NCBI RefSeq assembly: GCF_001428895.1
Contig: NZ_LMJA01000022.1
Location: 207,915 to 271,914 of the forward strand
Direction: 5' to 3'
Length of the DNA stretch: 64,000 nucleotides
From: Mycobacterium sp. Root265
Lineage (GTDB): Bacteria; Actinomycetota; Actinomycetes; Mycobacteriales; Mycobacteriaceae
Shown: positions 1 to 64,000 of the stretch, in pieces
How positions within the stretch are numbered: position 1 is the stretch's first letter
Layout: every line of letters begins with the position of its first letter
Translations under genes and position numbers: made by a program
The notes under the pieces: model-generated
The model's input: the letters and a program-made list of their open reading frames with translations, nothing else
Told to the model about the DNA's origin: nothing
Databases searched by the model: none

Positions 1-559
1 GCAGCAGGCCGCTGCGCTCGTCGATCTTCGTCGACATGGTGACCGCGGCCAGCAGCTTCCCGGTGATGGGATGCCACACCGGCGCGCCCGTGCACAGGGC
101 GTTGGAATAGACGTCGGCGAAATGCTCGGCACCCTCGATCAGCACGCTCTTCCCCGAGGCCAGGGCGGTACCCACCCCGTTGGTGCCGACGGCATCCTCG
201 GCCAGCACCGCACCGCGGACGGTGCCCAGCCGGTCCAGCTGGTTCATCGCCGATGAGTCCAGCGACCACCGCTGCACGATGCGGCCCTGCGCGTCGGCGA
301 GCAACAGACCCATGCCCGACCCGGCGAGGTCCTCGGCGGCGCGGGCCATCGGCGCCTGGAACATCTCCAGCAGATGGTTGTCGATCAGTTCCTCGTCGAC
401 GCGGGGCACATCGCGGACATTGGCCGGGGCGCCCAGCGCGCTCTTGGACCGGCGCCACGATTCGAGCAGGTCCGGTGGCACCGCGAGATCCGGGTCGGAC
501 GCGGTCAGGAACTGCGCACGAAGCTCCTCGAGCCTCGATCCGGTGGGCCGTGCCGACAC
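1..559 (-). CDS. GAF-domain transcriptional regulator, AcoR/MimR type (C-terminus outside window)
   Basis: Only the first 186 codons are inside the window. The GTG at 559 has an AAGGAG site at 566-571, six bases upstream. The visible part starts with the ESWRRS element (about residues 33-38) that opens AcoR-family activators. A GAF sensor domain follows, with the family's EDAVGTNGVGTAL signature. Full-length relatives add an AAA+ and a Fis-type HTH domain, which cannot be seen here. It is divergent from an aldehyde/alcohol dehydrogenase operon. Related mycobacterial proteins (MimR) activate alkane/alcohol oxidation operons, so control of the neighbouring operon is the likely role (inference). 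Confidence 0.8.
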   Translation of the reverse strand, partial: MSARPTGSRLEELRAQFLTASDPDLAVPPDLLESWRRSKSALGAPANVRDVPRVDEELIDNHLLEMFQAPMARAAEDLAGSGMGLLLADAQGRIVQRWSLDSSAMNQLDRLGTVRGAVLAEDAVGTNGVGTALASGKSVLIEGAEHFADVYSNALCTGAPVWHPITGKLLAAVTMSTKIDERSGLL

Positions 560-577
560 GAACAACTCCTTGCGTCA

Positions 578-605
578 CGCATTCGGGGCGTCGCCGGCGA
601 ATGCG
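578..605. promoter_or_regulatory. Inverted repeat between divergent regulator and dehydrogenase operon
   Basis: Perfect 8-base arms CGCATTCG (578-585) and CGAATGCG (598-605) are separated by 12 bases, directly upstream of the regulator's ribosome-binding site. The 163-base gap between the divergent starts must hold both promoters. The repeat is a candidate operator for the GAF regulator; nothing beyond the symmetry supports this. Confidence 0.4.
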
Positions 606-722
606 ATCTGGATCACAAAATCTTAGCCCTGATCCTGCGGCCGATCGGCGCCATGCCCGCGGACTGTCTCAAAAAGATGCAGTCGTATCCGGGGTCACAT
701 GTGCGCCCTAGCGTGATGCAGC

Positions 723-2231
723 ATGACAACGACGCTGGCAAAACCCTCTGCGACACCCTCCGGGACGGCGCTGGTGCACGGCCACCGCGTCCCCACCGGA
801 CTGTTCATCGGTGGCCGCTGGCACAGCACCGACGACACCTTCGCCGTGCTCGACCCGGCCACCGGGGAGCAGATCGCGACCATGTCCGACGGCGGCGCCC
901 TGGACGCGGAGGCCGCGCTGGACGCGGCGGCGGACGCGCAGCAGCAGTGGCGCCGTGTCGCCCCGCGGATGCGGGCAGAGTTGTTCGGTCACGCCCACCG
1001 GCTGCTGCTGACGCGCGCCGAGGAGTTCGCCGACGTGATGACCGCCGAGAGTGGCAAGCCGCTGGCCGAGTCGCACGCCGAGTTCGCGCTGTCCGCGGAG
1101 TTCTTCCTCTGGTACACCGAGCAGATCGCGCACCTGCACGGCAGCTACGCGCCGTCGTCGCACGGCGGCTACCGGGTGATCACCACCCACCAGCCGGTCG
1201 GGCCCGCGCTGCTGATCACCCCGTGGAACTTCCCGATGCTGATGATCGCCCGCAAGGCCGGTGCGGCGCTGGCCGCCGGCTGCCCGGTGATCGTCAAGTC
1301 CGCCAAGGAGACTCCGCTGACGTGCGCGCTGTTCGTCGAAACCCTGCGCGAGGCCGGCTTTCCCGACGGTGTGGTCAACCTGATCCACACTACGGAATCG
1401 GCCGCGGTCTCGGCGGCGCTGATGGCCGATGACCGGTTGCGCAAGGTGAGTTTCACCGGGTCCACCGGGGTGGGTGCCACCCTGCTGGAACAGGCCGCCC
1501 CGGGCATCATCAACACCTCGATGGAACTCGGCGGGGACGGCCCGTTCATCGTCCTGGACGACGCCGATATCGAACTCGCGGCGCAGCAGGCCGTAGTGAG
1601 CAAGTTCCGCAACGCCGGGCAGGCCTGCGTGGCAGCCAACCGGATCATCGTGCACAGTGCGGTGGCCGAGGAGTTCACCGCGCGGTTCGTCGAACTCACC
1701 AGGGAGCTCACGGTCGGCAACGGTTTCGAACCCGGTGTGGACGTCGGGCCGATCATCTCCGAGCGGCAACGCGACACCGTCGTCGATTTGGTCGAGACGC
1801 TGCAGGCCACCGGCGCCGAACTGCTCGTCGGCGGAGGTGCCCGTCCGGGCGCCGGGTACTTCTTCGAACCCACCGTGTTCCGGGTGCACAACCGCCCCGA
1901 GGAGCTCTGCAGCAGAGAACTTTTCGCGCCCGTTGCGACCATCTACCAGGTGGACTCGACCGCCGAGGCGATCGCCTTCGCCAACGACACCAAGTACGGG
2001 TTAGCCGCCTACGTGTTCACCAGGGATCTGTCGCGGGCCGTCGCGGTCGGCGAGCGGCTGGACTTCGGCATGGTCGGCGTGAACCGCGGCATCATGGCCG
2101 ACCCGGCGGCGGCGTTCGGCGGCGTGAAGGCTTCCGGGCTCGGCCGCGAGGGCGGGCACGACGCCATCTACGACTACCTGGAGCCCAAGTACCTGGCCGT
2201 CACCGTCAACGAGGAAGAGGGCCTGTCATGA
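723..2231 (+). CDS. NAD(P)-dependent aldehyde dehydrogenase (succinate-semialdehyde dehydrogenase-like)
   Basis: This 502-residue protein is full length for the ALDH superfamily and oxidises an aldehyde to the acid. The NAD-binding region holds ITPWNFP (N169) and FTGSTGVG (residues 244-251). Catalytic Glu268 lies in MELGGDGP and the nucleophile Cys302 in NAGQACVAANR. It is the first gene of an operon and its stop overlaps the ATG of the alcohol dehydrogenase gene by four bases. Together the two could take an alcohol to an acid. No clear Shine-Dalgarno sequence precedes ATG 723. The true substrate is unknown. Confidence 0.9.
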   Translation: MTTTLAKPSATPSGTALVHGHRVPTGLFIGGRWHSTDDTFAVLDPATGEQIATMSDGGALDAEAALDAAADAQQQWRRVAPRMRAELFGHAHRLLLTRAEEFADVMTAESGKPLAESHAEFALSAEFFLWYTEQIAHLHGSYAPSSHGGYRVITTHQPVGPALLITPWNFPMLMIARKAGAALAAGCPVIVKSAKETPLTCALFVETLREAGFPDGVVNLIHTTESAAVSAALMADDRLRKVSFTGSTGVGATLLEQAAPGIINTSMELGGDGPFIVLDDADIELAAQQAVVSKFRNAGQACVAANRIIVHSAVAEEFTARFVELTRELTVGNGFEPGVDVGPIISERQRDTVVDLVETLQATGAELLVGGGARPGAGYFFEPTVFRVHNRPEELCSRELFAPVATIYQVDSTAEAIAFANDTKYGLAAYVFTRDLSRAVAVGERLDFGMVGVNRGIMADPAAAFGGVKASGLGREGGHDAIYDYLEPKYLAVTVNEEEGLS

Positions 2232-3493
2232 CCGCCACCTTCGCTTCACCGGTGCACACCGCCAATGAACTGGGCGTCGGGCTGCTGCGTCAGCCGTCGA
2301 TGGTGCTGTTCGGTCCGGGACAGCGCCGGCAGATCGCCCGGGTGGTGCGGGGTCTCGCCGAGCGTGTCCTGATGGTCACCGACGCCCGGATGGCGGCCAG
2401 CGCGGAGTTCGTGCGGATTGTGGAAGAGATTCAGCAACAGGGTGTTTCGGTGTTGGTGTACGACGGGACCGAGCCGGATCTACCGCGCCGCAACGTGGTG
2501 GACGTGGTCGAGCGTTTCGGCGGCAGTGCCATCGAAGCCATCGTCGGTATCGGCGGCGGATCGTGCATGGATCTGGCCAAGGTCGCCTCGGTGGTGCTCC
2601 GGCATGGCGGTGACGTGCGCGACTATTACGGGCAGTTCCTGGTGCCGGGGCCCGGCATACCGGTCATCACCGTCCCCACCACCGGGGGCACCGGAGCCGA
2701 AGTCACCTGTATCTCGGTGGTTTTCGACGAGGAGCAGGGCATGAAGGTCGGTGTCGCCAGCCCGCACCTGGAAGCCCACGCCGCGATCATCGACCCCGAA
2801 CTGACGCTGACCTGCCCGGCCGGGCTGACCGCGGCGTCCGGCGCGGACGCGCTGTCGCACCTGATCGAATCCTTCACCGGCAGGGCGAAGAACCCGGATG
2901 CCGACCAGCTGGCCGGCACCTTGTACGCCGGCAAGAATGTGCTGGCCGATGTGTACGCCCGCACCGGTCTTGCGCTGCTGAACAACTCGCTGCCCGCGGT
3001 GGCCGCCGATCCGTCCGATCTGGCGGCGCGCTCGGACACCCTGTTCGGTGCGTACTGCGCCGGGATGGCCATCAACACCGCGGGCACCGCCGGGGCGCAC
3101 GCGATCCAGTCCCCGATCGGCGGCCTCACCCACACCCCGCACGGTTTCGGTATCAGCGCGCTGCTGCCCTATGTGATGCGCTACAACCTGCCGACCCGCA
3201 TCCCGGAGTTCGCCGAGATCGGCCGCATCCTGGGCGCGTCGGATGCATCGGATCCCCTGGAAATCCAGGCCCGGTCGGCGATCCTGCGGATCGAGACGAT
3301 CTTGGAGACCCTGGGTGCCCCGCTCGATCTGCGCTCCCTGGGGCTGGAGCCCAAGGATTTCGGGTTCGTCGCCAAGCAGGCCATGCTGGCCACCCGGTTG
3401 ACCGCCAACAATCCCCGCGACCTGTCTGCCGAGTCGGTGGTGTCGATCCTGGAACGCGGCTATGACGGCGACCGGAGCTGGTGGCAGCTGTGA
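2228..3493 (+). CDS. Iron-containing alcohol dehydrogenase
   Basis: A 421-residue group III (Fe-ADH) dehydrogenase. The nucleotide-binding GIGGGSCMDLAK motif and the family signature PTTGGTGAEVT are present. Metal ligands should be the Asp and His of GADALSHLIES and the two later His of GAHAIQSP and LTHTPHG. It probably interconverts an alcohol and an aldehyde with NAD(P)H and hands the aldehyde to the preceding gene's product, with which it shares an ATGA overlap. It also overlaps the next gene, so three genes are translationally coupled. Confidence 0.9.
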   Translation: MTATFASPVHTANELGVGLLRQPSMVLFGPGQRRQIARVVRGLAERVLMVTDARMAASAEFVRIVEEIQQQGVSVLVYDGTEPDLPRRNVVDVVERFGGSAIEAIVGIGGGSCMDLAKVASVVLRHGGDVRDYYGQFLVPGPGIPVITVPTTGGTGAEVTCISVVFDEEQGMKVGVASPHLEAHAAIIDPELTLTCPAGLTAASGADALSHLIESFTGRAKNPDADQLAGTLYAGKNVLADVYARTGLALLNNSLPAVAADPSDLAARSDTLFGAYCAGMAINTAGTAGAHAIQSPIGGLTHTPHGFGISALLPYVMRYNLPTRIPEFAEIGRILGASDASDPLEIQARSAILRIETILETLGAPLDLRSLGLEPKDFGFVAKQAMLATRLTANNPRDLSAESVVSILERGYDGDRSWWQL

Positions 3494-4401
3494 GGGTGGC
3501 CGTACTCGGTGCGGGCTCCATCGGGGTGTCGTTCGCGATCCTGTTCGCCTGCCGCGGTGTTGACGTCGCGGTATTTGACCCGTTCGAGGACGCGCTGCCG
3601 CGGGCGGCCGCCGATCTTCGCGAACGCCTCAAGCAACTGGACCTGGCCGACCCCGCCGCCATCGAAGCGCGGGTGCGGTTGACCACCGATCTGGAGGATG
3701 CACTCGCGGGCGCGACATTCGTGCAGGAGTGCGCCCCCGAACGCGTCGACCTCAAACAGGACCTGTTGGTGCAGGCCGCCGTTGGGACGCCTGCGGAGGT
3801 GCCGCTGGCCAGTTCCAGTTCGGCGATCGTGCCGAGCCGACTGGCCGAGGGGCTCGACGTCTCGGTGGCAGCACGGATTCTGGTCGGCCATCCCGGCAAC
3901 CCGCCGTACCTGTTGCCGGTCATCGAGGTGGTGCCGTCCGCGGTCACCGCCGAGGCGATCATCGGGCGCGCCACCGAGATCTACCGGTCGGCCGGTCTGC
4001 GACCGGTGCTGGTGCGCCGCGAGGTGGAGGGGTTCCTGTTCAACCGCCTGCAGGGTGCGCTGTTGCGCGAGGCGTACTGCCTGGTGCGCGACGGGGTGGC
4101 GACCGTCGACGACATCGACGAGGTGGTGCGCAGTGGGCTGGGTTTGCGCTGGAGCTTCATCGGGCCGTTCGAGACGGCCGATCTGAACACCCGCGGTGGT
4201 ATCGAATCGCATGCCGCGAAGATGGGCCCCGCCTACGCGCGCATGGGGGCCGAACGCGGGCAGCATGACCCGTGGACACCGGACCTGATTGCCGAGGTCA
4301 CGGCACAGCGCCGGGCGTTGCTCGACCTCGAGGATTGGGATGAACGGGTGCGCTGGCGGGACCGACAGTTGATCCGGATGCGCGCACAGAACGCGGTGTG
4401 A
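3481..4401 (+). CDS. 3-hydroxyacyl-CoA dehydrogenase family protein (L-gulonate 3-dehydrogenase-like)
   Basis: About 306 residues, with a Rossmann motif VLGAGSIGVSFA at the N-terminus and a C-terminal helical 3HCDH domain, as in lambda-crystallin/L-gulonate dehydrogenases and short hydroxyacyl-CoA dehydrogenases. The His of VGHPGNPPY matches the catalytic H-P motif of the family. GTG 3481 is used here. GTG 3490 is an attractive alternative because it makes a GTGA overlap with the upstream stop and puts the dinucleotide fold right at the start. It oxidises a beta-hydroxy acid or acyl-CoA; the substrate cannot be read from the sequence. Confidence 0.8.
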   Translation: MAAVRVAVLGAGSIGVSFAILFACRGVDVAVFDPFEDALPRAAADLRERLKQLDLADPAAIEARVRLTTDLEDALAGATFVQECAPERVDLKQDLLVQAAVGTPAEVPLASSSSAIVPSRLAEGLDVSVAARILVGHPGNPPYLLPVIEVVPSAVTAEAIIGRATEIYRSAGLRPVLVRREVEGFLFNRLQGALLREAYCLVRDGVATVDDIDEVVRSGLGLRWSFIGPFETADLNTRGGIESHAAKMGPAYARMGAERGQHDPWTPDLIAEVTAQRRALLDLEDWDERVRWRDRQLIRMRAQNAV

Positions 4402-4464
4402 TATCCATCGCCTCGCACCCGTCTGGCTTTGCAGACCGTCACCGCCGGTGTCACGCTGGATGCA

Positions 4465-5055
4465 ATGTATGCACGGTTAGCTGGACGACTTCGCTGGTAC
4501 CTGCGTGCGCTCGGATTCCACCCGCTGGTCCGCATGGTCGACCGGCTGGAAGCGCTCGCAGTGCTCGGCGTGGTCGTCGTCGCACTCTTCGCCATCCCCG
4601 CCGCGGTGTCCGCGGGCACGGTGGTGCGCGACGCGGGCGTGCGCACGGCCGAGCAGCAGGCTCAGACCCGGCATTCAGTGCAGGCGGTCGTGGTGGCCGG
4701 TGTGGGTGCTCCCACCGAACTGGACACCCCCGCCTATGTGCGCGCCCAGTGGCGCGAGGGAACCCAGGTGCGCACCGAGTCGGTCGTCAGCCCCGCGACC
4801 ATCCGCCCGGGCGATCACATGAAGGTCTGGCTGGACGAGAGCGGAAAGGTGGTCGCGGCGCCGCTGCGGGCCGACGATGCCGCGGTGACCGCCACGGCCG
4901 CCGCGGTGTCCTTCTGGATCAGCATCGTGATGTGCGGCGCACTCGTGGCCTATCTCATCCGCCGCGGACTGGACCGCTCTCGCCACCGCGCGTGGGACCG
5001 CGAACTACTCCTGTTGGCGCACAACGACGACGGCTGGGCCAACCGGCGCAACTGA
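4465..5055 (+). CDS. Rv1733c-family two-helix membrane protein
   Basis: 196 residues from ATG 4465 (a TTG at 4429 would add 12). One transmembrane segment follows a conserved HPLVRMVDRLEAL stretch and a second lies near the C-terminus (about residues 148-172). Between them is a probably extracytoplasmic domain. The HPLVR-DRLEA and AGTVVRDAG/QAQTRH elements match what I recall of M. tuberculosis Rv1733c, a DosR-regulon antigen of unknown function. It begins 63 bases after the dehydrogenase operon and may be co-transcribed. I see no obvious DosR box upstream. Confidence 0.75.
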   Translation: MYARLAGRLRWYLRALGFHPLVRMVDRLEALAVLGVVVVALFAIPAAVSAGTVVRDAGVRTAEQQAQTRHSVQAVVVAGVGAPTELDTPAYVRAQWREGTQVRTESVVSPATIRPGDHMKVWLDESGKVVAAPLRADDAAVTATAAAVSFWISIVMCGALVAYLIRRGLDRSRHRAWDRELLLLAHNDDGWANRRN

Positions 5056-5061
5056 GCCGAA

Positions 5062-5628
5062 TCAGCGTGGCGACATCGCCGCAGCGATGACCAGTTCGGC
5101 CGCCGCGTCGACGCGACCCTTGTCGCCGGTGACGAGACCGTCCTGACACAGACCCCGTAATCCGGACACGACCAACGAGGCACGCACCTCAGCGTCGCGC
5201 TTCGGGTATCCCAGGCCGGCCAGTGCCCGGGCGATCGGATCGAGCATGATCGTCACCGCTTGGTCGGCGTAAGGCTGATAGGTGTCGGGATCCGTGACGG
5301 CCAGACTCAGCACCTGCAGCATCAAGCCGACGGTCCGGCGTTGCGCGCCACGGGTGATGGCCCGCCACAATGACCGCGCCGCCGCCACGAACTCGGCCTC
5401 GGTGCTGATGCCGTCGAACATCCCGCCGACATCGGGCCTGCTGGCGTTCAACGCCTGGGCCAGCAGTTCGCCGCGGTCGCCGAAGTAATACAGCAGCATT
5501 CGCTTGCTGGTACCCAGCGCCTCGGCCATCGGGGCCAGCGACATGTCCGCCACGCCATGTTCCTGCAGGTAGCCGATGACGCCGTCGAGCAGCTCGGCAC
5601 GTTTGGCGGGATCGGCGGTGCGCGGCAT
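5062..5628 (-). CDS. TetR family transcriptional repressor
   Basis: 188 residues. The N-terminal helix-turn-helix reads MSLAPMAEALGTSKRMLLYYFGDRGEL, a standard TetR recognition region; the rest is a helical ligand-binding domain. ATG 5628 is preferred to the GTG one codon earlier. It is divergent from the flavin monooxygenase at 5708, and the 79-base gap holds two palindromes sharing the GTACCG half-site. It is therefore probably an autorepressor that also controls the monooxygenase, released by that enzyme's substrate (inference). Confidence 0.9.
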   Translation of the reverse strand: MPRTADPAKRAELLDGVIGYLQEHGVADMSLAPMAEALGTSKRMLLYYFGDRGELLAQALNASRPDVGGMFDGISTEAEFVAAARSLWRAITRGAQRRTVGLMLQVLSLAVTDPDTYQPYADQAVTIMLDPIARALAGLGYPKRDAEVRASLVVSGLRGLCQDGLVTGDKGRVDAAAELVIAAAMSPR

Positions 5629-5637
5629 CACTTGAAT

Positions 5638-5651
5638 GTACCGAGCGGTAC
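5638..5651. promoter_or_regulatory. Candidate TetR operator 1
   Basis: Perfect inverted repeat GTACCG-AG-CGGTAC just upstream of the TetR start codon. It shares the TACCG/CGGTA half-site with the larger palindrome 30 bases away (centre to centre), which is about three helical turns and would place bound dimers on one face of the DNA. Confidence 0.7.
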
Positions 5652-5659
5652 GCGTACGG

Positions 5660-5689
5660 TCAATTATGTGCCGATCGGTACATAATTGA
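5660..5689. promoter_or_regulatory. Candidate TetR operator 2 overlapping the monooxygenase promoter
   Basis: A 30-base palindrome with one mismatched pair (5670/5679). The left half is TCAATTATGTGCCGA and the right half is its near-exact complement. It contains TACATAAT, a plausible -10 region for the monooxygenase gene, whose GGGAGG ribosome site follows at 5695-5700. Binding here would block that promoter. Confidence 0.75.
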
Positions 5690-5707
5690 GTTCAGGGAGG
5701 TCAGGTC

Positions 5708-6901
5708 ATGAACGACAAGCGAGCGCTTCGGGTGGCGATCGTCGGAGCCGGTATCGGCGGGTTGACCGCCGCCATCGCACTGCGTGCCCACGGGGTCGAC
5801 GCGCACGTGTATGAGAAAGCCTCCGAACTCAAAGCCTTGGGCGCCGGAGTGTCCATCGCCCCCAACGGATCCCGCGTGCTCACCCGCCTCGGGCTCGGCG
5901 AACAGCTGAGGGCGATCGCCGGCCCGCTCTCGCACTACGTGTTCCGTACCTGGCAGGGCGAGCCGATCGCCGGAGAACCGTCGACCTTGTCGTTCGGCGA
6001 CCCTGCGCACACCTGGTTTCTGCACCGCGCCGAATTCCAGCGCGTGCTCTGCGACGCTCTGCCCACCGGAGCGATCACCTTCGGGCACCCTGTGGTCAGC
6101 GCCACCGAGGATCCCGACGGCGTCACCGTCCGGTTCGCCGACGGCAGCACCGTCGAGACCGACCTGCTGGTTGCCGCCGACGGTATCCACTCCGCGCTCC
6201 AAGGCGTGGTCAGCGCGCCGGCGAAGCCGGTGAGCGAGGGAATCATGGCTTACCGCGGGCTCATTCCCGCCGATCGACTCTCCGGGATAGCCCCCGTGGG
6301 CGATCTCGACGTCAGCGGGATGTGGATGGGTCCCGAGCGCAGCTTCCTGGTTTATCCGGTGTCGGCGGGCCGTCTGCTCAACGTGGTGGCCTTCGTGCCC
6401 ACCGACCTGGAGGTGCTGGAGTCGTGGACTGCGCCAGGTGATGTGCGCGAGCTGGCGGCCGCCTACCGGGGGTGGGATCAACCCGTCCTGGACATCATCG
6501 GCGCGATGGATGAGACGTTCCGCTGGGGGATCTATGACCGCGCCCCGCTTTCGCAGTGGTCGAGCGAACGCGTCACCCTGCTGGGCGATTCCGCTCACGC
6601 AGTCGTGCCCCATCTCGGTCAGGGCGCCAACCAGGCCATCGAGGACGCCATGACCCTTGCGGTCCTACTGGACGACTGCGGCCCCGCCGACGTGCCGTCC
6701 CGGTTGCGGATCTACCAGGAGCTCCGGATGATCCGCACCCGGCAGGTCCGCGACGGTGCGCGGGAGGCCGGACGCACCTACCGGTCGAATGATCTGGCCG
6801 CATCAGCGCGGGCCGCGAAGATCGACGCCATCTTCGCCGGTATCGCGGTGAACACCTACGACGCCGAGCAGGTCGCCCGGCAGGCGCTGGCCGCGGTGTA
6901 G
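5708..6901 (+). CDS. FAD-dependent monooxygenase (class A, salicylate hydroxylase-like)
   Basis: 397 residues. The FAD ADP-binding motif GAGIGGLTAAIALRAHG lies at residues 13-29. A central DG motif (VAADGIHSAL) and the C-terminal GD motif LLGDSAHAVVPHLGQGANQAIEDA contact the flavin ribityl and pyrophosphate. These are marks of NAD(P)H-dependent flavoprotein hydroxylases that act on aromatic or similar rings. It has a strong GGGAGG ribosome site and is divergent from a TetR repressor with operators in the promoter, so it is probably inducible. The substrate is unknown. Confidence 0.88.
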   Translation: MNDKRALRVAIVGAGIGGLTAAIALRAHGVDAHVYEKASELKALGAGVSIAPNGSRVLTRLGLGEQLRAIAGPLSHYVFRTWQGEPIAGEPSTLSFGDPAHTWFLHRAEFQRVLCDALPTGAITFGHPVVSATEDPDGVTVRFADGSTVETDLLVAADGIHSALQGVVSAPAKPVSEGIMAYRGLIPADRLSGIAPVGDLDVSGMWMGPERSFLVYPVSAGRLLNVVAFVPTDLEVLESWTAPGDVRELAAAYRGWDQPVLDIIGAMDETFRWGIYDRAPLSQWSSERVTLLGDSAHAVVPHLGQGANQAIEDAMTLAVLLDDCGPADVPSRLRIYQELRMIRTRQVRDGAREAGRTYRSNDLAASARAAKIDAIFAGIAVNTYDAEQVARQALAAV

Positions 6902-6908
6902 CGGACGG

Positions 6909-7739
6909 TCAGCCGCGATACTGCGCGACGGCAGCCGCGTACTCGTCGAGCAGCCGCAGCGATTCATCGCGCGGCACGCTGGGCAGGATCAGCGCCACCT
7001 GCCCGAACCCGAGTTTCTCGACAGCGCTCCAGTACTGGGCGTCCACCGGCGTCCCGAACATCGCCAACGGAACGTCGTGTCCCGCGCCCTCTTTCAGCTG
7101 CCCGATGCGCCGGGCCAGTTGATCCTCCGGGAACGGGTTGGAGATCCATCCCGCGCCGTGTCGGATGATCCGTTTCACCGTGGCATCGGAGTTGCCGCCG
7201 ATGTAGATGGGCGGGTGCGGCTTCTGCACCGGCTTCGGCCGCAGATGAGTCGGATCGAAATCGACGTATTTGCCGTGATATTCGGCCGGCTCACCGGTCC
7301 AGAGCGCCTTGATGGCCTCGATGCGCTCGTCCAGCAGCGCGCCGCGAGTTTTCGGATCGGTGCCGTGGTTGCGCAATTCTTCGAGGTTCCAGCCGGCGCC
7401 GACACCGAAGACGAACCGGCCACCGGAGATGAGGTCGATGCTGGCCGCCTCTTTCGCGGTGATGATCGGGTCACGCTGAATGAGCAGGGCGATCCCGGTG
7501 AACAGTTCGATCTTGGATGTGACGGCGGCCGCGGCGGCCAGCGTGACGAAGGGGTCGAGCGTCTTGTAGTACTGATCGGGCAGCTCGCCACCACCCGGAT
7601 ACGCGGACTCCCGGCTGGCCGGGATGTTGGTGTGTTCGGCGATGACCAGCGAGTGGAAATCCCGCTCTTCGATGGCAGTTGCCAGCGATACCGGGTCGAT
7701 GCCGTCGTCGGTCACAAAGGTGGAGATGCCGAACTTCAT
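6909..7739 (-). CDS. LLM class F420-dependent oxidoreductase
   Basis: 276 residues from ATG 7739, which has a GAGAGG site upstream; a longer frame to 7820 is not supported. The luciferase-like monooxygenase fold is shown by MKFGISTF, LVIAEHTNIP, the GGRFVFGVGAGWN element and the RPKPVQKPHPPIYIGG strand. Mycobacterial members of this type use coenzyme F420 for hydride transfer. It lies downstream of the pca operon on the same strand with a 52-base gap, so it may be co-transcribed; its substrate is not evident. Confidence 0.87.
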   Translation of the reverse strand: MKFGISTFVTDDGIDPVSLATAIEERDFHSLVIAEHTNIPASRESAYPGGGELPDQYYKTLDPFVTLAAAAAVTSKIELFTGIALLIQRDPIITAKEAASIDLISGGRFVFGVGAGWNLEELRNHGTDPKTRGALLDERIEAIKALWTGEPAEYHGKYVDFDPTHLRPKPVQKPHPPIYIGGNSDATVKRIIRHGAGWISNPFPEDQLARRIGQLKEGAGHDVPLAMFGTPVDAQYWSAVEKLGFGQVALILPSVPRDESLRLLDEYAAAVAQYRG

Positions 7740-7791
7740 GGTGTGCCTCTCGTAGCCAGTCTTCCCCGGGACAACCCTGGCCGGGATCGCG

Positions 7792-8430
7792 CTATTCCAC
7801 TGCGTCGATGACCGGGGCACCGGTCCGCGCGACCACCTCGTCGAGATCGACCTCGTCGGCGAGTTCGACCACCGCGAACCCGGTGCCGGTCACGTCGAAG
7901 ACCCCCAACTCGGTGATGACCCGGCTGACCACCGCTTTACCGGTCAACGGCAGGTCGCAGTGCAGAACCAGTTTGGCGGCACCGGATTTGGCGGTGTGGT
8001 CCATCAGCACGATGACGCGTTCGGCGCCGCTGACCAGATCCATTGCGCCACCCATGCCCTTGACCATGGATCCCGGCACCATCCAGTTGGCCAGGTCGCC
8101 GTTGGCGGCGACCTGCATGCCACCGAGCACCGCGACGTCGACGTGTCCGCCGCGGATCATCGCGAAGCTGGTGGCCGAGTCGAAGTAGGACGCGCCGTCC
8201 ACCACCGAGACGGTCTGCTTGCCGGCGTTGACCAGATCCGGGTCCACCTCGTCGTCATAGGGGAACGGGCCGACGCCCAGGATGCCATTCTCGGCGTGCA
8301 GCGTGACATCGGAGCCCTCGGGCAGGTGGTCGGGGATCAGTGTGGGCAGACCGATCCCGAGGTTGACGTAGTCACCGTCGCGCAGTTCCAGCGCCGCGCG
8401 GGCGGCCATCTGGTCACGGGTCCAGCTCAT
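7792..8430 (-). CDS. pcaJ: 3-oxoacid (3-oxoadipate) CoA-transferase subunit B
   Basis: 212 residues, normal for the beta subunit. The catalytic glutamate that forms the CoA thioester lies in [11 protein letters not shown]. The [18 protein letters not shown] and [13 protein letters not shown] stretches are typical of SCOT/PcaJ proteins. The ATG overlaps the stop of subunit A by four bases. With pcaD and pcaF in the same operon, the likely reaction is transfer of CoA from succinyl-CoA to 3-oxoadipate. An acetoacetate transferase (scoB) would look similar. Confidence 0.85.
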
Positions 8431-9218
8431 GATGAAACCTCCTGCTGATCGGTCGGCCGTGGGCGGGTGGTGCGTTTCTCGATCTCCTTGCGGGAGGCCT
8501 GCTCCGGGGTGAGTTCGACGACGCGCTGGACGAAGATTCCTGCCAGGTGGATCTCGTCGGGATGCAGCTCGCCGACCTCGACCACCCGTTCGGCCTCGAC
8601 CACGGTGAGGCGCCCCGCCATGGCGGCGGGAGGATTGAAATTCCTTGCCGCCGCGTGGAACACGCAGTTTCCGGCCTTGTCGGCGACCGCCGCGCGGATC
8701 AGCGCGTAGTCGGTGACGATCGACTCTTCGAGCAGCATCTGCCGCCCGCCGAAGGTGCGCACCTCCTTCGGGGGCGAGGCCAGTGCCACGCTTCCGTCCG
8801 GGTGATAGCGCCAGGGCAGGCCGCCGTCGGCCACCAGGGTGCCGACCCCGGTCGGGGTGAAGAATGCGCCGATTCCGCTGCCGCCGGCGCGCATCCGCTC
8901 GGCGAGGGTGCCCTGCGGGGTCAGCTCGACGGTCAGTTCACCGGACAGGTACTGCCGCGCGAACTCCTTGTTCTCCCCGACGTAGGAGGCGATCACGCGG
9001 GTGATGCGGTGCGCCTCCAACAGCAGGCCCAGGCCGGCACCGTCGACGCCGCAGTTGTTGCTGACGATCGTCAGGTCACCGGCCCCCTGGGAGAGCAGCG
9101 CGTCGATCAGGAACCAGGGGATGCCGGCCAACCCGAATCCGCCGACCGCCAGGCTGGCGCCGTGTGGGATGTCGGCCACCGCTTCTGCGGGGGATGCCAC
9201 GAGCTTGTTCAATGTCAT
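8427..9218 (-). CDS. pcaI: 3-oxoacid (3-oxoadipate) CoA-transferase subunit A
   Basis: 263 residues. The N-terminal glycine-rich [15 protein letters not shown] motif binds CoA, and TIVSNNCG and [21 protein letters not shown] are family landmarks. The C-terminal 20 residues are charged and look disordered. It partners the subunit encoded immediately downstream (ATGA overlap) and overlaps the pcaD stop at 9215-9218. The whole pca operon is translationally coupled. Confidence 0.85.
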
Positions 9219-9985
9219 TGCTGCTCCAGGTGTTCGATGAGCGCGGGGGTGATGGTGGCGGGCTGCTCGGCGTTGGCCAGATGGGCGGCCTGCGGCACGG
9301 TCAGCAGGCGCGACCCGGGGATCCGGGCGACGATCTCCTCCAGCTTGGCCGGCGGCGTCGCGGGATCGTCCGCGCCGGCGATGGCGAGGGTGGGCGCGGT
9401 GATGGTGGAAAGCTGTTCGCGCAGATCGAGTGCGGCGATGGCTTCACAGCACGCCGCGTAGCCTTCGGCCGACGTGTCCGCGACCATCTGCTCGTGTGCG
9501 CTGCGCACGTCGGGGCGCGCGTCCAGGTAGGCCGGGGTGAACCAGCGCTGCACGACGGCGGCGGCCACCGCCGCGCTGCCCTGCGCGCGGACGATCGCGG
9601 CGCGGTCGGTCCACGCCGACGCCGGGGGCAGCTGCGCCCCGGTGCACAGCAGCGCAAGCCGTTGCACCCGTTCCGGATTGCGGATCGCCACCCGCATGAC
9701 GGTCATCCCGCCGAGCGACAAGCCGACCAGATGGGCCTTGGCGATGCCGAGCCGATCGAGCAGCGCCACGAGATCATCGGCCAGATCGTCGATCAGGTAC
9801 GGGCCCGCGGGCACCGGCGATCCGCCGTGGCCGCGGGTGTCATAGCGCACCACCCGGAAGCGCTGCTCCAGTTCGGCGAGCTGGGCGTCCCACATGTGGT
9901 GGGTGGAGCCCAGCGAGTTGGACAACACGACCGCCGGGGCCTCGGCGCGTCCCGAGACGACGGCGTGTACGTCGATGGCGCTCAT
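9215..9985 (-). CDS. pcaD: 3-oxoadipate enol-lactonase (alpha/beta hydrolase)
   Basis: 256 residues from ATG 9985, which overlaps the thiolase stop (ATGA). The SNSLGSTHHMWD and RYDTRGHGGSPVPAGPY segments are characteristic of enol-lactonases. The nucleophile is the Ser of GLSLGG, the acid an Asp in GADDPATP and the base the His of PQAAHLAN. It hydrolyses 3-oxoadipate enol-lactone to 3-oxoadipate, the point where the catechol and protocatechuate branches meet. Confidence 0.85.
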   Translation of the reverse strand: MSAIDVHAVVSGRAEAPAVVLSNSLGSTHHMWDAQLAELEQRFRVVRYDTRGHGGSPVPAGPYLIDDLADDLVALLDRLGIAKAHLVGLSLGGMTVMRVAIRNPERVQRLALLCTGAQLPPASAWTDRAAIVRAQGSAAVAAAVVQRWFTPAYLDARPDVRSAHEQMVADTSAEGYAACCEAIAALDLREQLSTITAPTLAIAGADDPATPPAKLEEIVARIPGSRLLTVPQAAHLANAEQPATITPALIEHLEQQ

Positions 9986-11196
9986 CGGAGGGCCTCGAAA
10001 ACCGCTGCCAGGCCCTGTCCGCCACCGATGCACATGGTTTCGAGCACCGTTCGTGCGCCGCGGCGGCGTGCCTCGTGCGCGACGGTGGCCAGGATGCGCG
10101 CACCGGTCGCGCCGACCGGATGGCCCAACGAGATCCCGGATCCGTTCGGGTTCAGGCGATCATCGAGCGGATCGACCTTCCATTCGGCCAGCACCGCCAG
10201 CACCTGCGCGGCGAACGCCTCGTTGAGTTCGATCAAGTCGATCTCGTCGAGGGTGAGGCCCGCGCGCTGCAGCGCGGCGGCGGTCGCGGCCACCGGCCCG
10301 ATGCCCATGGTTTCCGGCCGGCAGCCCGTTACCGCCCATGACCGCAGCGCCAGCATCGGGGTGAGCCCGAGGCGCTCGGCTTCGGCGGCGGTGGTGACGA
10401 CACACAATGCCGCACCGTCATTCTGGCCGGACGCATTGCCGGCGGTGACGGTCGAGTCGGCGTCGATCTTGGTACGCACGGCGCGTAGTGCCGCCAGCTT
10501 CTCGACGCTGACGTCGGTGCGCGGGTGTTCGTCGCGGTCGACGATGACGTCGGGGCGGCCGCGCGTGCCGGTGATCGTCACCGGTACCAGTTCCTCGGCG
10601 AAACGCCCCTGCTCATGGGCGGCGATCGCCCGCTGATGCGAACGCACTGCCAGTTCGTCCTGCTCGGCGCGGCCGATGCCGTAGTGGCGGCGCAGGTTCT
10701 CCGCGGTCTCGATCATCCCGCCCGCGATCGGATGGTCGGCGCCACCGGCGGTTTCGCGGGCCCGGTCCAGCCGGTCCAGCAGCGCCACCCCGCCCTGGCG
10801 GACACCGGTGCGCAGACCCAGCGCGTAGTGCTCGACATTGGACATCGATTCCGCGCCACCGGCGACCACCACGCGCGCCGCGCCGGTGGCGACCTGACCG
10901 GCGGCGTAGAGCACGGCCTGCAGACCGGAGCCGCAGCGGCGGTCGATCTGCAGCCCCGGAACCCCGGTGCCGAGGCCGGCATCCAGTGCGGCGATGCGGC
11001 CGATGGCCGGGGCCTCCCCGCTCGGGTAGCCGTGCCCGAGGACGACATCGTCGACATCGCCTTCACCGAGGCCGGTCCGTTCGACGAGCGCGCGCAGGGT
11101 GAGGGTGGCCAGGTCGGCGGCCGTCAACGCCGACAGGGCACCGCCCATGCGTCCCACCGGGGTGCGCAGTGGATTGCAGATCACGATGTCGGTCAT
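9982..11196 (-). CDS. pcaF: Thiolase, probable 3-oxoadipyl-CoA thiolase
   Basis: 404 residues with all thiolase signatures: nucleophile Cys in DRRCGSGLQAV (about residue 88), ELNEAFA, the GHPVGATGAR loop, and the second Cys in TMCIGGGQG. It would cleave 3-oxoadipyl-CoA to succinyl-CoA and acetyl-CoA. It is the first gene of the pcaF-pcaD-pcaI-pcaJ operon and is divergent from a LysR regulator. By sequence alone it could be a general acetyl-CoA acetyltransferase; the operon context favours PcaF. Confidence 0.85.
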   Translation of the reverse strand: MTDIVICNPLRTPVGRMGGALSALTAADLATLTLRALVERTGLGEGDVDDVVLGHGYPSGEAPAIGRIAALDAGLGTGVPGLQIDRRCGSGLQAVLYAAGQVATGAARVVVAGGAESMSNVEHYALGLRTGVRQGGVALLDRLDRARETAGGADHPIAGGMIETAENLRRHYGIGRAEQDELAVRSHQRAIAAHEQGRFAEELVPVTITGTRGRPDVIVDRDEHPRTDVSVEKLAALRAVRTKIDADSTVTAGNASGQNDGAALCVVTTAAEAERLGLTPMLALRSWAVTGCRPETMGIGPVAATAAALQRAGLTLDEIDLIELNEAFAAQVLAVLAEWKVDPLDDRLNPNGSGISLGHPVGATGARILATVAHEARRRGARTVLETMCIGGGQGLAAVFEALR

Positions 11197-11220
11197 TCCT
11201 CGACCGTAGGCCGCGCAAGA

Positions 11221-11235
11221 GATATTCTGAAATAC
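11221..11235. promoter_or_regulatory. AT-rich dyad in the pca/LysR intergenic region
   Basis: The 76-base gap between the divergent pcaF and LysR genes contains TATT-CTGA-AATA (11223-11234) in an AT-rich island that stands out from the surrounding GC-rich DNA. LysR proteins bind AT-rich dyads of the T-N11-A type, so this is the likely binding site and the overlapping promoter region. Confidence 0.4.
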
Positions 11236-11272
11236 CTAAATCGGCGTCAGTAATATGCAGGAGGTCTCAATC

Positions 11273-12157
11273 GTGGAGTTGCGACACCTGCGGTATTTCC
11301 AGGCGGTCGCCGAGGAGCTGCACTTCGGCAGGGCCGCGGAACGGCTGCACATCGCCCAGCCACCGCTGTCCCAGCAGATCCGGCAGTTGGAGCGTGAACT
11401 CGGGGTCGACCTGCTGACCAGGAGTACCCGCAGGGTGGACCTGACGGCGGCGGGCGCGGCGTATCTGAAGCGGGTGGCCGCGATCCTGGATGCGGTGGAC
11501 GACGCCGGGCAGCAGGCGCGCCGGGTGGCCGACGGCGTGGAGGGCCACCTCACCATCGGCTGCGTGGGATCGGCGACGTACTCGGTGCTGCCACGACTGG
11601 TGCGCGCCATGCGCGATGCGCTGCCGCATCTGGAGATCAGCATCCGCGGTGAGATGCTGGCCCCCGCGCAGCTGGACGCCCTGCGCTCCGGCGATATCGA
11701 CATCGGGCTGATGCGGCCACCGGTGGCGGATGCCGGCATCCGGTGCGTCACGCTACGGCGCGACCGCCTCATCGCGGCGCTGCCTGCCGGGCACCCGCTG
11801 GCCCGCCACGATGCACTCGACGTCGCCGATCTGCGCGACCAGGACTTCATCGCCCATGCCGGCCAGGGACGTTCGGTGATGGGCGGGGTGCTCGCCGCGG
11901 TGTGCGCGGACGCCGGGTTCGCACCCCGGATCCGCCATGAGGTCTCCGAGACGTCGACGTTGGTCACCCTGGTGGCGGCGGGGCTCGGGGTGGCGGTGGT
12001 GCCCGCACCCACGGCCGATCTGGACGTCGCCGGGGTCAGCTATCGCCCGCTGCGGCCGGCAACGCTGGGAGTCGACCTGGTGGCGGCGCATCTGGACGGC
12101 GGCGCCTCACCCGCGATCGGGCGGGCGCTCGACGTCCTGCGCGAAATCACCCGGTGA
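11273..12157 (+). CDS. LysR family transcriptional regulator of the pca operon
   Basis: 294 residues from GTG 11273, which has an excellent AGGAGG site at 11259-11264; the ATG at 11255 would sit upstream of that site. The winged HTH reads LRYFQAVAEELHFGRAAERLHIAQPPLSQQIRQLE, close to the CatR/BenM/PcaQ group. A periplasmic-binding-protein-like effector domain follows. It is divergent from pcaF, so it probably activates the beta-ketoadipate genes in response to a pathway intermediate. Confidence 0.88.
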   Translation: MELRHLRYFQAVAEELHFGRAAERLHIAQPPLSQQIRQLERELGVDLLTRSTRRVDLTAAGAAYLKRVAAILDAVDDAGQQARRVADGVEGHLTIGCVGSATYSVLPRLVRAMRDALPHLEISIRGEMLAPAQLDALRSGDIDIGLMRPPVADAGIRCVTLRRDRLIAALPAGHPLARHDALDVADLRDQDFIAHAGQGRSVMGGVLAAVCADAGFAPRIRHEVSETSTLVTLVAAGLGVAVVPAPTADLDVAGVSYRPLRPATLGVDLVAAHLDGGASPAIGRALDVLREITR

Positions 12158-12162
12158 CCGGA

Positions 12163-13239
12163 TCAGCTGGCGTGCCGAAATCTGTTGCCGCCGGCCCGCT
12201 TCGCGTTGTACATCGCCTCATCAGCAGCCACCACCAGACCGTCGATCCGCGCGCGCAGCGTCACCTCGTCATCGTCCAAGGTGTGGATCTCGGCCGATGA
12301 CGTCCCGACACTGGCCGTGACCGGCACCGGCAGATCGGCGATGGCCCGGCAGATCCGGCGGGACAGCAGCGTGGGGTCCGCGGTCCCGCACGCGGCCGCG
12401 ACGACGAACTCCTCACCGCCGATCCGCCCGATCACCGCCGTGGTGTCGAAGACGGCGTGGCCCAGCGCGCGCCCGACCGCCACCAGGGCGTCATCACCGG
12501 CCTGATGCCCGTACGTGTCATTGATGTGCTTGAAATCGTCGAGGTCCACGACGGCCACCACCAGATGGGCACGGTCGGTGGCGGCCAGCATCTTGGCGAT
12601 GTGCTGCTGAAACGCCCGGCGGTTGAGCAGACCGGTCAGCGGATCCCGGTCGGCCTGTTCGAGGTCGACGCCGAGCGCACGGACGAGGACGTGAATGGCG
12701 ACCGGCATGACGATGTTGACCTGCAGCACCAGGAAGATGTCGACCAGGGCGAGCGCGACGTGACCGGAGGCGACCACGCGGACCGCCACCACCAGGGCCA
12801 CCGCCGTTGCCAGCACGAAGTTGTACAGCACCAGCGCCGTCCCGTGGAAGAACGCGATGTACGCGGCGGTGGTCGCGAAGGCGATACAGCCGGTGAGACC
12901 GCCCTGCGGGTTGGGATAGGACAGACAGGCCAGCGCCACCGAGGTGTTCGACACCAGCGCGAAGGCCAGCGACTGACCGCGCGTCGGCCACGTCAGCACC
13001 CACAGCACCGCACCGGCGACGCCGCCGGCGAACGCGGTCCACATCATCACCTGCGCGACGGTGTCGCGGGGGCCGTCGACGCTGTTCACCAGCACCAGCA
13101 GGCACAGGGCCAACGACCCGGCAACCGAGGCCATGGCCACCCGCACGGCACCGGTCATGCGCCGCGCGACGAGGTAGTCGGTGATCCATTCGTAGTGGTT
13201 GGCGCGTAGCAACCACCTACCCGGTCCCGTCGCGGTCAT
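12163..13239 (-). CDS. Membrane-anchored GGDEF diguanylate cyclase
   Basis: 358 residues. About six hydrophobic segments fill residues 35-185 and a cytoplasmic GGDEF domain follows (DRDPLTGLLNRRAF to the end). The active-site loop reads GGEEF, the metal site DLDDFKHIND is intact, and no EAL domain is present. It should make cyclic di-GMP from two GTP. I see no RxxD inhibitory site immediately upstream of GGEEF. It ends five bases from the convergent LysR gene, leaving almost no room for a terminator. Confidence 0.9.
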   Translation of the reverse strand: MTATGPGRWLLRANHYEWITDYLVARRMTGAVRVAMASVAGSLALCLLVLVNSVDGPRDTVAQVMMWTAFAGGVAGAVLWVLTWPTRGQSLAFALVSNTSVALACLSYPNPQGGLTGCIAFATTAAYIAFFHGTALVLYNFVLATAVALVVAVRVVASGHVALALVDIFLVLQVNIVMPVAIHVLVRALGVDLEQADRDPLTGLLNRRAFQQHIAKMLAATDRAHLVVAVVDLDDFKHINDTYGHQAGDDALVAVGRALGHAVFDTTAVIGRIGGEEFVVAAACGTADPTLLSRRICRAIADLPVPVTASVGTSSAEIHTLDDDEVTLRARIDGLVVAADEAMYNAKRAGGNRFRHAS

Positions 13240-13481
13240 CGTCGTAACCCCTGATCGTGGTGCTGGTCAGCAAATCATCCACGACAGTACAGTGACGCCG
13301 ACGTAAGCGTCGGTGAAGTGCACTGACTGGGTCGCTTGCGGCAGCGCGGGCAGCGGCTTCCAGCAATGGCTTTGGCCGGCATCGCACGCCGATACGTAGA
13401 CCACCACCGCGGCAACGACGCGGATACCATGATGCCGCCACGAGCCTTCCCGGGCGTCGTCACGCCTGCGGAAAGGACGTC

Positions 13482-14882
13482 ATGCCCCACCCGACTCGTA
13501 CCGTTGCGCTGGTCTCCACCATTGTCGCGTTGGCGGGTTGCGCCGCGGCGCAGCCGGCGGGCTCCTACGCCGGCGAGCTGAAGGACCGGATCACCACCGA
13601 CGCCATCTTCGGCCACCTCGAGCAGTTCCAGCAGATCGCCGAGAATCACGGCGGCAACCGCCAGACCGGCACGCCCGGCTATCAGGCGAGCGTCGACTAC
13701 GTTTCCGACCTCCTCACGGAGAAGGGATTCGACGTCTACATCGACGAGTTCGAGGCCGGGGTGTTCGATGTCCAGGCCGAATCGCTGCGCGTCGACGACA
13801 TCCCCTTCCCGGCGCGTGCGGTCGAGCACAGCGCGGTCAGCCCCGAAGGCGGGGTCTCCGGACCGTTGCTCGTCGCGCCCGATGAGCAGGCCCAGGGCTG
13901 CACCGCTGCCGACTACGGCACCGCCGCGGCCGACGGTGCGGTCGCCGTCGCGTGGCGCGGTGGCTGTTCTCTCGCCGACAAGGCCGCCGCCGCCACCGAG
14001 CGGGGTGCCGTGGGCCTGGTCATCGTCAACAACGTCGACGAGGCGGTGTTCGGCGGTCGACTGCTCGACGAGGACGAGGTGCAACTCCCGGTGCTCTCGG
14101 TCGGCCGCGTCGACGGGATGGATCTGGTGCGACGACGTGGGACCGCGACGGCGGAGGTTGTGGCCCGGGTCGAGCAACGCCCGGTGCGCAGCGTGATCGC
14201 CCAGACCACCACCGGTTCGGCGGTCGACGTCGTCATGGTCGGCGCCCACCTGGACAGCAACGCGCTCGGTCCGGGTATCGACGACAACGCCTCCGGTGTG
14301 GCCGCCGTGTTGGAAACCGCGCTGCAGATGGGCCCCAAGCCGCCGATCGAGAACGGGGTGCGCTTCGCCTTCTGGGCCGGCGAGAAGGAATGGATGCTCG
14401 GATCCCAGCATTACGTCGGCTCGCTCGATGAGACGGCGTTGTCGCGGATCGCGCTGTACCTGAACGTCGACATGGTCGCCTCGCCCGACCCGGATTATCT
14501 GGTCCTCGACGCCGATGGCACGCTGCCGCCGCACCCACAGACCGATGTGACGGCACCGGAGGGTTCTGCCGCCATCGAGCATGCGCTGACCGACTACCTC
14601 GCCGGCCAGGGGATCACCCCCGGCCTTCTGCTTTTCGACGGTCGAGGCGATGGGAATCCGTTTGCCCACACCGGCATTCCGATCGGCGCGCTCAGCACCG
14701 GCCGGCCCTCGGAGGACGGCAACGATGCCGCGGGCGACACGATCGCCAATGTCAGCCGCGACGCCCTCGCGGTCACCGGACCCGCGATCGCCCATACCGT
14801 CGGGCTGTACGCGCAGGACCAGGCCGGCCAGTACGGCGTGCCGTCCTACGACGATCGAGACCGGCAGCCGCTGGAGCCCTGA
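13482..14882 (+). CDS. lpqL: M28 family zinc aminopeptidase lipoprotein, LpqL-like
   Basis: 466 residues. The signal peptide ends in the lipobox LAGC (Cys20), so it is predicted to be a lipoprotein on the outer face of the membrane. A protease-associated domain spans about residues 110-215. The M28 domain then shows VGAHLDSNALGPGIDDNASG (first metal His and bridging Asp), FWAGEKEWMLGSQHY (Glu pair) and LNVDMVASPD. It should trim N-terminal residues from peptides. GGAAAGGA-like ribosome site (GGAAAGGAC) precedes ATG 13482. The name follows my memory of M. tuberculosis Rv0418. Confidence 0.85.
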   Translation: MPHPTRTVALVSTIVALAGCAAAQPAGSYAGELKDRITTDAIFGHLEQFQQIAENHGGNRQTGTPGYQASVDYVSDLLTEKGFDVYIDEFEAGVFDVQAESLRVDDIPFPARAVEHSAVSPEGGVSGPLLVAPDEQAQGCTAADYGTAAADGAVAVAWRGGCSLADKAAAATERGAVGLVIVNNVDEAVFGGRLLDEDEVQLPVLSVGRVDGMDLVRRRGTATAEVVARVEQRPVRSVIAQTTTGSAVDVVMVGAHLDSNALGPGIDDNASGVAAVLETALQMGPKPPIENGVRFAFWAGEKEWMLGSQHYVGSLDETALSRIALYLNVDMVASPDPDYLVLDADGTLPPHPQTDVTAPEGSAAIEHALTDYLAGQGITPGLLLFDGRGDGNPFAHTGIPIGALSTGRPSEDGNDAAGDTIANVSRDALAVTGPAIAHTVGLYAQDQAGQYGVPSYDDRDRQPLEP

Positions 14883-14891
14883 GTCGGAGCC

Positions 14892-15332
14892 TCAGGCCGG
14901 GGTGAGCACCACCAGCGGGATGGGCCGCGTGGTCGCCGCCTGATACTCGGTGTAGTTCTTGTTCTTCGCGGTGACGATCCCCCACAGCCGCGCGTAGTCG
15001 GCCTCGTCCGGGGTGATCGGGCGTGCGGTCACCGGAAAGCGGCGACGACCGAGGTTGACTTCGGCACCGGGATTGGCGCGCAGGTTGTGGTACCAGGCGG
15101 GATGCCGGTCGGCGCCGCCGTTGCTCGCCGCGATCAGGTACTCCTCGCCGTCTCGCCAGTACCCGAGCGCGCTGGAACGCAGCGTGCCGGTCTTCGCCCC
15201 TTTCGCATGGAGCAGCAAGGTCGGCGTACCCATCAGCCGGTGGCCGAGCCATCCGCCGGTGCGGCGGTAGATCGCGTTGTGCAGACGCAGCAGCGCCAGC
15301 ACCGGCGCCGGGATGCTTCTTTCATCGGACAT
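14892..15332 (-). CDS. Ddn-family F420H2-dependent reductase
   Basis: 146 residues, the usual size of the split-beta-barrel Ddn/FDR proteins. Visible family elements are LLLHAKGAKTGTLRSSALGYW, YLIAASNGGADRHPAWYHNLRANPGAEV and ITPDEADYARLW near the F420-binding face. Members reduce quinones or nitroaromatics with F420H2. GGGAG precedes ATG 15332. It is divergent from a TetR gene only 37 bases away, which probably represses it. Confidence 0.88.
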   Translation of the reverse strand: MSDERSIPAPVLALLRLHNAIYRRTGGWLGHRLMGTPTLLLHAKGAKTGTLRSSALGYWRDGEEYLIAASNGGADRHPAWYHNLRANPGAEVNLGRRRFPVTARPITPDEADYARLWGIVTAKNKNYTEYQAATTRPIPLVVLTPA

Positions 15333-15366
15333 GTCGGTAACTCCCTGTGGGTTGGTTTAACTTGTA

Positions 15367-15378
15367 TGCATGCATGCA
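15367..15378. promoter_or_regulatory. Palindrome between the Ddn-like and TetR genes
   Basis: The 12-base perfect palindrome TGCATGCATGCA lies in the short divergent gap and includes the first ATG (15370) of the TetR frame. Flanking AACTT and AAGTT extend the dyad loosely. It is a probable TetR operator, and it casts doubt on 15370 as the real start of the regulator. Confidence 0.55.
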
Positions 15379-16005
15379 GAAAAGTTACCGGCGCCCACCG
15401 ACAAGTCCATGGGCCCGACCCGACGGACCCAGGAGCAGCGCCGCGCCGAGGCCGAGCGGCGCGTGCTGGATGCCGCGATGACCCTCATCGCACAGAACGG
15501 CTCCCGGGCCGTCACTCTCGCCCAGGTCGGCGAGGCCGCCGGGTACAGCCGCGGCATCGTGCATCAATACTTCGGGAACCGGGCCGGCCTGCTCGAGGCG
15601 GTCATGGGCGACGCGGGGACCTTCGACGTGCCCGACTACGACGGGCACGCACTCGACCAGATCGCCGACCTGGTCGCATCCTATTTCCGCAACGTCGTCA
15701 ACCGCACCCCGTCGTCACGGGCCTTTCTCCAGCTGTGGGGCGAGGCCATCGCCGCGGACCCCGTGCTCACTCCCTTGTTCGCCGAACGCGACGCGTCCTT
15801 CCGCACGTTCCTGGCGAACCGGATCAAGGCCGGCATCATCGACGGCTCCATCAGAGCGGACATCGACCCGAAAAGCGCAGCGGTGCTGCTCTTGTCGATT
15901 CTGCGGGGTACCGGACTCCAGCTCATCGCCAACCCGCCGGTGCGGAACCTAACCACCCTCATCGCCGAGGCGAAGCGCTCGGTCGCTGCGGCGTTGAAGG
16001 CGTGA
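15370..16005 (+). CDS. TetR family transcriptional regulator
   Basis: 211 residues from ATG 15370 or 198 from ATG 15409. The later start is plausible because 15370 lies inside the putative operator and neither has a good ribosome site. The HTH reads VTLAQVGEAAGYSRGIVHQYFGNRAGLLEAV, followed by a TetR C-terminal domain. It likely represses the divergent F420-dependent reductase and itself. The stop codon abuts the convergent phosphoesterase stop with no gap. Confidence 0.88.
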   Translation: MHAEKLPAPTDKSMGPTRRTQEQRRAEAERRVLDAAMTLIAQNGSRAVTLAQVGEAAGYSRGIVHQYFGNRAGLLEAVMGDAGTFDVPDYDGHALDQIADLVASYFRNVVNRTPSSRAFLQLWGEAIAADPVLTPLFAERDASFRTFLANRIKAGIIDGSIRADIDPKSAAVLLLSILRGTGLQLIANPPVRNLTTLIAEAKRSVAAALKA

Positions 16006-16821
16006 CTACACCCGGATAACGCTCCCGGTGAGTTCGAAGGCGCGCCATGGGCTTGTCGGCGTACCGCGGTGGTCGGGGTCGACGCCGATGAGCCGGCCGC
16101 CGGCAAGATGCACGGCTTCGTGTTTGGCGTCGACATCGACGGTGACGAGAGCTTCGACGCCGGCCGGCGGTACGGCCGAACCGTCTCCCCGCCATGGGGT
16201 GATGCTGTTGTGGCCGTGGATCTGACTGAACGGCAGTTGCCGGTCCGCCCATCCGGGCAGCAGTTCGGTCATGGTATCGGCCCACAGGGGCCCGGCATCC
16301 TGGGCATTGGTCCCATGCAACATCGCTCCGGCACGGAACACTCTGTCGGCGTCGGACTTCGAGAGTTCGTTGATCCGGCGGGCGGCCTCCGCGGCGGTAA
16401 GCGGGCCGCCGAGGACCCCGGCCCAGAATTCGGCGGTGATGCCCGCATGCGTGATGAGGAAGGACTCGTCCGCGGTGTCGGCCGCGGCGGCCACCACGGC
16501 GGAACCGTTCTTCCACCAGCGCTTGATGGTGCGAATGTGTTTGCGGCTTAGAGTCTCCGGCCACGCGAACACCGGCGGCTGCAGATAGTGCGCCTCGTGA
16601 TTGCCGATGAGCTGAATCCACTGCGCGGGCTGGGTGCGTAGGTAGCCGTCGATCATGTCAACGACCTGGGCGGAGTCGGGGCCCCGATGAATCAGATCCC
16701 CGACCTGGACGACGATCAGATCCTCGGGTAGGGAGCCGTCGGGGTGGGCGCCGAGCCGGGCGAGCTCGTGGCGCAGTGGGTTGGCGTGTCCACCGACGTC
16801 ACCGATGACGGCGATCCGCAT
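16006..16821 (-). CDS. Calcineurin-like metallophosphoesterase
   Basis: 271 residues. The dimetal site is complete: GDVGGH near the start (residues 7-12), GDLIHRGP (residues 41-48), IGNHEAH (residues 72-78), THAG (about 128-131) and IHGHN in the last third. It resembles bacterial Ser/Thr phosphatase or Ap4A hydrolase-type enzymes. It is the last gene of a minus-strand operon, four bases after the DUF294 protein. The substrate, protein or nucleotide, cannot be told from sequence. Confidence 0.85.
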   Translation of the reverse strand: MRIAVIGDVGGHANPLRHELARLGAHPDGSLPEDLIVVQVGDLIHRGPDSAQVVDMIDGYLRTQPAQWIQLIGNHEAHYLQPPVFAWPETLSRKHIRTIKRWWKNGSAVVAAAADTADESFLITHAGITAEFWAGVLGGPLTAAEAARRINELSKSDADRVFRAGAMLHGTNAQDAGPLWADTMTELLPGWADRQLPFSQIHGHNSITPWRGDGSAVPPAGVEALVTVDVDAKHEAVHLAGGRLIGVDPDHRGTPTSPWRAFELTGSVIRV

Positions 16822-16825
16822 CCCG

Positions 16826-18733
16826 TCAGGTGGCCTTTCGCCGAGCCGGCCGGGGAAGAAGTGCGGGGCGCAGAGCGACGCGGTCCATGCGGCGGGCGAT
16901 GGTGTTGATCTCTCGGACAGCTTGGCCGATCATGCTTCTCTCTATCGGTGACAGTTCGTCACGGTCGATCAGGTCATTGGGCGCCTGCCCCTCGTGCAGC
17001 CGATTGAGGTGGTGGCGTAGCCGCATTCGCTGCAGGATCTCGAACACCTCGATCAGGCGGGCGGCTTCTGCACTGGGCAGGATGGCGGACCCGGCGGCGT
17101 CGCGGAGTCGTTTCACGGTCTGCAGTTCGGTGGAACCGACGCCCAGGGCGGCCCAACGGGCGATGCTCACCACCGGTAACAGCCCGTGGGTCTTGACGTC
17201 GAAGCTGTCCCCCTTGCCGGTGAACACGTCGCGGAGCGTGCGCTCCCGCTCTTTGGCGCGGTGCGAAAGCGACTCCGAAAGAAGCAGATCCATTGCGGCC
17301 GGGTGCTGCCGGAAGTCGGTGAAGACTCGTGCCACCTCCGGCAGTCCCGGTGTGCCGTGGATGGGCCGAGCGTCCACCAGCAGCGATGCGATGACGGCCA
17401 GACCGGTGCGGTGGACCGCCATGGCGGCGCGGGAATGCTCCCCGGGCGCGGTCAGCCAGCGCGTGGCCGCGGCTCGCCACTCACTGTTCGTCCGGGAGAA
17501 TGCCTTGTTGGTGGCGTTGGCGCCGTTGACGTCGACGCCGAGCCCGGCAGCCGTGAGCAGTTCGTTGACTTCTTCGAACGCGCGACGGAACAGCACCATC
17601 GTCTCCGGCGACACGTCGTCGTCGAAGGCGATGGCGACGTCGAGGTCCGAGCCGGGCATCGCTTCGCGCCGGCCGTGGCTGCCCAGGAAGAGCCAGGTGA
17701 ACTGATCGAGGGAGAGTTCGGCATGGCCGGCGAACACCAACTGGATCGACCGCCGGACGATCGCGTCGACGATCGCGGAGTAGACCCGGATGACGCGATC
17801 GACGGCCAGCCCGCGGTCGAGGATGTCGCTCAGGACTGACGGTGCCCGCCGGGCCCGCTCGATCAACTCGTCGCGGTGGCGGGCGCGGCGGATCTGTTCG
17901 AGCATCCCGAATCCGGCCGTGGTCGGTGCCAGCACGAAGTCACGCGCCCCGAGTACGCCGCGCAGCTTATCGGTTCGATCGACAACCGGCAGGTACTCGG
18001 CTCGGGTGTCGAGCAGGGTGATCAGCGCCTCGACCGACGAGCCGGTGAGTTCGACCGTTGTGGCCGGGTGCACCATCACCTCGCGCGCGGGGGTGTCCCC
18101 AGAGATTCCGTCGCCGACAACTCGGCGACCTAGCACCGCATCGGTGACTATGCCGTAGGTGCCGTCACCCGAATCAACGACGGCGCAGTGCATCTCACGC
18201 TCCGCCAGCTGCCGCGCGACGACGGCGACCGGGGTGTCCGGGGCGACGACCAACGGCGTGGTCGCGATGAGGTCTTCGACCGTGCTGAACATCGGCGCCG
18301 AGGTTGAGCGGCGTCGGGTGCGGGAGATGTAGTCGGCCAGGAACCGGGCGCCGTTGCGCGAGTAGAAGGCCGGTTCGACCAGATTTCCGGGCAGGACCGC
18401 GATGGTGGCCGGCGTGGTGGCGACCACCCGGGGCCCGATCGGGCGTTCGGTGAGCATCGCGGAGAATCCGAACACGTCGCCGGCGACAAATCGGTCGTCA
18501 CCGGCTTTGGTCACCTGGTCCTGGTCGTGCCAGAGGTCGACTTCGCCGCTGAGCACGACGTAGATCTCGGTGGGTGGCGCGGTGAACGCGTCGACCACCA
18601 GATCGCCTGCGGCGAAATGCCGGACGGTCGCCGCCGCCGCAATCGCCGCCAGCTCCGACGGGCCGAGCGCACCGAAGAGTTCGACTCGGCCGAGAAATCG
18701 GCCCAACTCCTCCTGCTCAGCGCAGGCCGACAT
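16826..18733 (-). CDS. cNMP-binding / CBS-pair / DUF294 nucleotidyltransferase-like protein
   Basis: 635 residues from ATG 18733. Domain order: a cyclic-nucleotide-binding fold (about 10-130, GEVDLW...FVAGDVFGFSAML), two CBS motifs (about 150-270), a DUF294 nucleotidyltransferase-like domain with GSHGRREAMPGSDLDVAIAFDD (about 345-370), and the DUF294 C-terminal helical domain. Such proteins resemble GlnD and are thought to be regulatory nucleotidyltransferases sensing nucleotides; no target is established. The GS-x9-DLD site is intact. Its start lies 17 bases inside the upstream transporter gene, so the two are coupled. Confidence 0.85.
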   Translation of the reverse strand: MSACAEQEELGRFLGRVELFGALGPSELAAIAAAATVRHFAAGDLVVDAFTAPPTEIYVVLSGEVDLWHDQDQVTKAGDDRFVAGDVFGFSAMLTERPIGPRVVATTPATIAVLPGNLVEPAFYSRNGARFLADYISRTRRRSTSAPMFSTVEDLIATTPLVVAPDTPVAVVARQLAEREMHCAVVDSGDGTYGIVTDAVLGRRVVGDGISGDTPAREVMVHPATTVELTGSSVEALITLLDTRAEYLPVVDRTDKLRGVLGARDFVLAPTTAGFGMLEQIRRARHRDELIERARRAPSVLSDILDRGLAVDRVIRVYSAIVDAIVRRSIQLVFAGHAELSLDQFTWLFLGSHGRREAMPGSDLDVAIAFDDDVSPETMVLFRRAFEEVNELLTAAGLGVDVNGANATNKAFSRTNSEWRAAATRWLTAPGEHSRAAMAVHRTGLAVIASLLVDARPIHGTPGLPEVARVFTDFRQHPAAMDLLLSESLSHRAKERERTLRDVFTGKGDSFDVKTHGLLPVVSIARWAALGVGSTELQTVKRLRDAAGSAILPSAEAARLIEVFEILQRMRLRHHLNRLHEGQAPNDLIDRDELSPIERSMIGQAVREINTIARRMDRVALRPALLPRPARRKAT

Positions 18734-20189
18734 AGATCTGCCCGGTCGACACATCCTCTTCGAGCGCCTCCAGCGAGCGGCCGCGGGTCTCGGGCACCTG
18801 GGTGTAGACGAACAGCAATGCGACCACCCCGATGCCGGCGAACAGGAAGAACGACCCGGTGATGCCGATACTCGCGACCAGGGTCGGAAAATAGAGCCCG
18901 AGGAAGCCGTTGGTGACCCAGCAGAAGAAGACGGCTGTGCCGATGCCGAGACCACGCATGTGCAGCGGGAAAACCTCCGCCAGCCATACCCATACGGCGA
19001 TGTTGAGGAAGGTCTGCATCGACAGCACGAATCCGACGACGAGGACGAGGATCACGTACGGCCGCGCCGGGTTCCCCGCCGGCAGCAACATCGACGCAAT
19101 GCCCACGAGGCAGTGGAACGTCGTGGTGAGCGTGAGACCGATCATGAAGGTCTTACGGCGGTCGATCCGGTCCATGTTACGCAGCGCGATGATGCCGCCT
19201 ATCACGGCGACCACTCCGAATGCGATGTTGGCGAGCACGGCCTCCTCCTCGCCCATGCCCGATTCCTCCAGCACCCGGGTGCCGTAATACATGATCGAGT
19301 TGATACCGGTGAGCTGCTGGGTGATGCAGACACCGATGCCGACGAAGATGATGCGCCGCAACCACTTACTGCCCATGACGGCGCGAATTCCGATCTGGTG
19401 AGCCTGGCGCTCCTGCCGGGCTATCAGCTCCACCTGGGCGAACTCCGCCATGGCCCGATCTTCGGAACGCACGGATTTCAGCACCGCGAGCGCCGCCTCG
19501 TTCTTCCCCTTCTCCACCAGCCAGCGCGGCGATTCCGGCATCCGCAGCATGCCGACGAACAGTGCCACCGCGGGCAGCGCACACACCGCGAACATGATCC
19601 GCCAGACGCCGTCCACGTGGCCGAGGGTCACACCGAGGATCGCGTTCACCACGAACGCCGACAGCTGGCCGACGACGATGGCCAGCTCGTTGCGCCCGGT
19701 GATCGAGCCACGAATCTCATATGGCGACAGTTCGGCAAGGAAGACCGGGACCACCGTCGATGCGCCACCGACGGCGAGCCCGAGCACGATGCGGCCGGCC
19801 ACCAGGGTGGCGAAGCCCGTGGCGGAGAACGTACCCGTCTCGGGTCCGGCCGGCGAGAACACGACGAGCAGGACACCGACGAAGAACAGCACCGCCAGGA
19901 TCAGGATCGTCTTGCGGCGCCCGATCGCATCGGAGATGATCCCACCGACCAAGGCGCCGATCGCGGCGGCGAACAGCAGCGCGCTGATGACCACGCCCAG
20001 CTGGAGCAGGGAGAGCCCGAGTTCCTGTGCCATCGGCCCTTCGGCGCCGTTGGCCACGCCGGTGTCGTAGCCGAACAACAGGCCGCCCAGGCAGGCGACG
20101 ATCGAGATCACGCCGATCCTTCTCTGGTGGGGTCCGGTCGTCAGTGGTGGTAGGTCGGCTTCTGCCGCCGACTCCGCGTGGGTGGTCAT
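18717..20189 (-). CDS. MFS sugar-porter family transporter
   Basis: 490 residues from ATG 20189, which has AAGGAG upstream; the frame extends to a GTG inside that site. Twelve transmembrane segments are expected. Sugar-porter signatures are present: GGLLFGYDTGV in TM1, RIVLGLAVGGAS, PESPRWLVEKG between halves, QQLTGINSIMYYG in TM7 and the C-terminal PETRGRSLE. The likely cargo is a sugar or polyol, imported with protons. It is the first gene of the operon with the DUF294 protein and phosphoesterase, which suggests regulated uptake. Confidence 0.9.
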   Translation of the reverse strand: MTTHAESAAEADLPPLTTGPHQRRIGVISIVACLGGLLFGYDTGVANGAEGPMAQELGLSLLQLGVVISALLFAAAIGALVGGIISDAIGRRKTILILAVLFFVGVLLVVFSPAGPETGTFSATGFATLVAGRIVLGLAVGGASTVVPVFLAELSPYEIRGSITGRNELAIVVGQLSAFVVNAILGVTLGHVDGVWRIMFAVCALPAVALFVGMLRMPESPRWLVEKGKNEAALAVLKSVRSEDRAMAEFAQVELIARQERQAHQIGIRAVMGSKWLRRIIFVGIGVCITQQLTGINSIMYYGTRVLEESGMGEEEAVLANIAFGVVAVIGGIIALRNMDRIDRRKTFMIGLTLTTTFHCLVGIASMLLPAGNPARPYVILVLVVGFVLSMQTFLNIAVWVWLAEVFPLHMRGLGIGTAVFFCWVTNGFLGLYFPTLVASIGITGSFFLFAGIGVVALLFVYTQVPETRGRSLEALEEDVSTGQIYVGLR

Positions 20190-20286
20190 GTGGGACTCCT
20201 TCACTGTGTGGCCTGCGGGGTACAGCGACGCCGGCCGGCGACGGTGACGCCCGTCACATCAAAAGAGAATACCGTTCGATGGGCAT

Positions 20287-20311
20287 TTGTAAAGTCATAC
20301 TGACATTACAA
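20287..20311. promoter_or_regulatory. 25-base inverted repeat upstream of the sugar-porter operon
   Basis: Pattern TTGTAA-n-GTCA-nnn-TGAC-n-TTACAA, symmetrical over 20 of 25 positions and centred about 100 bases upstream of the transporter start. TTGTAA/TTACAA arms recall GntR-family operators. No GntR gene is adjacent, so any regulator would act from elsewhere. Confidence 0.55.
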
Positions 20312-20439
20312 GATCAGATACAGCAAGGACGATAGGCCCACGGGGGCCTAGTTCATCAGGTGACATTCGCTGCTACAGAACAGCTTTGGCACATGTGCAG
20401 AGCTTGGCGGCCGACGTCTGGGGTCTTCGCCACACTTCC

Positions 20440-20465
20440 TTAGACCGTTCTAATAAACCGCTCTA
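20440..20465. promoter_or_regulatory. TTAGACCGTTCTAA dyad and ACCGyTCTA direct repeat
   Basis: TTAGA-CCGT-TCTAA (20440-20453) is a dyad with 5-base arms. ACCGTTCTA (20444-20452) recurs as ACCGCTCTA (20457-20465), 13 bases apart. It lies 70 bases upstream of the serine hydrolase start and is a candidate operator; the regulator is unknown. Confidence 0.4.
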
Positions 20466-20534
20466 GGCCTGGCTTTGCGGAACGGTCCGGCGTCGATCCG
20501 TCCTCAATGCCGGGTGCGGGGATACCGTCATCGG

Positions 20535-21962
20535 GTGACGGTGTCAGGATCGCGCGTCGCCCGGCTGCCCGCCGTGGCGGCCGCACTGCTGACCCTCGCC
20601 GCGGTGCCATCGTGCGGACAGCCGGCGCAGCCGCCGCCGGTCAACGCGCCGTCGGCAGAGACCACGTCATCGGACACCACACCGTCAACGGCGCGCACGA
20701 CTCCCGGCGCCGTGTCGTCGATCGAGTTCGCGCCGGTCTCTCAGCTCATGAACGACGCGATCGCCCAGCATCGGCTGCCCGGTGCGGTGGTCCAGATCGG
20801 GCACGCCGGGAAGGTCGCTTTCCGCACAGCTTTCGGCGAGCGCAAGCTCGCCGGCGAACCCGGCCTGGACGGGTCACCGTCGCCCGCCGAGCCGATGACC
20901 GTGGACACGATCTTCGACCTGGCCTCCCTGACGAAAAGCCTCGCCACCGCGACGGCCTTCATGCAGCTGCACGAACAGGGACGCGTTCATCTCGATGATC
21001 CCGTTCAGGCCTACCTGCCCGATTTCCGGCCGGCCAACGACCCACGCCGTGCGGGGCAGGTCACGCTGCGCATGTTGCTCACACACACGTCGGGCATCGC
21101 GGGAGATCTGAGCCTGGACGGACCGTGGGGACTGGACCGGGCCGACAAGGCCGACGGCCTGCGCCGGGCGCTCGGCGCCTGGGTGGTGTTCGAGCCCGGA
21201 GACCTCTTCCACTACTCGGACATCAATTTCATCCTGGTGGGCGCCATCATCGAGAAACTCACCGGGCAATCCATCGACACGTATGTGCAGAACAACGTGT
21301 TCACTCCACTGGGGATGACCGACACCCACTACTTCCCCGCGACCAAAGCCTGTGGACCGCATGAGATCCTGGGCAACGCGCTCGTCGTCGATCCGCAGGC
21401 GCCCGAAGTGGCCGCCTGCCCGGCAGGGTCGTGGAGCACCGACCTCCTCGGCCGCGTCGCGCCCACCGCACACGATGAGGACACGCCAGGACTCAACCCT
21501 GACCACGGCCGCCTTCTCCGCGGCACGGTGCACGATCCGACGGCCCGCCGGATGGGAGGAGCGACCGGCGCCGCCGGGGTGTTCTCCACCGCCCACGACG
21601 TCGGACTGTTTGCGCAGGCCCTGCTCGATCGGCTCGCGGGCCGGCCCAGCACGTTTCCGCTGGCGCAGTCGACCGTCCGGCTGATGACCAGTCCCCAGCA
21701 GCCCGGCCCGGGGCCGGACCTGCGCGGCTTGGGCTGGGACATCGACACACCGCATTCCAGGCCGCGCGGCACGATCTTTCCCATCGGCAGCTTCGGGCAT
21801 ACCGGCTTCACCGGCACCACGCTGTGGATCGACCCGGGGTCGGACACCTATGTGGTCGTGCTCGCCAACGTGATCCATCAGTGCGGCGGCCCGCCGATCG
21901 TGGGGCTCAGCGGTGACGTGGCCACCGCGGCGGCCCGGACACTGCATCTGTACGGCAATTGA
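20535..21962 (+). CDS. Secreted beta-lactamase-family serine hydrolase (probable lipoprotein)
   Basis: 475 residues from GTG 20535. A hydrophobic signal segment ends at AAVPSC, an imperfect lipobox, followed by a Pro/Thr/Ser-rich linker. The class C beta-lactamase/DD-peptidase fold is shown by nucleophile motif SLTK (in FDLASLTKSLAT), HYSD as the Tyr-containing second motif, and GHTGFTGT as the KTG equivalent. It likely hydrolyses a peptide or ester in the cell envelope; true beta-lactamase activity is not implied. M. tuberculosis has several such lipoproteins (LpqF, LpqK type); I cannot assign an orthologue. Confidence 0.82.
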   Translation: MTVSGSRVARLPAVAAALLTLAAVPSCGQPAQPPPVNAPSAETTSSDTTPSTARTTPGAVSSIEFAPVSQLMNDAIAQHRLPGAVVQIGHAGKVAFRTAFGERKLAGEPGLDGSPSPAEPMTVDTIFDLASLTKSLATATAFMQLHEQGRVHLDDPVQAYLPDFRPANDPRRAGQVTLRMLLTHTSGIAGDLSLDGPWGLDRADKADGLRRALGAWVVFEPGDLFHYSDINFILVGAIIEKLTGQSIDTYVQNNVFTPLGMTDTHYFPATKACGPHEILGNALVVDPQAPEVAACPAGSWSTDLLGRVAPTAHDEDTPGLNPDHGRLLRGTVHDPTARRMGGATGAAGVFSTAHDVGLFAQALLDRLAGRPSTFPLAQSTVRLMTSPQQPGPGPDLRGLGWDIDTPHSRPRGTIFPIGSFGHTGFTGTTLWIDPGSDTYVVVLANVIHQCGGPPIVGLSGDVATAAARTLHLYGN

Positions 21963-21968
21963 CGGGGT

Positions 21969-23849
21969 TCACGTCGCGTTCGGCCTGACTGCGATCTTGA
22001 AGATGAGGGTGTCCAGCGCACCGAAGGCGCCGTGTGCGCTGATGTACAGCCGTTTCGCGTCGTAACCCGCGACGTCCTTCATGGTCTCGGCACCGAAGCG
22101 AGCCTGCGTCTGGCCATCGATGACGGTGACATCGGCACCGAGCAGAGCGTGTCGGATGTGGCTGCGTTCGGCACCGGTTGCGGTCGCCACGAGGGCCCCG
22201 ATGGTGCGGTGCCCACCGGTGGTCGGGACCGCAGCGCACGCGATGCCGTGCTCGTCGAGGAAGCGGTTCGCTGAGTCGATGGTGACGTCGGCACCCATGA
22301 CGAGGCTGAGGTTGCCGAGATTGACGTCGATGTCCGTGTTGTCACCGGTGGTGAGTAGCGCGTCCGGGTTCGAGGAGATGCCGCCTGCGAGGGCTTTCCG
22401 GACCGCGGCACCGAATGCGCTGGTGTCGGGCTCCTCGGGGGATGGATCGGGCAGCATGATCCCGGGGTTGAGCAGCCCGGCAGCATCGAATGCCTTCTTG
22501 ATCGACCGTTGCGCCGAGATCTCCACCGGGGTGAAGCGCTTCGTCATGAACTGGATCTTCTCGGTGCCCACCCCGTGCTCGCCGGTGATGGTGCCGCCTA
22601 ATTGCAGTGCGGCATCGATGATTTCATTGTTCGCTGCTTCCAGCGCGGAAGCGGCCAGCGGATTGTCCCTGTCGAAGAACGTGGTGGGGTGCAGATCGCC
22701 GTCACCGGCATGGCCACACACCGCGATGAACAGCAGCCCGTCGGAATGGCGCGCGGCAGTGGCCTGGATGGCTTCCTGCATTTCGGGAATCCGATCGCGG
22801 GGCACAGTGACATCCCCGATGAAGAAACCCTTGCCGCTCTGCACCACCGAGTTGGGGGCGTTGAGTCGGCCGTACCACAGAGCGGCGCGGGCCTTTTCGT
22901 CCTCGGCGACCCGCACCTCGGTGGCCCGCTCGCGCAATACGCTCTCCACGATCGCCTGATCGTGGAGCACCTCGGCGGCTGTACCGTCGACGTCGATGAG
23001 CACGATGGAATCGGCGTCCAGTGGGTAGCCGGTGTCGTAGAACTGTTGCAGCCCGGCAATGCCCGCCCGGTCGAGCCATTCCACGGCGGCGGGTACCACA
23101 CCGCTGGCGATGACGGCGGCAATGGTGTCGGCGGCTTCCCGTGCGGACGCGAAGGCGCCCATCAAGCTGTGGGTCACCTCAGCGATCGGCCGCAACGCAA
23201 CGGTTGCTTCGGTGACGATGCCAAGCGTGCCTTCGGACCCGATGATGACGCCGAGCAGGTCTGGCCCTTCGTCGTCGGCGCTGAAGGTGGTCTCGGACCC
23301 GTCGGGTAGAACGACGTCGACAGACAGGATGTGGTTGTAGGTGACGCCGTACTTCAAAGCGTGCGGACCGCCCGCATTTTCGATGATGTTGCCGCCCACC
23401 GTAGCCAGGTGTGCCGAGACCGGGTCAGGCGAGAAGCACAATCCATGTGGGGCGAGCGCCGCCTGAAGATCCGAGTTGATCACGCCGGGTTCCACTCGGG
23501 CGGAACGACTCTCGGTGTCGATGTCAAGGATGTGATTCAGGCGGGACAGATCCAGCAGAACGCGGCCCGCCGTGGGCATCATTCCTCCCGAGCAGTTCGA
23601 TGCGCCTCCGCGCGGCACGATAGCAATACCGTGGTCTTTGGCAATCCGGACGATCGAGGCGATCTCGTCGCGATTATGCGGGCGAAGCATCAGTTCAGCG
23701 GTGGCACCGACTCCCCAGAAATCGTGTCCACTGTCAGTCAGGACGGTGGAGTCGGTGACGACCTCGGCAAGGCCCGCGACGGCCCCGGCGAACCCGTCCA
23801 TGCTCGTGCTCTTCACGGCGGCGGCAACGGGTGCGTCGTGTGCGGTCAT
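21969..23849 (-). CDS. GlcD-type FAD-linked 2-hydroxyacid oxidase with GlcE-like C-terminal extension
   Basis: 626 residues from ATG 23849 (AAGGAG upstream). Residues 1-470 form a normal glycolate oxidase GlcD/D-lactate dehydrogenase. The FAD site is PRGGASNCSGG (79-89), with VGGNIIENAGGPHALKYGVT (151-170) and GSEGTLGIVTE (204-214). The C-terminal domain has CGHAGDGDLHPT (378-389) and GEHGVGTEK (423-431). About 155 extra residues follow. Their end, ETMKDVAGYDAKRLYISAHG (588-607), matches the VMKNVAGYD signature of GlcE. It probably oxidises a 2-hydroxyacid to a 2-oxoacid for the decarboxylase encoded upstream, for example mandelate to benzoylformate (inference). Confidence 0.82.
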   Translation of the reverse strand: MTAHDAPVAAAVKSTSMDGFAGAVAGLAEVVTDSTVLTDSGHDFWGVGATAELMLRPHNRDEIASIVRIAKDHGIAIVPRGGASNCSGGMMPTAGRVLLDLSRLNHILDIDTESRSARVEPGVINSDLQAALAPHGLCFSPDPVSAHLATVGGNIIENAGGPHALKYGVTYNHILSVDVVLPDGSETTFSADDEGPDLLGVIIGSEGTLGIVTEATVALRPIAEVTHSLMGAFASAREAADTIAAVIASGVVPAAVEWLDRAGIAGLQQFYDTGYPLDADSIVLIDVDGTAAEVLHDQAIVESVLRERATEVRVAEDEKARAALWYGRLNAPNSVVQSGKGFFIGDVTVPRDRIPEMQEAIQATAARHSDGLLFIAVCGHAGDGDLHPTTFFDRDNPLAASALEAANNEIIDAALQLGGTITGEHGVGTEKIQFMTKRFTPVEISAQRSIKKAFDAAGLLNPGIMLPDPSPEEPDTSAFGAAVRKALAGGISSNPDALLTTGDNTDIDVNLGNLSLVMGADVTIDSANRFLDEHGIACAAVPTTGGHRTIGALVATATGAERSHIRHALLGADVTVIDGQTQARFGAETMKDVAGYDAKRLYISAHGAFGALDTLIFKIAVRPNAT

Positions 23850-23995
23850 GTCATCCACTCCTTGGGGATAGCGGGTGTTCGTTGTGTGAATTACTTTGCT
23901 GCGGAACGGGCTCGATGTCTCCCAGGCTGTCCCCCGCCGAGAGGTCACGCTAGCTGGGGGTTGGCGTAGGGGCGAGCTGCAACCTGCACGTCAGC

Positions 23996-24409
23996 TCAGT
24001 CGTGTCCGACGGCGCCCTGTGCACGTAACCACGCATCTTCTTCGCCCGGGGCGGGCAGTACACGTCCACCTTCGATGGCGAAATGCGCTGGGCTGTTCTG
24101 GATCACGACAAGGATGCGCTCCGCGGGGATGCCGGTGACTCGAGAGGCTGCCGCCGCTATCGCAGCCACCAGTTGGCTACTTTGGGCTTCGGGATGGCCG
24201 GTGCGGACCCAACCGTTGATCAACAGCGGTTGGGCGGGTTGGCCATTGGTGTACACGTCGTCGGGTGCCAGCTCATGGAACACGACATTGACGTAGGTGC
24301 CGGGAACGTGATTGATCATGGAATGGATCCTGGTCACTTCACCGGCCAGGCCGGCCTTGGTTTCGGCGCTCAGCGTCGCCTCGACCGTCGTGCACGTGTA
24401 GACCGGCAT
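23996..24409 (-). CDS. Tautomerase superfamily protein, cis-CaaD/Cg10062-like
   Basis: 137 residues, a fused double beta-alpha-beta unit. After Met removal the N-terminus is Pro1 (PVYTCTT), the catalytic base of the superfamily. A His falls at position 28 and an Arg at position 68, close to the His28/Arg70 pair of cis-3-chloroacrylic acid dehalogenase and Cg10062. The second arginine expected near 73 is not apparent. It starts four bases after the decarboxylase stop (gap 24410-24412). It may tautomerise or hydrate a 2-oxoacid intermediate. Confidence 0.8.
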   Translation of the reverse strand: MPVYTCTTVEATLSAETKAGLAGEVTRIHSMINHVPGTYVNVVFHELAPDDVYTNGQPAQPLLINGWVRTGHPEAQSSQLVAAIAAAASRVTGIPAERILVVIQNSPAHFAIEGGRVLPAPGEEDAWLRAQGAVGHD

Positions 24410-24412
24410 CGG

Positions 24413-26029
24413 TCAGCCCAGGAACGGGAGTTGCGGCTGCGTGGGCACCACGAGGACGGTCGGCCCGTCCGCCTCCAGGGCCGCCTTGAACTCGCGCGCC
24501 AGGCTCTCGGTGCCGTCCACGTTGACCGTTCGACAACCGAAACCGGTTGCCAGCGCCGCAATATCGAGCCCGGGTAAGTCCAGTCCGGGGACATTTGGTG
24601 TCTCTTCGAGAAGCGCAAAGGACTTCAGGACGCAGTATTCGCCGTTGCGCTGCACCACGAACACAATCGGAAGTTTGTGCTGCGCAGCCGTCCAGATGGC
24701 CTGGATCGAGTACTGGAACGAGCCATCACCGATCGAGGCGACGATGGTTCGCTGCACGCCGCGGGCGCGGTCGCCGAGCGCGATACCCACCGCTGCCGGC
24801 ACTCCCCAGCCGATCCCTCCACTGCCCGTGGCGAAGAAGCTACCGGTGCGCCTGGTGGGCCACCACTGGATGAGGTCCGCCAGCGTCGAGGTGGACTCCA
24901 TGACGACCGCTGCGTCCTCGGGTTTGATCGAGCTGAGCACCGCGTAGACATCGTTGGGCAGCAGAGGCGCGGACGCCACGGGGAGCTCGCCGCTGAAATC
25001 CCGGCTCAGCCCGGGAGGTGCCTTCCGGTCCGCCGGCACCTCGACGAGGTCCAACAGCTCGTCGAGGGCGATGCCCACATCGCCGACCAGGCTGTCGCCG
25101 ACCGGCGCCACCGCGGCAAGGTGCGGATCAACGGTGATCTGCAGTACCGCGGTTCCCTCCGGCACCCATTCGCCGGCGACGTAGGGGTAGTACCGGAACA
25201 CCTGCGCACCGATGGCGATGACCAGGTCGAAACCCTGCAATGCCTCGTTGACACCCGCGATCGTCAGGGGCAATGGCCCGGCGTACAGCGGGTGATCCTC
25301 GGGGAACGAACACCGGTCCGAGAGCCCACTGCCGCGCACCGACGCACGCAGTTTCTCGGCGAAGGCGATGCCGGCATCCCAGGCGCCGGCACGGTCCACC
25401 TCGGGTCCCAGAAGCAACAGCGGCCGCTCCGCGCGGCTGATCCGTGCACCGAACTCGCGCAGGCGCTCCCTGTCTGGCTGAACACGGTGGCTGACCGTTC
25501 TGACCACCGCCGGCCCCAGTGCCGGCTTGTTCCAGTCGTCGAGCGGAATGGACAGAAACACCGGACCCGCGGGCGGTTGCGTCGCCACCGCGTAAGCGCG
25601 CATGAATGCCGCAGGGACATCCTCGGCGCGTGCCGGTTCGTAGGCCCACTTGACCCATGGCTGCGGCATCACCGTCGGGTCGGGGTTGTTCAGATACGGA
25701 TCACACAAGGACATTTCGCGGGTCTGCTGACCTGCGGTCACGATCAGCGGCGTGTTGGCACGGTAGGCCGCGACCAGGCTGCCCATCGCATTGCCGGTGC
25801 CCGCGGCGGTGTGCAGGTTGACGAGCGCCGGCTTGCCGGTGGACTGGGCGAAGCCATCGGCCATCGCCAGCACGGATGCTTCCTGCAACCCCAGGATGTA
25901 GGTGAAGTCGTCGGGGAAGTTCTGCAAGAAGGTCTGTTCCGTGGACCCTGGATTGCCGAAAACCGTGGTCAGGCCGAGTGTGCGGAGCAGGTCATAGGTG
26001 ACGTGGTGGACGGACTTTGCTTCGGTCAT
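24413..26029 (-). CDS. mdlC: ThDP-dependent decarboxylase, benzoylformate decarboxylase-like
   Basis: 538 residues from ATG 26029. Sequence order and motifs follow benzoylformate decarboxylase: VFGNPGS (Ser29, equivalent to Ser26), LGLQEAS (Glu50, ThDP-activating), NLHTAAGTGNAMG (His73, equivalent to His70) and the ThDP/Mg motif GDGSFQYSIQAIW with the downstream NGEY. The second active-site His (His281 in the Pseudomonas enzyme, within VFRYHQY) is Tyr281 here (VFRYYPY). It should decarboxylate an aromatic 2-oxoacid to an aldehyde, but the substitution may change substrate or outcome. First gene of a three-gene operon, divergent from a LuxR-type ATPase regulator. Confidence 0.8.
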   Translation of the reverse strand: MTEAKSVHHVTYDLLRTLGLTTVFGNPGSTEQTFLQNFPDDFTYILGLQEASVLAMADGFAQSTGKPALVNLHTAAGTGNAMGSLVAAYRANTPLIVTAGQQTREMSLCDPYLNNPDPTVMPQPWVKWAYEPARAEDVPAAFMRAYAVATQPPAGPVFLSIPLDDWNKPALGPAVVRTVSHRVQPDRERLREFGARISRAERPLLLLGPEVDRAGAWDAGIAFAEKLRASVRGSGLSDRCSFPEDHPLYAGPLPLTIAGVNEALQGFDLVIAIGAQVFRYYPYVAGEWVPEGTAVLQITVDPHLAAVAPVGDSLVGDVGIALDELLDLVEVPADRKAPPGLSRDFSGELPVASAPLLPNDVYAVLSSIKPEDAAVVMESTSTLADLIQWWPTRRTGSFFATGSGGIGWGVPAAVGIALGDRARGVQRTIVASIGDGSFQYSIQAIWTAAQHKLPIVFVVQRNGEYCVLKSFALLEETPNVPGLDLPGLDIAALATGFGCRTVNVDGTESLAREFKAALEADGPTVLVVPTQPQLPFLG

Positions 26030-26097
26030 CGCTGGAAACCCTTCGTCAAATGAGTGCACTTCCGCTACGCCCATCACACACGGCGGCCAGGCGCGAC

Positions 26098-26119
26098 GAC
26101 CCCGTGGAAACCACGGGTC
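26098..26119. promoter_or_regulatory. Inverted repeat in the mdlC/LuxR divergent promoter region
   Basis: Arms GACCCCGTGG (26098-26107) and CCACGGGTC (26111-26119) pair except for one bulged C, with loop AAA. It is the clearest symmetry in the 173-base gap between the decarboxylase and the LuxR-type regulator, so it is either the regulator's binding site or a hairpin in a 5' leader. Confidence 0.45.
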
Positions 26120-26202
26120 GGCGGCAACCGGGGTTCGGGCCGGACCGGGAAGCTGCGGCACTTCAGGCCACCGCCGACCAGCTCTCGTGTCAAGATCACC
26201 GG

Positions 26203-28950
26203 ATGGGCGGCGATGCGGGCGGCAACGCGCTGGTGGGACGCCGCGACGAGCAACAGACGCTGGCCGAATTGCTGGCACGCGTCCGCGGCGGCGGCAGCGG
26301 CGTGCTCGTCCTTCGCGGCGAGGCCGGTATCGGCAAAACCGCATTGCTACGCGATGCCCGTGATCGCGCCTCCGATCTCCGGGTCATTGCGCTGAGCGGG
26401 GCGGAGTCGGAAATGGAGCTTGCGTACGCCGGCGTTCAGCAACTGTCAGCCCCATTGCTCGGCCATATCGATCGGTTACCCGGCCCGCAGAAGAACGCGC
26501 TCCGGGTGGCCCTCGGTTTGCGTGACGGCGCCGCGCCGGATCGCCTCCTGGTGGGGTTGGCCGTGCTGTCCCTGCTCGCCGACGCCGGGGCGGAGAAGCC
26601 CACCGTCTGCATCGTCGACGACGCGCAGTGGATTGACCGCGCTTCGCTGCAGGCGTTGGCGTTTGCCGGGCGCCGGCTCGTCGCCGACCCCGTGGCGATG
26701 ATCTTCGCGACCCGCGGATCGCAGGCCGATCCGGCGCTGGCGGCGCTGCCCGACCTACCCGTCGGCGGCCTCTCCGATGCCGATGCCCGTGCACTGCTCT
26801 CGACGATGATGCCGGCCCGGCTCGACGAAACCGTCCGCGACAATATCCTCGCCGAGGCCGGCGGAAATCCGCTGGCGTTGCTCGAATTGAACCGTGCATT
26901 GCCACCGGCTCAGCTCGCCGGCGGCTACGGACTGGTGGCGGCGAAGCCGCTGGCCACCCGCATCGAGCAGACGTACGGCCAACGGTTGCGCGAACTGCCG
27001 CCGCAGACGCGCATGCTCCTGCTGCTCGCGGCCGCCGAACCGACCGGCGAGCCGGCGTGGTTGTGGGCGGCCGCCGCGCGTCTCGGAATCGGTGCGGACG
27101 CTGGTGTTCCGGCCGAGCGCAGCGGGCTGGTGACCGTGAATACCAGATTGCGATTCCGGCACCCGCTGGTTCGATCGGCGATCTATCGCCACGCCACCCA
27201 GCCTGAGCGCAGGCAGGCTCACGCCGCATTGGCCGAGGTGATCTCCGGGCCGGTCGCGGACGAGCACCGCGCCTGGCACCGTGCCCACGCCACGGACGCA
27301 CCCGATGAAGCGATCGCGGTGGAACTGGTGGAGTCGGCCGAGCGCGCCCGCAAACGCGGTGGATCCGCCGCGGCCGCGGCGTTCCTCGCGTACGCCGTCG
27401 AACTGACGCCCGAACCGTTCACGCGGGGCGAACGCGCACTCATGGCCGCCCGCGCCAAGGTCGACGCGGCGGACCCTGCGGCGGCCACCACGCTGCTGGC
27501 ATCCGTTGCGCGCGCCGACAGCGAATTACTCGATGCCCAGGCGGATCTGCTGCGCGCCAAGATCACCTTCGCCACCAACCGCGGCCGCGACGCACCTCCG
27601 CTGCTCTTGGCGGCAGCGGAACGGCTACGGCCGTTCGATGTCGCGCTCGCACGCGAGACCTACCTCGAGGCACTGATGGCCGCCATGATCGTCGGCAGAC
27701 TGTTCCTCGGTGAGCACGGCTCGGCGGCGGCGATCGCCGCGTCCGCGATGCAGGCGCCGCCTGCCTCGGATCCCCCCACGGCAGTCGACCTGTTTCTGGA
27801 CGGTCTGGTTGTCCGGCTCACGCAGGGGTACACCGCGGCTGTTCCGTTGCTGCAGAGGGCCGTTCGGCAGTATCTGGCGGAAGAGGCGGCAGGCACGGCA
27901 GATCCGCGTTGGCACGACATCACCAACCGGGTTCTGCTCGATCTCTTCGATCAGGACACCTACGATGGGCTCAACGAACGGCAATCCGAGATGTTGCGCG
28001 CCACGGGCGAGTTGACCGTACTTCCGGCAGCCCTGACCACGTACGCAGGAGCATGCGTCACGTCAGGTGACTTCACTCGCGCAGCTGAACTACTTGCCCA
28101 GTCCGACGCGATCTCCGTGGCGACGGGGGCTCCGCCGCACCGGTCGATCCAGACGTATCTCGCGGCGTGTCGTGGGCAGGAGCAACAAGGCAGGCAACTG
28201 GCACGAGAGACCATTCAGGAAGCCACGGCGCGCGGTGAAGGCAGCGAGGTCACCGTCGTACTTTTCTCGGTGGCCGTTCTCCACAACGGACTCGCCCAGT
28301 ACCCGGAGGCATTCGCGGCGTGCCTGTCCGCCCTCGAATACGACGACGTGGGGATGTACGGCCACCTGCTCAACGAGATGGTCGAAGCTGCTGCCCGCTC
28401 CGGCAATACGAGCGCCGCCGAGGCAGCGGCTGCACAACTGTGGGACCGTGCCGACGCATCAGGTACGGCAACCGCACTGGGCTACGCAGCCCGCGCCAGG
28501 GCGCTACTGGGCTCAGGCATTGAAGCTGAGCGCGAGTATCGAACGGCAATAGCGGAATTAAAGCGAACTCCACTGAAGGTCCTCACCGCGCGCACTCGCC
28601 TGATCTTCGGCGAATGGCTGCGACGCGCGAACCGCCGGGCTGACGCCGTCACCGAATTGCGGGGCGCCTACCAAATGTTCGTCGAGATGGGGGCCGACGG
28701 CTTGGCCGAGAGGGCCCGCCGTGAGCTCCAGGCGGCCGGCGAATATCAACGAAACGATCTGGGCCACGGGTCCGTAGCGGCACTGACGACACAAGAGAGC
28801 TACATCGCCCGGCTCGCAGGTGACGGTTACACCAATTCCGAGATCGCCAGCCACCTGTTCATCAGCCCACGGACAGTGGAATGGCACCTGAGCAAGATCT
28901 TCGCCAAGCTCGGGGTGTCGTCACGCCGCGAGTTGAGACAGCGCGACTAG
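26203..28950 (+). CDS. Large ATP-binding LuxR-type (LAL) transcriptional regulator
   Basis: 915 residues from ATG 26203; the frame is open to 26017 but the region before 26203 looks non-coding. Walker A is GEAGIGKTAL near residue 40 and Walker B is VCIVDDAQWID about 100 residues later. A long helical TPR-like middle follows, and a C-terminal LuxR HTH (DGYTNSEIASHLFISPRTVEWHLSKIFAKLGVSSRREL). This is the LAL/MalT-like STAND architecture in which a ligand and ATP gate activation. It is divergent from the decarboxylase operon and is its obvious candidate activator. Confidence 0.88.
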   Translation: MGGDAGGNALVGRRDEQQTLAELLARVRGGGSGVLVLRGEAGIGKTALLRDARDRASDLRVIALSGAESEMELAYAGVQQLSAPLLGHIDRLPGPQKNALRVALGLRDGAAPDRLLVGLAVLSLLADAGAEKPTVCIVDDAQWIDRASLQALAFAGRRLVADPVAMIFATRGSQADPALAALPDLPVGGLSDADARALLSTMMPARLDETVRDNILAEAGGNPLALLELNRALPPAQLAGGYGLVAAKPLATRIEQTYGQRLRELPPQTRMLLLLAAAEPTGEPAWLWAAAARLGIGADAGVPAERSGLVTVNTRLRFRHPLVRSAIYRHATQPERRQAHAALAEVISGPVADEHRAWHRAHATDAPDEAIAVELVESAERARKRGGSAAAAAFLAYAVELTPEPFTRGERALMAARAKVDAADPAAATTLLASVARADSELLDAQADLLRAKITFATNRGRDAPPLLLAAAERLRPFDVALARETYLEALMAAMIVGRLFLGEHGSAAAIAASAMQAPPASDPPTAVDLFLDGLVVRLTQGYTAAVPLLQRAVRQYLAEEAAGTADPRWHDITNRVLLDLFDQDTYDGLNERQSEMLRATGELTVLPAALTTYAGACVTSGDFTRAAELLAQSDAISVATGAPPHRSIQTYLAACRGQEQQGRQLARETIQEATARGEGSEVTVVLFSVAVLHNGLAQYPEAFAACLSALEYDDVGMYGHLLNEMVEAAARSGNTSAAEAAAAQLWDRADASGTATALGYAARARALLGSGIEAEREYRTAIAELKRTPLKVLTARTRLIFGEWLRRANRRADAVTELRGAYQMFVEMGADGLAERARRELQAAGEYQRNDLGHGSVAALTTQESYIARLAGDGYTNSEIASHLFISPRTVEWHLSKIFAKLGVSSRRELRQRD

Positions 28951-29144
28951 AGGCATCCGCCCGCGGGCCTGCCTCGGGTGCCGAAGCCTTGCCGTCCGAA
29001 ACGATCGCTTGGCCCGTTCCCGCACGCCACAGGGTCCTCATGCCTCACAATCGGCGAGCGGTCATCGCAGCGATGCCCCGCCTCTATTGATGGGATTTCC
29101 ATGGGCCATAGCTGGCACCGCTCGGCCCGCATCCCGGCATCCAC

Positions 29145-29948
29145 GTGCTGACCTGGCTCGCGGGTCTCGTGCTCGTGGTCGTGGTGACCACGGCCGTCGT
29201 CGCAAAACTGTTGGCACGTACCCGCGCACCCGATCCCGGCTGGTTCATCGACAGCACCCGCGCCGCAGGTGCGCTGACCGTGATCGGCACCATGTTCGCG
29301 GTGCTGATGGCCTTCACCATCTTCTACGCGCTGCAGAACTACCAGCGTGCCCGCGACGGCGGCAGCATGGAGGCGATCGCGGTCACCGAGTTGCACAACG
29401 TCGCCGATGTACTCGAAGGCCACGACGGCGAAAGCCTGCACGGTGACCTCATCTGCTATTCACGCGCCGTCGTCGCCGACGAGTGGCCGGCGATGGGACG
29501 CGGCGAACGATCGGACACCGTGCAGCACTGGGTCGACGGGATGGTCGTCGATTTCGCCGCCACGGATCCGACGAACCCCAAACAGGAAGCGGCCTACTCG
29601 CAGTGGTTCGACCAGCAGGCGCAGCGCAGGGACGGTCGCCGTGCCCGCGCCGCCGAAATCGATCCCTCGGTGCCGCCCCCGCTGTGGATCGTGTTGGGGA
29701 TCGGCGCGTCGGCCATCTTCATCTACATGTGCGTCCAGGCCGACCGCCGGGAAAGCGCTGTCGTCCAAGCGATACCCATCGCGTTCGTGTCCGCTCTCGT
29801 CACGTCGGCGCTGCTGGTGGTCGCCTTCCTCGATCACCCGTATGCCGATTGGGCGGGCAGCATCCAGCCTGACGAGATGCGCGTGACGCTGAACCTCATC
29901 GACGACGGCCACGAAACGCCCTGTGACGGGAACGGCAACCCCACGTAA
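29145..29948 (+). CDS. DUF4239 (bestrophin-like) membrane protein
   Basis: 267 residues. Two hydrophobic helices lie near the N-terminus (residues 1-20 and about 42-65), a soluble stretch follows, and two more helices sit around 185-245. The spacing and the AVTELHNVADVLEG region fit the DUF4239 family, whose function is unknown. GTG 29145 has no strong ribosome site. It ends 19 bases from a convergent TetR gene. The 194 bases upstream contain nothing recognisable. Confidence 0.7.
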   Translation: MLTWLAGLVLVVVVTTAVVAKLLARTRAPDPGWFIDSTRAAGALTVIGTMFAVLMAFTIFYALQNYQRARDGGSMEAIAVTELHNVADVLEGHDGESLHGDLICYSRAVVADEWPAMGRGERSDTVQHWVDGMVVDFAATDPTNPKQEAAYSQWFDQQAQRRDGRRARAAEIDPSVPPPLWIVLGIGASAIFIYMCVQADRRESAVVQAIPIAFVSALVTSALLVVAFLDHPYADWAGSIQPDEMRVTLNLIDDGHETPCDGNGNPT

Positions 29949-29967
29949 GCGCTTTGCTCGCCGTCGA

Positions 29968-30600
29968 TCATCCGCCTTCAGGATTGAGCATCGGTAGCAG
30001 CACATTGCGCACGAGCGCCACGATCGTCTCATCGTCGTCCAACGTGATCGTCCCCGCACGCGTGAGAAGCAGCGAGATCGCAAGCCGCGCAAGCACCTCG
30101 GCCGCTTGGTCGATGTCGGCCGGTGCAGCGCGGCCTGCTCGCACTTCGGCATGTAGCTGCTGACCGATCAACTCTCGGTACAGGGCCAGTGCCGGCGCGC
30201 CGTCGACGGTGAGCAACGGCAGGATCACCTCAGGCTCGGTGCGTAGAAGCCGGTCGAACAGCGGGTGGCCGCGAACGAAGTCGATCGCGAATGAGAAGCC
30301 GAGCACAACCCGTTGCTCCAGCGTCTGCTCCCGCTCCCAGACGCGCTCGAGCTCCGCCATTCCGCGGCGGATTTCCCGCGCCACGACGACTCCAACAAGA
30401 CCCTGCTTGTTCTGAAAGCGCCTGAATACAGTCATCTTCGAGACACCCGCGCGGCGCGCGACATCATCGACACTCGCCCGTCGAATCCCGTACTCGGCGA
30501 ACACCTCAAATGCCGCCGACGCGACGCGGTCCACTGTCGAGTCTTCGCCGGGCAGCGGGCCCTCATCAAGTTGCGCCATTGACAGCGCCGAGAAATACAT
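29968..30600 (-). CDS. TetR family transcriptional regulator
   Basis: 210 residues from ATG 30600; ATG 30579 would give 203. The HTH reads ASVDDVARRAGVSKMTVFRRFQNKQGLVG and a TetR effector domain follows. Divergent from a cytochrome P450 gene; the two reading frames nearly touch, and the shared upstream DNA is rich in symmetrical ATGTTA/TAACAT elements. Likely repressor of the P450. Confidence 0.88.
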   Translation of the reverse strand: MYFSALSMAQLDEGPLPGEDSTVDRVASAAFEVFAEYGIRRASVDDVARRAGVSKMTVFRRFQNKQGLVGVVVAREIRRGMAELERVWEREQTLEQRVVLGFSFAIDFVRGHPLFDRLLRTEPEVILPLLTVDGAPALALYRELIGQQLHAEVRAGRAAPADIDQAAEVLARLAISLLLTRAGTITLDDDETIVALVRNVLLPMLNPEGG

Positions 30601-30635
30601 GTTGTCATGTTATCAAATGACTAACTTAGTAACAT
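30597..30635. promoter_or_regulatory. Overlapping dyads at the TetR/P450 divergent starts
   Basis: Three symmetries in 39 bases: ACATG-ttgt-CATGT (30597-30610), ATGTTA...TAACAT (30607-30612 and 30630-30635), and ACTAA-C-TTAGT (30620-30630). The segment is AT-rich compared with its flanks and overlaps the start codons of both genes, as expected for a local TetR operator. Confidence 0.5.
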
Positions 30636-31966
30636 CACCTATAGGCCACCTCCCACGACTCCGCACTCCGGCACTGTTCAATGCCGCTGAGTACTGGCTG
30701 GCGCCCGAGCGCTTCGTCCGGCGATGCGAGCCACTCGGCGATCGGTTTCTGGTACCGATGCCTGCATCGCAGCCATGGCTCTGCCTCACCGATCCTGACG
30801 ACATCCGGAGTGTCTTCGCCGCCGACACCGGTGTCCTACGCCTCGGCGCCGCGTTGGCCAAGAACGCACCGCACCCGCTGGTCCTCGGTCCGACCGGGTT
30901 GACGAACGTCGACGGTGGCGAGCACACGCACAGACGCAAGATGCAGTTGCCGCCGTTCCGCGGCCGGGCAGTCGCCAATTACGAGGACGTCATGCAGCGC
31001 AAAACCGAGGAGGCGCTGTCGCACTGGCCCTACGGACGGCCTACCCGGGCCGACTTGCACATGCAGGTGATCTCACTGGAAGTGATCATCGCCGTCATCT
31101 TCGGTGTCACCGATTCCGACCGTGCGCAACGCCTGCGCGCGGCCACCCTGGCGCTCATCCGCGAGGGCAACTCGCGGCGATTCTTCCTGCAGACGATGCT
31201 CGTCACTGCCCGGAACACGGGCTGGGATGGCCCCTTCCCACGCATGCGCGCCGCAATGGCCGCCGTCGACGCGATCGTGCTCGAAGAAGCCGCCGAGCGA
31301 CGGCGACATGACGACCTCGACCGAGAAGATGTCCTCGGGATTTTCTTGCGCGCCCGCGACGACAACGGCATTCCCATGCCCGACGGCGAGATCTGCGACG
31401 CCATGCGGACCCTGCTGCTCGGCGGACACGAGACCACCGCCTCCACCCTCGCTTGGATCCTGGAACGTGTCACCCGCCACCCCGACGTCCTCGCGCGGCT
31501 CGAGACAGCAGCACTGCAGGGCGATGACGACTACATCGACGCCGTCATCAAGGAGGCCATGCGATTGCGGCCGGTGTTCCCGGTCACCGCGCGACTTGCG
31601 TCCGAGGACTTCACGCTGGGTGATCTGACAATTCCTGCCGACACACTCATCGTCCCGCACATCACGCTGGTGCACCGACGTCCCGACCTCTATCCCGACC
31701 CGCTCGAGTTCCGCCCGCAGCGATTCCTCGACGCACGCGCTGGGACCTACGAGTGGATACCGTTCGGCGGCGGACCGCGACGCTGCATCGGGGCGGGATT
31801 CTCGCTCGTCGAAATCCGGATTGTGTTGCGCACAATGCTTCGCCACGCTCGACTCCTTCCGACGAATCGGCGTGCCGAACGCATCGCGAGACACACCGTG
31901 ACGATCGCCCCCGGCCGTGGAGCGACCGTCACGCTCGAACGTCGTGTTGGCAACGCAGCCACCTGA
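30617..31966 (+). CDS. Cytochrome P450
   Basis: 449 residues from ATG 30617. The I-helix oxygen-binding motif is LLLGGHETTAST, the K-helix ExxR is KEAMRLRP, and the haem-ligand loop is FGGGPRRCIGAGF with the Cys thiolate. The overall sequence resembles the mycobacterial CYP135/CYP138 group, soluble enzymes of unknown substrate. No ferredoxin or reductase gene is adjacent. There is no Shine-Dalgarno sequence before ATG, so the mRNA may be leaderless. Probably controlled by the divergent TetR protein. Confidence 0.9.
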   Translation: MTNLVTSPIGHLPRLRTPALFNAAEYWLAPERFVRRCEPLGDRFLVPMPASQPWLCLTDPDDIRSVFAADTGVLRLGAALAKNAPHPLVLGPTGLTNVDGGEHTHRRKMQLPPFRGRAVANYEDVMQRKTEEALSHWPYGRPTRADLHMQVISLEVIIAVIFGVTDSDRAQRLRAATLALIREGNSRRFFLQTMLVTARNTGWDGPFPRMRAAMAAVDAIVLEEAAERRRHDDLDREDVLGIFLRARDDNGIPMPDGEICDAMRTLLLGGHETTASTLAWILERVTRHPDVLARLETAALQGDDDYIDAVIKEAMRLRPVFPVTARLASEDFTLGDLTIPADTLIVPHITLVHRRPDLYPDPLEFRPQRFLDARAGTYEWIPFGGGPRRCIGAGFSLVEIRIVLRTMLRHARLLPTNRRAERIARHTVTIAPGRGATVTLERRVGNAAT

Positions 31967-31999
31967 ATCCACTGCGCGCTCGGCGGCCGTGCTCCAAAG

Positions 32000-34306
32000 C
32001 TATTCCCACACCACCTCATCGGGTGTTTTGTCCGGCCGCAGGCCCCGCCAACTGGGTTGCCGCAACCGGCCATCGGAGGTGCGCTCGCTGTAGCGCACCT
32101 CCCCCACCAATTCCGGGCGCACGAACGTGACCCCCTTGGCATCGGGTCCGGTCAGCCGCTTCACAAACGGTGATTCGTCGGTCTCCAGCGGCTTCAACGT
32201 CGCCCGCAGATCCTTGAGCATCTTCTCGGTGAACCCGGTCCCCACCCGGCCGGCGAACTGCAGGCCGTCGTCACCGGGAACCCCGACGACCAGCGCGCCG
32301 ATCCCGCTGGTGCGTCCGCCCTCTCCGGCGCGCCAGCCGCCGATCACGACTTCCTGTGTCCGCCAGAGCTTGTCCTTGATCCACGACTGCGAACGCCGCC
32401 CCGGCTGATAGGTGGAGTCCCGCTTCTTGGCCACCACTCCTTCGAACCCGTGCTCTCGCGCGTACACGAGAGCCTCAGCTCCGCTGCCTAGCAGCTGTTC
32501 GGGGACGATCAGTCCCCCGCCCTTGGCGAGCGCTTCCAGCAGTTTGCGCCGGTCGGAGTACTTGGCCCGCAACAGGGATCGCCCGTCGAGCTGCAAGATG
32601 TCGAACGCCCAGAACTCGACACGGGTGGACCGGGCGCGGTTCTGCATCTCACCAAAGCTCGGCACCCCCGAGGAGTCCAGTGCGACCACCTCGCCGTCGA
32701 GGATCACGTGATGGTCGGCCAGGTCGGCGGCGAGCGCCCGCAGTTGCGGATACTCTCCGGTCACGTCGCGGCCGCTGCGGGTGCGCAGCAGCAGATCCCC
32801 GTGATCGGCGTCGACCAGTAGCCGGTAGCCGTCCCACTTGCCCTCGAACGCCCAGACGATCGGCGTCAGCTTCTCCACCGATCCGTGGGTGGCCAGCATC
32901 GGCGCCAGATCCTGGGCATTCGCAACCGGCTGCTCCTTCATCCGGTGCGCCAGCCAGTTCTTACCACCGGTCTGGATCAACGCGTAGCGGCCCTTGATCT
33001 TCGAGCCGTGCAAGGTGACGATCACCTCGCCCTTTTTGCCGTCGACGCTCTCACCGTCCACGCCGGGATCGCGGAACTTCTCGGTCTCGTAGGTGCCGGA
33101 ATCCCACACGATGACCTCACCACCGCCGTACTCGCCCTTGGGGATCGAGCCCTCGAAGGTGGCGTACTCCAGCGGGTGATCCTCGGTGTGCACGGCAAGG
33201 TGATTCACCGATGTCTTCTCGGGCAGGTTCTTCGGGACCGCCCAGGAGACCAGCACCCCGTTGCGTTCCAGCCGGAAGTCGTAGTGCAGGCGGCGCGCGT
33301 GGTGCTCCTGGATGACGAAGGTGTCGTCGTTCCCGGTGGCCGGGGCCTTGCGCGGCACCGGTTCGGGCGTCTTACCCGCGTCCCGCATGCTGCGGTAAGT
33401 GGTGAGTTTGTCTGGCAGCGGCGCGCTTTCGTCAAGTCCTGCGAGCAGGTCACCGTCCCGCTCCACCCGCGCCAGCACCTCGTCGAAGCGCAGATGCCGA
33501 AGATCGGGGTCTCCGATCTCCTCCCAGGTCCGCGGCGCGGCGACGGTCGGCTCTGCCCGGCCGCGCATCGAATACGGCGCGATGGTGGTCTTGGCGGCGC
33601 TGTTCTGGCTCCAGTCCAGGAACACCTTCCCGGTGCGCAGACTCTTGGTCATTGTCGCGGTGACCTGCTTGGGCATGGCCTTCTCCAGCTGCACAGCGAT
33701 CCGCTTGGCGAGCACGGACGCGCCCTGCGAGCTCACCGGGTCGGCCAGCGGCACGTAGAGGTGCAGGCCCTTGCTGCCGCTGGTCAGCGGGTAGGCCGTC
33801 AGACCGATGTCCTCGACGTAGCCGCGGACCTCGTGAGCGACCTCGCACAGCTGCCGGAAGGTCACGTCCTCGCCGGGGTCGAGATCGAACACGATGCGCG
33901 TCGCCGGGCCGGGATGCCCCGCCGCTGCGTCATCACCCGCCCCGCTTCGCCCGCCCGTGAACCGCCACTGCGGGACGTGCACCTCCAGCGACGCCTGCTG
34001 GGCGATCCAGGCCAGCCCCTCGCGCGTATCGATGATCGGATAGGTCGTCGTCCCCGACCGATGCGTCACCGAGCCCCGCTGCAGCCAGTCCGGGGCGGAC
34101 GACGCCAGCTGCTTTTCGAAGAACTCCGGCTGCTCGACCCCGTTGGGCCAGCGTTTGCGGGTCACCGGACGCCCGGCGATATGCGGGACCATCGCGTCGG
34201 CGATCGCCACGTAGTAGTCGAACACCTCGGCCTTGGTGGTGCCGGTGGCGGGATAGAGCACCTTGTCGGGATTGGTCAATTTGACCCGGCCGTCGCGCTC
34301 CACCAC
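32000..34306 (-). CDS. ligD: Multifunctional NHEJ DNA ligase D
   Basis: 768 residues with the mycobacterial domain order: polymerase/primase (about 5-290, catalytic FDLDPGED), 3'-phosphoesterase (about 330-455, FVIQEHHARRLHYDFRLE), and ATP-dependent ligase (about 480-768, adenylation motif EGKWDGYR). It fills in, trims and seals DNA double-strand breaks with Ku. The start is GTG 34306 or 34303, only 31 bases from the divergent ku ATG. Confidence 0.95.
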   Translation of the reverse strand: MVERDGRVKLTNPDKVLYPATGTTKAEVFDYYVAIADAMVPHIAGRPVTRKRWPNGVEQPEFFEKQLASSAPDWLQRGSVTHRSGTTTYPIIDTREGLAWIAQQASLEVHVPQWRFTGGRSGAGDDAAAGHPGPATRIVFDLDPGEDVTFRQLCEVAHEVRGYVEDIGLTAYPLTSGSKGLHLYVPLADPVSSQGASVLAKRIAVQLEKAMPKQVTATMTKSLRTGKVFLDWSQNSAAKTTIAPYSMRGRAEPTVAAPRTWEEIGDPDLRHLRFDEVLARVERDGDLLAGLDESAPLPDKLTTYRSMRDAGKTPEPVPRKAPATGNDDTFVIQEHHARRLHYDFRLERNGVLVSWAVPKNLPEKTSVNHLAVHTEDHPLEYATFEGSIPKGEYGGGEVIVWDSGTYETEKFRDPGVDGESVDGKKGEVIVTLHGSKIKGRYALIQTGGKNWLAHRMKEQPVANAQDLAPMLATHGSVEKLTPIVWAFEGKWDGYRLLVDADHGDLLLRTRSGRDVTGEYPQLRALAADLADHHVILDGEVVALDSSGVPSFGEMQNRARSTRVEFWAFDILQLDGRSLLRAKYSDRRKLLEALAKGGGLIVPEQLLGSGAEALVYAREHGFEGVVAKKRDSTYQPGRRSQSWIKDKLWRTQEVVIGGWRAGEGGRTSGIGALVVGVPGDDGLQFAGRVGTGFTEKMLKDLRATLKPLETDESPFVKRLTGPDAKGVTFVRPELVGEVRYSERTSDGRLRQPSWRGLRPDKTPDEVVWE

Positions 34307-34337
34307 TCAAACGTAATACCCGCTGTTACCGTTGCCT

Positions 34338-35270
34338 ATGCGATCAATCTGGAAGGGCTCGGTCTCCTTCGGTCTGGTCAACGTGCCGGTCAAGGTCTAC
34401 AGCGCGACCGAGGACCACGACATCAAGTTCCATCAGGTGCACGCCAAGGACAACGGGCGCATCCGCTACAAGCGCACCTGCGAGGTCTGCGGCGAAGTGG
34501 TCGAGTACCGCGACATCGCCCGCGCCTACGACTCCGACGACGGCCAGACGGTGATCATCACCGATGAGGACATCGCCACGCTGCCCGAGGAACGCAGCCG
34601 CGAGATCGAGGTCGTCGAGTTCGTGCCGGCCGATCAGCTCGATCCGATGATGTATGACAAGAGCTATTTCCTGGAGCCGGACTCGAAGTCCACCAAATCC
34701 TATGTGCTGCTGGCCAAGACACTGGCCGAGACCGACCGGGTGGCGATCGTGCACTTCGCGCTGCGCAACAAGACGCGGCTGGCGGCGCTACGGGTCAAGG
34801 ACTTCAGCAAGCGCGACGTCATGGTGATCCACACGCTGCTGTGGCCCGACGAGATTCGTGACCCGGACTTCCCGTCGCTGGACAAGGACGTCGACATCAA
34901 GCCCGCCGAGCTGAAGATGGCCGGGCAGGTGGTCGAATCGATGACCGACGATTTCAAGCCCGACCAGTTCCGCGACGACTACCAGGAACAGCTGCATGAG
35001 CTGGTGCAGGCGAAACTGGAAGGCGGCGAGGCGTTCACCGTCGAGGAGCAGCCCACCGATCTGGACGAGTCCACCGAGGATGTGTCGGACCTGCTGGCCA
35101 AACTGGAGGCCAGCGTGAAGGCCCGCGGGTCCGGTTCGGCCGCCAAGGACGAACCCAAGAAGTCCGAGCCCAAGAAAGCTGCGGCCAAGAAGGCGCCGGC
35201 CAAAAAGGCCGCTGCCGAGAAAGCCCCGGCGAAAAAGGCGCCCGCGAAGAAGGCCGCCGCCAAGAAGTAG
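34338..35270 (+). CDS. ku: NHEJ DNA end-binding protein Ku
   Basis: 310 residues from ATG 34338; a TTG two codons earlier is unlikely. The core (about 1-255) is nearly collinear with what I recall of M. tuberculosis Ku: MRSIWKGSVSFGLVNVPVKVYSAT at the start, then FHQVHAKDNGRIRYKR and LLWPDEIRDPDFP. The extra C-terminal tail is a Lys/Ala/Pro repeat of KKAPAKKA type (from about 35150), absent in M. tuberculosis but known in M. smegmatis-like species, where it aids DNA binding. Divergent partner of ligD. Confidence 0.95.
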   Translation: MRSIWKGSVSFGLVNVPVKVYSATEDHDIKFHQVHAKDNGRIRYKRTCEVCGEVVEYRDIARAYDSDDGQTVIITDEDIATLPEERSREIEVVEFVPADQLDPMMYDKSYFLEPDSKSTKSYVLLAKTLAETDRVAIVHFALRNKTRLAALRVKDFSKRDVMVIHTLLWPDEIRDPDFPSLDKDVDIKPAELKMAGQVVESMTDDFKPDQFRDDYQEQLHELVQAKLEGGEAFTVEEQPTDLDESTEDVSDLLAKLEASVKARGSGSAAKDEPKKSEPKKAAAKKAPAKKAAAEKAPAKKAPAKKAAAKK

Positions 35271-35279
35271 CGGTGGCCT

Positions 35280-35783
35280 TCAACCCGTCACGGGCGACAG
35301 GTCCCGCCAGATCCGCCGCTGCGTGGCCGCGGACGGCGTCGGCACCCGCGGCTGCCACCGCAGCGCAATCCCGGCCTCTTCCGGCGTCGCGTCCGCCTTG
35401 AGCTGGTTGCAGGTCAGGCAGGCGGCGATCAGGTTGGCCCACGAGTTCGGCCCACCCCGCGACCGCGGCAGCACGTGGTCGACGGTGGTCGCGAAGTCAC
35501 CGCAGTACCCGCAGGTGTTCTTGTCCCTGCGCAGCACGGCGGTCATCGACGCCACCGCGTGCTCGTCGAGGTCGCGGTGCGGCACCAGCACATAGTGGTT
35601 CAGCACGATCACCGTCGGCAGCGGCACGACCAGGTGCGCCGAGTGGATGGCCGCGCCCGATGCGTGCGCCTGGTGGATACGCGCCTTGCCCTTGACCACC
35701 AGCACGACCGCGTTCTCCCAGGACACCAGGTCGAGAGCTTCATACGATGCGTTCAGCACCAGCACCGCCGGGTACACGTTCAT
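35280..35783 (-). CDS. HNH endonuclease family protein
   Basis: 167 residues. The C-terminal HNH/zinc region shows CGYCG, TVDHVLPRSRGG, NLIAACLTCNQLKAD: two CxxC pairs plus the catalytic His and the Asn of HNH. The first 70 residues (VLVLNASYEALDLVSWENAVVLV) form the conserved N-terminal part of this widespread actinobacterial family, whose role is unknown. It is convergent with ku; ends are nine bases apart. There is no sign of a restriction partner. Confidence 0.88.
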   Translation of the reverse strand: MNVYPAVLVLNASYEALDLVSWENAVVLVVKGKARIHQAHASGAAIHSAHLVVPLPTVIVLNHYVLVPHRDLDEHAVASMTAVLRRDKNTCGYCGDFATTVDHVLPRSRGGPNSWANLIAACLTCNQLKADATPEEAGIALRWQPRVPTPSAATQRRIWRDLSPVTG

Positions 35784-35842
35784 GGGCGACCCCTCCCTCC
35801 TGGTGCTGAACCGTTGAGCTACAGCGGCATTCGTGAAACAGG

Positions 35843-35916
35843 TACTCCGAGAGGGAATTGAACCCTCGCCCTGGACCTTATAAGGGTCCTGCTCTCACCA
35901 ACTGAGCTATCGGAGC
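35843..35916 (-). tRNA. tRNA-Ile (anticodon UAU)
   Basis: A full cloverleaf on the minus strand: acceptor GCTCCGA/TCGGAGT, D stem GCTC/GAGC, anticodon stem GGACC/GGTCC with loop CTTATAA, variable loop AGGGC, and T arm GAGGG-TTCAATT-CCCTC. The discriminator is A73. The anticodon TAT would read AUA (Ile). The 1-72 pair is a G-U wobble. The 3' CCA is not encoded (ACCT follows). Most bacteria read AUA with a lysidine-modified CAU tRNA, so a UAU tRNA is unusual. Confidence 0.88.
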
Positions 35917-36346
35917 GAAAGGCGCTCTCCGTCAGGAACATTGGTGAACGACAACTGAATCAAAGACTGCCGGGCACTGGCATGTCAACACCAATAAATA
36001 CGGACTGAACTGCGAAAACACCTTTTTCCGGGCACGCCGAAAACTGGGCGCGTCAGGCGACGCGCTCAGCAGCCAGGATGAGTTCTGCAGATATTCGTGA
36101 CGATTTCTCGGCCGCCGCCCGCCGCACACGCAGATCGCACGCCACATAGACCGAGCCGGTGGTACTCGGCTCGGCCTGGGCGCGGCGCTCGGCGGCGGAG
36201 AGGAACATGCAACAACGGTAACGCCGGGCGCCACCGATTTAGGTGATAAATGTCAGCCGCGGCCAAATTAGAACGTGTTACAGAAATCCGCCCGATCGGC
36301 CGCGCACTCTTGTTACGGTGACGCCGAGAACAGAAATGAGGCCTGC
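35917..36346. other. 430-base intergenic region
   Basis: Between the tRNA and the SDR gene. The part next to the tRNA (35917-36040) is relatively AT-rich and should hold the tRNA promoter. The middle contains a possible 51-codon frame on the minus strand. The final 150 bases, with AT-rich stretches around 36240-36320, should hold the SDR promoter. Nothing else is recognisable. Confidence 0.5.
36053..36208 (-). CDS. Possible small protein of 51 residues
   Basis: ATG 36208 to TGA 36053. Codons are strongly GC-ending in the mycobacterial manner and the product is charged and helical (MFLSAAERRAQAEPS..., then CDLRVRRAAAEKSSRIS). There is no clear ribosome site and no family is recognised. It may be a real small gene or chance; conservation in relatives would decide. 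Confidence 0.35.
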   Translation of the reverse strand: MFLSAAERRAQAEPSTTGSVYVACDLRVRRAAAEKSSRISAELILAAERVA

Positions 36347-37138
36347 ATGATCCTGGACAAATTCCGACTCGATGATCAGGTGGCCGTGGTCACCGGGGCC
36401 GGTCGCGGACTCGGCGCCGCGATCGCCGTGGCATTTGCCGAAGCCGGTGCAGATGTGGTGATCGCGGCCCGTACCCGGTCGCAATTGGACGAGGTCGCCG
36501 CACAGGTCGCGGCGGTCGGCAGACGCGCACACGTGGTAGTCGCCGACCTCGCCCATCCGGAGTCCACCGCGGCACTGGCAGCCGAGGCCATCGAGGCGTT
36601 CGGGAAACTAGACATCGTCGTCAACAACGTCGGCGGCACCATGCCGGCCCCCCTGCTGGACACCTCCACCAAGGACCTCAAGGACGCGTTCACCTTCAAC
36701 GTCGGGACCGCCCACGCCCTGACCGTCGCCGCCGTGCCGCTGATGCTGGAGCACTCCGGCGGCGGATCGATCATCAACATCACCTCGACGATGGGCCGTC
36801 TCTCCGGACGCGCGTTCGCCGCATACGGCACCGCCAAAGGCGCCCTCGCGCACTACACCAGGCTGTCCGCGCTGGATCTCTGCCCACGCATCCGGGTCAA
36901 CGCCATCGCCCCGGGCTCCATCCTCACCTCGGCGCTGGACATCGTGGCTTCCAATGACGCACTGCGCGACCCGATGGAGAAGGCCACCCCGATGCGCCGC
37001 CTCGGCGATCCCAGCGATATCGCCGCCGCCGCCGTGTATTTGGCGTCGCCCGCCGGCAGCTACCTGACCGGTAAGACCCTCGAGGTCGACGGCGGCCTGA
37101 CCTTCCCCAACCTCGATCTGCCCATCCCCGACCTGTAA
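36347..37138 (+). CDS. Short-chain dehydrogenase/reductase (Rv0927c-like)
   Basis: 263 residues from ATG 36347 (GAGG upstream). Classical SDR: cofactor motif [20 protein letters not shown] (the NNAG position), catalytic Ser in NITSTMG, and YGTAKG as the YxxxK pair. The C-terminal VDGGLTF is typical. It sits nine bases before the Rv0926c-like gene, as its apparent orthologue does in M. tuberculosis. NAD(P)-dependent oxidation or reduction of an unknown alcohol/ketone. Confidence 0.88.
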
Positions 37139-37147
37139 AGGAACGCC

Positions 37148-38224
37148 ATGAGCATCAAAGTCGCCGCGATCGGCACCGGAAACGTGGGCCGGCACGCCCT
37201 CACCCAGCTGATCAACGATGCGCAGTACGAACTCACCGGAGTCTGGGTGTCCTCGGACGCCAAGGCCGGTAAGGACGCCGGGGAGCTTGCCGGGCTTGAT
37301 GTTTCGACCGGCATCAAGGCCACCAACGACCTGGACGCCATCCTCGCCGACAAGCCGGACTGCGTCGTGTACACCGCGATGGCCGACAACCGGCTGCCCG
37401 ACGCCCTGGAGGATTACCGCCGCATCCTGGCCGCCGGCGTGAACGTGGTGGCCAGTGCGGCGGTCTTCCTGCAGTACCCGTGGCAGGTGCTGCCCGCTGA
37501 ACTGCTGGCACCGATCGAGAAGGCCGCCGAAGAAGGCGGCGCCAGCATCTTCGTCAACGGCATCGATCCCGGTTTCGCCAATGACCTTCTGCCCCTTGCC
37601 CTCGCGGGCACCTGCCAGACCGTCGAGCAGATCCGGTGCATGGAGATCGTCGACTACGCGACCTACGACAGCCCCACGGTGATGTTCGACGTGATGGGCT
37701 TCGGCAAGTCCCTCGACGATCTGCCCATGCTGCTGCAACCGGGCGTGCTCAGCCTGGCCTGGGGCTCGGTGGTGCGCCAGTTGGCCGCCGGGCTCGGCAT
37801 CGAGCTCGAGGAGGTCACCGAGACCCACGTCCGGATTCCGGCGCCGGAGGATTTCGAGATCGCGTCCGGCCACATCGCCGAGGGCACCACCGCGGCGATG
37901 CGTTTCGAGGTCCGCGGCATGGTCGGCGGCCATCCCGCCGTGGTGCTGGAACACATCACCCGCTTGCGCGACGACCTGTGCCCGGAATGGCCGCAGCCCG
38001 CCCAGGAGGGCGGCTCGTACCGCATCGAGGTCACCGGCGAACCGTCCTATGCCTTGGACCTGTGCCTGAGCAGCCGCAAGGGTGATCACAACCATGCCGG
38101 CCTGGTCGCCACCGCGGCGCGCGTGGTCAACGCGATACCGGCCGTCGTCGCAGCGGCTCCGGGCATCCGCACCACCCTGGACCTGCCGCTCATCACCGGA
38201 AAGGGGTTGTATTCTGGACAGTGA
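37148..38224 (+). CDS. Dihydrodipicolinate reductase-like NAD(P)-binding protein (Rv0926c-like)
   Basis: 358 residues, the same length I recall for Rv0926c. A Rossmann domain starts at the N-terminus (AAIGTGNVGRHAL) and a DapB-like C-terminal domain follows. VNGIDPGFANDLLPL and the conserved EIVDYATYD region are landmarks of this actinobacterial family, related to 2,4-diaminopentanoate dehydrogenase-type enzymes. AAGGA precedes the ATG. Probably in one operon with the SDR upstream; the substrate is unknown. Confidence 0.85.
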   Translation: MSIKVAAIGTGNVGRHALTQLINDAQYELTGVWVSSDAKAGKDAGELAGLDVSTGIKATNDLDAILADKPDCVVYTAMADNRLPDALEDYRRILAAGVNVVASAAVFLQYPWQVLPAELLAPIEKAAEEGGASIFVNGIDPGFANDLLPLALAGTCQTVEQIRCMEIVDYATYDSPTVMFDVMGFGKSLDDLPMLLQPGVLSLAWGSVVRQLAAGLGIELEEVTETHVRIPAPEDFEIASGHIAEGTTAAMRFEVRGMVGGHPAVVLEHITRLRDDLCPEWPQPAQEGGSYRIEVTGEPSYALDLCLSSRKGDHNHAGLVATAARVVNAIPAVVAAAPGIRTTLDLPLITGKGLYSGQ

Positions 38225-38252
38225 GCGCACAACTCACCAAGAGGCCTCGCCT

Positions 38253-38294
38253 ATGAAGAACACACCGTTGTTGCTCCACATCTGGCTGCACTGA
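38253..38294 (+). CDS. Possible 13-residue leader peptide
   Basis: ATG 38253 to TGA 38292-38294 encodes MKNTPLLLHIWLH. An AAGAGG ribosome site lies at 38239-38244 with ideal 8-base spacing. A CCGCC/GGCGG hairpin (38315-38333) follows the stop by 20 bases. The arrangement resembles an attenuator leader upstream of the small secreted protein gene and mntH. The run of Leu codons and the His-Ile-Trp-Leu-His end are suggestive, but no function is proven. Confidence 0.4.
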   Translation: MKNTPLLLHIWLH

Positions 38295-38467
38295 CAGCCA
38301 CCACTCGTACACGGCCGCCTATCCATTCGGCGGTAGCTGACGGGCTCAAGCGCATGCCTGTGCGCACTCCCGTCGATATTCATGCCTGCCCCTGGCCGCG
38401 CCGACGTGTCGCGCCGATCAGCGGCGGCCGCGGCGGCTTTCCCGGGGGCCTCCGTCAGGAGAGCATC

Positions 38468-38680
38468 ATGCGAACAAGCCTTTTCGCACCCGTCATTCTC
38501 GTCGCCGCGGTGTCGTTTGCGCCCGCCGCAGGGGCCGTCCCGGACTGCGCACAGGTCGGTGTCACCACGACGCTGTGCACGCGACCCGGCCACGCCCAGC
38601 TGTCTACCTACCCGGCACCGATGAACTACGGCCCCTGGCAGTGGTGGCAATGGGGCGGCGGCGGGTTCTACTTCGGTTAA
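38468..38680 (+). CDS. Small secreted protein, tryptophan/glycine-rich C-terminus
   Basis: 70 residues from ATG 38468 (CAGGAG upstream). A signal peptide of about 23 residues ends at AAGA-VP. The mature 47-residue chain has two Cys (PDCAQ...TLCTR) that could form a disulphide and ends WQWWQWGGGGFYFG. No family is recognised; similar short secreted proteins are common in mycobacteria. It is followed 84 bases later by mntH. Confidence 0.65.
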   Translation: MRTSLFAPVILVAAVSFAPAAGAVPDCAQVGVTTTLCTRPGHAQLSTYPAPMNYGPWQWWQWGGGGFYFG

Positions 38681-38708
38681 TGACGCCCCGGCGCACTGAA
38701 ATCGGAGT

Positions 38709-38727
38709 TTTTCGGCTACCCTAACTT
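38709..38727. promoter_or_regulatory. Candidate IdeR/MntR-like metal box upstream of mntH
   Basis: TTTTCGGCTACCCTAACTT resembles the 19-base mycobacterial metal-repressor box (TTAGGTTAGSCTAACCTAA); the right half GGCTACCCTAAC fits best. It lies about 38 bases upstream of the mntH start, in a promoter-like position. A manganese (MntR) or iron (IdeR) repressor would be expected for this transporter. Confidence 0.45.
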
Positions 38728-38764
38728 TTCTATTCGCTAGTCCGGATGGAGGAGAAGGGGAAGC

Positions 38765-39994
38765 GTGCTGCACGACACGACGCCCACGCGGGCCCGACCG
38801 GGTTGGTTCCTGCTCGGGCCGGCATTCGTGGCGGCCATCGCCTATGTCGACCCCGGCAACGTCGCCGCCAATGTCAGCGCCGGCGCCCAGTACGGCTTCC
38901 TGCTGGTCTGGGTGATCCTGGTCGCCAACATCATGGCGGGGCTGGTGCAGTTCCTGTCGGCCAAACTCGGCCTGGTCACCGGGCGTTCGCTGCCCGAGGC
39001 CGTCGCCGATCATTCCCGCACCCGGACCCGGGTCGCCTACTGGCTGCAGGCCGAGTTGGTCGCCATGGCCACCGATCTGGCCGAGATCGTCGGTGGGGCG
39101 ATCGCGCTGTACCTTTTGTTCGACCTGCCCTTGCTGGTCGGCGGGGCCATCACCGGCGCGGTGTCGCTGGGGCTGCTGGCGATTCAGAACCGACGCGGCC
39201 AGCGGGTATTCGAGCGGGTGATCACCGGCCTGCTGCTGATCATCGCGATCGGCTTTCTCACCAGCCTGTTCGTCGCCCCACCATCGGCCGCCGATGTCGC
39301 ATCCGGTCTGGTCCCCCGTTTCGACGGTGCCGAGAGCGTGCTGCTGGCCACCGCCATGCTCGGCGCCACCGTGATGCCGCACGCGGTGTACCTGCACTCC
39401 GGGCTGGCCCGCGACCGACACGGACACCCTGACGCCGGTCCGGCCCGAAAGCGGCTGCTGCGCATCACCAAATACGACGTCGGCCTGGCCATGCTGGTCG
39501 CCGGAGCGGTGAACCTGGCCATGCTGCTGGTCGCCGCGACCAACCTGCAGGGCATGGACAACACCGACTCCATCGAGGGCGCCCACGCTGCCGTCAGCAG
39601 TCAGCTCGGCCCGACCGTGGCGCTGTTCTTCGCGATCGGCCTGCTGGCGTCCGGGCTGGCCTCGACCTCGGTCGGCGCGTACGCCGGCGCCATGATCATG
39701 TCGGGGCTGCTCAAACGCAATTACCCACTGCTGTTGCGCCGCCTGGTCACCCTCATCCCCGCGCTGGTGATCCTCGCCATCGGCGTGGACCCCAGCCGCG
39801 CGCTGGTGCTCTCGCAGGTGGTGCTGTCCTTCGGTATCCCGTTCGCGCTCATCCCGCTGATCCGGCTGACCAGCAACCGGACGCTGATGGGCGCCGATAT
39901 CAACCACCGGGCGACCACGGCCCTAGGCTGGCTGGTGGCCGGTGTCATCACCGTGCTGAACGTCGTGTTGATCTACCTGACCATCCGAGGCTGA
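38765..39994 (+). CDS. mntH: Nramp-family divalent metal (Mn2+) transporter
   Basis: 409 residues from GTG 38765, preceded by a purine-rich GGAGGAGAAGGGG. About eleven transmembrane helices. The TM1 metal-binding motif DPGN (in AYVDPGNVAANV) and the TM6 motif MPH (in GATVMPHAVYLHSGL) are both intact. It imports Mn2+ (and Fe2+) with protons across the inner membrane. Position beside Rv0926c- and Rv0923c-like genes matches M. tuberculosis Rv0924c. Confidence 0.95.
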   Translation: MLHDTTPTRARPGWFLLGPAFVAAIAYVDPGNVAANVSAGAQYGFLLVWVILVANIMAGLVQFLSAKLGLVTGRSLPEAVADHSRTRTRVAYWLQAELVAMATDLAEIVGGAIALYLLFDLPLLVGGAITGAVSLGLLAIQNRRGQRVFERVITGLLLIIAIGFLTSLFVAPPSAADVASGLVPRFDGAESVLLATAMLGATVMPHAVYLHSGLARDRHGHPDAGPARKRLLRITKYDVGLAMLVAGAVNLAMLLVAATNLQGMDNTDSIEGAHAAVSSQLGPTVALFFAIGLLASGLASTSVGAYAGAMIMSGLLKRNYPLLLRRLVTLIPALVILAIGVDPSRALVLSQVVLSFGIPFALIPLIRLTSNRTLMGADINHRATTALGWLVAGVITVLNVVLIYLTIRG

Positions 39995-40001
39995 CCCCTG
40001 A

Positions 40002-41072
40002 ATGCAGTCCGACCACCTGTACTTCGCATACGGATCGAATCTGTGCGTGCAACAGATGGCCCGGCGCTGCCCGGACGCCACCGACCCCCGGCCGGCCACC
40101 CTCGCCGACCATGACTGGCTGATCAACGAGCGCGGGGTAGCGACCGTCGAGCCGTTCGACGGTGCCGTCGTGCACGGGGTGCTCTGGCGGCTCAGCGATC
40201 ACGATCTGAGCGTGCTGGACAGCGCCGAAGGCGTTCCGGTGCGCTACCGCCGCGACGAGCTCGTCGTGCACACCGCCGAGGGCCCCGGCCCGGCCTGGGT
40301 CTATATCGACCCGCGGGTCGAACCCGGACCGCCCCGGCCCGGCTATCTGGAACGCATCATCGACGGCGCCCGCCACCACGGGCTGCCGCAGCGCTGGGTC
40401 GATTTCCTGCACCGGTGGGATCCTGCGAGCTGGCCCCACCGCGACATCACCGATACCCCTGCACCGCAATCTCTTTCGGAACTACTGACCGACCCGGACA
40501 TCGTCGAGAGCAGCACCCTGGCCTCCCGGTTCGGGTTTCTGGCCATCCACGGCGGTGGGCTGGAACAGATGACCGATGTCATCGCCGACCGGGCCGCCCG
40601 GGCGTCCGGTGCCTCGCTGTACATGGTGCGCCACCCCGACCGCTACCCCCACCACCTGTCGTCGCGGCTCTACCGGCCCGCCGAGTCCGAGCAGCTCGCC
40701 GCCTTCCTCGACCACGTCGACACGGTGATCTCGCTGCACGGCTACGGCCGCATCGGCCGCAGCACCCAACTGCTGGCCGGCGGCGGCAACCGGGACCTCG
40801 CCGCGCATCTGGCGCGACACCTGCAGGTGCCCGGCCACCATGTGGTCACCGACCTCGAGGCGATGCCGCGGGAGCTGCGCGGGCTGCACCCGGACAACCC
40901 GGTGAACCTGCCCCGTGGCGGTGGCGTGCAGCTCGAACTGCCGTCGCGCGTGCGCGGCACCAGCCCGCGCAGCGGGTTGCCCGACGCCGACGGCATCACC
41001 CCGGCGACCGCGGCGCTGATCGACGGACTGTCCGCCGCCGCGAGAGCCTGGTCACTCCCGTCGTCACGGTGA
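40002..41072 (+). CDS. Gamma-glutamylcyclotransferase-like / poly-gamma-glutamate hydrolase-like fusion (Rv0923c-like)
   Basis: 356 residues. The N-terminal half (about 1-130) looks like a gamma-glutamylcyclotransferase: FAYGSNLC at residues 8-15 and a conserved acidic VLDSAEGVP. The C-terminal half (about 165-350) resembles the poly-gamma-glutamate hydrolase/zinc-dependent family: FLAIHGGGLEQMTDVIADRAA with metal-binding HGGGLE, then VISLHGYG. Both halves would act on gamma-glutamyl bonds. It is seven bases after mntH, as Rv0923c is in M. tuberculosis. Function unproven. Confidence 0.7.
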   Translation: MQSDHLYFAYGSNLCVQQMARRCPDATDPRPATLADHDWLINERGVATVEPFDGAVVHGVLWRLSDHDLSVLDSAEGVPVRYRRDELVVHTAEGPGPAWVYIDPRVEPGPPRPGYLERIIDGARHHGLPQRWVDFLHRWDPASWPHRDITDTPAPQSLSELLTDPDIVESSTLASRFGFLAIHGGGLEQMTDVIADRAARASGASLYMVRHPDRYPHHLSSRLYRPAESEQLAAFLDHVDTVISLHGYGRIGRSTQLLAGGGNRDLAAHLARHLQVPGHHVVTDLEAMPRELRGLHPDNPVNLPRGGGVQLELPSRVRGTSPRSGLPDADGITPATAALIDGLSAAARAWSLPSSR

Positions 41073-41090
41073 GCTCCGCGTCGCACCGAC

Positions 41091-41117
41091 CCATCCATTT
41101 TCCGCACCGCTCCGAAT
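41091..41117 (+). promoter_or_regulatory. SigK-dependent promoter
   Basis: CCATCC at 41091-41096 and CCGAAT at 41112-41117, 15 bases apart, are identical to the -35 and -10 elements I recall for mycobacterial SigK. The expected transcription start falls at or next to the GTG at 41125, so the mRNA would be leaderless. The operon it drives ends with sigK itself, giving positive autoregulation. Confidence 0.8.
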
Positions 41118-41124
41118 ACAAATC

Positions 41125-42429
41125 GTGGAACGAAACGACCTCACCGGCCGCTCGGTCGCCGTCATCGGCAGCGGTGTCGCCGGGCTGACCGCCGCGTACG
41201 TCCTGTCCGCACACAACCGGGTCACCCTGTTCGAGGCCGATGTCCGCCTCGGCGGCCACGCCCACACCCACCTGGTCGACGACGGGCGGGGCAACCCGGT
41301 CGCCGTCGACACCGCGTTCCTGGTGCACAACGACCGCACCTACCCCACGTTGTGCAGGCTGTTCGACGAGCTCGGCGTGCAGACCCATGACACCGACATG
41401 TCGATGTCGGTGCGCGACGACAGCATCGGGTTGGAGTACGCCGGCGCCCGCGGGGTGGGTGGACTGTTCCCGTCCCTGTCGAACCTGACCCGGCCGCGGT
41501 ATCTGCGCATGCTGGCCGAGGTCACCCGGTTTCACCGGGCGGCCAGCGACCTGCTCGGCTTCGGCGATCCACACGACACCGTGACCTTGGGGGCGTTCCT
41601 GGAGCGCAACAGGTTCTCGGACTACTTCATCGAGCACTTCATGACACCGCTGGTGGCGGCGGTCTGGTCGTGCGCCCCCGGCGAAGCCCTGCGCTACCCC
41701 GCGCGCTACCTGTTCATGTTCCTCGACCACCACGGCATGCTGACGGTGTTCGGTTCGCCGACCTGGAAGACCGTGGTCGGCGGCTCGGCCAGCTATGTGT
41801 CCGCCGTCGCCGAACGCGTGCACGAGGTGGTGCTCGGGTCACCGGCCGGGTCGGTGCGCCGCAACGAACACGGCGTGCAGGTCACCACCGGAGCAGGCGG
41901 CCCCCGGCAGTTCGATGCCGCGGTGATCGCCACCCACCCCGATCAGGCCCTGCTGGCGCTGGCCGAACCCACCCCCCGGGAACGCGACATCCTCGGCGTG
42001 ATCGGCTACTCCGCCAACCACGCTCAGCTGCATACCGACACCTCCCTGCTGCCGACCCGGGCCCGCGCACGGGCGTCCTGGAATTACCTCGCCACCGGAG
42101 GGGACGGGCCGGTTCTGGTGACCTACGACATCAGCCGGCTGATGGGGCTGACCGGAGAGCGACGATTCATGGTCACCCTGGGCGGGCGCGAACGGGTGGA
42201 TCCGGCCACCGTGATCGCCGAGATGATCTACGACCACCCGCTGTACACACCGGAATCGGTTGCCGCCCAACGTCTGCTGCCGACCCTGAACGACGACCGG
42301 GTGGTGTTCGCCGGCGCATACCACGGCTGGGGCTTCCACGAGGATGGTGCGGCCGCCGGTCTGCGCGCCGCCGAACGTCTGGGCGCCCGCTGGCCTTCCA
42401 CGCCGGAGCAGGAGTCGGTGTCATGCTGA
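41125..42429 (+). CDS. FAD-dependent amine-oxidase-like oxidoreductase (Rv0449c-like)
   Basis: 434 residues. The FAD dinucleotide motif is VAVIGSGVAGLTAAYVLSAHN with the acidic end of the second strand at LFEAD, then GGHAHTHLVDDG. GTG 41125 lies immediately after the SigK promoter with no ribosome site, consistent with leaderless translation. In M. tuberculosis the orthologue sits in the sigK-Rv0449c operon and is proposed to work on lipids with the methyltransferase UfaA1, for example as the reductase of a methylene intermediate. That role is inference here. Confidence 0.87.
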   Translation: MERNDLTGRSVAVIGSGVAGLTAAYVLSAHNRVTLFEADVRLGGHAHTHLVDDGRGNPVAVDTAFLVHNDRTYPTLCRLFDELGVQTHDTDMSMSVRDDSIGLEYAGARGVGGLFPSLSNLTRPRYLRMLAEVTRFHRAASDLLGFGDPHDTVTLGAFLERNRFSDYFIEHFMTPLVAAVWSCAPGEALRYPARYLFMFLDHHGMLTVFGSPTWKTVVGGSASYVSAVAERVHEVVLGSPAGSVRRNEHGVQVTTGAGGPRQFDAAVIATHPDQALLALAEPTPRERDILGVIGYSANHAQLHTDTSLLPTRARARASWNYLATGGDGPVLVTYDISRLMGLTGERRFMVTLGGRERVDPATVIAEMIYDHPLYTPESVAAQRLLPTLNDDRVVFAGAYHGWGFHEDGAAAGLRAAERLGARWPSTPEQESVSC

Positions 42430-43166
42430 CTCCGTCGCTGTACCGCACCCGGATCAGCCATATCCGGCACGCCCCGGTGCGGAAGGGATTCGAGCATCGC
42501 AGCTACACCTGGTACGTCGATATAGACGAACTGCCCCAGCTGCCGATCTGGTTGCGGCCCTTCGCCGTTTTCCGTGCGCAGGACCACTTTTCGGCACCCG
42601 CGGATCAGCAGCCGACGCTGCGTGAACGGGTCGACGACTTCCTGGCCGCCAACGACATCGACCCGGTCGACGGCCAGATCACCGCGCTGTTGCACGCCCG
42701 GGTGCTCGGCTACGTCTTCAACCCGATCAGTGTCTTCTGGTGCCATGACGCCGCCGGGGTGTTGCAGCACGTCATCGTCGAGGTGCACAACACCTACGGC
42801 GGTCGCCACGCATATCTGTTGCCGCCCACCGAAACCGGACCGACGGCCGTCACCAAGAGCTTCTACGTCTCCCCCTTCAACGAGGTCGAGGGCTACTACC
42901 TGGTCGATGCGCCGCGGCCCGACGCCACCGCGGATCTCGCGATCTCCTGGCACCGCAGCAACAAGCTGGTGTTCGCCGCGTCGCTGCACGGGAAGCGCAT
43001 GCCGGCATCGGCGCTGGATGTCGCGCGGATGCAGCTGGTGGCGCCGGTCGCGCCCCTGATGGGCGCACTGCAGATCCGGCTGCACGGTATCGCGCTCTGG
43101 CTGCGCGGCCTGCCCGTCATACCCCGCACCATCACCATGTCCGAGACCAGGAAGGCCACGCACTGA
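42423..43166 (+). CDS. DUF1365 family protein (Rv0448c-like)
   Basis: 247 residues from ATG 42423, overlapping the previous stop by seven bases. DUF1365 landmarks are SLYRTRISHIRHAPVRKGFEHRSY at the start, GYVFNPISVFWCHD, VEVHNTYGGRHAYLL, and KSFYVSPFNEVEGYY. Members are nearly always found between an FAD oxidoreductase and a cyclopropane-synthase-like methyltransferase, as here. The biochemical role is unknown; probably part of the same lipid modification. Confidence 0.9.
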   Translation: MLTPSLYRTRISHIRHAPVRKGFEHRSYTWYVDIDELPQLPIWLRPFAVFRAQDHFSAPADQQPTLRERVDDFLAANDIDPVDGQITALLHARVLGYVFNPISVFWCHDAAGVLQHVIVEVHNTYGGRHAYLLPPTETGPTAVTKSFYVSPFNEVEGYYLVDAPRPDATADLAISWHRSNKLVFAASLHGKRMPASALDVARMQLVAPVAPLMGALQIRLHGIALWLRGLPVIPRTITMSETRKATH

Positions 43167-44440
43167 TGACGCTGGAGACCACCGGCAGCACCGAGGCTCA
43201 GGCGAATTCCACTCGGTGGGCACAGATCGCGAGAGCACCCCGCGGCCCGGTCAGCGCCGTGCAGGGACACATCGCCGGGGCCCTGCTGCGGCGAGCGGTG
43301 CGCCAACTCCCGATACGGTTGGAACACCCGGACGGATCCGTCCTGGGCGCCGCCGATCCCACCCTGCCCACCATGACATTGCACCGGCCCGAGGCGTTGT
43401 TCCGCCGGGTCGGCCGCTACGGACTCATCGGATTCGGCGAGTCCTACATGGCCGGCGACTGGACCTCCAACGACCTGCCTGCATTGCTCACCGAGTTCGC
43501 CTCCTCCGTCGATGTACTGATACCGCCTGTGCTACAACGACTTCGCCCCCTTGCCGTGGTACGGCACCCGCGGTCCATGCACAACAGCCCGGCCCAGTCG
43601 CGGCGCAACATCGCCGAGCATTACGACCTGTCCAACGCACTGTTCGCCGAGTTCCTCGACGAGACGATGACGTACTCCAGCGCGCTGTTCGGAGTCACCC
43701 ACCCGCAATGGCGCGATCTGGCCGTCGGCCAGCGCGCGAAGATCGACCGCCTGCTCGACGCCGCCCAGGTGCGCGCCGGCAGCAGGGTGCTCGAAATCGG
43801 CACCGGGTGGGGCGAATTGGCGATCCGGGCGGCAGCACGCGGTGCCCACGTGCACAGCATCACGCTGTCCTCCGAGCAACTCGAACTCGCCAGTCGGCGC
43901 GCCGACGAGGCCGGCGTCGGCGACCGTGTGCACATCGAATTGCGGGACTACCGCAGCGTCGAGGGCCGCTATGACGCCGTCGTCTCGGTGGAGATGATCG
44001 AAGCCGTCGGATATCGCTTCTGGCCGACGTTCTTCCAGACCCTGGAGAAGCTGGTGCTGCCGGGCGGGCGCGTCGCGCTGCAGGCCATCACCATGCCGCA
44101 CGACCGAATGCTGGCCTCCCGCAACACCCACACCTGGATCCAGAAATACATCTTCCCCGGCGGGCTGCTGCCCTCGGTGGAGGCGGTCGTCGGGATCACC
44201 GAACGCTGCACCGGACTGCGCACCATCGACATGTACTCGCTGCAGCACGATTACGCCGAAACCCTGCGGTTGTGGCGCGAACGCTTCCTGCAGCGCTCGG
44301 CGGCCCTGGCGGCGCTGGGCTTCGACGACACCTTCCAGCGCATGTGGGAGCTCTATCTCGCTTACTCGGAGGCAGGATTCCGCTCCGGGTACCTCGACGT
44401 CTACCAGTGGACGTTCGCCCCGACCGGAGGCCGTCGATGA
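43166..44440 (+). CDS. ufaA1: SAM-dependent fatty-acid methyltransferase (cyclopropane synthase family)
   Basis: 424 residues; TGATG overlap with the preceding gene. The CFA-synthase fold is seen in NIAEHYDLSNALFAEFLDETMTYSSALF, SAM motif VLEIGTGWGELAI, and the downstream QAITMPHDRM and YIFPGGLLPSV active-site regions. It transfers a methyl group from SAM to an acyl-chain double bond, giving cyclopropane or 10-methylene/methyl products. M. tuberculosis UfaA1 (Rv0447c) has been linked to tuberculostearic acid. Confidence 0.88.
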   Translation: MTLETTGSTEAQANSTRWAQIARAPRGPVSAVQGHIAGALLRRAVRQLPIRLEHPDGSVLGAADPTLPTMTLHRPEALFRRVGRYGLIGFGESYMAGDWTSNDLPALLTEFASSVDVLIPPVLQRLRPLAVVRHPRSMHNSPAQSRRNIAEHYDLSNALFAEFLDETMTYSSALFGVTHPQWRDLAVGQRAKIDRLLDAAQVRAGSRVLEIGTGWGELAIRAAARGAHVHSITLSSEQLELASRRADEAGVGDRVHIELRDYRSVEGRYDAVVSVEMIEAVGYRFWPTFFQTLEKLVLPGGRVALQAITMPHDRMLASRNTHTWIQKYIFPGGLLPSVEAVVGITERCTGLRTIDMYSLQHDYAETLRLWRERFLQRSAALAALGFDDTFQRMWELYLAYSEAGFRSGYLDVYQWTFAPTGGRR

Positions 44441-44480
44441 GCAATGCGAAATACCGGTGTTGCAGACCGTGACCGCGTCC

Positions 44481-45047
44481 GTGCCCGCTAGGCTACGGAA
44501 CGTGACGGCAGACCTCGACGCGTTGCTGCGCCGGGTGGCGCAACGCGATGTCGATGCCTTCGCCGAGTTCTACGACCACACCCGGTCCCGGGTGTACGGG
44601 CTGGTCACCCGGGTTCTGCGGGACCCCGGCTACAGCGAGGAAACCACCCAGGACATCTATCTCCAGGTGTGGCGCAACGCCTCGGACTACAACCCGTCGG
44701 CCGGTTCGCCCATGTCCTGGCTGATGACCGTCGCCCACCGGCGGGCCGTGGACCGGGTGCGCTCCGAACAGGCCGCCACCGACCGGGAGGCCCGCTACGG
44801 CGCGGCCACCGTCGAACTGCCCGTCGACCAGGTCTCCGAGGGCGTCCTCCAACGCGAGGAATACCAGCAGGTCGCGGCATGTCTGGGAGCGCTGACCGAC
44901 CGGCAGCGCGAGTGCATCCAGTTGGCCTACTACGAGGGCCTCACCTACGTCCAGGTCTCCAGTCGGTTGTCGGCGAACCTGGCCACCATCAAGTCACGGA
45001 TGCGCGATGCCATCCGCGGACTGCGCAACTGCCTGGGTACCGCATGA
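44481..45047 (+). CDS. sigK: ECF RNA polymerase sigma factor SigK
   Basis: 188 residues from GTG 44481, which aligns best with the N-terminus I recall for M. tuberculosis SigK; GTG 44502 or TTG 44457 are alternatives. Region 2 reads [39 protein letters not shown]. Region 4 reads [39 protein letters not shown]. The stop overlaps the anti-sigma factor ATG (ATGA). SigK recognises CCATCC/CCGAAT, the element found at the head of this operon. Confidence 0.93.
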
Positions 45048-45772
45048 CCACGCCGCACGAGGATCTCCTGGCCCTGGCGACGGCGTACGCGCTCAACGCC
45101 GTCGACGACGCCGAGCGCGCCGACATCGAGCGCCGGGTCCGGGCGGCTCCCGACGATGTCTCCGCGGCATTCGCCGTCGAGGTGCGCCAGGTGCGCGAGG
45201 CGATGGCCGTGGTGTCCGCGACGACCGCCGCCGAACCTCCCGCGCACCTGCGCGAGCGCCTGCTCGAATCGATCACCGCCGATCAGGCACCGCAGACAGC
45301 CCAGGTGCGGCAACTGCGACCGGCGCGGCGGCGCTGGACCACGGCGGTCGCCGCCGCGGCCGCAGCCATCGTCATCGGCGTGGGCACGTTCGGCGTCGGG
45401 TGGTGGCTGCGACCGGTGCCCACCGAGACCACCGCCGAACAGATCTTCGCCGCACCCGACGTCCGCACCGTCTCTGGCCAGATCCCGACCGGCGGCACCG
45501 CGACCGTGGTGTTCTCCCGTGAACGCAACGCCGGTGTGCTGGTGATGAACAACGTCGAACCGCCCACGACCGGCACGGTCTATCAGATGTGGCTGATCGA
45601 CACCGAGGGAGCGCACTCGGCCGGTGTGATGGACGCCGGCGCGATCGCCCCGTCGACCACCGCGGTGCTGCCCGATCTCGGCTCCTCGACCACCCTGGCG
45701 TTCACCGTGGAACCCGGTTCGGGCTCCGACCGACCCACCAGCACGCCGTTCGCCTCACTGCCGCTGAGCTGA
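45044..45772 (+). CDS. rskA: Anti-sigma-K factor RskA
   Basis: 242 residues. The N-terminal cytoplasmic anti-sigma domain (about 1-75) resembles RskA ([25 protein letters not shown]). One transmembrane helix lies at about 103-126. The extracytoplasmic RskA domain follows ([19 protein letters not shown]). It holds SigK inactive until proteolysis after an extracellular, probably redox or envelope, signal. Translationally coupled to sigK. Confidence 0.92.
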
Positions 45773-45790
45773 GCGCGCTAACGTCGGATC

Positions 45791-46588
45791 ATGCCCCGCG
45801 ACTTCCGGTTCGGTCTCAGCCTGCGCGACACCTCCTCGGCGGCCAAGGTCCGCGACGCCGCCCGGCTGGCCGAGGATCTCGGCTACGACGTGCTGCTGGT
45901 GCCCGACCACCTCGGTGCACCCGCCCCGATCCCGGTACTGGCCACCGCCGCCGCGGCCAGCGAGACACTGCGACTGGGGACGTTCGTGTTGAATGCCTGC
46001 TTCTACAAACCGGCCCTGCTGGCCCGCGATGTCGGTGCGCTGCACGACCTGTCCGGGGGCCGGTTCGAGGTTGGCCTGGGCGCCGGGTACGTCCGCGAGG
46101 AGTTCGAGGCCGCCGAACTGCCCTTTCCGTCGGCACGTCAGCGCATCGAATACCTGGAGCATGTCGTCGAGTACCTCGCCGAGCATGTGCCCGGCGCACC
46201 CATCATGATCGCCGGTGGCGGTGACCGGCTGCTCACGGTGGCCGGTAGGTGGGCGTCCATCGTCGGTGTCACCGGGAATCCGGTCGCCGAACGCATCGCG
46301 TTCCTGCGGGAGGTGGCCGGCGCCCGGTTCGACGACATCGAGTTGAACCTGGCGATCACCGCCGTGCCCGCGGACGGCTCCGGGCTGCCGAACCTGGCGA
46401 TGACCCGCCGCTACGCCCCGGACCTGAGCGATGAGCAGCTGCTGGCACTTCCCGGCGTGCTGTCCGGTTCGGTGACCGAGATGGCCGACAAGGTGCGCGG
46501 GCTGCGCGATACCTACGGGGCCAACTATCTGGTGGTGCAGGCCGGTCACGCCGAAGTGTTCGGGAAGGTCATCGCCGAACTTCGGTAG
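45791..46588 (+). CDS. LLM class F420-dependent oxidoreductase
   Basis: 265 residues. Motifs: FRFGLSLRDTSSAAKVRDAARLAEDLGYDVLLVPDH, then GGRFEVGLGAGYVREEFEAA, and IMIAGGGDRLL. These place it in the luciferase-like, probably F420-binding superfamily. It starts 18 bases after rskA and could be read through from the sigK operon. The last 20 bases overlap the convergent DinB-family gene. Substrate unknown. Confidence 0.88.
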   Translation: MPRDFRFGLSLRDTSSAAKVRDAARLAEDLGYDVLLVPDHLGAPAPIPVLATAAAASETLRLGTFVLNACFYKPALLARDVGALHDLSGGRFEVGLGAGYVREEFEAAELPFPSARQRIEYLEHVVEYLAEHVPGAPIMIAGGGDRLLTVAGRWASIVGVTGNPVAERIAFLREVAGARFDDIELNLAITAVPADGSGLPNLAMTRRYAPDLSDEQLLALPGVLSGSVTEMADKVRGLRDTYGANYLVVQAGHAEVFGKVIAELR

Positions 46589-47135
46589 CGGCGTCCTCGA
46601 TGCGCTGACGAAGCCGCGGCCAGTCTTCGTCCGGAAGCCCGGTGCCACCTGGGTGCGTTCCGGCTGCATCGTCGATCAGTTCGCGCACGATATCAGCGTG
46701 CCCGGCGTGCCGGGTGGTCTCGGCGACCATGTGCACCAGCACATGGTGCAGGGTCACCGGGCGGCCATCGGGCATGGTCCCCCGGTGGCCGAGGCCCAAC
46801 GTGTCGATGGTGGCATCGGCATGCGCACACGCGCGACGGTAGAGGTCCACGATCTCGGCGCGGCTTTCCTCGGGCCTGACCCACATGTCGATGGTGGCAT
46901 CGTCCTCGACGGCGAGCCACGCCGGAGGGTCCGTAAAGGGGCGATCGAAAACCCAACCAAAATAACCGATTTCACAACCGGAAAGATGCTTGACCAGACC
47001 GAGCAGATTGGTGCCGTGGAAGGTCAGCGGGCGCCGCATATCGTAATCCGACAGACCATCGAGTTTCCACAACAGCGCCTCGCGCGCCTCGCGCAGACAC
47101 CGATGCAGGTCCGCCTTGAAGTCCACCCCCGTCAC
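46569..47135 (-). CDS. DinB/DUF664 family protein
   Basis: 188 residues from GTG 47135. The four-helix DinB fold is suggested by WKLDGLSDYDMRRPLTFHGTNLLGLVKHLSGCEIGYFG and by LHHVLVHMVAETTRHAGHADIVRELIDDAAG. The three metal-binding His of the family are at LVKHL, HMVAETTRHAGHAD. Relatives include mycothiol-dependent maleylpyruvate isomerase-like and thiol transferase enzymes. No specific reaction can be assigned. Confidence 0.85.
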   Translation of the reverse strand: MTGVDFKADLHRCLREAREALLWKLDGLSDYDMRRPLTFHGTNLLGLVKHLSGCEIGYFGWVFDRPFTDPPAWLAVEDDATIDMWVRPEESRAEIVDLYRRACAHADATIDTLGLGHRGTMPDGRPVTLHHVLVHMVAETTRHAGHADIVRELIDDAAGTHPGGTGLPDEDWPRLRQRIEDAATEVRR

Positions 47136-47158
47136 GCCCCGAACTTACCTGCCTGCGG

Positions 47159-47183
47159 GTTTCAGGAATTGACAGTGGGGTAA
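47159..47183 (+). promoter_or_regulatory. SigF-dependent promoter
   Basis: GTTT (47159-47162), a 15-base spacer, then GGGTAA (47178-47183). This matches the mycobacterial SigF / Bacillus SigB consensus GTTT-N15-17-GGGTA. Transcription would start near 47190, about 30 bases before the permease ATG. Confidence 0.75.
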
Positions 47184-47218
47184 ACCCCATCAGGTTCCGG
47201 CGGCTGACAGGGGTGCAC

Positions 47219-48385
47219 ATGGACGACTCCGCAGCCGATGACGGGCACAACGACATGGTGGCCCAGCCGCACACCCGGGATGAAGGCCCGGTCGCCGAGG
47301 CGGAAATCCAAGCGGCAGAGATGACTTCGCCCGAACAACCGCTTGGGGAGCCGGGCAAGAAGTTCGACCGGCGCTCCCCGTTTTTCATCGGCCTGGCCGG
47401 CTCGGCGGGGGTGGCCGTCACGTACGGCGCAGTTCAGCTCGCCTCATCACTGTCTTCGATCCTCGTCCTGATCGGCGTCGCGTTCTTTCTCGCGCTGGGG
47501 CTGGAACCCGTCGTGTCCTGGTGCGTGAACCGCGGCATGCAGCGCTGGCTGTCGACAACCCTGGTCTTCATCCTCTTCCTGGCCGGGATCGTCGCCTTCG
47601 TGGCTGCAGCCATTCCGCCGTTGTCCCAACAGGTGACCGATCTGGTACATCTGGCACCGCAGTATCTGCAGCAAGCGCAGGACAATTCGTCATTCATCGG
47701 GCGACTCAACGCGCGTTTCCACCTGCAGGAACGAATCAGCGATGCGGTCGACGATATCGACGGATCGGCCGTCAACCAGGTCGTCAGCGCCGGTACCGCA
47801 GTCCTGGGGGCGATCGTCGACACCCTCATCACCGTCGTCCTGACGTTGTACTTCCTCGCCGATATGCCGCGGATCCGCAGCACCATCTACCGGCTGGTGC
47901 CGCACACCCGGCGCCCGCGCGCCATCCTGATCGGCGACGAGGTGTTCGCCAAGGTGGGTGCCTACGTGCTTGGCAACGTGCTCATCTCGTTGCTTGCCGG
48001 CGCAGTCACCCTGATCTGGCTCATGGCCTTCGACGTGCCCTACCCGTTGCTGCTGGCGATCATGGTCGCCATCTTCGATCTGATTCCGGTCGTGGGATCA
48101 ACGATTGCGGGCGTGATCGTCGCTGCGGTCGCACTCACCGTCTCCCTACCGGTCTGCATCGCGACGATCGTCTTCTACGTGGTGTTCCGGCTCATCGAGG
48201 ACTATGCCCTCATCCCCAGGATCATCGGCCGCGCCGTGCATGTGCCGGCCTTGACCACCATCGTCGCCGTGCTGATCGGCGCCGCCCTGTTGGGCGTGGT
48301 CGGCGCACTCGTCGCCATCCCCATTGCCGCAGCGGTGCAGTTGATCGTCGAGGAAGTGCTCTACCCACGATTGGACAGTGTCTGA
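47219..48385 (+). CDS. AI-2E family permease
   Basis: 388 residues from ATG 47219 (a GTG two codons upstream lies inside the AGGGGTG ribosome site). A charged cytoplasmic N-terminus of about 50 residues is followed by seven or eight transmembrane helices. The family pattern includes PPLSQQVTDLVHLAPQYLQQ, DLIPVVGSTIAGVI and FRLIEDYALIPRIIGRAVHVPAL. Members transport varied solutes or Na+/H+; autoinducer export is proven for few. The SigF promoter in front predicts induction in stress or stationary phase. Confidence 0.87.
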   Translation: MDDSAADDGHNDMVAQPHTRDEGPVAEAEIQAAEMTSPEQPLGEPGKKFDRRSPFFIGLAGSAGVAVTYGAVQLASSLSSILVLIGVAFFLALGLEPVVSWCVNRGMQRWLSTTLVFILFLAGIVAFVAAAIPPLSQQVTDLVHLAPQYLQQAQDNSSFIGRLNARFHLQERISDAVDDIDGSAVNQVVSAGTAVLGAIVDTLITVVLTLYFLADMPRIRSTIYRLVPHTRRPRAILIGDEVFAKVGAYVLGNVLISLLAGAVTLIWLMAFDVPYPLLLAIMVAIFDLIPVVGSTIAGVIVAAVALTVSLPVCIATIVFYVVFRLIEDYALIPRIIGRAVHVPALTTIVAVLIGAALLGVVGALVAIPIAAAVQLIVEEVLYPRLDSV

Positions 48386-48433
48386 TCGGTCTCACGTTTC
48401 ACAGAGCGTGGCGGAGCCCACTGGCGTGATCGG

Positions 48434-48458
48434 GTTTGGCGGTTCAGGACCAGGGAAC
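48434..48458 (+). promoter_or_regulatory. SigF-like promoter upstream of the CsbD-like gene
   Basis: GTTT (48434-48437), 15-base spacer, GGGAAC (48453-48458). The spacing is the same as in the promoter at 47159 but the -10 has A for T at position four. The resulting leader would be about 90 bases long. CsbD is controlled by the homologous SigB in Bacillus. Confidence 0.5.
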
Positions 48459-48552
48459 CCCATGAGAGGAAACGAAGTGACTGCCGACAGGCGGGTTCAC
48501 GGTGCGGCTGAGTCAGTAGCGCACCACATACGAAGCGAAGAAGGAGTCCGAT

Positions 48553-48789
48553 ATGGCTGAGAACAATGGTGCCGCCGAAGGTATCTCGGGTGTCGTCGAA
48601 GGTGTCAAGGGCAAGGTCAAGGAGGCGGCGGGCGCCGTCACCGGCAATGACAACCTGCGCCGTGAGGGCGAGGCCCAGCAGGACAAGGCCGACGCGCAGC
48701 GCGACGTAGCCAAGAAGGAAGCGGAGGCAGAAGCCGCTCGCGGGTCCGCTGAGGCCAATGAGGCCCGTCAGAAGGCCGAGCAGGACTAG
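48553..48789 (+). CDS. CsbD-like general stress protein
   Basis: 78 residues with an AAGGAG site before the ATG. The N-terminal half reads GVVEGVKGKVKEAAGAVTGNDNLRREGEAQQDK, the CsbD family core. The C-terminal half is a charged Ala/Glu/Lys-rich coiled region. Such proteins are small, hydrophilic and abundant under stress; the molecular role is unknown. Placed next to a SigF-promoted permease and followed by a strong hairpin. Confidence 0.85.
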   Translation: MAENNGAAEGISGVVEGVKGKVKEAAGAVTGNDNLRREGEAQQDKADAQRDVAKKEAEAEAARGSAEANEARQKAEQD

Positions 48790-48804
48790 CAACACACTTT
48801 TGAC

Positions 48805-48840
48805 ACTTGGGGGACAGTCCATAAGGGCTGTCCCCCAAGT
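48805..48840 (+). terminator. Strong hairpin terminator after the CsbD-like gene
   Basis: Perfect 13-base arms ACTTGGGGGACAG (48805-48817) and CTGTCCCCCAAGT (48828-48840) with a 10-base loop. No U-tract follows, the usual form in mycobacteria. It ends 22 bases before the next gene start, so it also insulates the two-component operon. Confidence 0.85.
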
Positions 48841-48862
48841 CGTGTCTGGGTAGGTTGACAGC

Positions 48863-50032
48863 GTGTCGATCCCCGTCACCGAGCCGCGCCGGCTCGGCCA
48901 GGCCGGCCAGCCGGTGTTCGCCGCCGCGCTGGCGCTGGTTCTGCTGCCCGCCGGAGTGTCCGCGGTCCGCGATGACGGTGCGGCCCCGGCCTGGCGGGTG
49001 GCGCTGGCCGCAGCGCTGATCGCTCTGCATGTCGGAGTGGCGACCGCGCGGCGCTGGCCGCTGCCCTCGTTCGCCGTGGGTGGGCTGGCCTGCCTGGTCC
49101 TGGCTGTGGCGCCCGATCTCGCCGCCGCCACGGCCGTCATCGACACCACCGACTACAGCCCGATCCTGTTGCCCAGCAGTCTGTGTTTCTTCCCGCTGCT
49201 GTACGCCGTCAGCGCGCACGCCAAGGCGCCGTGGCCCGATATCGCCCTCGGTGTCGGGCTGGCGGGCTGTGTGCTGGCGGTGGTCCGGCTGTGGGGTTTC
49301 AGCGGCACGCCGATCAACGAGTGGGCGTGGTGGCTGCTGCTGAGCACCACCGCGGTCGGCGGGACGCTCGCCGCGTGGGCGCTGGGCCGCTACCGCGCCA
49401 CCCGGGTCGCCTGGTCGGTGCAGCTCGCCGAGCGGGTGGCCGCCGACGAACGACGGCGTATCGCCCGCGAAATGCACGATGTGGTGGCACATTCCGTCGC
49501 GGTGATGGTCAGCCATGCCGAGGCGGGCCGCCTCGTCGTGCCGAACTCGCCGGAACGGGCCCCGGAGATCCTGACGACCATCGCCGAGGTGGGCCGCGAG
49601 GCGCTCGTCGAGATGCGCGGTCTGCTCGGCGTGCTGCGCGATGAGGGAAGCTCGACCGCTCCGCAGCCCGGGTTGGGCGATCTCCCCGCACTCGTCGAAC
49701 GGATACGGGCCGCCGGCGTGCCGACCCAACTCGCCGTCGCCGACGACGTCCGCCTCAGTCCCGCAGTCGGCCTCACGGTGTACCGGGTGGTCCAGGAGGC
49801 GCTGACGAACGTGGCCAGGCACGCCGGGCCCGGGGCCGACGCCCGTGTTCAGATCGGTTCTGCATCAAGAGAACTCGTCATCACGGTGACCAATACCGGT
49901 GCAGTGCCTGCGACCGCACACCCCGGACGCGGGCTCACCGGCATGCGGGAGCGGGTCGAAGCGATCGGCGGGACGTTGCAGGCGGGGCCGGTCGACGGTG
50001 GCTGGCAGGTCAGTGCGAAGGTGGCGCCATGA
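48863..50032 (+). CDS. NarL/DesK-type sensor histidine kinase
   Basis: 389 residues. Four to six transmembrane helices occupy residues 15-175 with little extracellular sequence. The HisKA_3 dimerisation domain contains the phospho-accepting His205 in REMHDVVAHSV. The HATPase domain has N-box ALTNVARHAGPGA and G-box GRGLTGMRERVEAIGG. It autophosphorylates and passes phosphate to the response regulator encoded next (ATGA overlap). The signal is unknown. Confidence 0.92.
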   Translation: MSIPVTEPRRLGQAGQPVFAAALALVLLPAGVSAVRDDGAAPAWRVALAAALIALHVGVATARRWPLPSFAVGGLACLVLAVAPDLAAATAVIDTTDYSPILLPSSLCFFPLLYAVSAHAKAPWPDIALGVGLAGCVLAVVRLWGFSGTPINEWAWWLLLSTTAVGGTLAAWALGRYRATRVAWSVQLAERVAADERRRIAREMHDVVAHSVAVMVSHAEAGRLVVPNSPERAPEILTTIAEVGREALVEMRGLLGVLRDEGSSTAPQPGLGDLPALVERIRAAGVPTQLAVADDVRLSPAVGLTVYRVVQEALTNVARHAGPGADARVQIGSASRELVITVTNTGAVPATAHPGRGLTGMRERVEAIGGTLQAGPVDGGWQVSAKVAP

Positions 50033-50694
50033 CGGTCATCCGGGTAGCGATCGTCGACGATCAGGAACTCATGCGGTCGGCGCTGCGGATGATGGTGGAC
50101 AGTCAACCCGATCTCGACTGGGTCGGCGACGCCGCCGATGGCCACGAGGCGCTCGCCCTGGTGCGGTCACGCCAGGTGGACGTGGTGCTGATGGACCTGC
50201 GGATGCCCCGACTCGACGGCATCCAGGCGACCGCGGCCATCACCGCCGAACAGCCCGGGTGCCGGGTGATCGCCCTGACCACTTTCGATCTCGACGAGTA
50301 CGCCTTCCCGGCCCTGCGGGCCGGCGCGAGCGGATTCCTGCTCAAGGACGCCCGCAGCGAGGATGTCGTCGAAGCGATCCGCACCGTGCACGCCGGGCAC
50401 AGCGTGGTCGCGCCGTCCACCACGCGCAGGCTCATCGAGCATGTCGCCAGAACGCCCGGCGTCGACGGCGGCAAGGGCGAAGCGGTGCGCCGCGCACTGA
50501 CTCCGCGGGAACTGGACATTCTGCTCGAAATTGCCACGGGGGCAAGCAATCGCGAGATCGCGGACAGGCTCATCCTCTCCGAGGCGACCATCAAGACCCA
50601 CGTCGGGCATGTGCTGGCGAAGCTGGGCCTGCGCGACAGGGTGCAGGCGGTGGTGCTCGCCTACGAATCGGGGCTGACTCATCCTTCAGGATGA
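50029..50694 (+). CDS. NarL/LuxR-family response regulator
   Basis: 221 residues. Receiver domain with acidic pocket DDQ (10-12), phospho-acceptor Asp56 in VVLMDLRMP and the switch Thr in ALTTFD. The C-terminal LuxR HTH reads LTPRELDILLEIATGASNREIADRLILSEATIKTHVGHVLAKLG. It forms a cognate pair with the kinase gene it overlaps. Target genes are unknown. Confidence 0.93.
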   Translation: MTVIRVAIVDDQELMRSALRMMVDSQPDLDWVGDAADGHEALALVRSRQVDVVLMDLRMPRLDGIQATAAITAEQPGCRVIALTTFDLDEYAFPALRAGASGFLLKDARSEDVVEAIRTVHAGHSVVAPSTTRRLIEHVARTPGVDGGKGEAVRRALTPRELDILLEIATGASNREIADRLILSEATIKTHVGHVLAKLGLRDRVQAVVLAYESGLTHPSG

Positions 50695-50806
50695 GCGGTC
50701 CGAGACCTACGGGCGATGCGCCCGACCGGCGCCGCCCCAATAGTTGAACCATGACTGATCTCATAGGGTTTCGGGCCGGCACCCAACATCGACAGGAGGC
50801 GCTGCG

Positions 50807-51391
50807 GTGAGGCTTCCGGTCGGCGCGCACACCCAGCGGCCGTGGCGAATCCACCGGATCGCACCGGACTTCGCGGTTCTGGATGTGTGGGCCTACCGCA
50901 CGCCGGGCGCCGGACCCGACGATCTCGCGACCGTGCTCGCGGCCATCCAGGCGTCGGCGTCGCACGATGACGGCCCCAGTCTGACCCGGGTGCTGTTCGC
51001 GGTGCGCTGGAAGCTCGGGGAACTCTTCGGCTGGGACGCCGAAGAATCGACCGCGCCGTCCCTGACCGAGCGTCTCCCCGACGACCTCCGGCGGCCGGAC
51101 GCCGGTGACCCGATGCCGGGGCTGCCGTTCACCTTGCTCTATCAGACCCGCGACGAGGTGGCGATGGAGGTGGTCAACCGGACGGTGCACGCGGTGGCCC
51201 ACCTGGGGTGGGTGCGCACCCGTGACGGCGACTACCAGCTGCGCATGGCGGTGCTGGTGAAGCCGAACGGCCTGCTGGGGCGGGCCTACCTGGCCGCGAT
51301 CGCCCCCTTCCGGCATCTGATCGTCTACCCCGCGATGACGCGGCAGTGGGAACGCGCCTGGCGTGAGCGGGCCGGGTCACCCGTGAACTAG
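50807..51391 (+). CDS. DUF2867 family protein
   Basis: 194 residues from GTG 50807 with AGGAGG upstream. Features are WRIHRIAPDFAVLDVWAYRTPG at the start, LFAVRWKLGELFGWD, and LVKPNGLLGRAYLAAIAPFRHLIVYP near the end, matching the DUF2867 family that is often fused to NAD(P)-binding epimerase-like domains. Stand-alone here. Function unknown; a lipid-binding SRPBCC-like fold is possible. Confidence 0.75.
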   Translation: MRLPVGAHTQRPWRIHRIAPDFAVLDVWAYRTPGAGPDDLATVLAAIQASASHDDGPSLTRVLFAVRWKLGELFGWDAEESTAPSLTERLPDDLRRPDAGDPMPGLPFTLLYQTRDEVAMEVVNRTVHAVAHLGWVRTRDGDYQLRMAVLVKPNGLLGRAYLAAIAPFRHLIVYPAMTRQWERAWRERAGSPVN

Positions 51392-51421
51392 ACTTCTGCA
51401 CGCCTGCCCCGGCAGGTCCCC

Positions 51422-51497
51422 GCCCCCGTAGCTCAGGGGATAGAGCACGGCTCTCCTAAAGCCGGTGTCGCATGTTCGAATCATGCCGGGGGCACCA
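51422..51497 (+). tRNA. tRNA-Arg (anticodon CCU), CCA encoded
   Basis: Cloverleaf: acceptor GCCCCCG/CGGGGGC, D arm GCTC-AGGGGATA-GAGC, anticodon stem CGGCT/AGCCG with loop CTCCTAA (anticodon CCT, reads AGG), T arm GCATG-TTCGAAT-CATGC, discriminator A at 51494 and genomic CCA at 51495-51497. No integrase or att repeat lies beside it. Confidence 0.95.
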
Positions 51498-51516
51498 GCT
51501 GTTTTTTTGCCGCAGG

Positions 51517-52092
51517 TCACCGCTTCGCCACAGCGGCCGACACAACGGTCTCCGCGATCTGCCGTCCCACCCCCGCCCGATCGGCCAGACCTCCGCGCAG
51601 CCGCATCGCGAGCTCCCCGGTGACGACCGTGAGCAGCGCCTCAGCCAGGCCGCGCGGGTCCGCGCACGGCAGCGGCTCCGCAAGTCGCCGCAGCGTGTGG
51701 CGCAGGTGATCGGTATCGCGATCGACCGCGGCGGCGATCTCCGCGGAGGGGTTCGCATACTCGGCGGCGGCACCCAGGAAGGCACACCACCGCGATCCGT
51801 GCGGTGTGCCGGCGAAGGCGTCCAACGCGTCGAAGACTGCCAGCAGACGCTGCTCGTCGGTGCGCGCGGCGTCGATGGCGTCGTCCCACACCTGTTGCCA
51901 TCGCTGTTGGCGGCGCTCCAGTGCGGCGGCAACCAGCGCTTCTTTGCTTCGAAAGCCCCGGTACAGGGTGGCCGCCGACACCCCGGCTCGCGCAAGCACC
52001 GCGTCCACCGAGGTGGCTTCGATTCCCGAGGTGAACATCAGGTCATCGACCGCATCGAGCAGCTTGTCCTCCGAGCCCTTGCGCATCGGCAT
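51517..52092 (-). CDS. TetR family transcriptional regulator
   Basis: 191 residues from ATG 52092; ATG 52086 and GTG 52101 are alternatives. The HTH reads TSVDAVLARAGVSAATLYRGFRSKEALVAAAL and is followed by a helical effector domain. Divergent from an MFS efflux-type transporter 24 bases away, which it probably represses through the dyad at 52120-52131. Confidence 0.9.
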   Translation of the reverse strand: MPMRKGSEDKLLDAVDDLMFTSGIEATSVDAVLARAGVSAATLYRGFRSKEALVAAALERRQQRWQQVWDDAIDAARTDEQRLLAVFDALDAFAGTPHGSRWCAFLGAAAEYANPSAEIAAAVDRDTDHLRHTLRRLAEPLPCADPRGLAEALLTVVTGELAMRLRGGLADRAGVGRQIAETVVSAAVAKR

Positions 52093-52116
52093 GCCCGACA
52101 CTCTAAACTCGAAGAA

Positions 52117-53301
52117 GTGAAACGGTCGTTTTCGTTTGGGTCCGGACGAGGAATGTTCGTCGTGGTGTTCGGGACGTGCTTCATCGCCGCTACCTACGGG
52201 TTGGTGCGACTGGCGTACGGGTTGTTTCTTCCCGACATTCAGCGTGAGCTCGATTTGAGCGCGGCGGGGGCGGGCTACATCTCGTCGGGTTCATCGCTCG
52301 TCTACTGCCTGGCTGCGGTCGCCGGCTTCGGCCTCGGCCACCGATCACCACGCGCCCTGATCGTGGCCGCCGCCATCACCGCCTGTGCCGGCGTGTGGGG
52401 CATGGCGGCCGCCGGTAACGTCACCGCATTCGGTCTCGGCGCCGTATTGAGTTCTGCCGGTGCGGGTTTCGCCTCGCCGGCGCTGGTGACGATCGTGCAC
52501 CGCAATGTCGATGCCCGGCACGCCGACGGCGCACAGTCGGTGGTCAACGCCGGCACCGGGCCGGGCCTGGTCGGCGCCGCCGTGTTGGCGGTGCTGGTCG
52601 CCTCGCAATGGAGGATCGCCTGGATGGTGACCGGAGTCGTGACCGCCGGCGTCGCCATGGCCGTACTGGCCGCCGACCGGCGACCTCCCGTCCAAACATC
52701 CACGCGCTCAAAGACTTCGCTCACCCCGTCGCCATCGTGGTGGGCCGACCACCGGAACGCCATCGTCGCGGCAACGCTCATGGGAGCCGGCTCTGCCGCG
52801 GTATGGACATACGGACGCAGCATTCTCGTCGACGCCGGCACCACCTCCGAGCGCGGCACCGTGAGCGCCTGGCTGGCACTCGGCATCGGTGCGACCGCCG
52901 TGATCGTCACCGCTGCACTGATGGTGAAGCTGTCCGCCACGGCGGCCTGGATGCTCAGTTGCACCGTGATGACGGTTGCCTTGCTACTGCTGGCCTTCGC
53001 GCCACAGTTCAGGCTGGTGGCACTGCTGGCCTACCTCGTGTTCGGGTGGGGTTTCATTGCCGCAACGTCGTCCCTCATCGCGTGGACGTCGGCCATCGAT
53101 CCCGCCAACTCCGCGGCGGGCACCGCAATACTGTTCGTGGCCCTGGTCTTTGGGCAGGCCATCGGTGCCACCGCACTCGGGTCCATCATCACCGCCACGG
53201 GTTTCGGCGCCGCCTTCGTCGTGGCAGCAGTGGTGTCCGCCACGGCGATCGGGATTGCCGCGCGGGACCGGGCCGCGGTGTCTCAGGGCCCTACGGGGTA
53301 G
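52117..53301 (+). CDS. MFS transporter (YbfB/CynX-like)
   Basis: 394 residues from GTG 52117; ATG 53 kb-region alternative at 52153 would remove 12 residues. Twelve hydrophobic segments are visible, starting MFVVVFGTCFIAATYGLVRLAYGLFLPD. The central loop (about residues 190-210) is polar. The pattern fits the YbfB-like MFS group, often controlled by adjacent regulators. An efflux role paired with the divergent TetR gene is inference. Its 3' end overlaps the convergent AhpD-like gene by 19 bases. Confidence 0.87.
   Translation: MKRSFSFGSGRGMFVVVFGTCFIAATYGLVRLAYGLFLPDIQRELDLSAAGAGYISSGSSLVYCLAAVAGFGLGHRSPRALIVAAAITACAGVWGMAAAGNVTAFGLGAVLSSAGAGFASPALVTIVHRNVDARHADGAQSVVNAGTGPGLVGAAVLAVLVASQWRIAWMVTGVVTAGVAMAVLAADRRPPVQTSTRSKTSLTPSPSWWADHRNAIVAATLMGAGSAAVWTYGRSILVDAGTTSERGTVSAWLALGIGATAVIVTAALMVKLSATAAWMLSCTVMTVALLLLAFAPQFRLVALLAYLVFGWGFIAATSSLIAWTSAIDPANSAAGTAILFVALVFGQAIGATALGSIITATGFGAAFVVAAVVSATAIGIAARDRAAVSQGPTG
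52120..52131. promoter_or_regulatory. TetR operator candidate overlapping the MFS start codon
   Basis: AAACG-GT-CGTTT is a perfect 12-base dyad just inside the first codons of the MFS frame (GTG 52117-52119). Binding there would block transcription of both divergent genes, or it indicates that the real MFS start is ATG 52153. Confidence 0.5.
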
Positions 53302-53735
53302 TGGCTCGCGATGGCGATGCGGTTCCAGCCGTTCATCTCCACGGCCAACCAGCTGATGGCGGCGATCTGCTGCTTGGACAGCGCCGCCTCGACGTCGACG
53401 GCGGGAGCCGCAGAGGTGTGCTCGTCGGCGATCCGGGTGATCCGTTCGGCCAGGGTGAGCGCGGCCTGCTCCTGCTGGTCGAAGTATTGCGATTCCCACC
53501 AGGCCGGCAGCACAGCGAGGCGATCGGCCGTCTCGCCGGCCGCGATGGCGTCGCGGGTATGCATCCGCAGGCAGAACGCGCAGCCATTGATCTGCGACAC
53601 CCGAATCTTGACCAGCTCGACCAGCAGCGCCGTCAGGCCGGCAGCTTCGGTCGCGTCCTTGACCTTGGCGTCGAACGCCGCGAAGGCCTCGTACGGGGCG
53701 GAGAACTGCTTACTGATATTGACCTTCGGGAGCAT
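53283..53735 (-). CDS. AhpD-like carboxymuconolactone decarboxylase family protein
   Basis: 150 residues. The redox-active CxxC and nearby His appear in NGCAFCLRMHTRDAIAAGE, the AhpD/CMD signature for peroxidase-linked thiol chemistry. The C-terminal SWLAVEMNGWNRIAIASHYP is typical of this subfamily, which is often annotated as alkylhydroperoxidase. GGGAGC precedes ATG 53735. No peroxiredoxin gene is nearby. Likely antioxidant role. Confidence 0.88.
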   Translation of the reverse strand: MLPKVNISKQFSAPYEAFAAFDAKVKDATEAAGLTALLVELVKIRVSQINGCAFCLRMHTRDAIAAGETADRLAVLPAWWESQYFDQQEQAALTLAERITRIADEHTSAAPAVDVEAALSKQQIAAISWLAVEMNGWNRIAIASHYPVGP

Positions 53736-53941
53736 GGTGTCTTCCTAATCCTCGGCGGAACGTTCACCTATATGACTCGGGTGCCCGCCGGATTGTGACA
53801 CCCATCGGCCGTTGCGCGACGTAACCGTCAATACCTTGGGGTCCAAGATCAGGTATCTGGGTAAGGTCTTAGGCGTTGATATCGACATCGCGTTACCGCG
53901 CGACCGGGGTGAACACCCCAGGTGGAGGATTTGATCGTTCC

Positions 53942-55150
53942 ATGCGCGCGCCGCAAAATCCGTTGCCCTCGCCCGGCCCGAACGTTGCCGCGGCGGTAGG
54001 TGGGCCGCGGCTCTCGCTGCTCCTGGTCGAGGACGATCGCGCCGATGCGTTGCTGGTCGAGGAACTCATCGCCGACGCCGCAGGTGAGTTCGACTTCGTC
54101 TGGTCCCAGACGATCTCCGATGCCGCCCGCACCCTCACCGAACATCGCCCGGACTGCATTCTGCTCGACCTGAACCTGCCCGATTCCACCGGCATGGAGG
54201 CCGTGCACCGGCTCGGCGGGCTGGACAACACCGTCCCGATCATCGTGCTGACCGGTCTCACCGATGAGCACTTCGGGGTGTCCGCGGTGTCCTCGGGCGC
54301 CCAGGACTACCTGGTCAAGGGCCGGGTCGAGCCCGATACCCTGCGCCGCGCGGTGCTCTACGCCATCGAGCGCAAGCGCGCCGAGCTTGCCACCGTCGAC
54401 CTGCACTCCAGCCGGCTGCGCGCCCTGGAGAACGCCCGGTTGGAACGCGGGCTGTTGCCGTCACCGGTGCTGCTGGACTCCCCCGGCGTCGACATCGTCA
54501 CCCGGTCCCGCCCCAGCAGACAGGACGCCCTGGTCGGCGGCGACTTCTTCGATGTCGTGCAGACCGACAACCGCACGGTGCACGTGATGATCGGCGACGT
54601 CGCGGGGCACGGCCCCGACGAGGCGGCGCTGGGAGTCGCGCTACGCATCGGGTGGCGCGCGCTGACCTTCGCGGGTCTGCGCGGCAACGAGCGGATGCGC
54701 GAGCTCGACCGGATTCTGACCACCGAGCGCCCGAGCAACGGCGTCTTCGCGACGCTGCTCAGCGTGGCTCTCGAACCCGACAGCGGTCAGTTCACCGCGG
54801 TACGTGCCGGCCATCCCGGACTGCTGCTCCAAGGCGGCGGCACGGTGGACTGGCTGGAACCCCGCGCGGGTGCCGCGCTGGGCCTCGGTGCCCGCGAGTG
54901 GCCGGTCGAACACTACGAGTTGCCGCGGGGGCACGGGCTGTTACTGCTCACCGACGGGCTGTTCGAGGGGCATTCGGGACGCGGTGATGAGCGGCTCGGC
55001 GAAGAGGGACTGCTGACCATGGCCCGCTCGCTGGCCCGGTTACCCGGTGCCGACTTCGTGGAGGCGCTCATCGAGCATGCCGAGGCACGTGCGCACCAGC
55101 ACGGCGGGCTCACCGATGACATCGCGGTGATCAGAGTGGAGCGGTCCTGA
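53942..55150 (+). CDS. Response regulator with PP2C (RsbU/SpoIIE-type) phosphatase output
   Basis: 402 residues from ATG 53942. The receiver domain (24-140) has LLLVEDDRADALL and phospho-acceptor Asp76 in CILLDLNLP. A short coiled linker joins a PP2C phosphatase domain with metal sites GGDFFDV, IGDVAGHG, LLLTDGLFEG and DDIAVIRV. It should dephosphorylate a STAS anti-anti-sigma factor when its receiver is phosphorylated. It is the first gene of a three-gene operon with a histidine kinase and a second receiver; the STAS and kinase partners are encoded convergently at 57137-57978. Confidence 0.92.
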   Translation: MRAPQNPLPSPGPNVAAAVGGPRLSLLLVEDDRADALLVEELIADAAGEFDFVWSQTISDAARTLTEHRPDCILLDLNLPDSTGMEAVHRLGGLDNTVPIIVLTGLTDEHFGVSAVSSGAQDYLVKGRVEPDTLRRAVLYAIERKRAELATVDLHSSRLRALENARLERGLLPSPVLLDSPGVDIVTRSRPSRQDALVGGDFFDVVQTDNRTVHVMIGDVAGHGPDEAALGVALRIGWRALTFAGLRGNERMRELDRILTTERPSNGVFATLLSVALEPDSGQFTAVRAGHPGLLLQGGGTVDWLEPRAGAALGLGAREWPVEHYELPRGHGLLLLTDGLFEGHSGRGDERLGEEGLLTMARSLARLPGADFVEALIEHAEARAHQHGGLTDDIAVIRVERS

Positions 55151-55152
55151 AC

Positions 55153-56721
55153 ATGAGACTTACCGTGCAAGGGTGGCAGAACCTGGTGCTCGCGGTCATC
55201 GGAACGGCCGTGCTGGCCTGCTCGATCGCGGCGACCATCCTGGTGAGCCAGGCAGACAAGGTGTCCAATCAGCTGCGCGACGGCGTGCAGCCGGCCCGGA
55301 TCGCCGCCTACCAACTCCAGGCGGCGCTGCGTGATCAGGAAACCGCCGTCCGCGGCTACCTGATCACCAACGACCCGAGGTTCCTGGAGCCGTACAACGA
55401 CGGCCGCGGCGCGGAAACCGATGCCGCCGAACAGATCCGGCAGTACCTGGCGGGCAAGGACGACCTCCTTGCCGACCTTGCGAACATCGAGGAAGCCGCC
55501 GAGGTCTGGCGCAGCGAATACGCGGATCCGCTGCTCGCAAGCGTCACCCCCTCGCAGCCGGTGGCCGACGCGAGCATCGATGAGGGCAAGGTGCTCTTCG
55601 ATCGGCTGCGTGCGCTCTTCACCGTTCAGAACGATCACCTCAGCGAAGCCCGGGCGGCCGGCCTGGCGCACCTCGACGAGATCCGCGGCTGGCGCGACGC
55701 GGTGATGATCGCGATGATCCTCACGTTCGTCACCACCGCCGTGCTGCTGGCGGTCGTGATGCGCAACGCCGTCACCCGCCCCTTGTCGGGGCTGGCCGCG
55801 GCCTGCCGACGCATCACCGAGGGCAACTTCGGCGAACGCATCATCCCGCGCGGGCCCAGCGATATCCGGGCCATCAGCGCCGACGTCGAGGACATGCGCC
55901 AGCGCATCGTCGACGAACTCGAGATCTCCCGCTCGGCGCGAGCCGCCCTCGATGAACAGGCCGATGAGTTGCGCCGCTCCAACGCCGAACTCGAACAGTT
56001 CGCCTACGTCGCGTCGCATGATCTGCAGGAACCGCTGCGCAAGGTCGCGTCCTTCTGCCAGCTGCTGGAGAAGCGTTACGGTGACAAACTCGACGAGCGC
56101 GGCATCGAATACATCGGCTATGCCGTGGACGGCGCCAAGCGGATGCAGGTGCTCATCAACGACCTGCTCACCTTCTCCCGCGTCGGCCGGCTCAACGCGA
56201 CCAACGCCGAGGTCGATCTCAACGCCGTGGTCGACGCCGCGCTGAGCAATTTGACCACCACGGTCGAGGAGACCGGGGCCGAGATCGTGCTGCCCGCTGC
56301 GCCGCTGCCCAACGTCGACGGCGATCCCACGTTGCTGGCGATGGTGTGGCAGAACCTGATCGGCAACGCGGTCAAGTTCCACCGCGACGGACTCGCCCCG
56401 CGCATCGCGATCGAATGCGAGGAGGGCACCGGCGAGCACGCCGAGAAGTATCTGTTCACCGTGACCGACAACGGGATCGGCATCGCCGAGGAATTCGTCG
56501 ACAAGGTCTTCGTCATCTTCCAGCGGCTGCACGGCCGCGATTCCTACACCGGCACCGGCATCGGGCTGGCGTTGTGCAAGAAGATCATCGAGCACCACGG
56601 TGGGACGATCTGGATCGACACCTCCTACACCGACGGGACGCGGTTCAACTTCACGCTGCCCGTCATACCGACCACCGCGCCCGATATGGTGCCGCAACCG
56701 CAGTTGGAAGGAACGTCATGA
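55153..56721 (+). CDS. CHASE3-HAMP sensor histidine kinase
   Basis: 522 residues. TM helix at 10-32, a periplasmic CHASE3-type helical sensor (about 35-180), second TM at 183-204, HAMP (205-258), then a HisKA domain with His289 in FAYVASHDLQEPLRKV and HATPase_c with NLIGNAVKFH, TDNGIGIAEEF and GTGIGLALCKKII. The kinase core resembles Cph1-type bacteriophytochrome kinases, but there is no photosensor. It starts two bases after the PP2C regulator and probably phosphorylates both flanking receivers. Confidence 0.92.
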   Translation: MRLTVQGWQNLVLAVIGTAVLACSIAATILVSQADKVSNQLRDGVQPARIAAYQLQAALRDQETAVRGYLITNDPRFLEPYNDGRGAETDAAEQIRQYLAGKDDLLADLANIEEAAEVWRSEYADPLLASVTPSQPVADASIDEGKVLFDRLRALFTVQNDHLSEARAAGLAHLDEIRGWRDAVMIAMILTFVTTAVLLAVVMRNAVTRPLSGLAAACRRITEGNFGERIIPRGPSDIRAISADVEDMRQRIVDELEISRSARAALDEQADELRRSNAELEQFAYVASHDLQEPLRKVASFCQLLEKRYGDKLDERGIEYIGYAVDGAKRMQVLINDLLTFSRVGRLNATNAEVDLNAVVDAALSNLTTTVEETGAEIVLPAAPLPNVDGDPTLLAMVWQNLIGNAVKFHRDGLAPRIAIECEEGTGEHAEKYLFTVTDNGIGIAEEFVDKVFVIFQRLHGRDSYTGTGIGLALCKKIIEHHGGTIWIDTSYTDGTRFNFTLPVIPTTAPDMVPQPQLEGTS

Positions 56722-57164
56722 GCTACCCCGAAGAGACCCGAGCGATCGACATCCTGCTCGTCGAGGACGATCCCGGGGACGAGTTGATCACCCGGGAAGC
56801 CTTCGAGCACAACAAGATCAAGAACAATCTGCACGTCGCCCACGACGGCGAGGAGGGCCTGGACTTCCTCTACCGGCGCGGCAAGTTCGCCGACGCGCCG
56901 CGACCGGACCTGATCCTGCTGGACCTCAACCTGCCCAAGTACGACGGCAGGCAGCTGCTGGAACAGATCAAATCCGACGAGAGCCTGAGCCTCATCCCGA
57001 TCGTGGTGCTCACCACCTCGTCGGCCGAAGAGGACATCCTGCGCAGCTACAAGCTGCACGCGAACGCCTACGTAACCAAGCCGGTGGACCTCGACCAGTT
57101 CATGAGCGCAGTGCGCCAGATCGACGAGTTCTTCGTTCAGGTGGTGCGGCTGCCGCAGTTCTGA
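56718..57164 (+). CDS. Single-domain response regulator (Rcp1-like)
   Basis: 148 residues, only a receiver: LLVEDDPGDELITREAFEHN, phospho-acceptor Asp69 in LILLDLNLPKYDG, switch LTTSSAEED and the Lys of YVTKPVDL. Sequence order is that of Rcp1, the partner of Cph1 kinases. It shares an ATGA overlap with the kinase gene. No output domain, so it acts by protein contact or as a phosphate sink. Its end overlaps the convergent RsbW-like gene by 28 bases. Confidence 0.92.
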   Translation: MSYPEETRAIDILLVEDDPGDELITREAFEHNKIKNNLHVAHDGEEGLDFLYRRGKFADAPRPDLILLDLNLPKYDGRQLLEQIKSDESLSLIPIVVLTTSSAEEDILRSYKLHANAYVTKPVDLDQFMSAVRQIDEFFVQVVRLPQF

Positions 57165-57583
57165 GCGATGTGGTCCCACTGCAGGCGCACCTCGGTGCCC
57201 GCCGCGGTGGAATCGATATCGGCGCGGTCGGCGAGCGCATGCATCAACGGGATACCGCGGCCACGGGCCACGTTGTGCGAGCCGTTGTCGTTGACCCGCC
57301 AGCGCCCCTCGTCGGTCACCGTCACGGTCAGCACGGCTGCGGCGTCGTCATAGGCCGCACGCACATGCATCAGACCGGGTTGCGGAGCACTGACATAGGC
57401 GAACTCGGCGGCGTTCGCCAATGCCTCGTAGACGGCCAGCAGCACATCGCTGGATTTTTCCGGGTCCAGTGAAAAATTCTCTCGCAACCACTCGGCCAGC
57501 TCTCGCCGGATCTCGCCTGCGAGTTCAGGGCCGGCCACCACGCCGATCTTCGCGAAGGTTGCGGAATCGCCTAGCTCTGTCAT
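57137..57583 (-). CDS. RsbW-like anti-sigma serine kinase (HATPase)
   Basis: 148 residues. The GHKL ATP-binding fold is shown by VYEALANAAEFAY (N-box), VTVTDEGRWRV (G1) and GRGIPLMHALADRADI (G2), as in RsbW/SpoIIAB. It should phosphorylate the STAS protein encoded 32 bases upstream and hold an unidentified sigma factor (SigF-type) when the STAS protein is phosphorylated. The sigma-factor partner is not in this window. Confidence 0.88.
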   Translation of the reverse strand: MTELGDSATFAKIGVVAGPELAGEIRRELAEWLRENFSLDPEKSSDVLLAVYEALANAAEFAYVSAPQPGLMHVRAAYDDAAAVLTVTVTDEGRWRVNDNGSHNVARGRGIPLMHALADRADIDSTAAGTEVRLQWDHIAQNCGSRTT

Positions 57584-57615
57584 GTCGACCCGTGGCTACC
57601 CGTTTGTGCCTTTTT

Positions 57616-57978
57616 CTAACTCTGCAGGGCGGCGAGGGCCTCATCGAGTGTCGCGTAGAGATCGACGACCTCGGCGATGCCTACCAATTTCAGCGGCCGG
57701 CTGGTGGCCGGACCGTCCGCGACGACAACGAGTTTCACCGCGGGGGTGAGGTCACCGTGCGCGGCCACGAGCACACCCATGCCTGCTGACGCCAGGAACT
57801 CGACGGCGGTGAAATCGACCACCACTGCTGACGGTGAGCCCTCGGCCGCCGATCCGATCGCCGCTTCCAGCTTGGGAGCGGTGATCATGTCCACGGTTCC
57901 GGTGACCGACACCACGCTGATATTGCCGACACGGCTCTGCTTGATGTCTCCGTTGGCCGCTGTTGGCTGGCTGCTCAT
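57616..57978 (-). CDS. STAS-domain anti-sigma factor antagonist
   Basis: 120 residues from ATG 57978 (GGAGGAA site). The STAS fold runs from VVSVTGTVDMITAPKLEAAI to the end. The phospho-acceptor Ser is in VEFLASAGMGVL, matching the DSxG/S-A-G region of RsbV/SpoIIAA. It binds the RsbW-like kinase and is the probable substrate of the PP2C regulator at 53942. Same strand as, and just downstream of, the MFS gene. Confidence 0.9.
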   Translation of the reverse strand: MSSQPTAANGDIKQSRVGNISVVSVTGTVDMITAPKLEAAIGSAAEGSPSAVVVDFTAVEFLASAGMGVLVAAHGDLTPAVKLVVVADGPATSRPLKLVGIAEVVDLYATLDEALAALQS

Positions 57979-58005
57979 CGTTCCTCCGTCTTCACGCACC
58001 CGGAA

Positions 58006-59211
58006 TTAGCTGTGCGTCGAGGACGCACAGACCAGGTCCTGGTCCCGGGCTACCCCATCGTAGCCACGCCGTCTGGCGTGGCTGACCTCCGACGCGACTA
58101 CCGCAACCAGGATGGACACCGCCGCGGCGGTCAGCAGCACCGGCGGGCCGTACGGAAGCGCTGCCGCACCGATCAGCGGCGCGATCGAGATGCCGACGTA
58201 CATCGCCGTCGAGTACCAGGCGAGCGCGACATTTGCGAAGCGCGAATCGATGAGCGCCAGCCGGTACTGGATGGCCACCGATGCGGCGAACCCGGCGATT
58301 CCGGACAGGGCGAACACCAGGGCGGTCGCGACCAGCGATCCGTGCGCGAAGATGAGCGAGACGAAGGCGACGGCCTGAGCCGCCAGCACGATCTGCAGCG
58401 TGCGACGGCTCCCGATGCGATCGGCCAAGCGTCCACCCAGGATGTTCCCGATGACGCCGGCCACGCCGTAGGCGAGCAGCAGGATCGCCAGCCGCTTGTG
58501 GTCGCCGCCGGTGGCGTCGTGGGTGATCACCGCGCTGAAGATGTAGACCATGTTGAACGCCAGCGTCATCAGCAGCGAGGCGGCGATGGCGAACACGATG
58601 CGGGGATCGCGCAGCACCACGGCCCGCGCGCGCAGGTCCACCGCGGCACTTCGCGGAACGTCGCGCACCACCAGCAGCAGCGCCGGCACGAGCACCGCAG
58701 CCAGACCAGCCAGCACCGACAGCGGCAGCCGCCAGCCGCCGACATCGGCCAGCGCGGTGCCGATCGGGGATCCGATGGCCATGGCCAGGGTGAAGCCCAT
58801 GCCGACCAGGGCGATGGCCCGGCCGCGCTGGGCGAGTTCCACCATCACCGGTGCCGCGCCGATCGCCGAGGGCACCAACGCCGCGCCACCGAGAGCCGCG
58901 ATGACCCGTCCCGCGGTGAAGACGGTGAAGGTGTCCGCCGCCGCGGCCAGGAACGTGCCGGCCGCGATGAGCACCAGACCGGCGGCCATCACGCGTTCCG
59001 GCCGAACCCGGCCGCAGGTGACCGACACCAGTGGGGATGCGACGGCGACCACGATGGCGTAGATGGAGATGGAGTAGCCGATGGTGCCGGGCCCGACGCC
59101 GAGCGTCTGGGCGATCTGGGGCAACACCCCGGCGATGACGAACGCGTTGGTGGCCACCACGAACAGCCCGAGTGCGAGCAGACAGAGGCGCAGCGTGCTT
59201 GCTCTGCTCAC
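58006..59211 (-). CDS. MFS transporter, drug/arabinose-efflux type
   Basis: 401 residues from GTG 59211 with GAGGTGATGG upstream. Twelve transmembrane helices; MFS motif A-like VSVTCGRVRPERVM and the GRVIAALGGAALVPSAIGAAPVMV helix resemble the AraJ/Cmr efflux group. It lies 27 bases upstream of the STAS gene on the same strand, so it may be in one transcript with the STAS and RsbW-like genes. Substrate unknown. Confidence 0.88.
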   Translation of the reverse strand: MSRASTLRLCLLALGLFVVATNAFVIAGVLPQIAQTLGVGPGTIGYSISIYAIVVAVASPLVSVTCGRVRPERVMAAGLVLIAAGTFLAAAADTFTVFTAGRVIAALGGAALVPSAIGAAPVMVELAQRGRAIALVGMGFTLAMAIGSPIGTALADVGGWRLPLSVLAGLAAVLVPALLLVVRDVPRSAAVDLRARAVVLRDPRIVFAIAASLLMTLAFNMVYIFSAVITHDATGGDHKRLAILLLAYGVAGVIGNILGGRLADRIGSRRTLQIVLAAQAVAFVSLIFAHGSLVATALVFALSGIAGFAASVAIQYRLALIDSRFANVALAWYSTAMYVGISIAPLIGAAALPYGPPVLLTAAAVSILVAVVASEVSHARRRGYDGVARDQDLVCASSTHS

Positions 59212-59345
59212 CCATCACCTCACGAAGAATTGGTACCTCAGCGTACCCGGTGTTCGGCCGCTCGCAGAATTGCCGACTGTGCATCCAGCGCGAGAAAACC
59301 CGCGAAATCGCGATCTGTACGCACGCTCGTCGAACAGGGCCACAC

Positions 59346-59933
59346 TCATGCCGCCTCCAACTCCAGCAGTGTTGTCTTGGCGGCCGCTCCGCCGGCGTAC
59401 TGCCCGATCGACCCGTCGGTGCGCACCACCCGGTGGCATGGGATCACCAGCGGCAGCGGGTTCCGTGCACACGCGGTGCCCACCGCCCGGACGGCCTTGG
59501 GGTTGCCGACTGCCGCCGCGACGGTCGCGTAGCTCTCACGGCGCCCGTAGCCGATGTCGCGCAGATGCTCGATCACCTGGCGGCGGAAGCCGTCGGCCAG
59601 CCGCAGATCCAGCGGCAGGTCGAACTCCGTGCGCCGGCCGGCGAGGTACTCCTCGATCTCGGTGGCGGCGTCGTCGAGGCGGGCCGGGGCGTGCAGGATG
59701 CGCGGGCTGATCCGCTGGGCCAAGGACTCCAGCGCGTCGCCGTCGACATCGAGGAACGCCACCCGCACCAGTCCGAGCGGTGTCGTCGCCAGCAGCAGCC
59801 GGCCGACGGCGGTGTCCAGGGTTCGGTAGGCCACGTCGAGCAGGTCTGCGCCCTGAGCCGAACGCTCGAGGCGCCGGTGCAGCCGGGCCAGGGTGTCGGC
59901 GTCGGCGTCGATGCCGTCGAAGATCTCGGTCAT
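59346..59933 (-). CDS. ogt: Methylated-DNA-protein-cysteine methyltransferase
   Basis: 195 residues from ATG 59933, overlapping the sigma factor stop (ATGA). The alkyl-acceptor Cys is in the invariant PCHRV of NPLPLVIPCHRVVRTDGSIGQYAGG. The helix-turn-helix region YATVAAAVGNPKAVRAVGTA precedes it. It repairs O6-alkylguanine by transferring the alkyl group to itself. The N-terminal 60 residues (MTEIFDGIDADADTLARLHRRL) differ from short Ogt proteins and are shared by those paired with sigma factors. Confidence 0.92.
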   Translation of the reverse strand: MTEIFDGIDADADTLARLHRRLERSAQGADLLDVAYRTLDTAVGRLLLATTPLGLVRVAFLDVDGDALESLAQRISPRILHAPARLDDAATEIEEYLAGRRTEFDLPLDLRLADGFRRQVIEHLRDIGYGRRESYATVAAAVGNPKAVRAVGTACARNPLPLVIPCHRVVRTDGSIGQYAGGAAAKTTLLELEAA

Positions 59934-60400
59934 GCTTCCTCCTTGAGGTAGGTCGTGCGCAGCGTCTTGATGCCGTCGGCCGCGGCGCGGCGGGCGGCGT
60001 CGGTGGATCCGCCGAGCAGATCCGCGATCTCGGCATAGGGCAGGCCGGCCAGGTAGCGGTAGGCCAGCGTGCGGCGTTGTTTGTCCGGCAACGCCTCCAG
60101 CGCCGCCCACAGGTCCGGGTCATGGTGGTCGGTGTGCCCGGTCTCAGGAACGGCGTCGACAGGATCGGGCGCCCGGGTGGCCGCGCGCCCGATGTCGATG
60201 GCCTTGCGGTGCGCGATGGTCACCAGCCAGGCCTCCACGTTGGCGCCCGCGTCGAGCTGCGGGTAGGCCCGCATGGCGGACAGGAACGTCTCCGACCACG
60301 CGTCCTCGGCGTCGGTCGGGCCGACGACCGCCCGGCACACGCGGAGCACCATCGGCCCGTACTCCGTCACGATGTCCTCGAATGGTCGTCGCACAGTCAC
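59930..60400 (-). CDS. ECF-type RNA polymerase sigma factor linked to ogt
   Basis: 156 residues from GTG 60400 (or 154 from GTG 60394). Region 2: YGPMVLRVCRAVVGPTDAEDAWSETFLSAMRAY. Region 4: LEALPDKQRRTLAYRYLAGLPYAEIADLLGGSTDAARRAAADGIKTLRTTY. No anti-sigma gene follows; instead the alkyltransferase gene is translationally coupled. It may drive an alkylation-stress response, or be a degenerate regulator; the promoter it recognises is unknown. Confidence 0.87.
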   Translation of the reverse strand: MTVRRPFEDIVTEYGPMVLRVCRAVVGPTDAEDAWSETFLSAMRAYPQLDAGANVEAWLVTIAHRKAIDIGRAATRAPDPVDAVPETGHTDHHDPDLWAALEALPDKQRRTLAYRYLAGLPYAEIADLLGGSTDAARRAAADGIKTLRTTYLKEEA

Positions 60401-60484
60401 ATTGTGTAGACGCCACCCCGGACCGGAACGTGAGATGCCGAGTTCAGCCCGACTCACTCTCTTAGTTGTAGTAGCGTCGGGGGC

Positions 60485-61690
60485 ATGGGCGCCAACGTGT
60501 GGATCCTGGGCGGCTATCAAAGCGACTACGCCCGCAACCTGCACCGCGAGGGCCACGACCTCGCCGACCTGACGGTGGAGGTCGTCCGCGAGACGCTGGA
60601 CGCCGCGCGGACGCCGGCCACCGACATCGGCGTCGTGCACGTCGCCAACGCCTTCGGCGAGATGTTCGCCGCGCAAGGTCACCTCGGCGCCATGCCGGCC
60701 ACCGTCGAACCGGCCTTGTGGGACATCCCGTCCTCCCGGCACGAGGCGGCCTGCGCTTCGGGCAGTGTCGCGGTACTGGCCGCCGTCGCCGATCTGCGGT
60801 CGGGGGCCTATGACAGCGCCCTGGTCATCGGCGTGGAACTGGAGAAGACGGTGCCCGGCGACACCGCGGCCGCCTACCTCGGCGCGGCCGCCTGGACCGG
60901 ACACGAGGGCGACGACGCCACCTTCATGTGGCCGTACATGTTCAGCCGGGTCGCCGACGAGTACGACCGCCGATATGGCCTCGACGACACCCACCTCGAT
61001 GCCATCTCCATGCTCAACTACGCCAACGCCCGCGCCAACCCGAACGCCCAGACCCGCTCATGGGTTGTCGACACGGCATCCAATCCCGTTGTGGAAGGCC
61101 GGATCCGGCGACTGGACTGCAGCCAGATGACCGACGGCGGTGCCGGACTGGTGCTGGTGAGTGACAACTTCCTGCGCGATCACCCAGACGCCCGGCCGAT
61201 CGGGCGCATCGACGGCTGGGGCCACCGCACCGTGGGTCTGGGTCTGCAGCAGAAACTGGACCGCGCCGCCGACGATCCGTACGTGCTGCCGCATGTGCGT
61301 GCCGCCGCGCTCGACGCGTTCGGCCGCGCCCAGGTGGGCCTCGATGATCTCGATGGCTTTGAGGTGCACGACTGTTTCACGCCCAGTGAGTATCTCGCGA
61401 TCGACCACATCGGGCTGACCGGGCCGGGCGAGTCCTGGAAGGCCATCGAGAACGGCGAGATCGAGATCGGTGGGCGGCTGCCCATCAACCCGAGCGGCGG
61501 GCTGATCGGCGGCGGGCACCCTGTCGGCGCCAGCGGTATCCGGATGCTGCTCGACGCCGCCAAACAGGTCAGCGGTACCGCGGGCGCGTACCAGGTGGAG
61601 GGCGCAAAGACGTTCGGCACCTTGAACTTCGGTGGCAGCACCGCCACCACCGTCAGCTTTGTCGTCGGTTCGACCCTGGAGGTTCAGTGA
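60485..61690 (+). CDS. SCP-x-like thiolase (Rv1627c-like)
   Basis: 401 residues. The thiolase fold is of the lipid-transfer/SCP-x type: nucleophile Cys in HEAACASGSVAV (about residue 90), HDCFTPSEYL, GGGHPVGASG, and no classical second Cys-containing CxGGGxG motif. Such enzymes act in sterol side-chain or branched acyl-CoA degradation; some lack thiolase activity. It overlaps the carotenoid oxygenase gene by four bases (GTGA). Length and sequence resemble M. tuberculosis Rv1627c as I recall it. Confidence 0.85.
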   Translation: MGANVWILGGYQSDYARNLHREGHDLADLTVEVVRETLDAARTPATDIGVVHVANAFGEMFAAQGHLGAMPATVEPALWDIPSSRHEAACASGSVAVLAAVADLRSGAYDSALVIGVELEKTVPGDTAAAYLGAAAWTGHEGDDATFMWPYMFSRVADEYDRRYGLDDTHLDAISMLNYANARANPNAQTRSWVVDTASNPVVEGRIRRLDCSQMTDGGAGLVLVSDNFLRDHPDARPIGRIDGWGHRTVGLGLQQKLDRAADDPYVLPHVRAAALDAFGRAQVGLDDLDGFEVHDCFTPSEYLAIDHIGLTGPGESWKAIENGEIEIGGRLPINPSGGLIGGGHPVGASGIRMLLDAAKQVSGTAGAYQVEGAKTFGTLNFGGSTATTVSFVVGSTLEVQ

Positions 61691-63174
61691 ACACCGATCT
61701 CGTCGCCAAGTTCGCGTCCACCCTGCCCCCGGACGACGACCATCCCTACCGCACCGGCGCCTGGCGCCCGCAGACCAGCGAATGGGACGCCGACGACCTG
61801 CTGGCCGTGGAAGGCGAGATCCCGGCCGACCTGGACGGGGTATACCTGCGCAACACCGAGAACCCGCTGCACCCGGCGTTAAAGGCCTACCACCCATTCG
61901 ACGGTGACGGCATGCTGCACATCGTCAGCTTCCGGGACGGAAAGGCAAGCTATCGCAACAGGTTCATCCGCACCGACGGTTTCCTGGCCGAGAACGAGGC
62001 CGCCGGTCCGCTGTGGCCCGGGATCGCCGAGCCGGTGGAGTTCGCCAAACGCGACTACGGCTGGGGCGCGCGCACCCTGATGAAGGACGCGTCGAGCACG
62101 GATGTCGCCGTGCACCGCGGTGTCGCGCTCAGTAGCTTTTACCAGTGCGGCGACCTGTACCGCCTCGACCCGTACACCGGTGAGACCCTGGGCAAACAGG
62201 ATTGGGCCCCGGCCGGATTGGGGGTCTCGGCGCACCCCAAGGTCGACGACGCCACCGGTGAATTGCTGTTCTTCAACTACGGCAAGGACGCCCCCTACCT
62301 GCACTACGGGGTGGTCGACGAGAACAACGCGATCGTGCACTACGTAGACGTCGAACTGCCCGGGCCCCGACTGCCGCACGATATGGCGTTCACCGAGAAC
62401 TACGTGATTCTCAACGACTTTCCGTTGTTCTGGGATGCCGAGTTCCTCAAGCACAACGCGCACATCCCGCGCCTGCACCGCGACATGCCGTCCCGGTTCG
62501 CGGTGTTGCCGCGGCGCGGCGGGTCCGGTGATGTCCGATGGTTCGAGGCCGACACCACTTACGTCCTGCATTTCACCAATGCCTACGAGGACGGCGACGA
62601 GATCGTGCTGGACGGCTTCTTCCAGGGCGAACCCGAGCCCACCGAGGGTTTCGACAATGGGATGAACCCCAAGTGGCAGCGCATCTTCCGAGGGCTGTCG
62701 CTGGACGGGATGCAGACCAGGCTGCACCGCTGGCGGTTCAACCTCGTCACCGGCCAGACCCGGGAAGAGCAGTTGTCGGACAGCATCACCGAATTCGGGA
62801 TGATCAACTCCGGCTTCGCCGGCCGCCCCTACCGCTACACCTACGCCGCCACCGGCAAGCCGGGGTGGTTCCTGTTCGACGGTCTGGTCCGCCACGATCT
62901 GCACACCGGCGCCGAGCAGCGGTACGCCTTCGCCGACGGCGTCTACGGCAGCGAGACCGCCATGGCGCCCCGCGTCGGCAGTAGCGGCGAGGACGACGGC
63001 TACCTGATCACCCTCACCACAGACATGAACGCTGACGCCTCTTACTGCCTGGTGTTCGACGCCGCCCGGGTGTCGGACGGTCCGGTGTGCAAACTAGCGC
63101 TGCCCGAACGGATCTCCAGTGGCACGCACTCCACCTGGGCACCCGGCTCGGAGCTGAGGCGCTGGCGCGAGTGA
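61687..63174 (+). CDS. Carotenoid cleavage oxygenase (RPE65 family)
   Basis: 495 residues from GTG 61687. Four iron-binding histidines of the seven-bladed propeller are identifiable: His183 (VSAHPK), His231 (PHDMAF), His295 (VLHFTNAYE) and His481 (GTHSTWAP). FDGDGMLHIVSF is the family's first blade. The enzyme cleaves a C=C bond in a carotenoid, stilbene or similar isoprenoid using O2. It resembles the M. tuberculosis CCO (Rv0654) family. Coupled to a thiolase and an HxlR regulator, which suggests catabolic use of an unsaturated substrate. Confidence 0.9.
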   Translation: MNTDLVAKFASTLPPDDDHPYRTGAWRPQTSEWDADDLLAVEGEIPADLDGVYLRNTENPLHPALKAYHPFDGDGMLHIVSFRDGKASYRNRFIRTDGFLAENEAAGPLWPGIAEPVEFAKRDYGWGARTLMKDASSTDVAVHRGVALSSFYQCGDLYRLDPYTGETLGKQDWAPAGLGVSAHPKVDDATGELLFFNYGKDAPYLHYGVVDENNAIVHYVDVELPGPRLPHDMAFTENYVILNDFPLFWDAEFLKHNAHIPRLHRDMPSRFAVLPRRGGSGDVRWFEADTTYVLHFTNAYEDGDEIVLDGFFQGEPEPTEGFDNGMNPKWQRIFRGLSLDGMQTRLHRWRFNLVTGQTREEQLSDSITEFGMINSGFAGRPYRYTYAATGKPGWFLFDGLVRHDLHTGAEQRYAFADGVYGSETAMAPRVGSSGEDDGYLITLTTDMNADASYCLVFDAARVSDGPVCKLALPERISSGTHSTWAPGSELRRWRE

Positions 63175-64000
63175 CGCAACCCAACGCCGTCGCCCGGATG
63201 CTCGGGCTGCTCGGCGACGAATGGACCCTGCTGATCGTTCAGCAGGGTCTGCTGGGCGCCTCCCGGTACGGGGAGTTCATGGAACGGCTGCCCATCTCAC
63301 ATTCGGTGCTGACACGGCGTCTGGTCGCCATGGTCCAACACGACCTGATGACCCGGCGCCAGTACCAGTCCGGGCCGACCCGCTATGAGTATCTGCTCAC
63401 CGCGCGCGGTCAGGCCCTGTGGCCGGTGCTGGTGGCGATCTGGGCATGGGAGCGCCGATGGGTGCCCGAGCATGCGCTGCCCGCCATGCGGCACAACGAC
63501 TGCACCCGCGACTTCTCCCCGCAGCTGACCTGCCGCGCCTGCGGCCTGGAGACCGACGAGAAACACCTTGTCGCGCAATGGGGTCCGAGCGGCTCCTGGC
63601 CGCGCTCGATGCCGGTGGGATCCACCCGGCGCCGTTCGCACAACGACCGGGCCACCCAGGCCGACCTGTTCCCGCAGACCATGAGCATCCTGGGCAACCG
63701 CTGGGCGTTCGCGATCATGGTGGCCGCCTTCGTCGGTACGACCCGGTTCACCGATTTCGCCGGCCAACTCGGGGCGCCGCCCGGATCGCTGACCGACCGG
63801 CTGCAGATCCTGGTCACCAACGGGGTGCTCGACGGCGGCTACCGGCTCACCGAGAAGGGGCGCGCGGTGCTGCCCATCATCCTCACCGCACTGGACTGGG
63901 CCCAGCACTGGTACGTCACCGACGAAGGGCCGGCGGTGCACGTCACCCACACTGCCTGCGGCAGTGAGTTCACCGCGCAGCTGGCGTGTGATCAGTGCGG
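63171..64000 (+). CDS. Tandem-HxlR winged-helix transcriptional regulator (C-terminus outside window)
   Basis: GTG 63171 overlaps the oxygenase stop (GTGA) and the frame is open to the window edge (276 codons). Two HxlR winged-helix domains are seen: first MLGLLGDEWTLLIVQQGLLGASRYGEFMERLPISHSVLTRRL, second ILGNRWAFAIMVAAFVGTTRFTDFAGQLGAPPGSLTDRLQIL. Each is followed by the same cysteine pattern, H-N-D-C-x9-C-x2-C (HNDC...TCRACG) and H-T-A-C-x9-C-x2-C (HTAC...ACDQCG). It probably regulates its own operon, perhaps as a metal- or redox-sensitive protein. Confidence 0.85.
   Translation, partial: MTQPNAVARMLGLLGDEWTLLIVQQGLLGASRYGEFMERLPISHSVLTRRLVAMVQHDLMTRRQYQSGPTRYEYLLTARGQALWPVLVAIWAWERRWVPEHALPAMRHNDCTRDFSPQLTCRACGLETDEKHLVAQWGPSGSWPRSMPVGSTRRRSHNDRATQADLFPQTMSILGNRWAFAIMVAAFVGTTRFTDFAGQLGAPPGSLTDRLQILVTNGVLDGGYRLTEKGRAVLPIILTALDWAQHWYVTDEGPAVHVTHTACGSEFTAQLACDQC

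What the first reader, a model, noticed from the sequence alone, without database searches (positions are those of the whole stretch)
21969..28950. Mandelate-like catabolic module: ThDP decarboxylase, tautomerase, flavin oxidase and a LAL regulator
A benzoylformate decarboxylase-like enzyme, a cis-CaaD-like tautomerase and a GlcD-type 2-hydroxyacid oxidase lie on one strand, divergent from a 915-residue LuxR-type ATPase. The chemistry fits: hydroxyacid to 2-oxoacid (oxidase), tautomerisation or hydration, then decarboxylation to an aldehyde. I do not know this combination as a described pathway. The tautomerase points to an enolisable or unsaturated 2-oxoacid, such as a phenylpyruvate-type compound, rather than plain mandelate.
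Basis: partly seen in the sequence, partly recalled or inferred. Interest (0 to 1): 0.75.

Follow-up and report, generated by a model that had tools for sequence, protein, structure and literature searches.

The report
Mycobacterial oxidase–tautomerase–decarboxylase regulon
Many environmental mycobacteria carry a small gene cassette, apparently switched by its own regulator, that most likely turns a 2-hydroxy acid into an aldehyde; its substrate is unknown and may well not be mandelate, although its decarboxylase is named after the mandelate pathway.

Summary
A ThDP decarboxylase (BFD), a tautomerase (TAUT) and a GlcD-type D-2-hydroxyacid dehydrogenase (FADOX) lie on one strand, divergent from a 915-residue LAL regulator, in a Mycobacterium (GTDB sense).

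A 17-bp palindrome between LAL and BFD (26101-26117) is the only perfect copy in the 6.67-Mb genome. Its relaxed form precedes BFD at 34 of 36 loci with LAL and 0 of 47 without, and precedes FADOX at 5 of 5 loci where FADOX is on the opposite strand: probably one LAL regulon.

FADOX orthologs also sit beside a 42-44% identical BFD in other mycobacteria, supporting oxidase-decarboxylase coupling. BFD keeps S26, E47 and H70, but H281 is Tyr in 83 of 83 and A460 is Val/Ile in 82, so benzoylformate is an uncertain substrate. TAUT keeps P1, H28, R70 and E114 but not R73 or Y103: not a cis-CaaD.

Verdict: a real, conserved variant of a mandelate-type pathway; substrate and tautomerase step are inferred.

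The parts
24413..26029 (-). BFD: ThDP-dependent 2-oxo acid decarboxylase, benzoylformate decarboxylase family, 538 aa, first gene of the operon
   Evidence: NCBIfam PRK07092 635.5 bits, cutoff 493; 75% identical to PDB 4q9d; S26, E47, H70 kept, H281->Y, A460->V
23996..24409 (-). TAUT: 137-aa tautomerase of the cis-CaaD-like group with N-terminal proline after Met
   Evidence: Pfam Tautomerase_3 and Tautomerase; nearest solved sequence 5uif Ps01740; AlphaFold model pLDDT 85.6 matches Cg10062, cis-CaaD and 5uif
21969..23849 (-). FADOX: FAD-dependent D-2-hydroxyacid dehydrogenase, GlcD type, 626 aa, with a C-terminal half FAD_binding_4 / GlcE-like domain
   Evidence: Pfam FAD_binding_4 and FAD-oxidase_C; nearest folds are D-lactate dehydrogenases (model pLDDT 79); 17 orthologs 62-85% identical
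26203..28950 (+). LAL: LuxR-family ATP-binding regulator, 915 aa, divergent from BFD
   Evidence: Pfam AAA_16 and GerE; start codon context conserved among relatives; HTH conserved within its clade and recognisable in others
26101..26117 (.). Predicted LAL operator: perfect 7-3-7 inverted repeat CCCGTGG-AAA-CCACGGG
   Evidence: Only perfect copy in 6.67 Mb; (tied) best-conserved 17-column stretch of the spacer in 26 loci, 1.66 bits against 0.76 elsewhere; relaxed form at 34 of 36 LAL+ and 0 of 47 LAL- loci
26073..26081 (-). Conserved GTGTGTGAT element between operator and BFD start, role unknown
   Evidence: Spacer alignment of 26 loci

Best explanation
A LAL-controlled catabolic cassette. FADOX oxidises a D-2-hydroxy acid to the 2-oxo acid. 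BFD decarboxylates the 2-oxo acid to the aldehyde one carbon shorter. TAUT serves the decarboxylase step by interconverting enol and keto forms (or moving or hydrating a double bond) of an enolisable 2-oxo acid or of its product. LAL binds the palindrome between itself and BFD, and a second copy in front of FADOX where FADOX is a separate unit, so the genes respond to one inducer. Supported by sequence comparison: conservation, a shared operator, oxidase-decarboxylase partnership, core catalytic residues. Inferred: LAL binding, D stereochemistry, the TAUT reaction, an enolisable substrate that is not an arylglyoxylate.
For: BFD-TAUT within 6 kb at 58 of 83 loci, 55 directly adjacent on one strand. 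FADOX in 14 of 16 genomes with BFD-TAUT against 3 of 82 others, Fisher p 2e-12, uncorrected for kinship. In those 3 genomes (G001, G031, G051) FADOX lies beside a divergent 42-44% BFD at 4 places. Operator evidence. FADOX folds like D-lactate dehydrogenases solved with several D-2-hydroxy or 2-oxo acids. A relative (L198, also fetched as L073) has an FMN_dh gene (family of L-2-hydroxyacid dehydrogenases) between QOR and TAUT on the same strand, which could serve the other stereoisomer. A460I lets P. putida BFD use pyruvate (PMC9063327, passage); here 460 is V or I in 82 of 83.
Against: No biochemical or expression data. 25 of 83 loci have no TAUT within 6 kb at the threshold used (one of these, L181, has a diverged match), and 52 of 83 no FADOX within 4 kb; in 4 genomes FADOX lies elsewhere without the operator, and 2 of 16 BFD-TAUT genomes lack FADOX, so the genes are not obligate partners. 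No position in BFD separates TAUT+ from TAUT- loci cleanly (best 80%). H281 can be replaced with modest loss (PMC6028569, passages), so Y281 does not exclude benzoylformate. The 34 of 36 operator count is partly circular because the relaxed pattern was drawn from those loci.
Confidence: 0.55

Rival explanations
1. Plain D-mandelate pathway: FADOX makes benzoylformate, BFD makes benzaldehyde, and TAUT is incidental or scavenges side products.
For: BFD passes the benzoylformate decarboxylase equivalog cutoff; S26, E47, H70 kept; a lower 3-oxoadipate pathway cluster lies at 7.8-11.2 kb and an aldehyde dehydrogenase at 0.8-2.2 kb of the same window, 11-25 kb away.
Against: H281->Y in 83 of 83 and A460->V/I in 82 of 83. 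Benzoylformate cannot enolise (established chemistry), yet TAUT is directly beside BFD at 55 of 83 loci. No mandelate racemase or aldehyde dehydrogenase among the cassette and its immediate neighbours; a racemase-family gene was seen beside a different, 50% identical BFD (L117).
Confidence: 0.2
2. Dicarbonyl route: the 2-oxo acid is oxaloacetate-like (strongly enolised) and BFD makes malonate semialdehyde or an analogue; TAUT handles the dicarbonyl acid or its product, and malonate decarboxylase or an FAH-family enzyme follows in some species.
For: In Mycobacterium sp. Root135 (L058/L191) an operator-like site, one mismatch, lies about 120 bp before mdcA. An FAH-family gene lies within about 3.1 kb downstream of FADOX or TAUT on the same strand at 5 of the mapped loci (L035, L036, L184, L187, L193). 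cis-CaaD makes malonate semialdehyde (PMC10947199, passage).
Against: mdcA occurs in 5 of 98 sampled genomes, only 1 of the 16 with BFD-TAUT, and not in the window's genome at E 1e-80. The two mdc links may be one transferred cluster (mdcA 91% identical).
Confidence: 0.15
3. Glyoxylate-carboligase analogue: FADOX oxidises glycolate, the ThDP enzyme joins two glyoxylates, and TAUT isomerises tartronate semialdehyde to hydroxypyruvate.
For: GlcD and GlcE similarity of FADOX; tautomerase chemistry would fit the enediol step (inference).
Against: Glyoxylate carboligase model only 111 bits against cutoff 791, benzoylformate decarboxylase 635.5 against 493; E47 kept in 83 of 83, whereas the carboligase lacks this Glu (recalled).
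Confidence: 0.05

Closest known systems
Mandelate pathway of Pseudomonas putida (mandelate dehydrogenase + benzoylformate decarboxylase MdlC)
   Same: 2-hydroxyacid oxidised to 2-oxoacid, then ThDP decarboxylation by an MdlC-family enzyme
   Different: GlcD-type FAD enzyme instead of the FMN enzyme MdlB (recalled), a tautomerase, no racemase or aldehyde dehydrogenase in the cassette, LAL regulator, H281 and A460 replaced
Putative benzoylformate decarboxylase of M. smegmatis (only the paper's title seen, in a reference list; that PDB 4q9d is this protein is my recollection)
   Same: 4q9d is the nearest solved sequence to BFD (75%); a genome with a 95% copy of 4q9d (G1081, L161) also has TAUT beside it
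   Different: No FADOX, LAL or operator found at that locus
cis-CaaD / Cg10062 / Ps01740 (Linker 1) tautomerases
   Same: Fold, length, Pro1, His28, Arg70, Glu114 equivalents
   Different: Arg73 replaced by His (58 of 58), Tyr103 by Val or Ile (58 of 58); linked to a ThDP decarboxylase
D-lactate / D-2-hydroxyglutarate dehydrogenases (GlcD type)
   Same: Sequence and fold of about the first 470 residues
   Different: Extra C-terminal stretch of about 137 aa, half FAD_binding_4 / GlcE-like (alone it stays just under the Pfam cutoff, 24.6 against 26.4)
LAL regulators of Streptomyces (PMC3282765, title and start of abstract in a search listing)
   Same: Large ATP-binding LuxR-family regulators
   Different: Here tied to a catabolic-looking cassette with a candidate palindromic operator

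Membership tests
Benzoylformate decarboxylase (MdlC) | Curated family score | tested here: met
   PRK07092 635.5 bits, cutoff 493
Benzoylformate decarboxylase (MdlC) | S26, E47 and H70 | tested here: met
   83 of 83 orthologs
Benzoylformate decarboxylase (MdlC) | H281 and A460 as in P. putida | tested here: not met
   Y281 in 83 of 83; V or I at 460 in 82 of 83, one gap
Benzoylformate decarboxylase (MdlC) | Decarboxylates benzoylformate | not testable with these tools
   No assay; the M. smegmatis paper was not found in the library
Mandelate pathway operon | Mandelate racemase and benzaldehyde dehydrogenase with the decarboxylase | tested here: not met
   Neither among the cassette or its nearest neighbours (MFS transporter, beta-lactamase-fold protein, TetR, P450); an aldehyde dehydrogenase of unassigned substrate lies about 20 kb away
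cis-CaaD dehalogenase | Pro1, His28, Arg70, Glu114 | tested here: met
   Pro 57 of 58 (one gap), His 58, Arg 58, Glu 57 of 58 (one Asp)
cis-CaaD dehalogenase | Arg73 and Tyr103 | tested here: not met
   His in 58 of 58 at the Arg73 place; Val 48, Ile 10 of 58 at the Tyr103 place, placed by the alignment to Cg10062; residue list from passages of PMC5818174
Glycolate oxidase GlcD | Curated family score | tested here: not met
   TIGR00387 426.9 bits, cutoff 567.9
FAD-dependent D-2-hydroxyacid dehydrogenase (FAD_binding_4 + FAD-oxidase_C) | Both Pfam domains above cutoff, and fold | tested here: met
LAL regulator | N-terminal AAA ATPase and C-terminal LuxR HTH in a large protein | tested here: met
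   AAA_16 75.0 bits, GerE 52.9 bits, 915 aa
LAL regulator | Binds DNA at its target promoter | not testable with these tools
   Palindrome predicted from conservation only
Glyoxylate carboligase | Curated family score | tested here: not met
   PRK11269 111 bits, cutoff 791

The most novel reading that the evidence does not exclude
A new catabolic regulon for strongly enolised 2-oxo acids (oxaloacetate-like or 2,4-dioxo acids): D-2-hydroxy acid to dicarbonyl acid by FADOX, tautomerisation by a new tautomerase subgroup (His in place of Arg73), and ThDP decarboxylation to a malonate-semialdehyde-type product, with malonate decarboxylase or FAH enzymes added in some lineages, all under one LAL operator.
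Probability: 0.15. Interest if true: 0.7.

Novelty: new variant of a known kind. Interest (0 to 1): 0.5.

Why it matters
It offers a reason why mycobacterial proteins named benzoylformate decarboxylase may be misnamed: most of their genes sit with a tautomerase and none was seen in a mandelate operon. It gives a testable partner (TAUT) and an inducer screen (operator reporter) for a clade of uncertain function, a candidate operator for a LAL regulator, a family called poorly studied in PMC3282765, and a natural pairing of a tautomerase with a ThDP decarboxylase.

Tried and rejected
Fusion as proof of linkage: the second BFD-TAUT copy in the window's genome (L044:9213-11282) reads as one open frame, but AGGAG and an ATG precede TAUT, so Pro1 can still be N-terminal; not counted as a fusion.

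Functional split between TAUT+ and TAUT- decarboxylases: no diagnostic residue. Independent-pair tests on the BFD tree had too few pairs to decide.

Malonate decarboxylase as a general partner: rejected, 5 of 98 genomes, 1 of the 16 with BFD-TAUT.

BFD-TAUT pairing outside Mycobacteriales: of 12 plasmid records with a tautomerase match I looked at 3 (30-32% identical); none has an annotated ThDP enzyme within 4 kb. Of 45 plasmid records with a BFD match I looked at the best 2 (51%); neither has an annotated tautomerase within 5 kb. PLSDB gene tables are incomplete. In 396 sampled genomes of the phylum, 10 had a tautomerase match at E 1e-8 or better, 5 of them outside the genus, whose neighbourhoods I did not inspect. 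In 401 genomes of the family, 10 had one at E 1e-30 or better, 9 in the window's own genus.

Operators where FADOX lies alone (L231-L234) or beside the divergent BFD (L235-L238): none found in those stretches.

Literature: ten searches listed no paper that I recognised as describing this cassette; the library lacks most subscription papers, so absence from print is not claimed.

Full report
WHAT IS THERE. On the minus strand, in transcription order, lie BFD (24413-26029), TAUT (23996-24409) and FADOX (21969-23849); LAL (26203-28950) points the other way. The genome is 6.67 Mb in 30 contigs. Of 33 named loci found with TAUT, those at 64% identity or more (25) are Mycobacterium/Mycolicibacterium/Mycolicibacter, one Gordonia, one Nocardia and one actinobacterial MAG; the other 8, at 29-46%, include three from Bradyrhizobium and two other proteobacteria-type names. 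Family searches confirm every gene. BFD is nearest to PDB 4q9d, TAUT to 5uif Ps01740, FADOX to D-lactate dehydrogenase structures.

CONSERVATION. In 98 genomes of the genus, 32 had a tautomerase match and 16 of these a close TAUT (57% identity or more, the window's genome included); each of the 17 close copies (the window's genome has two) has BFD directly upstream. A wider survey found BFD orthologs in 77 of 397 genomes, 81 places. I mapped the neighbourhoods of all 81 plus two loci chosen because they have TAUT (L219, L220), 83 in all. TAUT lies within 6 kb in 58 of 83 (56 of the 81), FADOX within 4 kb in 31 (all with TAUT, 30 with LAL), a quinone-reductase-like MDR gene (QOR) in 21, LAL in 36. 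On a quick BFD tree (long outgroup branches, so the root is unsure) all 27 rows of the window's clade have TAUT, 24 have FADOX and 26 have LAL; over the whole tree FADOX changes state at least 5 times, TAUT 11 (L181 counted as present), LAL 7, QOR 14. So BFD-TAUT is the core and FADOX an add-on kept in one clade. Nine of the 83 BFD genes lie within 4.5 kb of the end of the fetched stretch, so some absences may be false.

OXIDASE AND DECARBOXYLASE BELONG TOGETHER. FADOX orthologs occur in 17 of 98 genomes: 14 of the 16 with BFD-TAUT (not G033, G073) and 3 of the other 82 (Fisher p 2e-12, not corrected for kinship). In those three genomes (G001, G031, G051) FADOX sits at 4 places beside another BFD, 42-44% identical; a fifth piece (G051:C212) lies at a contig end with no BFD in view. 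In L236 (G001) the neighbours are a PucR-type regulator, two alpha/beta hydrolases and a P450. In G031 FADOX appears broken into pieces. In G011, G027, G039 and G081 FADOX lies elsewhere in the genome, away from BFD-TAUT. A relative (L198, also L073) has an FMN_dh gene on the same strand between QOR and TAUT.

ONE REGULON. The LAL-BFD spacer is poorly conserved except for a palindrome, a GTGTGTGAT element and the stretches at the two gene starts. The palindrome ties for the best-conserved 17-column stretch (1.66 bits per column, 0.76 elsewhere, 26 loci). In the window it is perfect and the only perfect copy in the genome (a control, the pattern read backwards, had more matches at up to two mismatches, 196 against 81, so weak matches mean nothing). 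A relaxed form drawn from three LAL clades occurs before BFD at 34 of 36 loci with LAL and at 0 of 47 without. The exceptions are a second BFD in L189 and L211, where LAL is not divergent from BFD. In the window's own genome the relaxed form with up to one mismatch has 24 matches, 2 others of them exact; I did not study these. The 34 of 36 is partly circular because the pattern came from these loci. Not circular: the 0 of 47; a copy before FADOX at 5 of 5 loci where FADOX is on the other strand from BFD (L037, L039, L170, L172, L183, three of them close kin; one mismatch in four of the five); and only 7 further places in 83 stretches, 1.44 Mb, one of them before a partial BFD beside a LAL (L118) and one before mdcA in L191. 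The C-terminal HTH of LAL is well conserved in the window's clade and recognisable in the others.

CATALYTIC RESIDUES. BFD keeps S26, E47 and H70 in 83 of 83; H281 is Tyr in 83, L109 is Tyr in 83, A460 is Val (41) or Ile (41) with one gap. Passages in PMC6028569 say His281 of P. putida BFD can be replaced by Phe with a 5-fold loss of kcat, and calculations there give it a role in substrate binding only. A passage in PMC9063327 says A460I lets that enzyme use pyruvate. So this should be an active decarboxylase whose preference for aryl glyoxylates is doubtful. TAUT keeps Pro1, His28, Arg70 and Glu114; Arg73 is His in 58 of 58 and Tyr103 is Val or Ile in 58 of 58 (residue list from passages of PMC5818174). 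Three tautomerases not linked to BFD in other mycobacteria keep Arg at the Arg73 place (L025, L028, L077).

MECHANISM. Best reading: D-2-hydroxy acid to 2-oxo acid (FADOX), keto/enol or double-bond adjustment (TAUT), decarboxylation to aldehyde (BFD), induced through LAL. Benzoylformate has no enolisable hydrogen (established chemistry), so a kept tautomerase argues for another acid. Accessory genes in some lineages, an alpha/beta hydrolase with a signal-like N-terminus, an FAH-family enzyme and malonate decarboxylase, suggest esters and dicarbonyl acids, but each is limited to a few loci.

NOVELTY. The chemistry is a variant of the mandelate route; this set of genes, the tautomerase subgroup and the LAL operator did not turn up in ten literature searches of an incomplete library. 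I call it a new variant of a known kind.

Noticed in passing
L044:9213-11282 (window genome, contig C8): A second BFD-TAUT pair, 74% and 66% identical, in one open frame without a stop between the genes, without LAL, FADOX or operator in the 19-kb stretch; AGGAG and an ATG precede TAUT.
   Followed up: partly
window 21972-22382: FADOX carries a C-terminal half FAD_binding_4 / GlcE-like stretch (about 137 aa), present in the aligned orthologs; role unknown.
   Followed up: partly
L235, L236, L237, L238: Another operon type, annotated in L236: PucR regulator, alpha/beta hydrolase, 43% BFD, FADOX, second hydrolase, P450; FADOX broken in L237 and cut by the contig end in L238.
   Followed up: partly
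L118:7624-9312: Operator-like site and a partial BFD beside a LAL and a QOR in G009, which also has the full cassette about 30 kb away.
   Followed up: no
L191:1713-1730: Operator-like site about 120 bp before the malonate decarboxylase operon; in Gordonia (L064) mdcABCDE follows BFD-TAUT-hydrolase directly.
   Followed up: partly
window 774-11196: Aldehyde dehydrogenase, iron alcohol dehydrogenase and a 3-oxoadipate-type lower pathway (enol-lactonase 9215-9985, CoA transferase subunits 7792-9218, thiolase 9982-11196).
   Followed up: partly
window 32000-35270: DNA ligase D (NHEJ) and Ku genes; the ligase family recurs near the cassette (cluster 5, 14 of the 54 stretches clustered, some of them the same locus fetched twice).
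   Followed up: no
window 26073-26081: Conserved GTGTGTGAT element in the LAL-BFD spacer.
   Followed up: no
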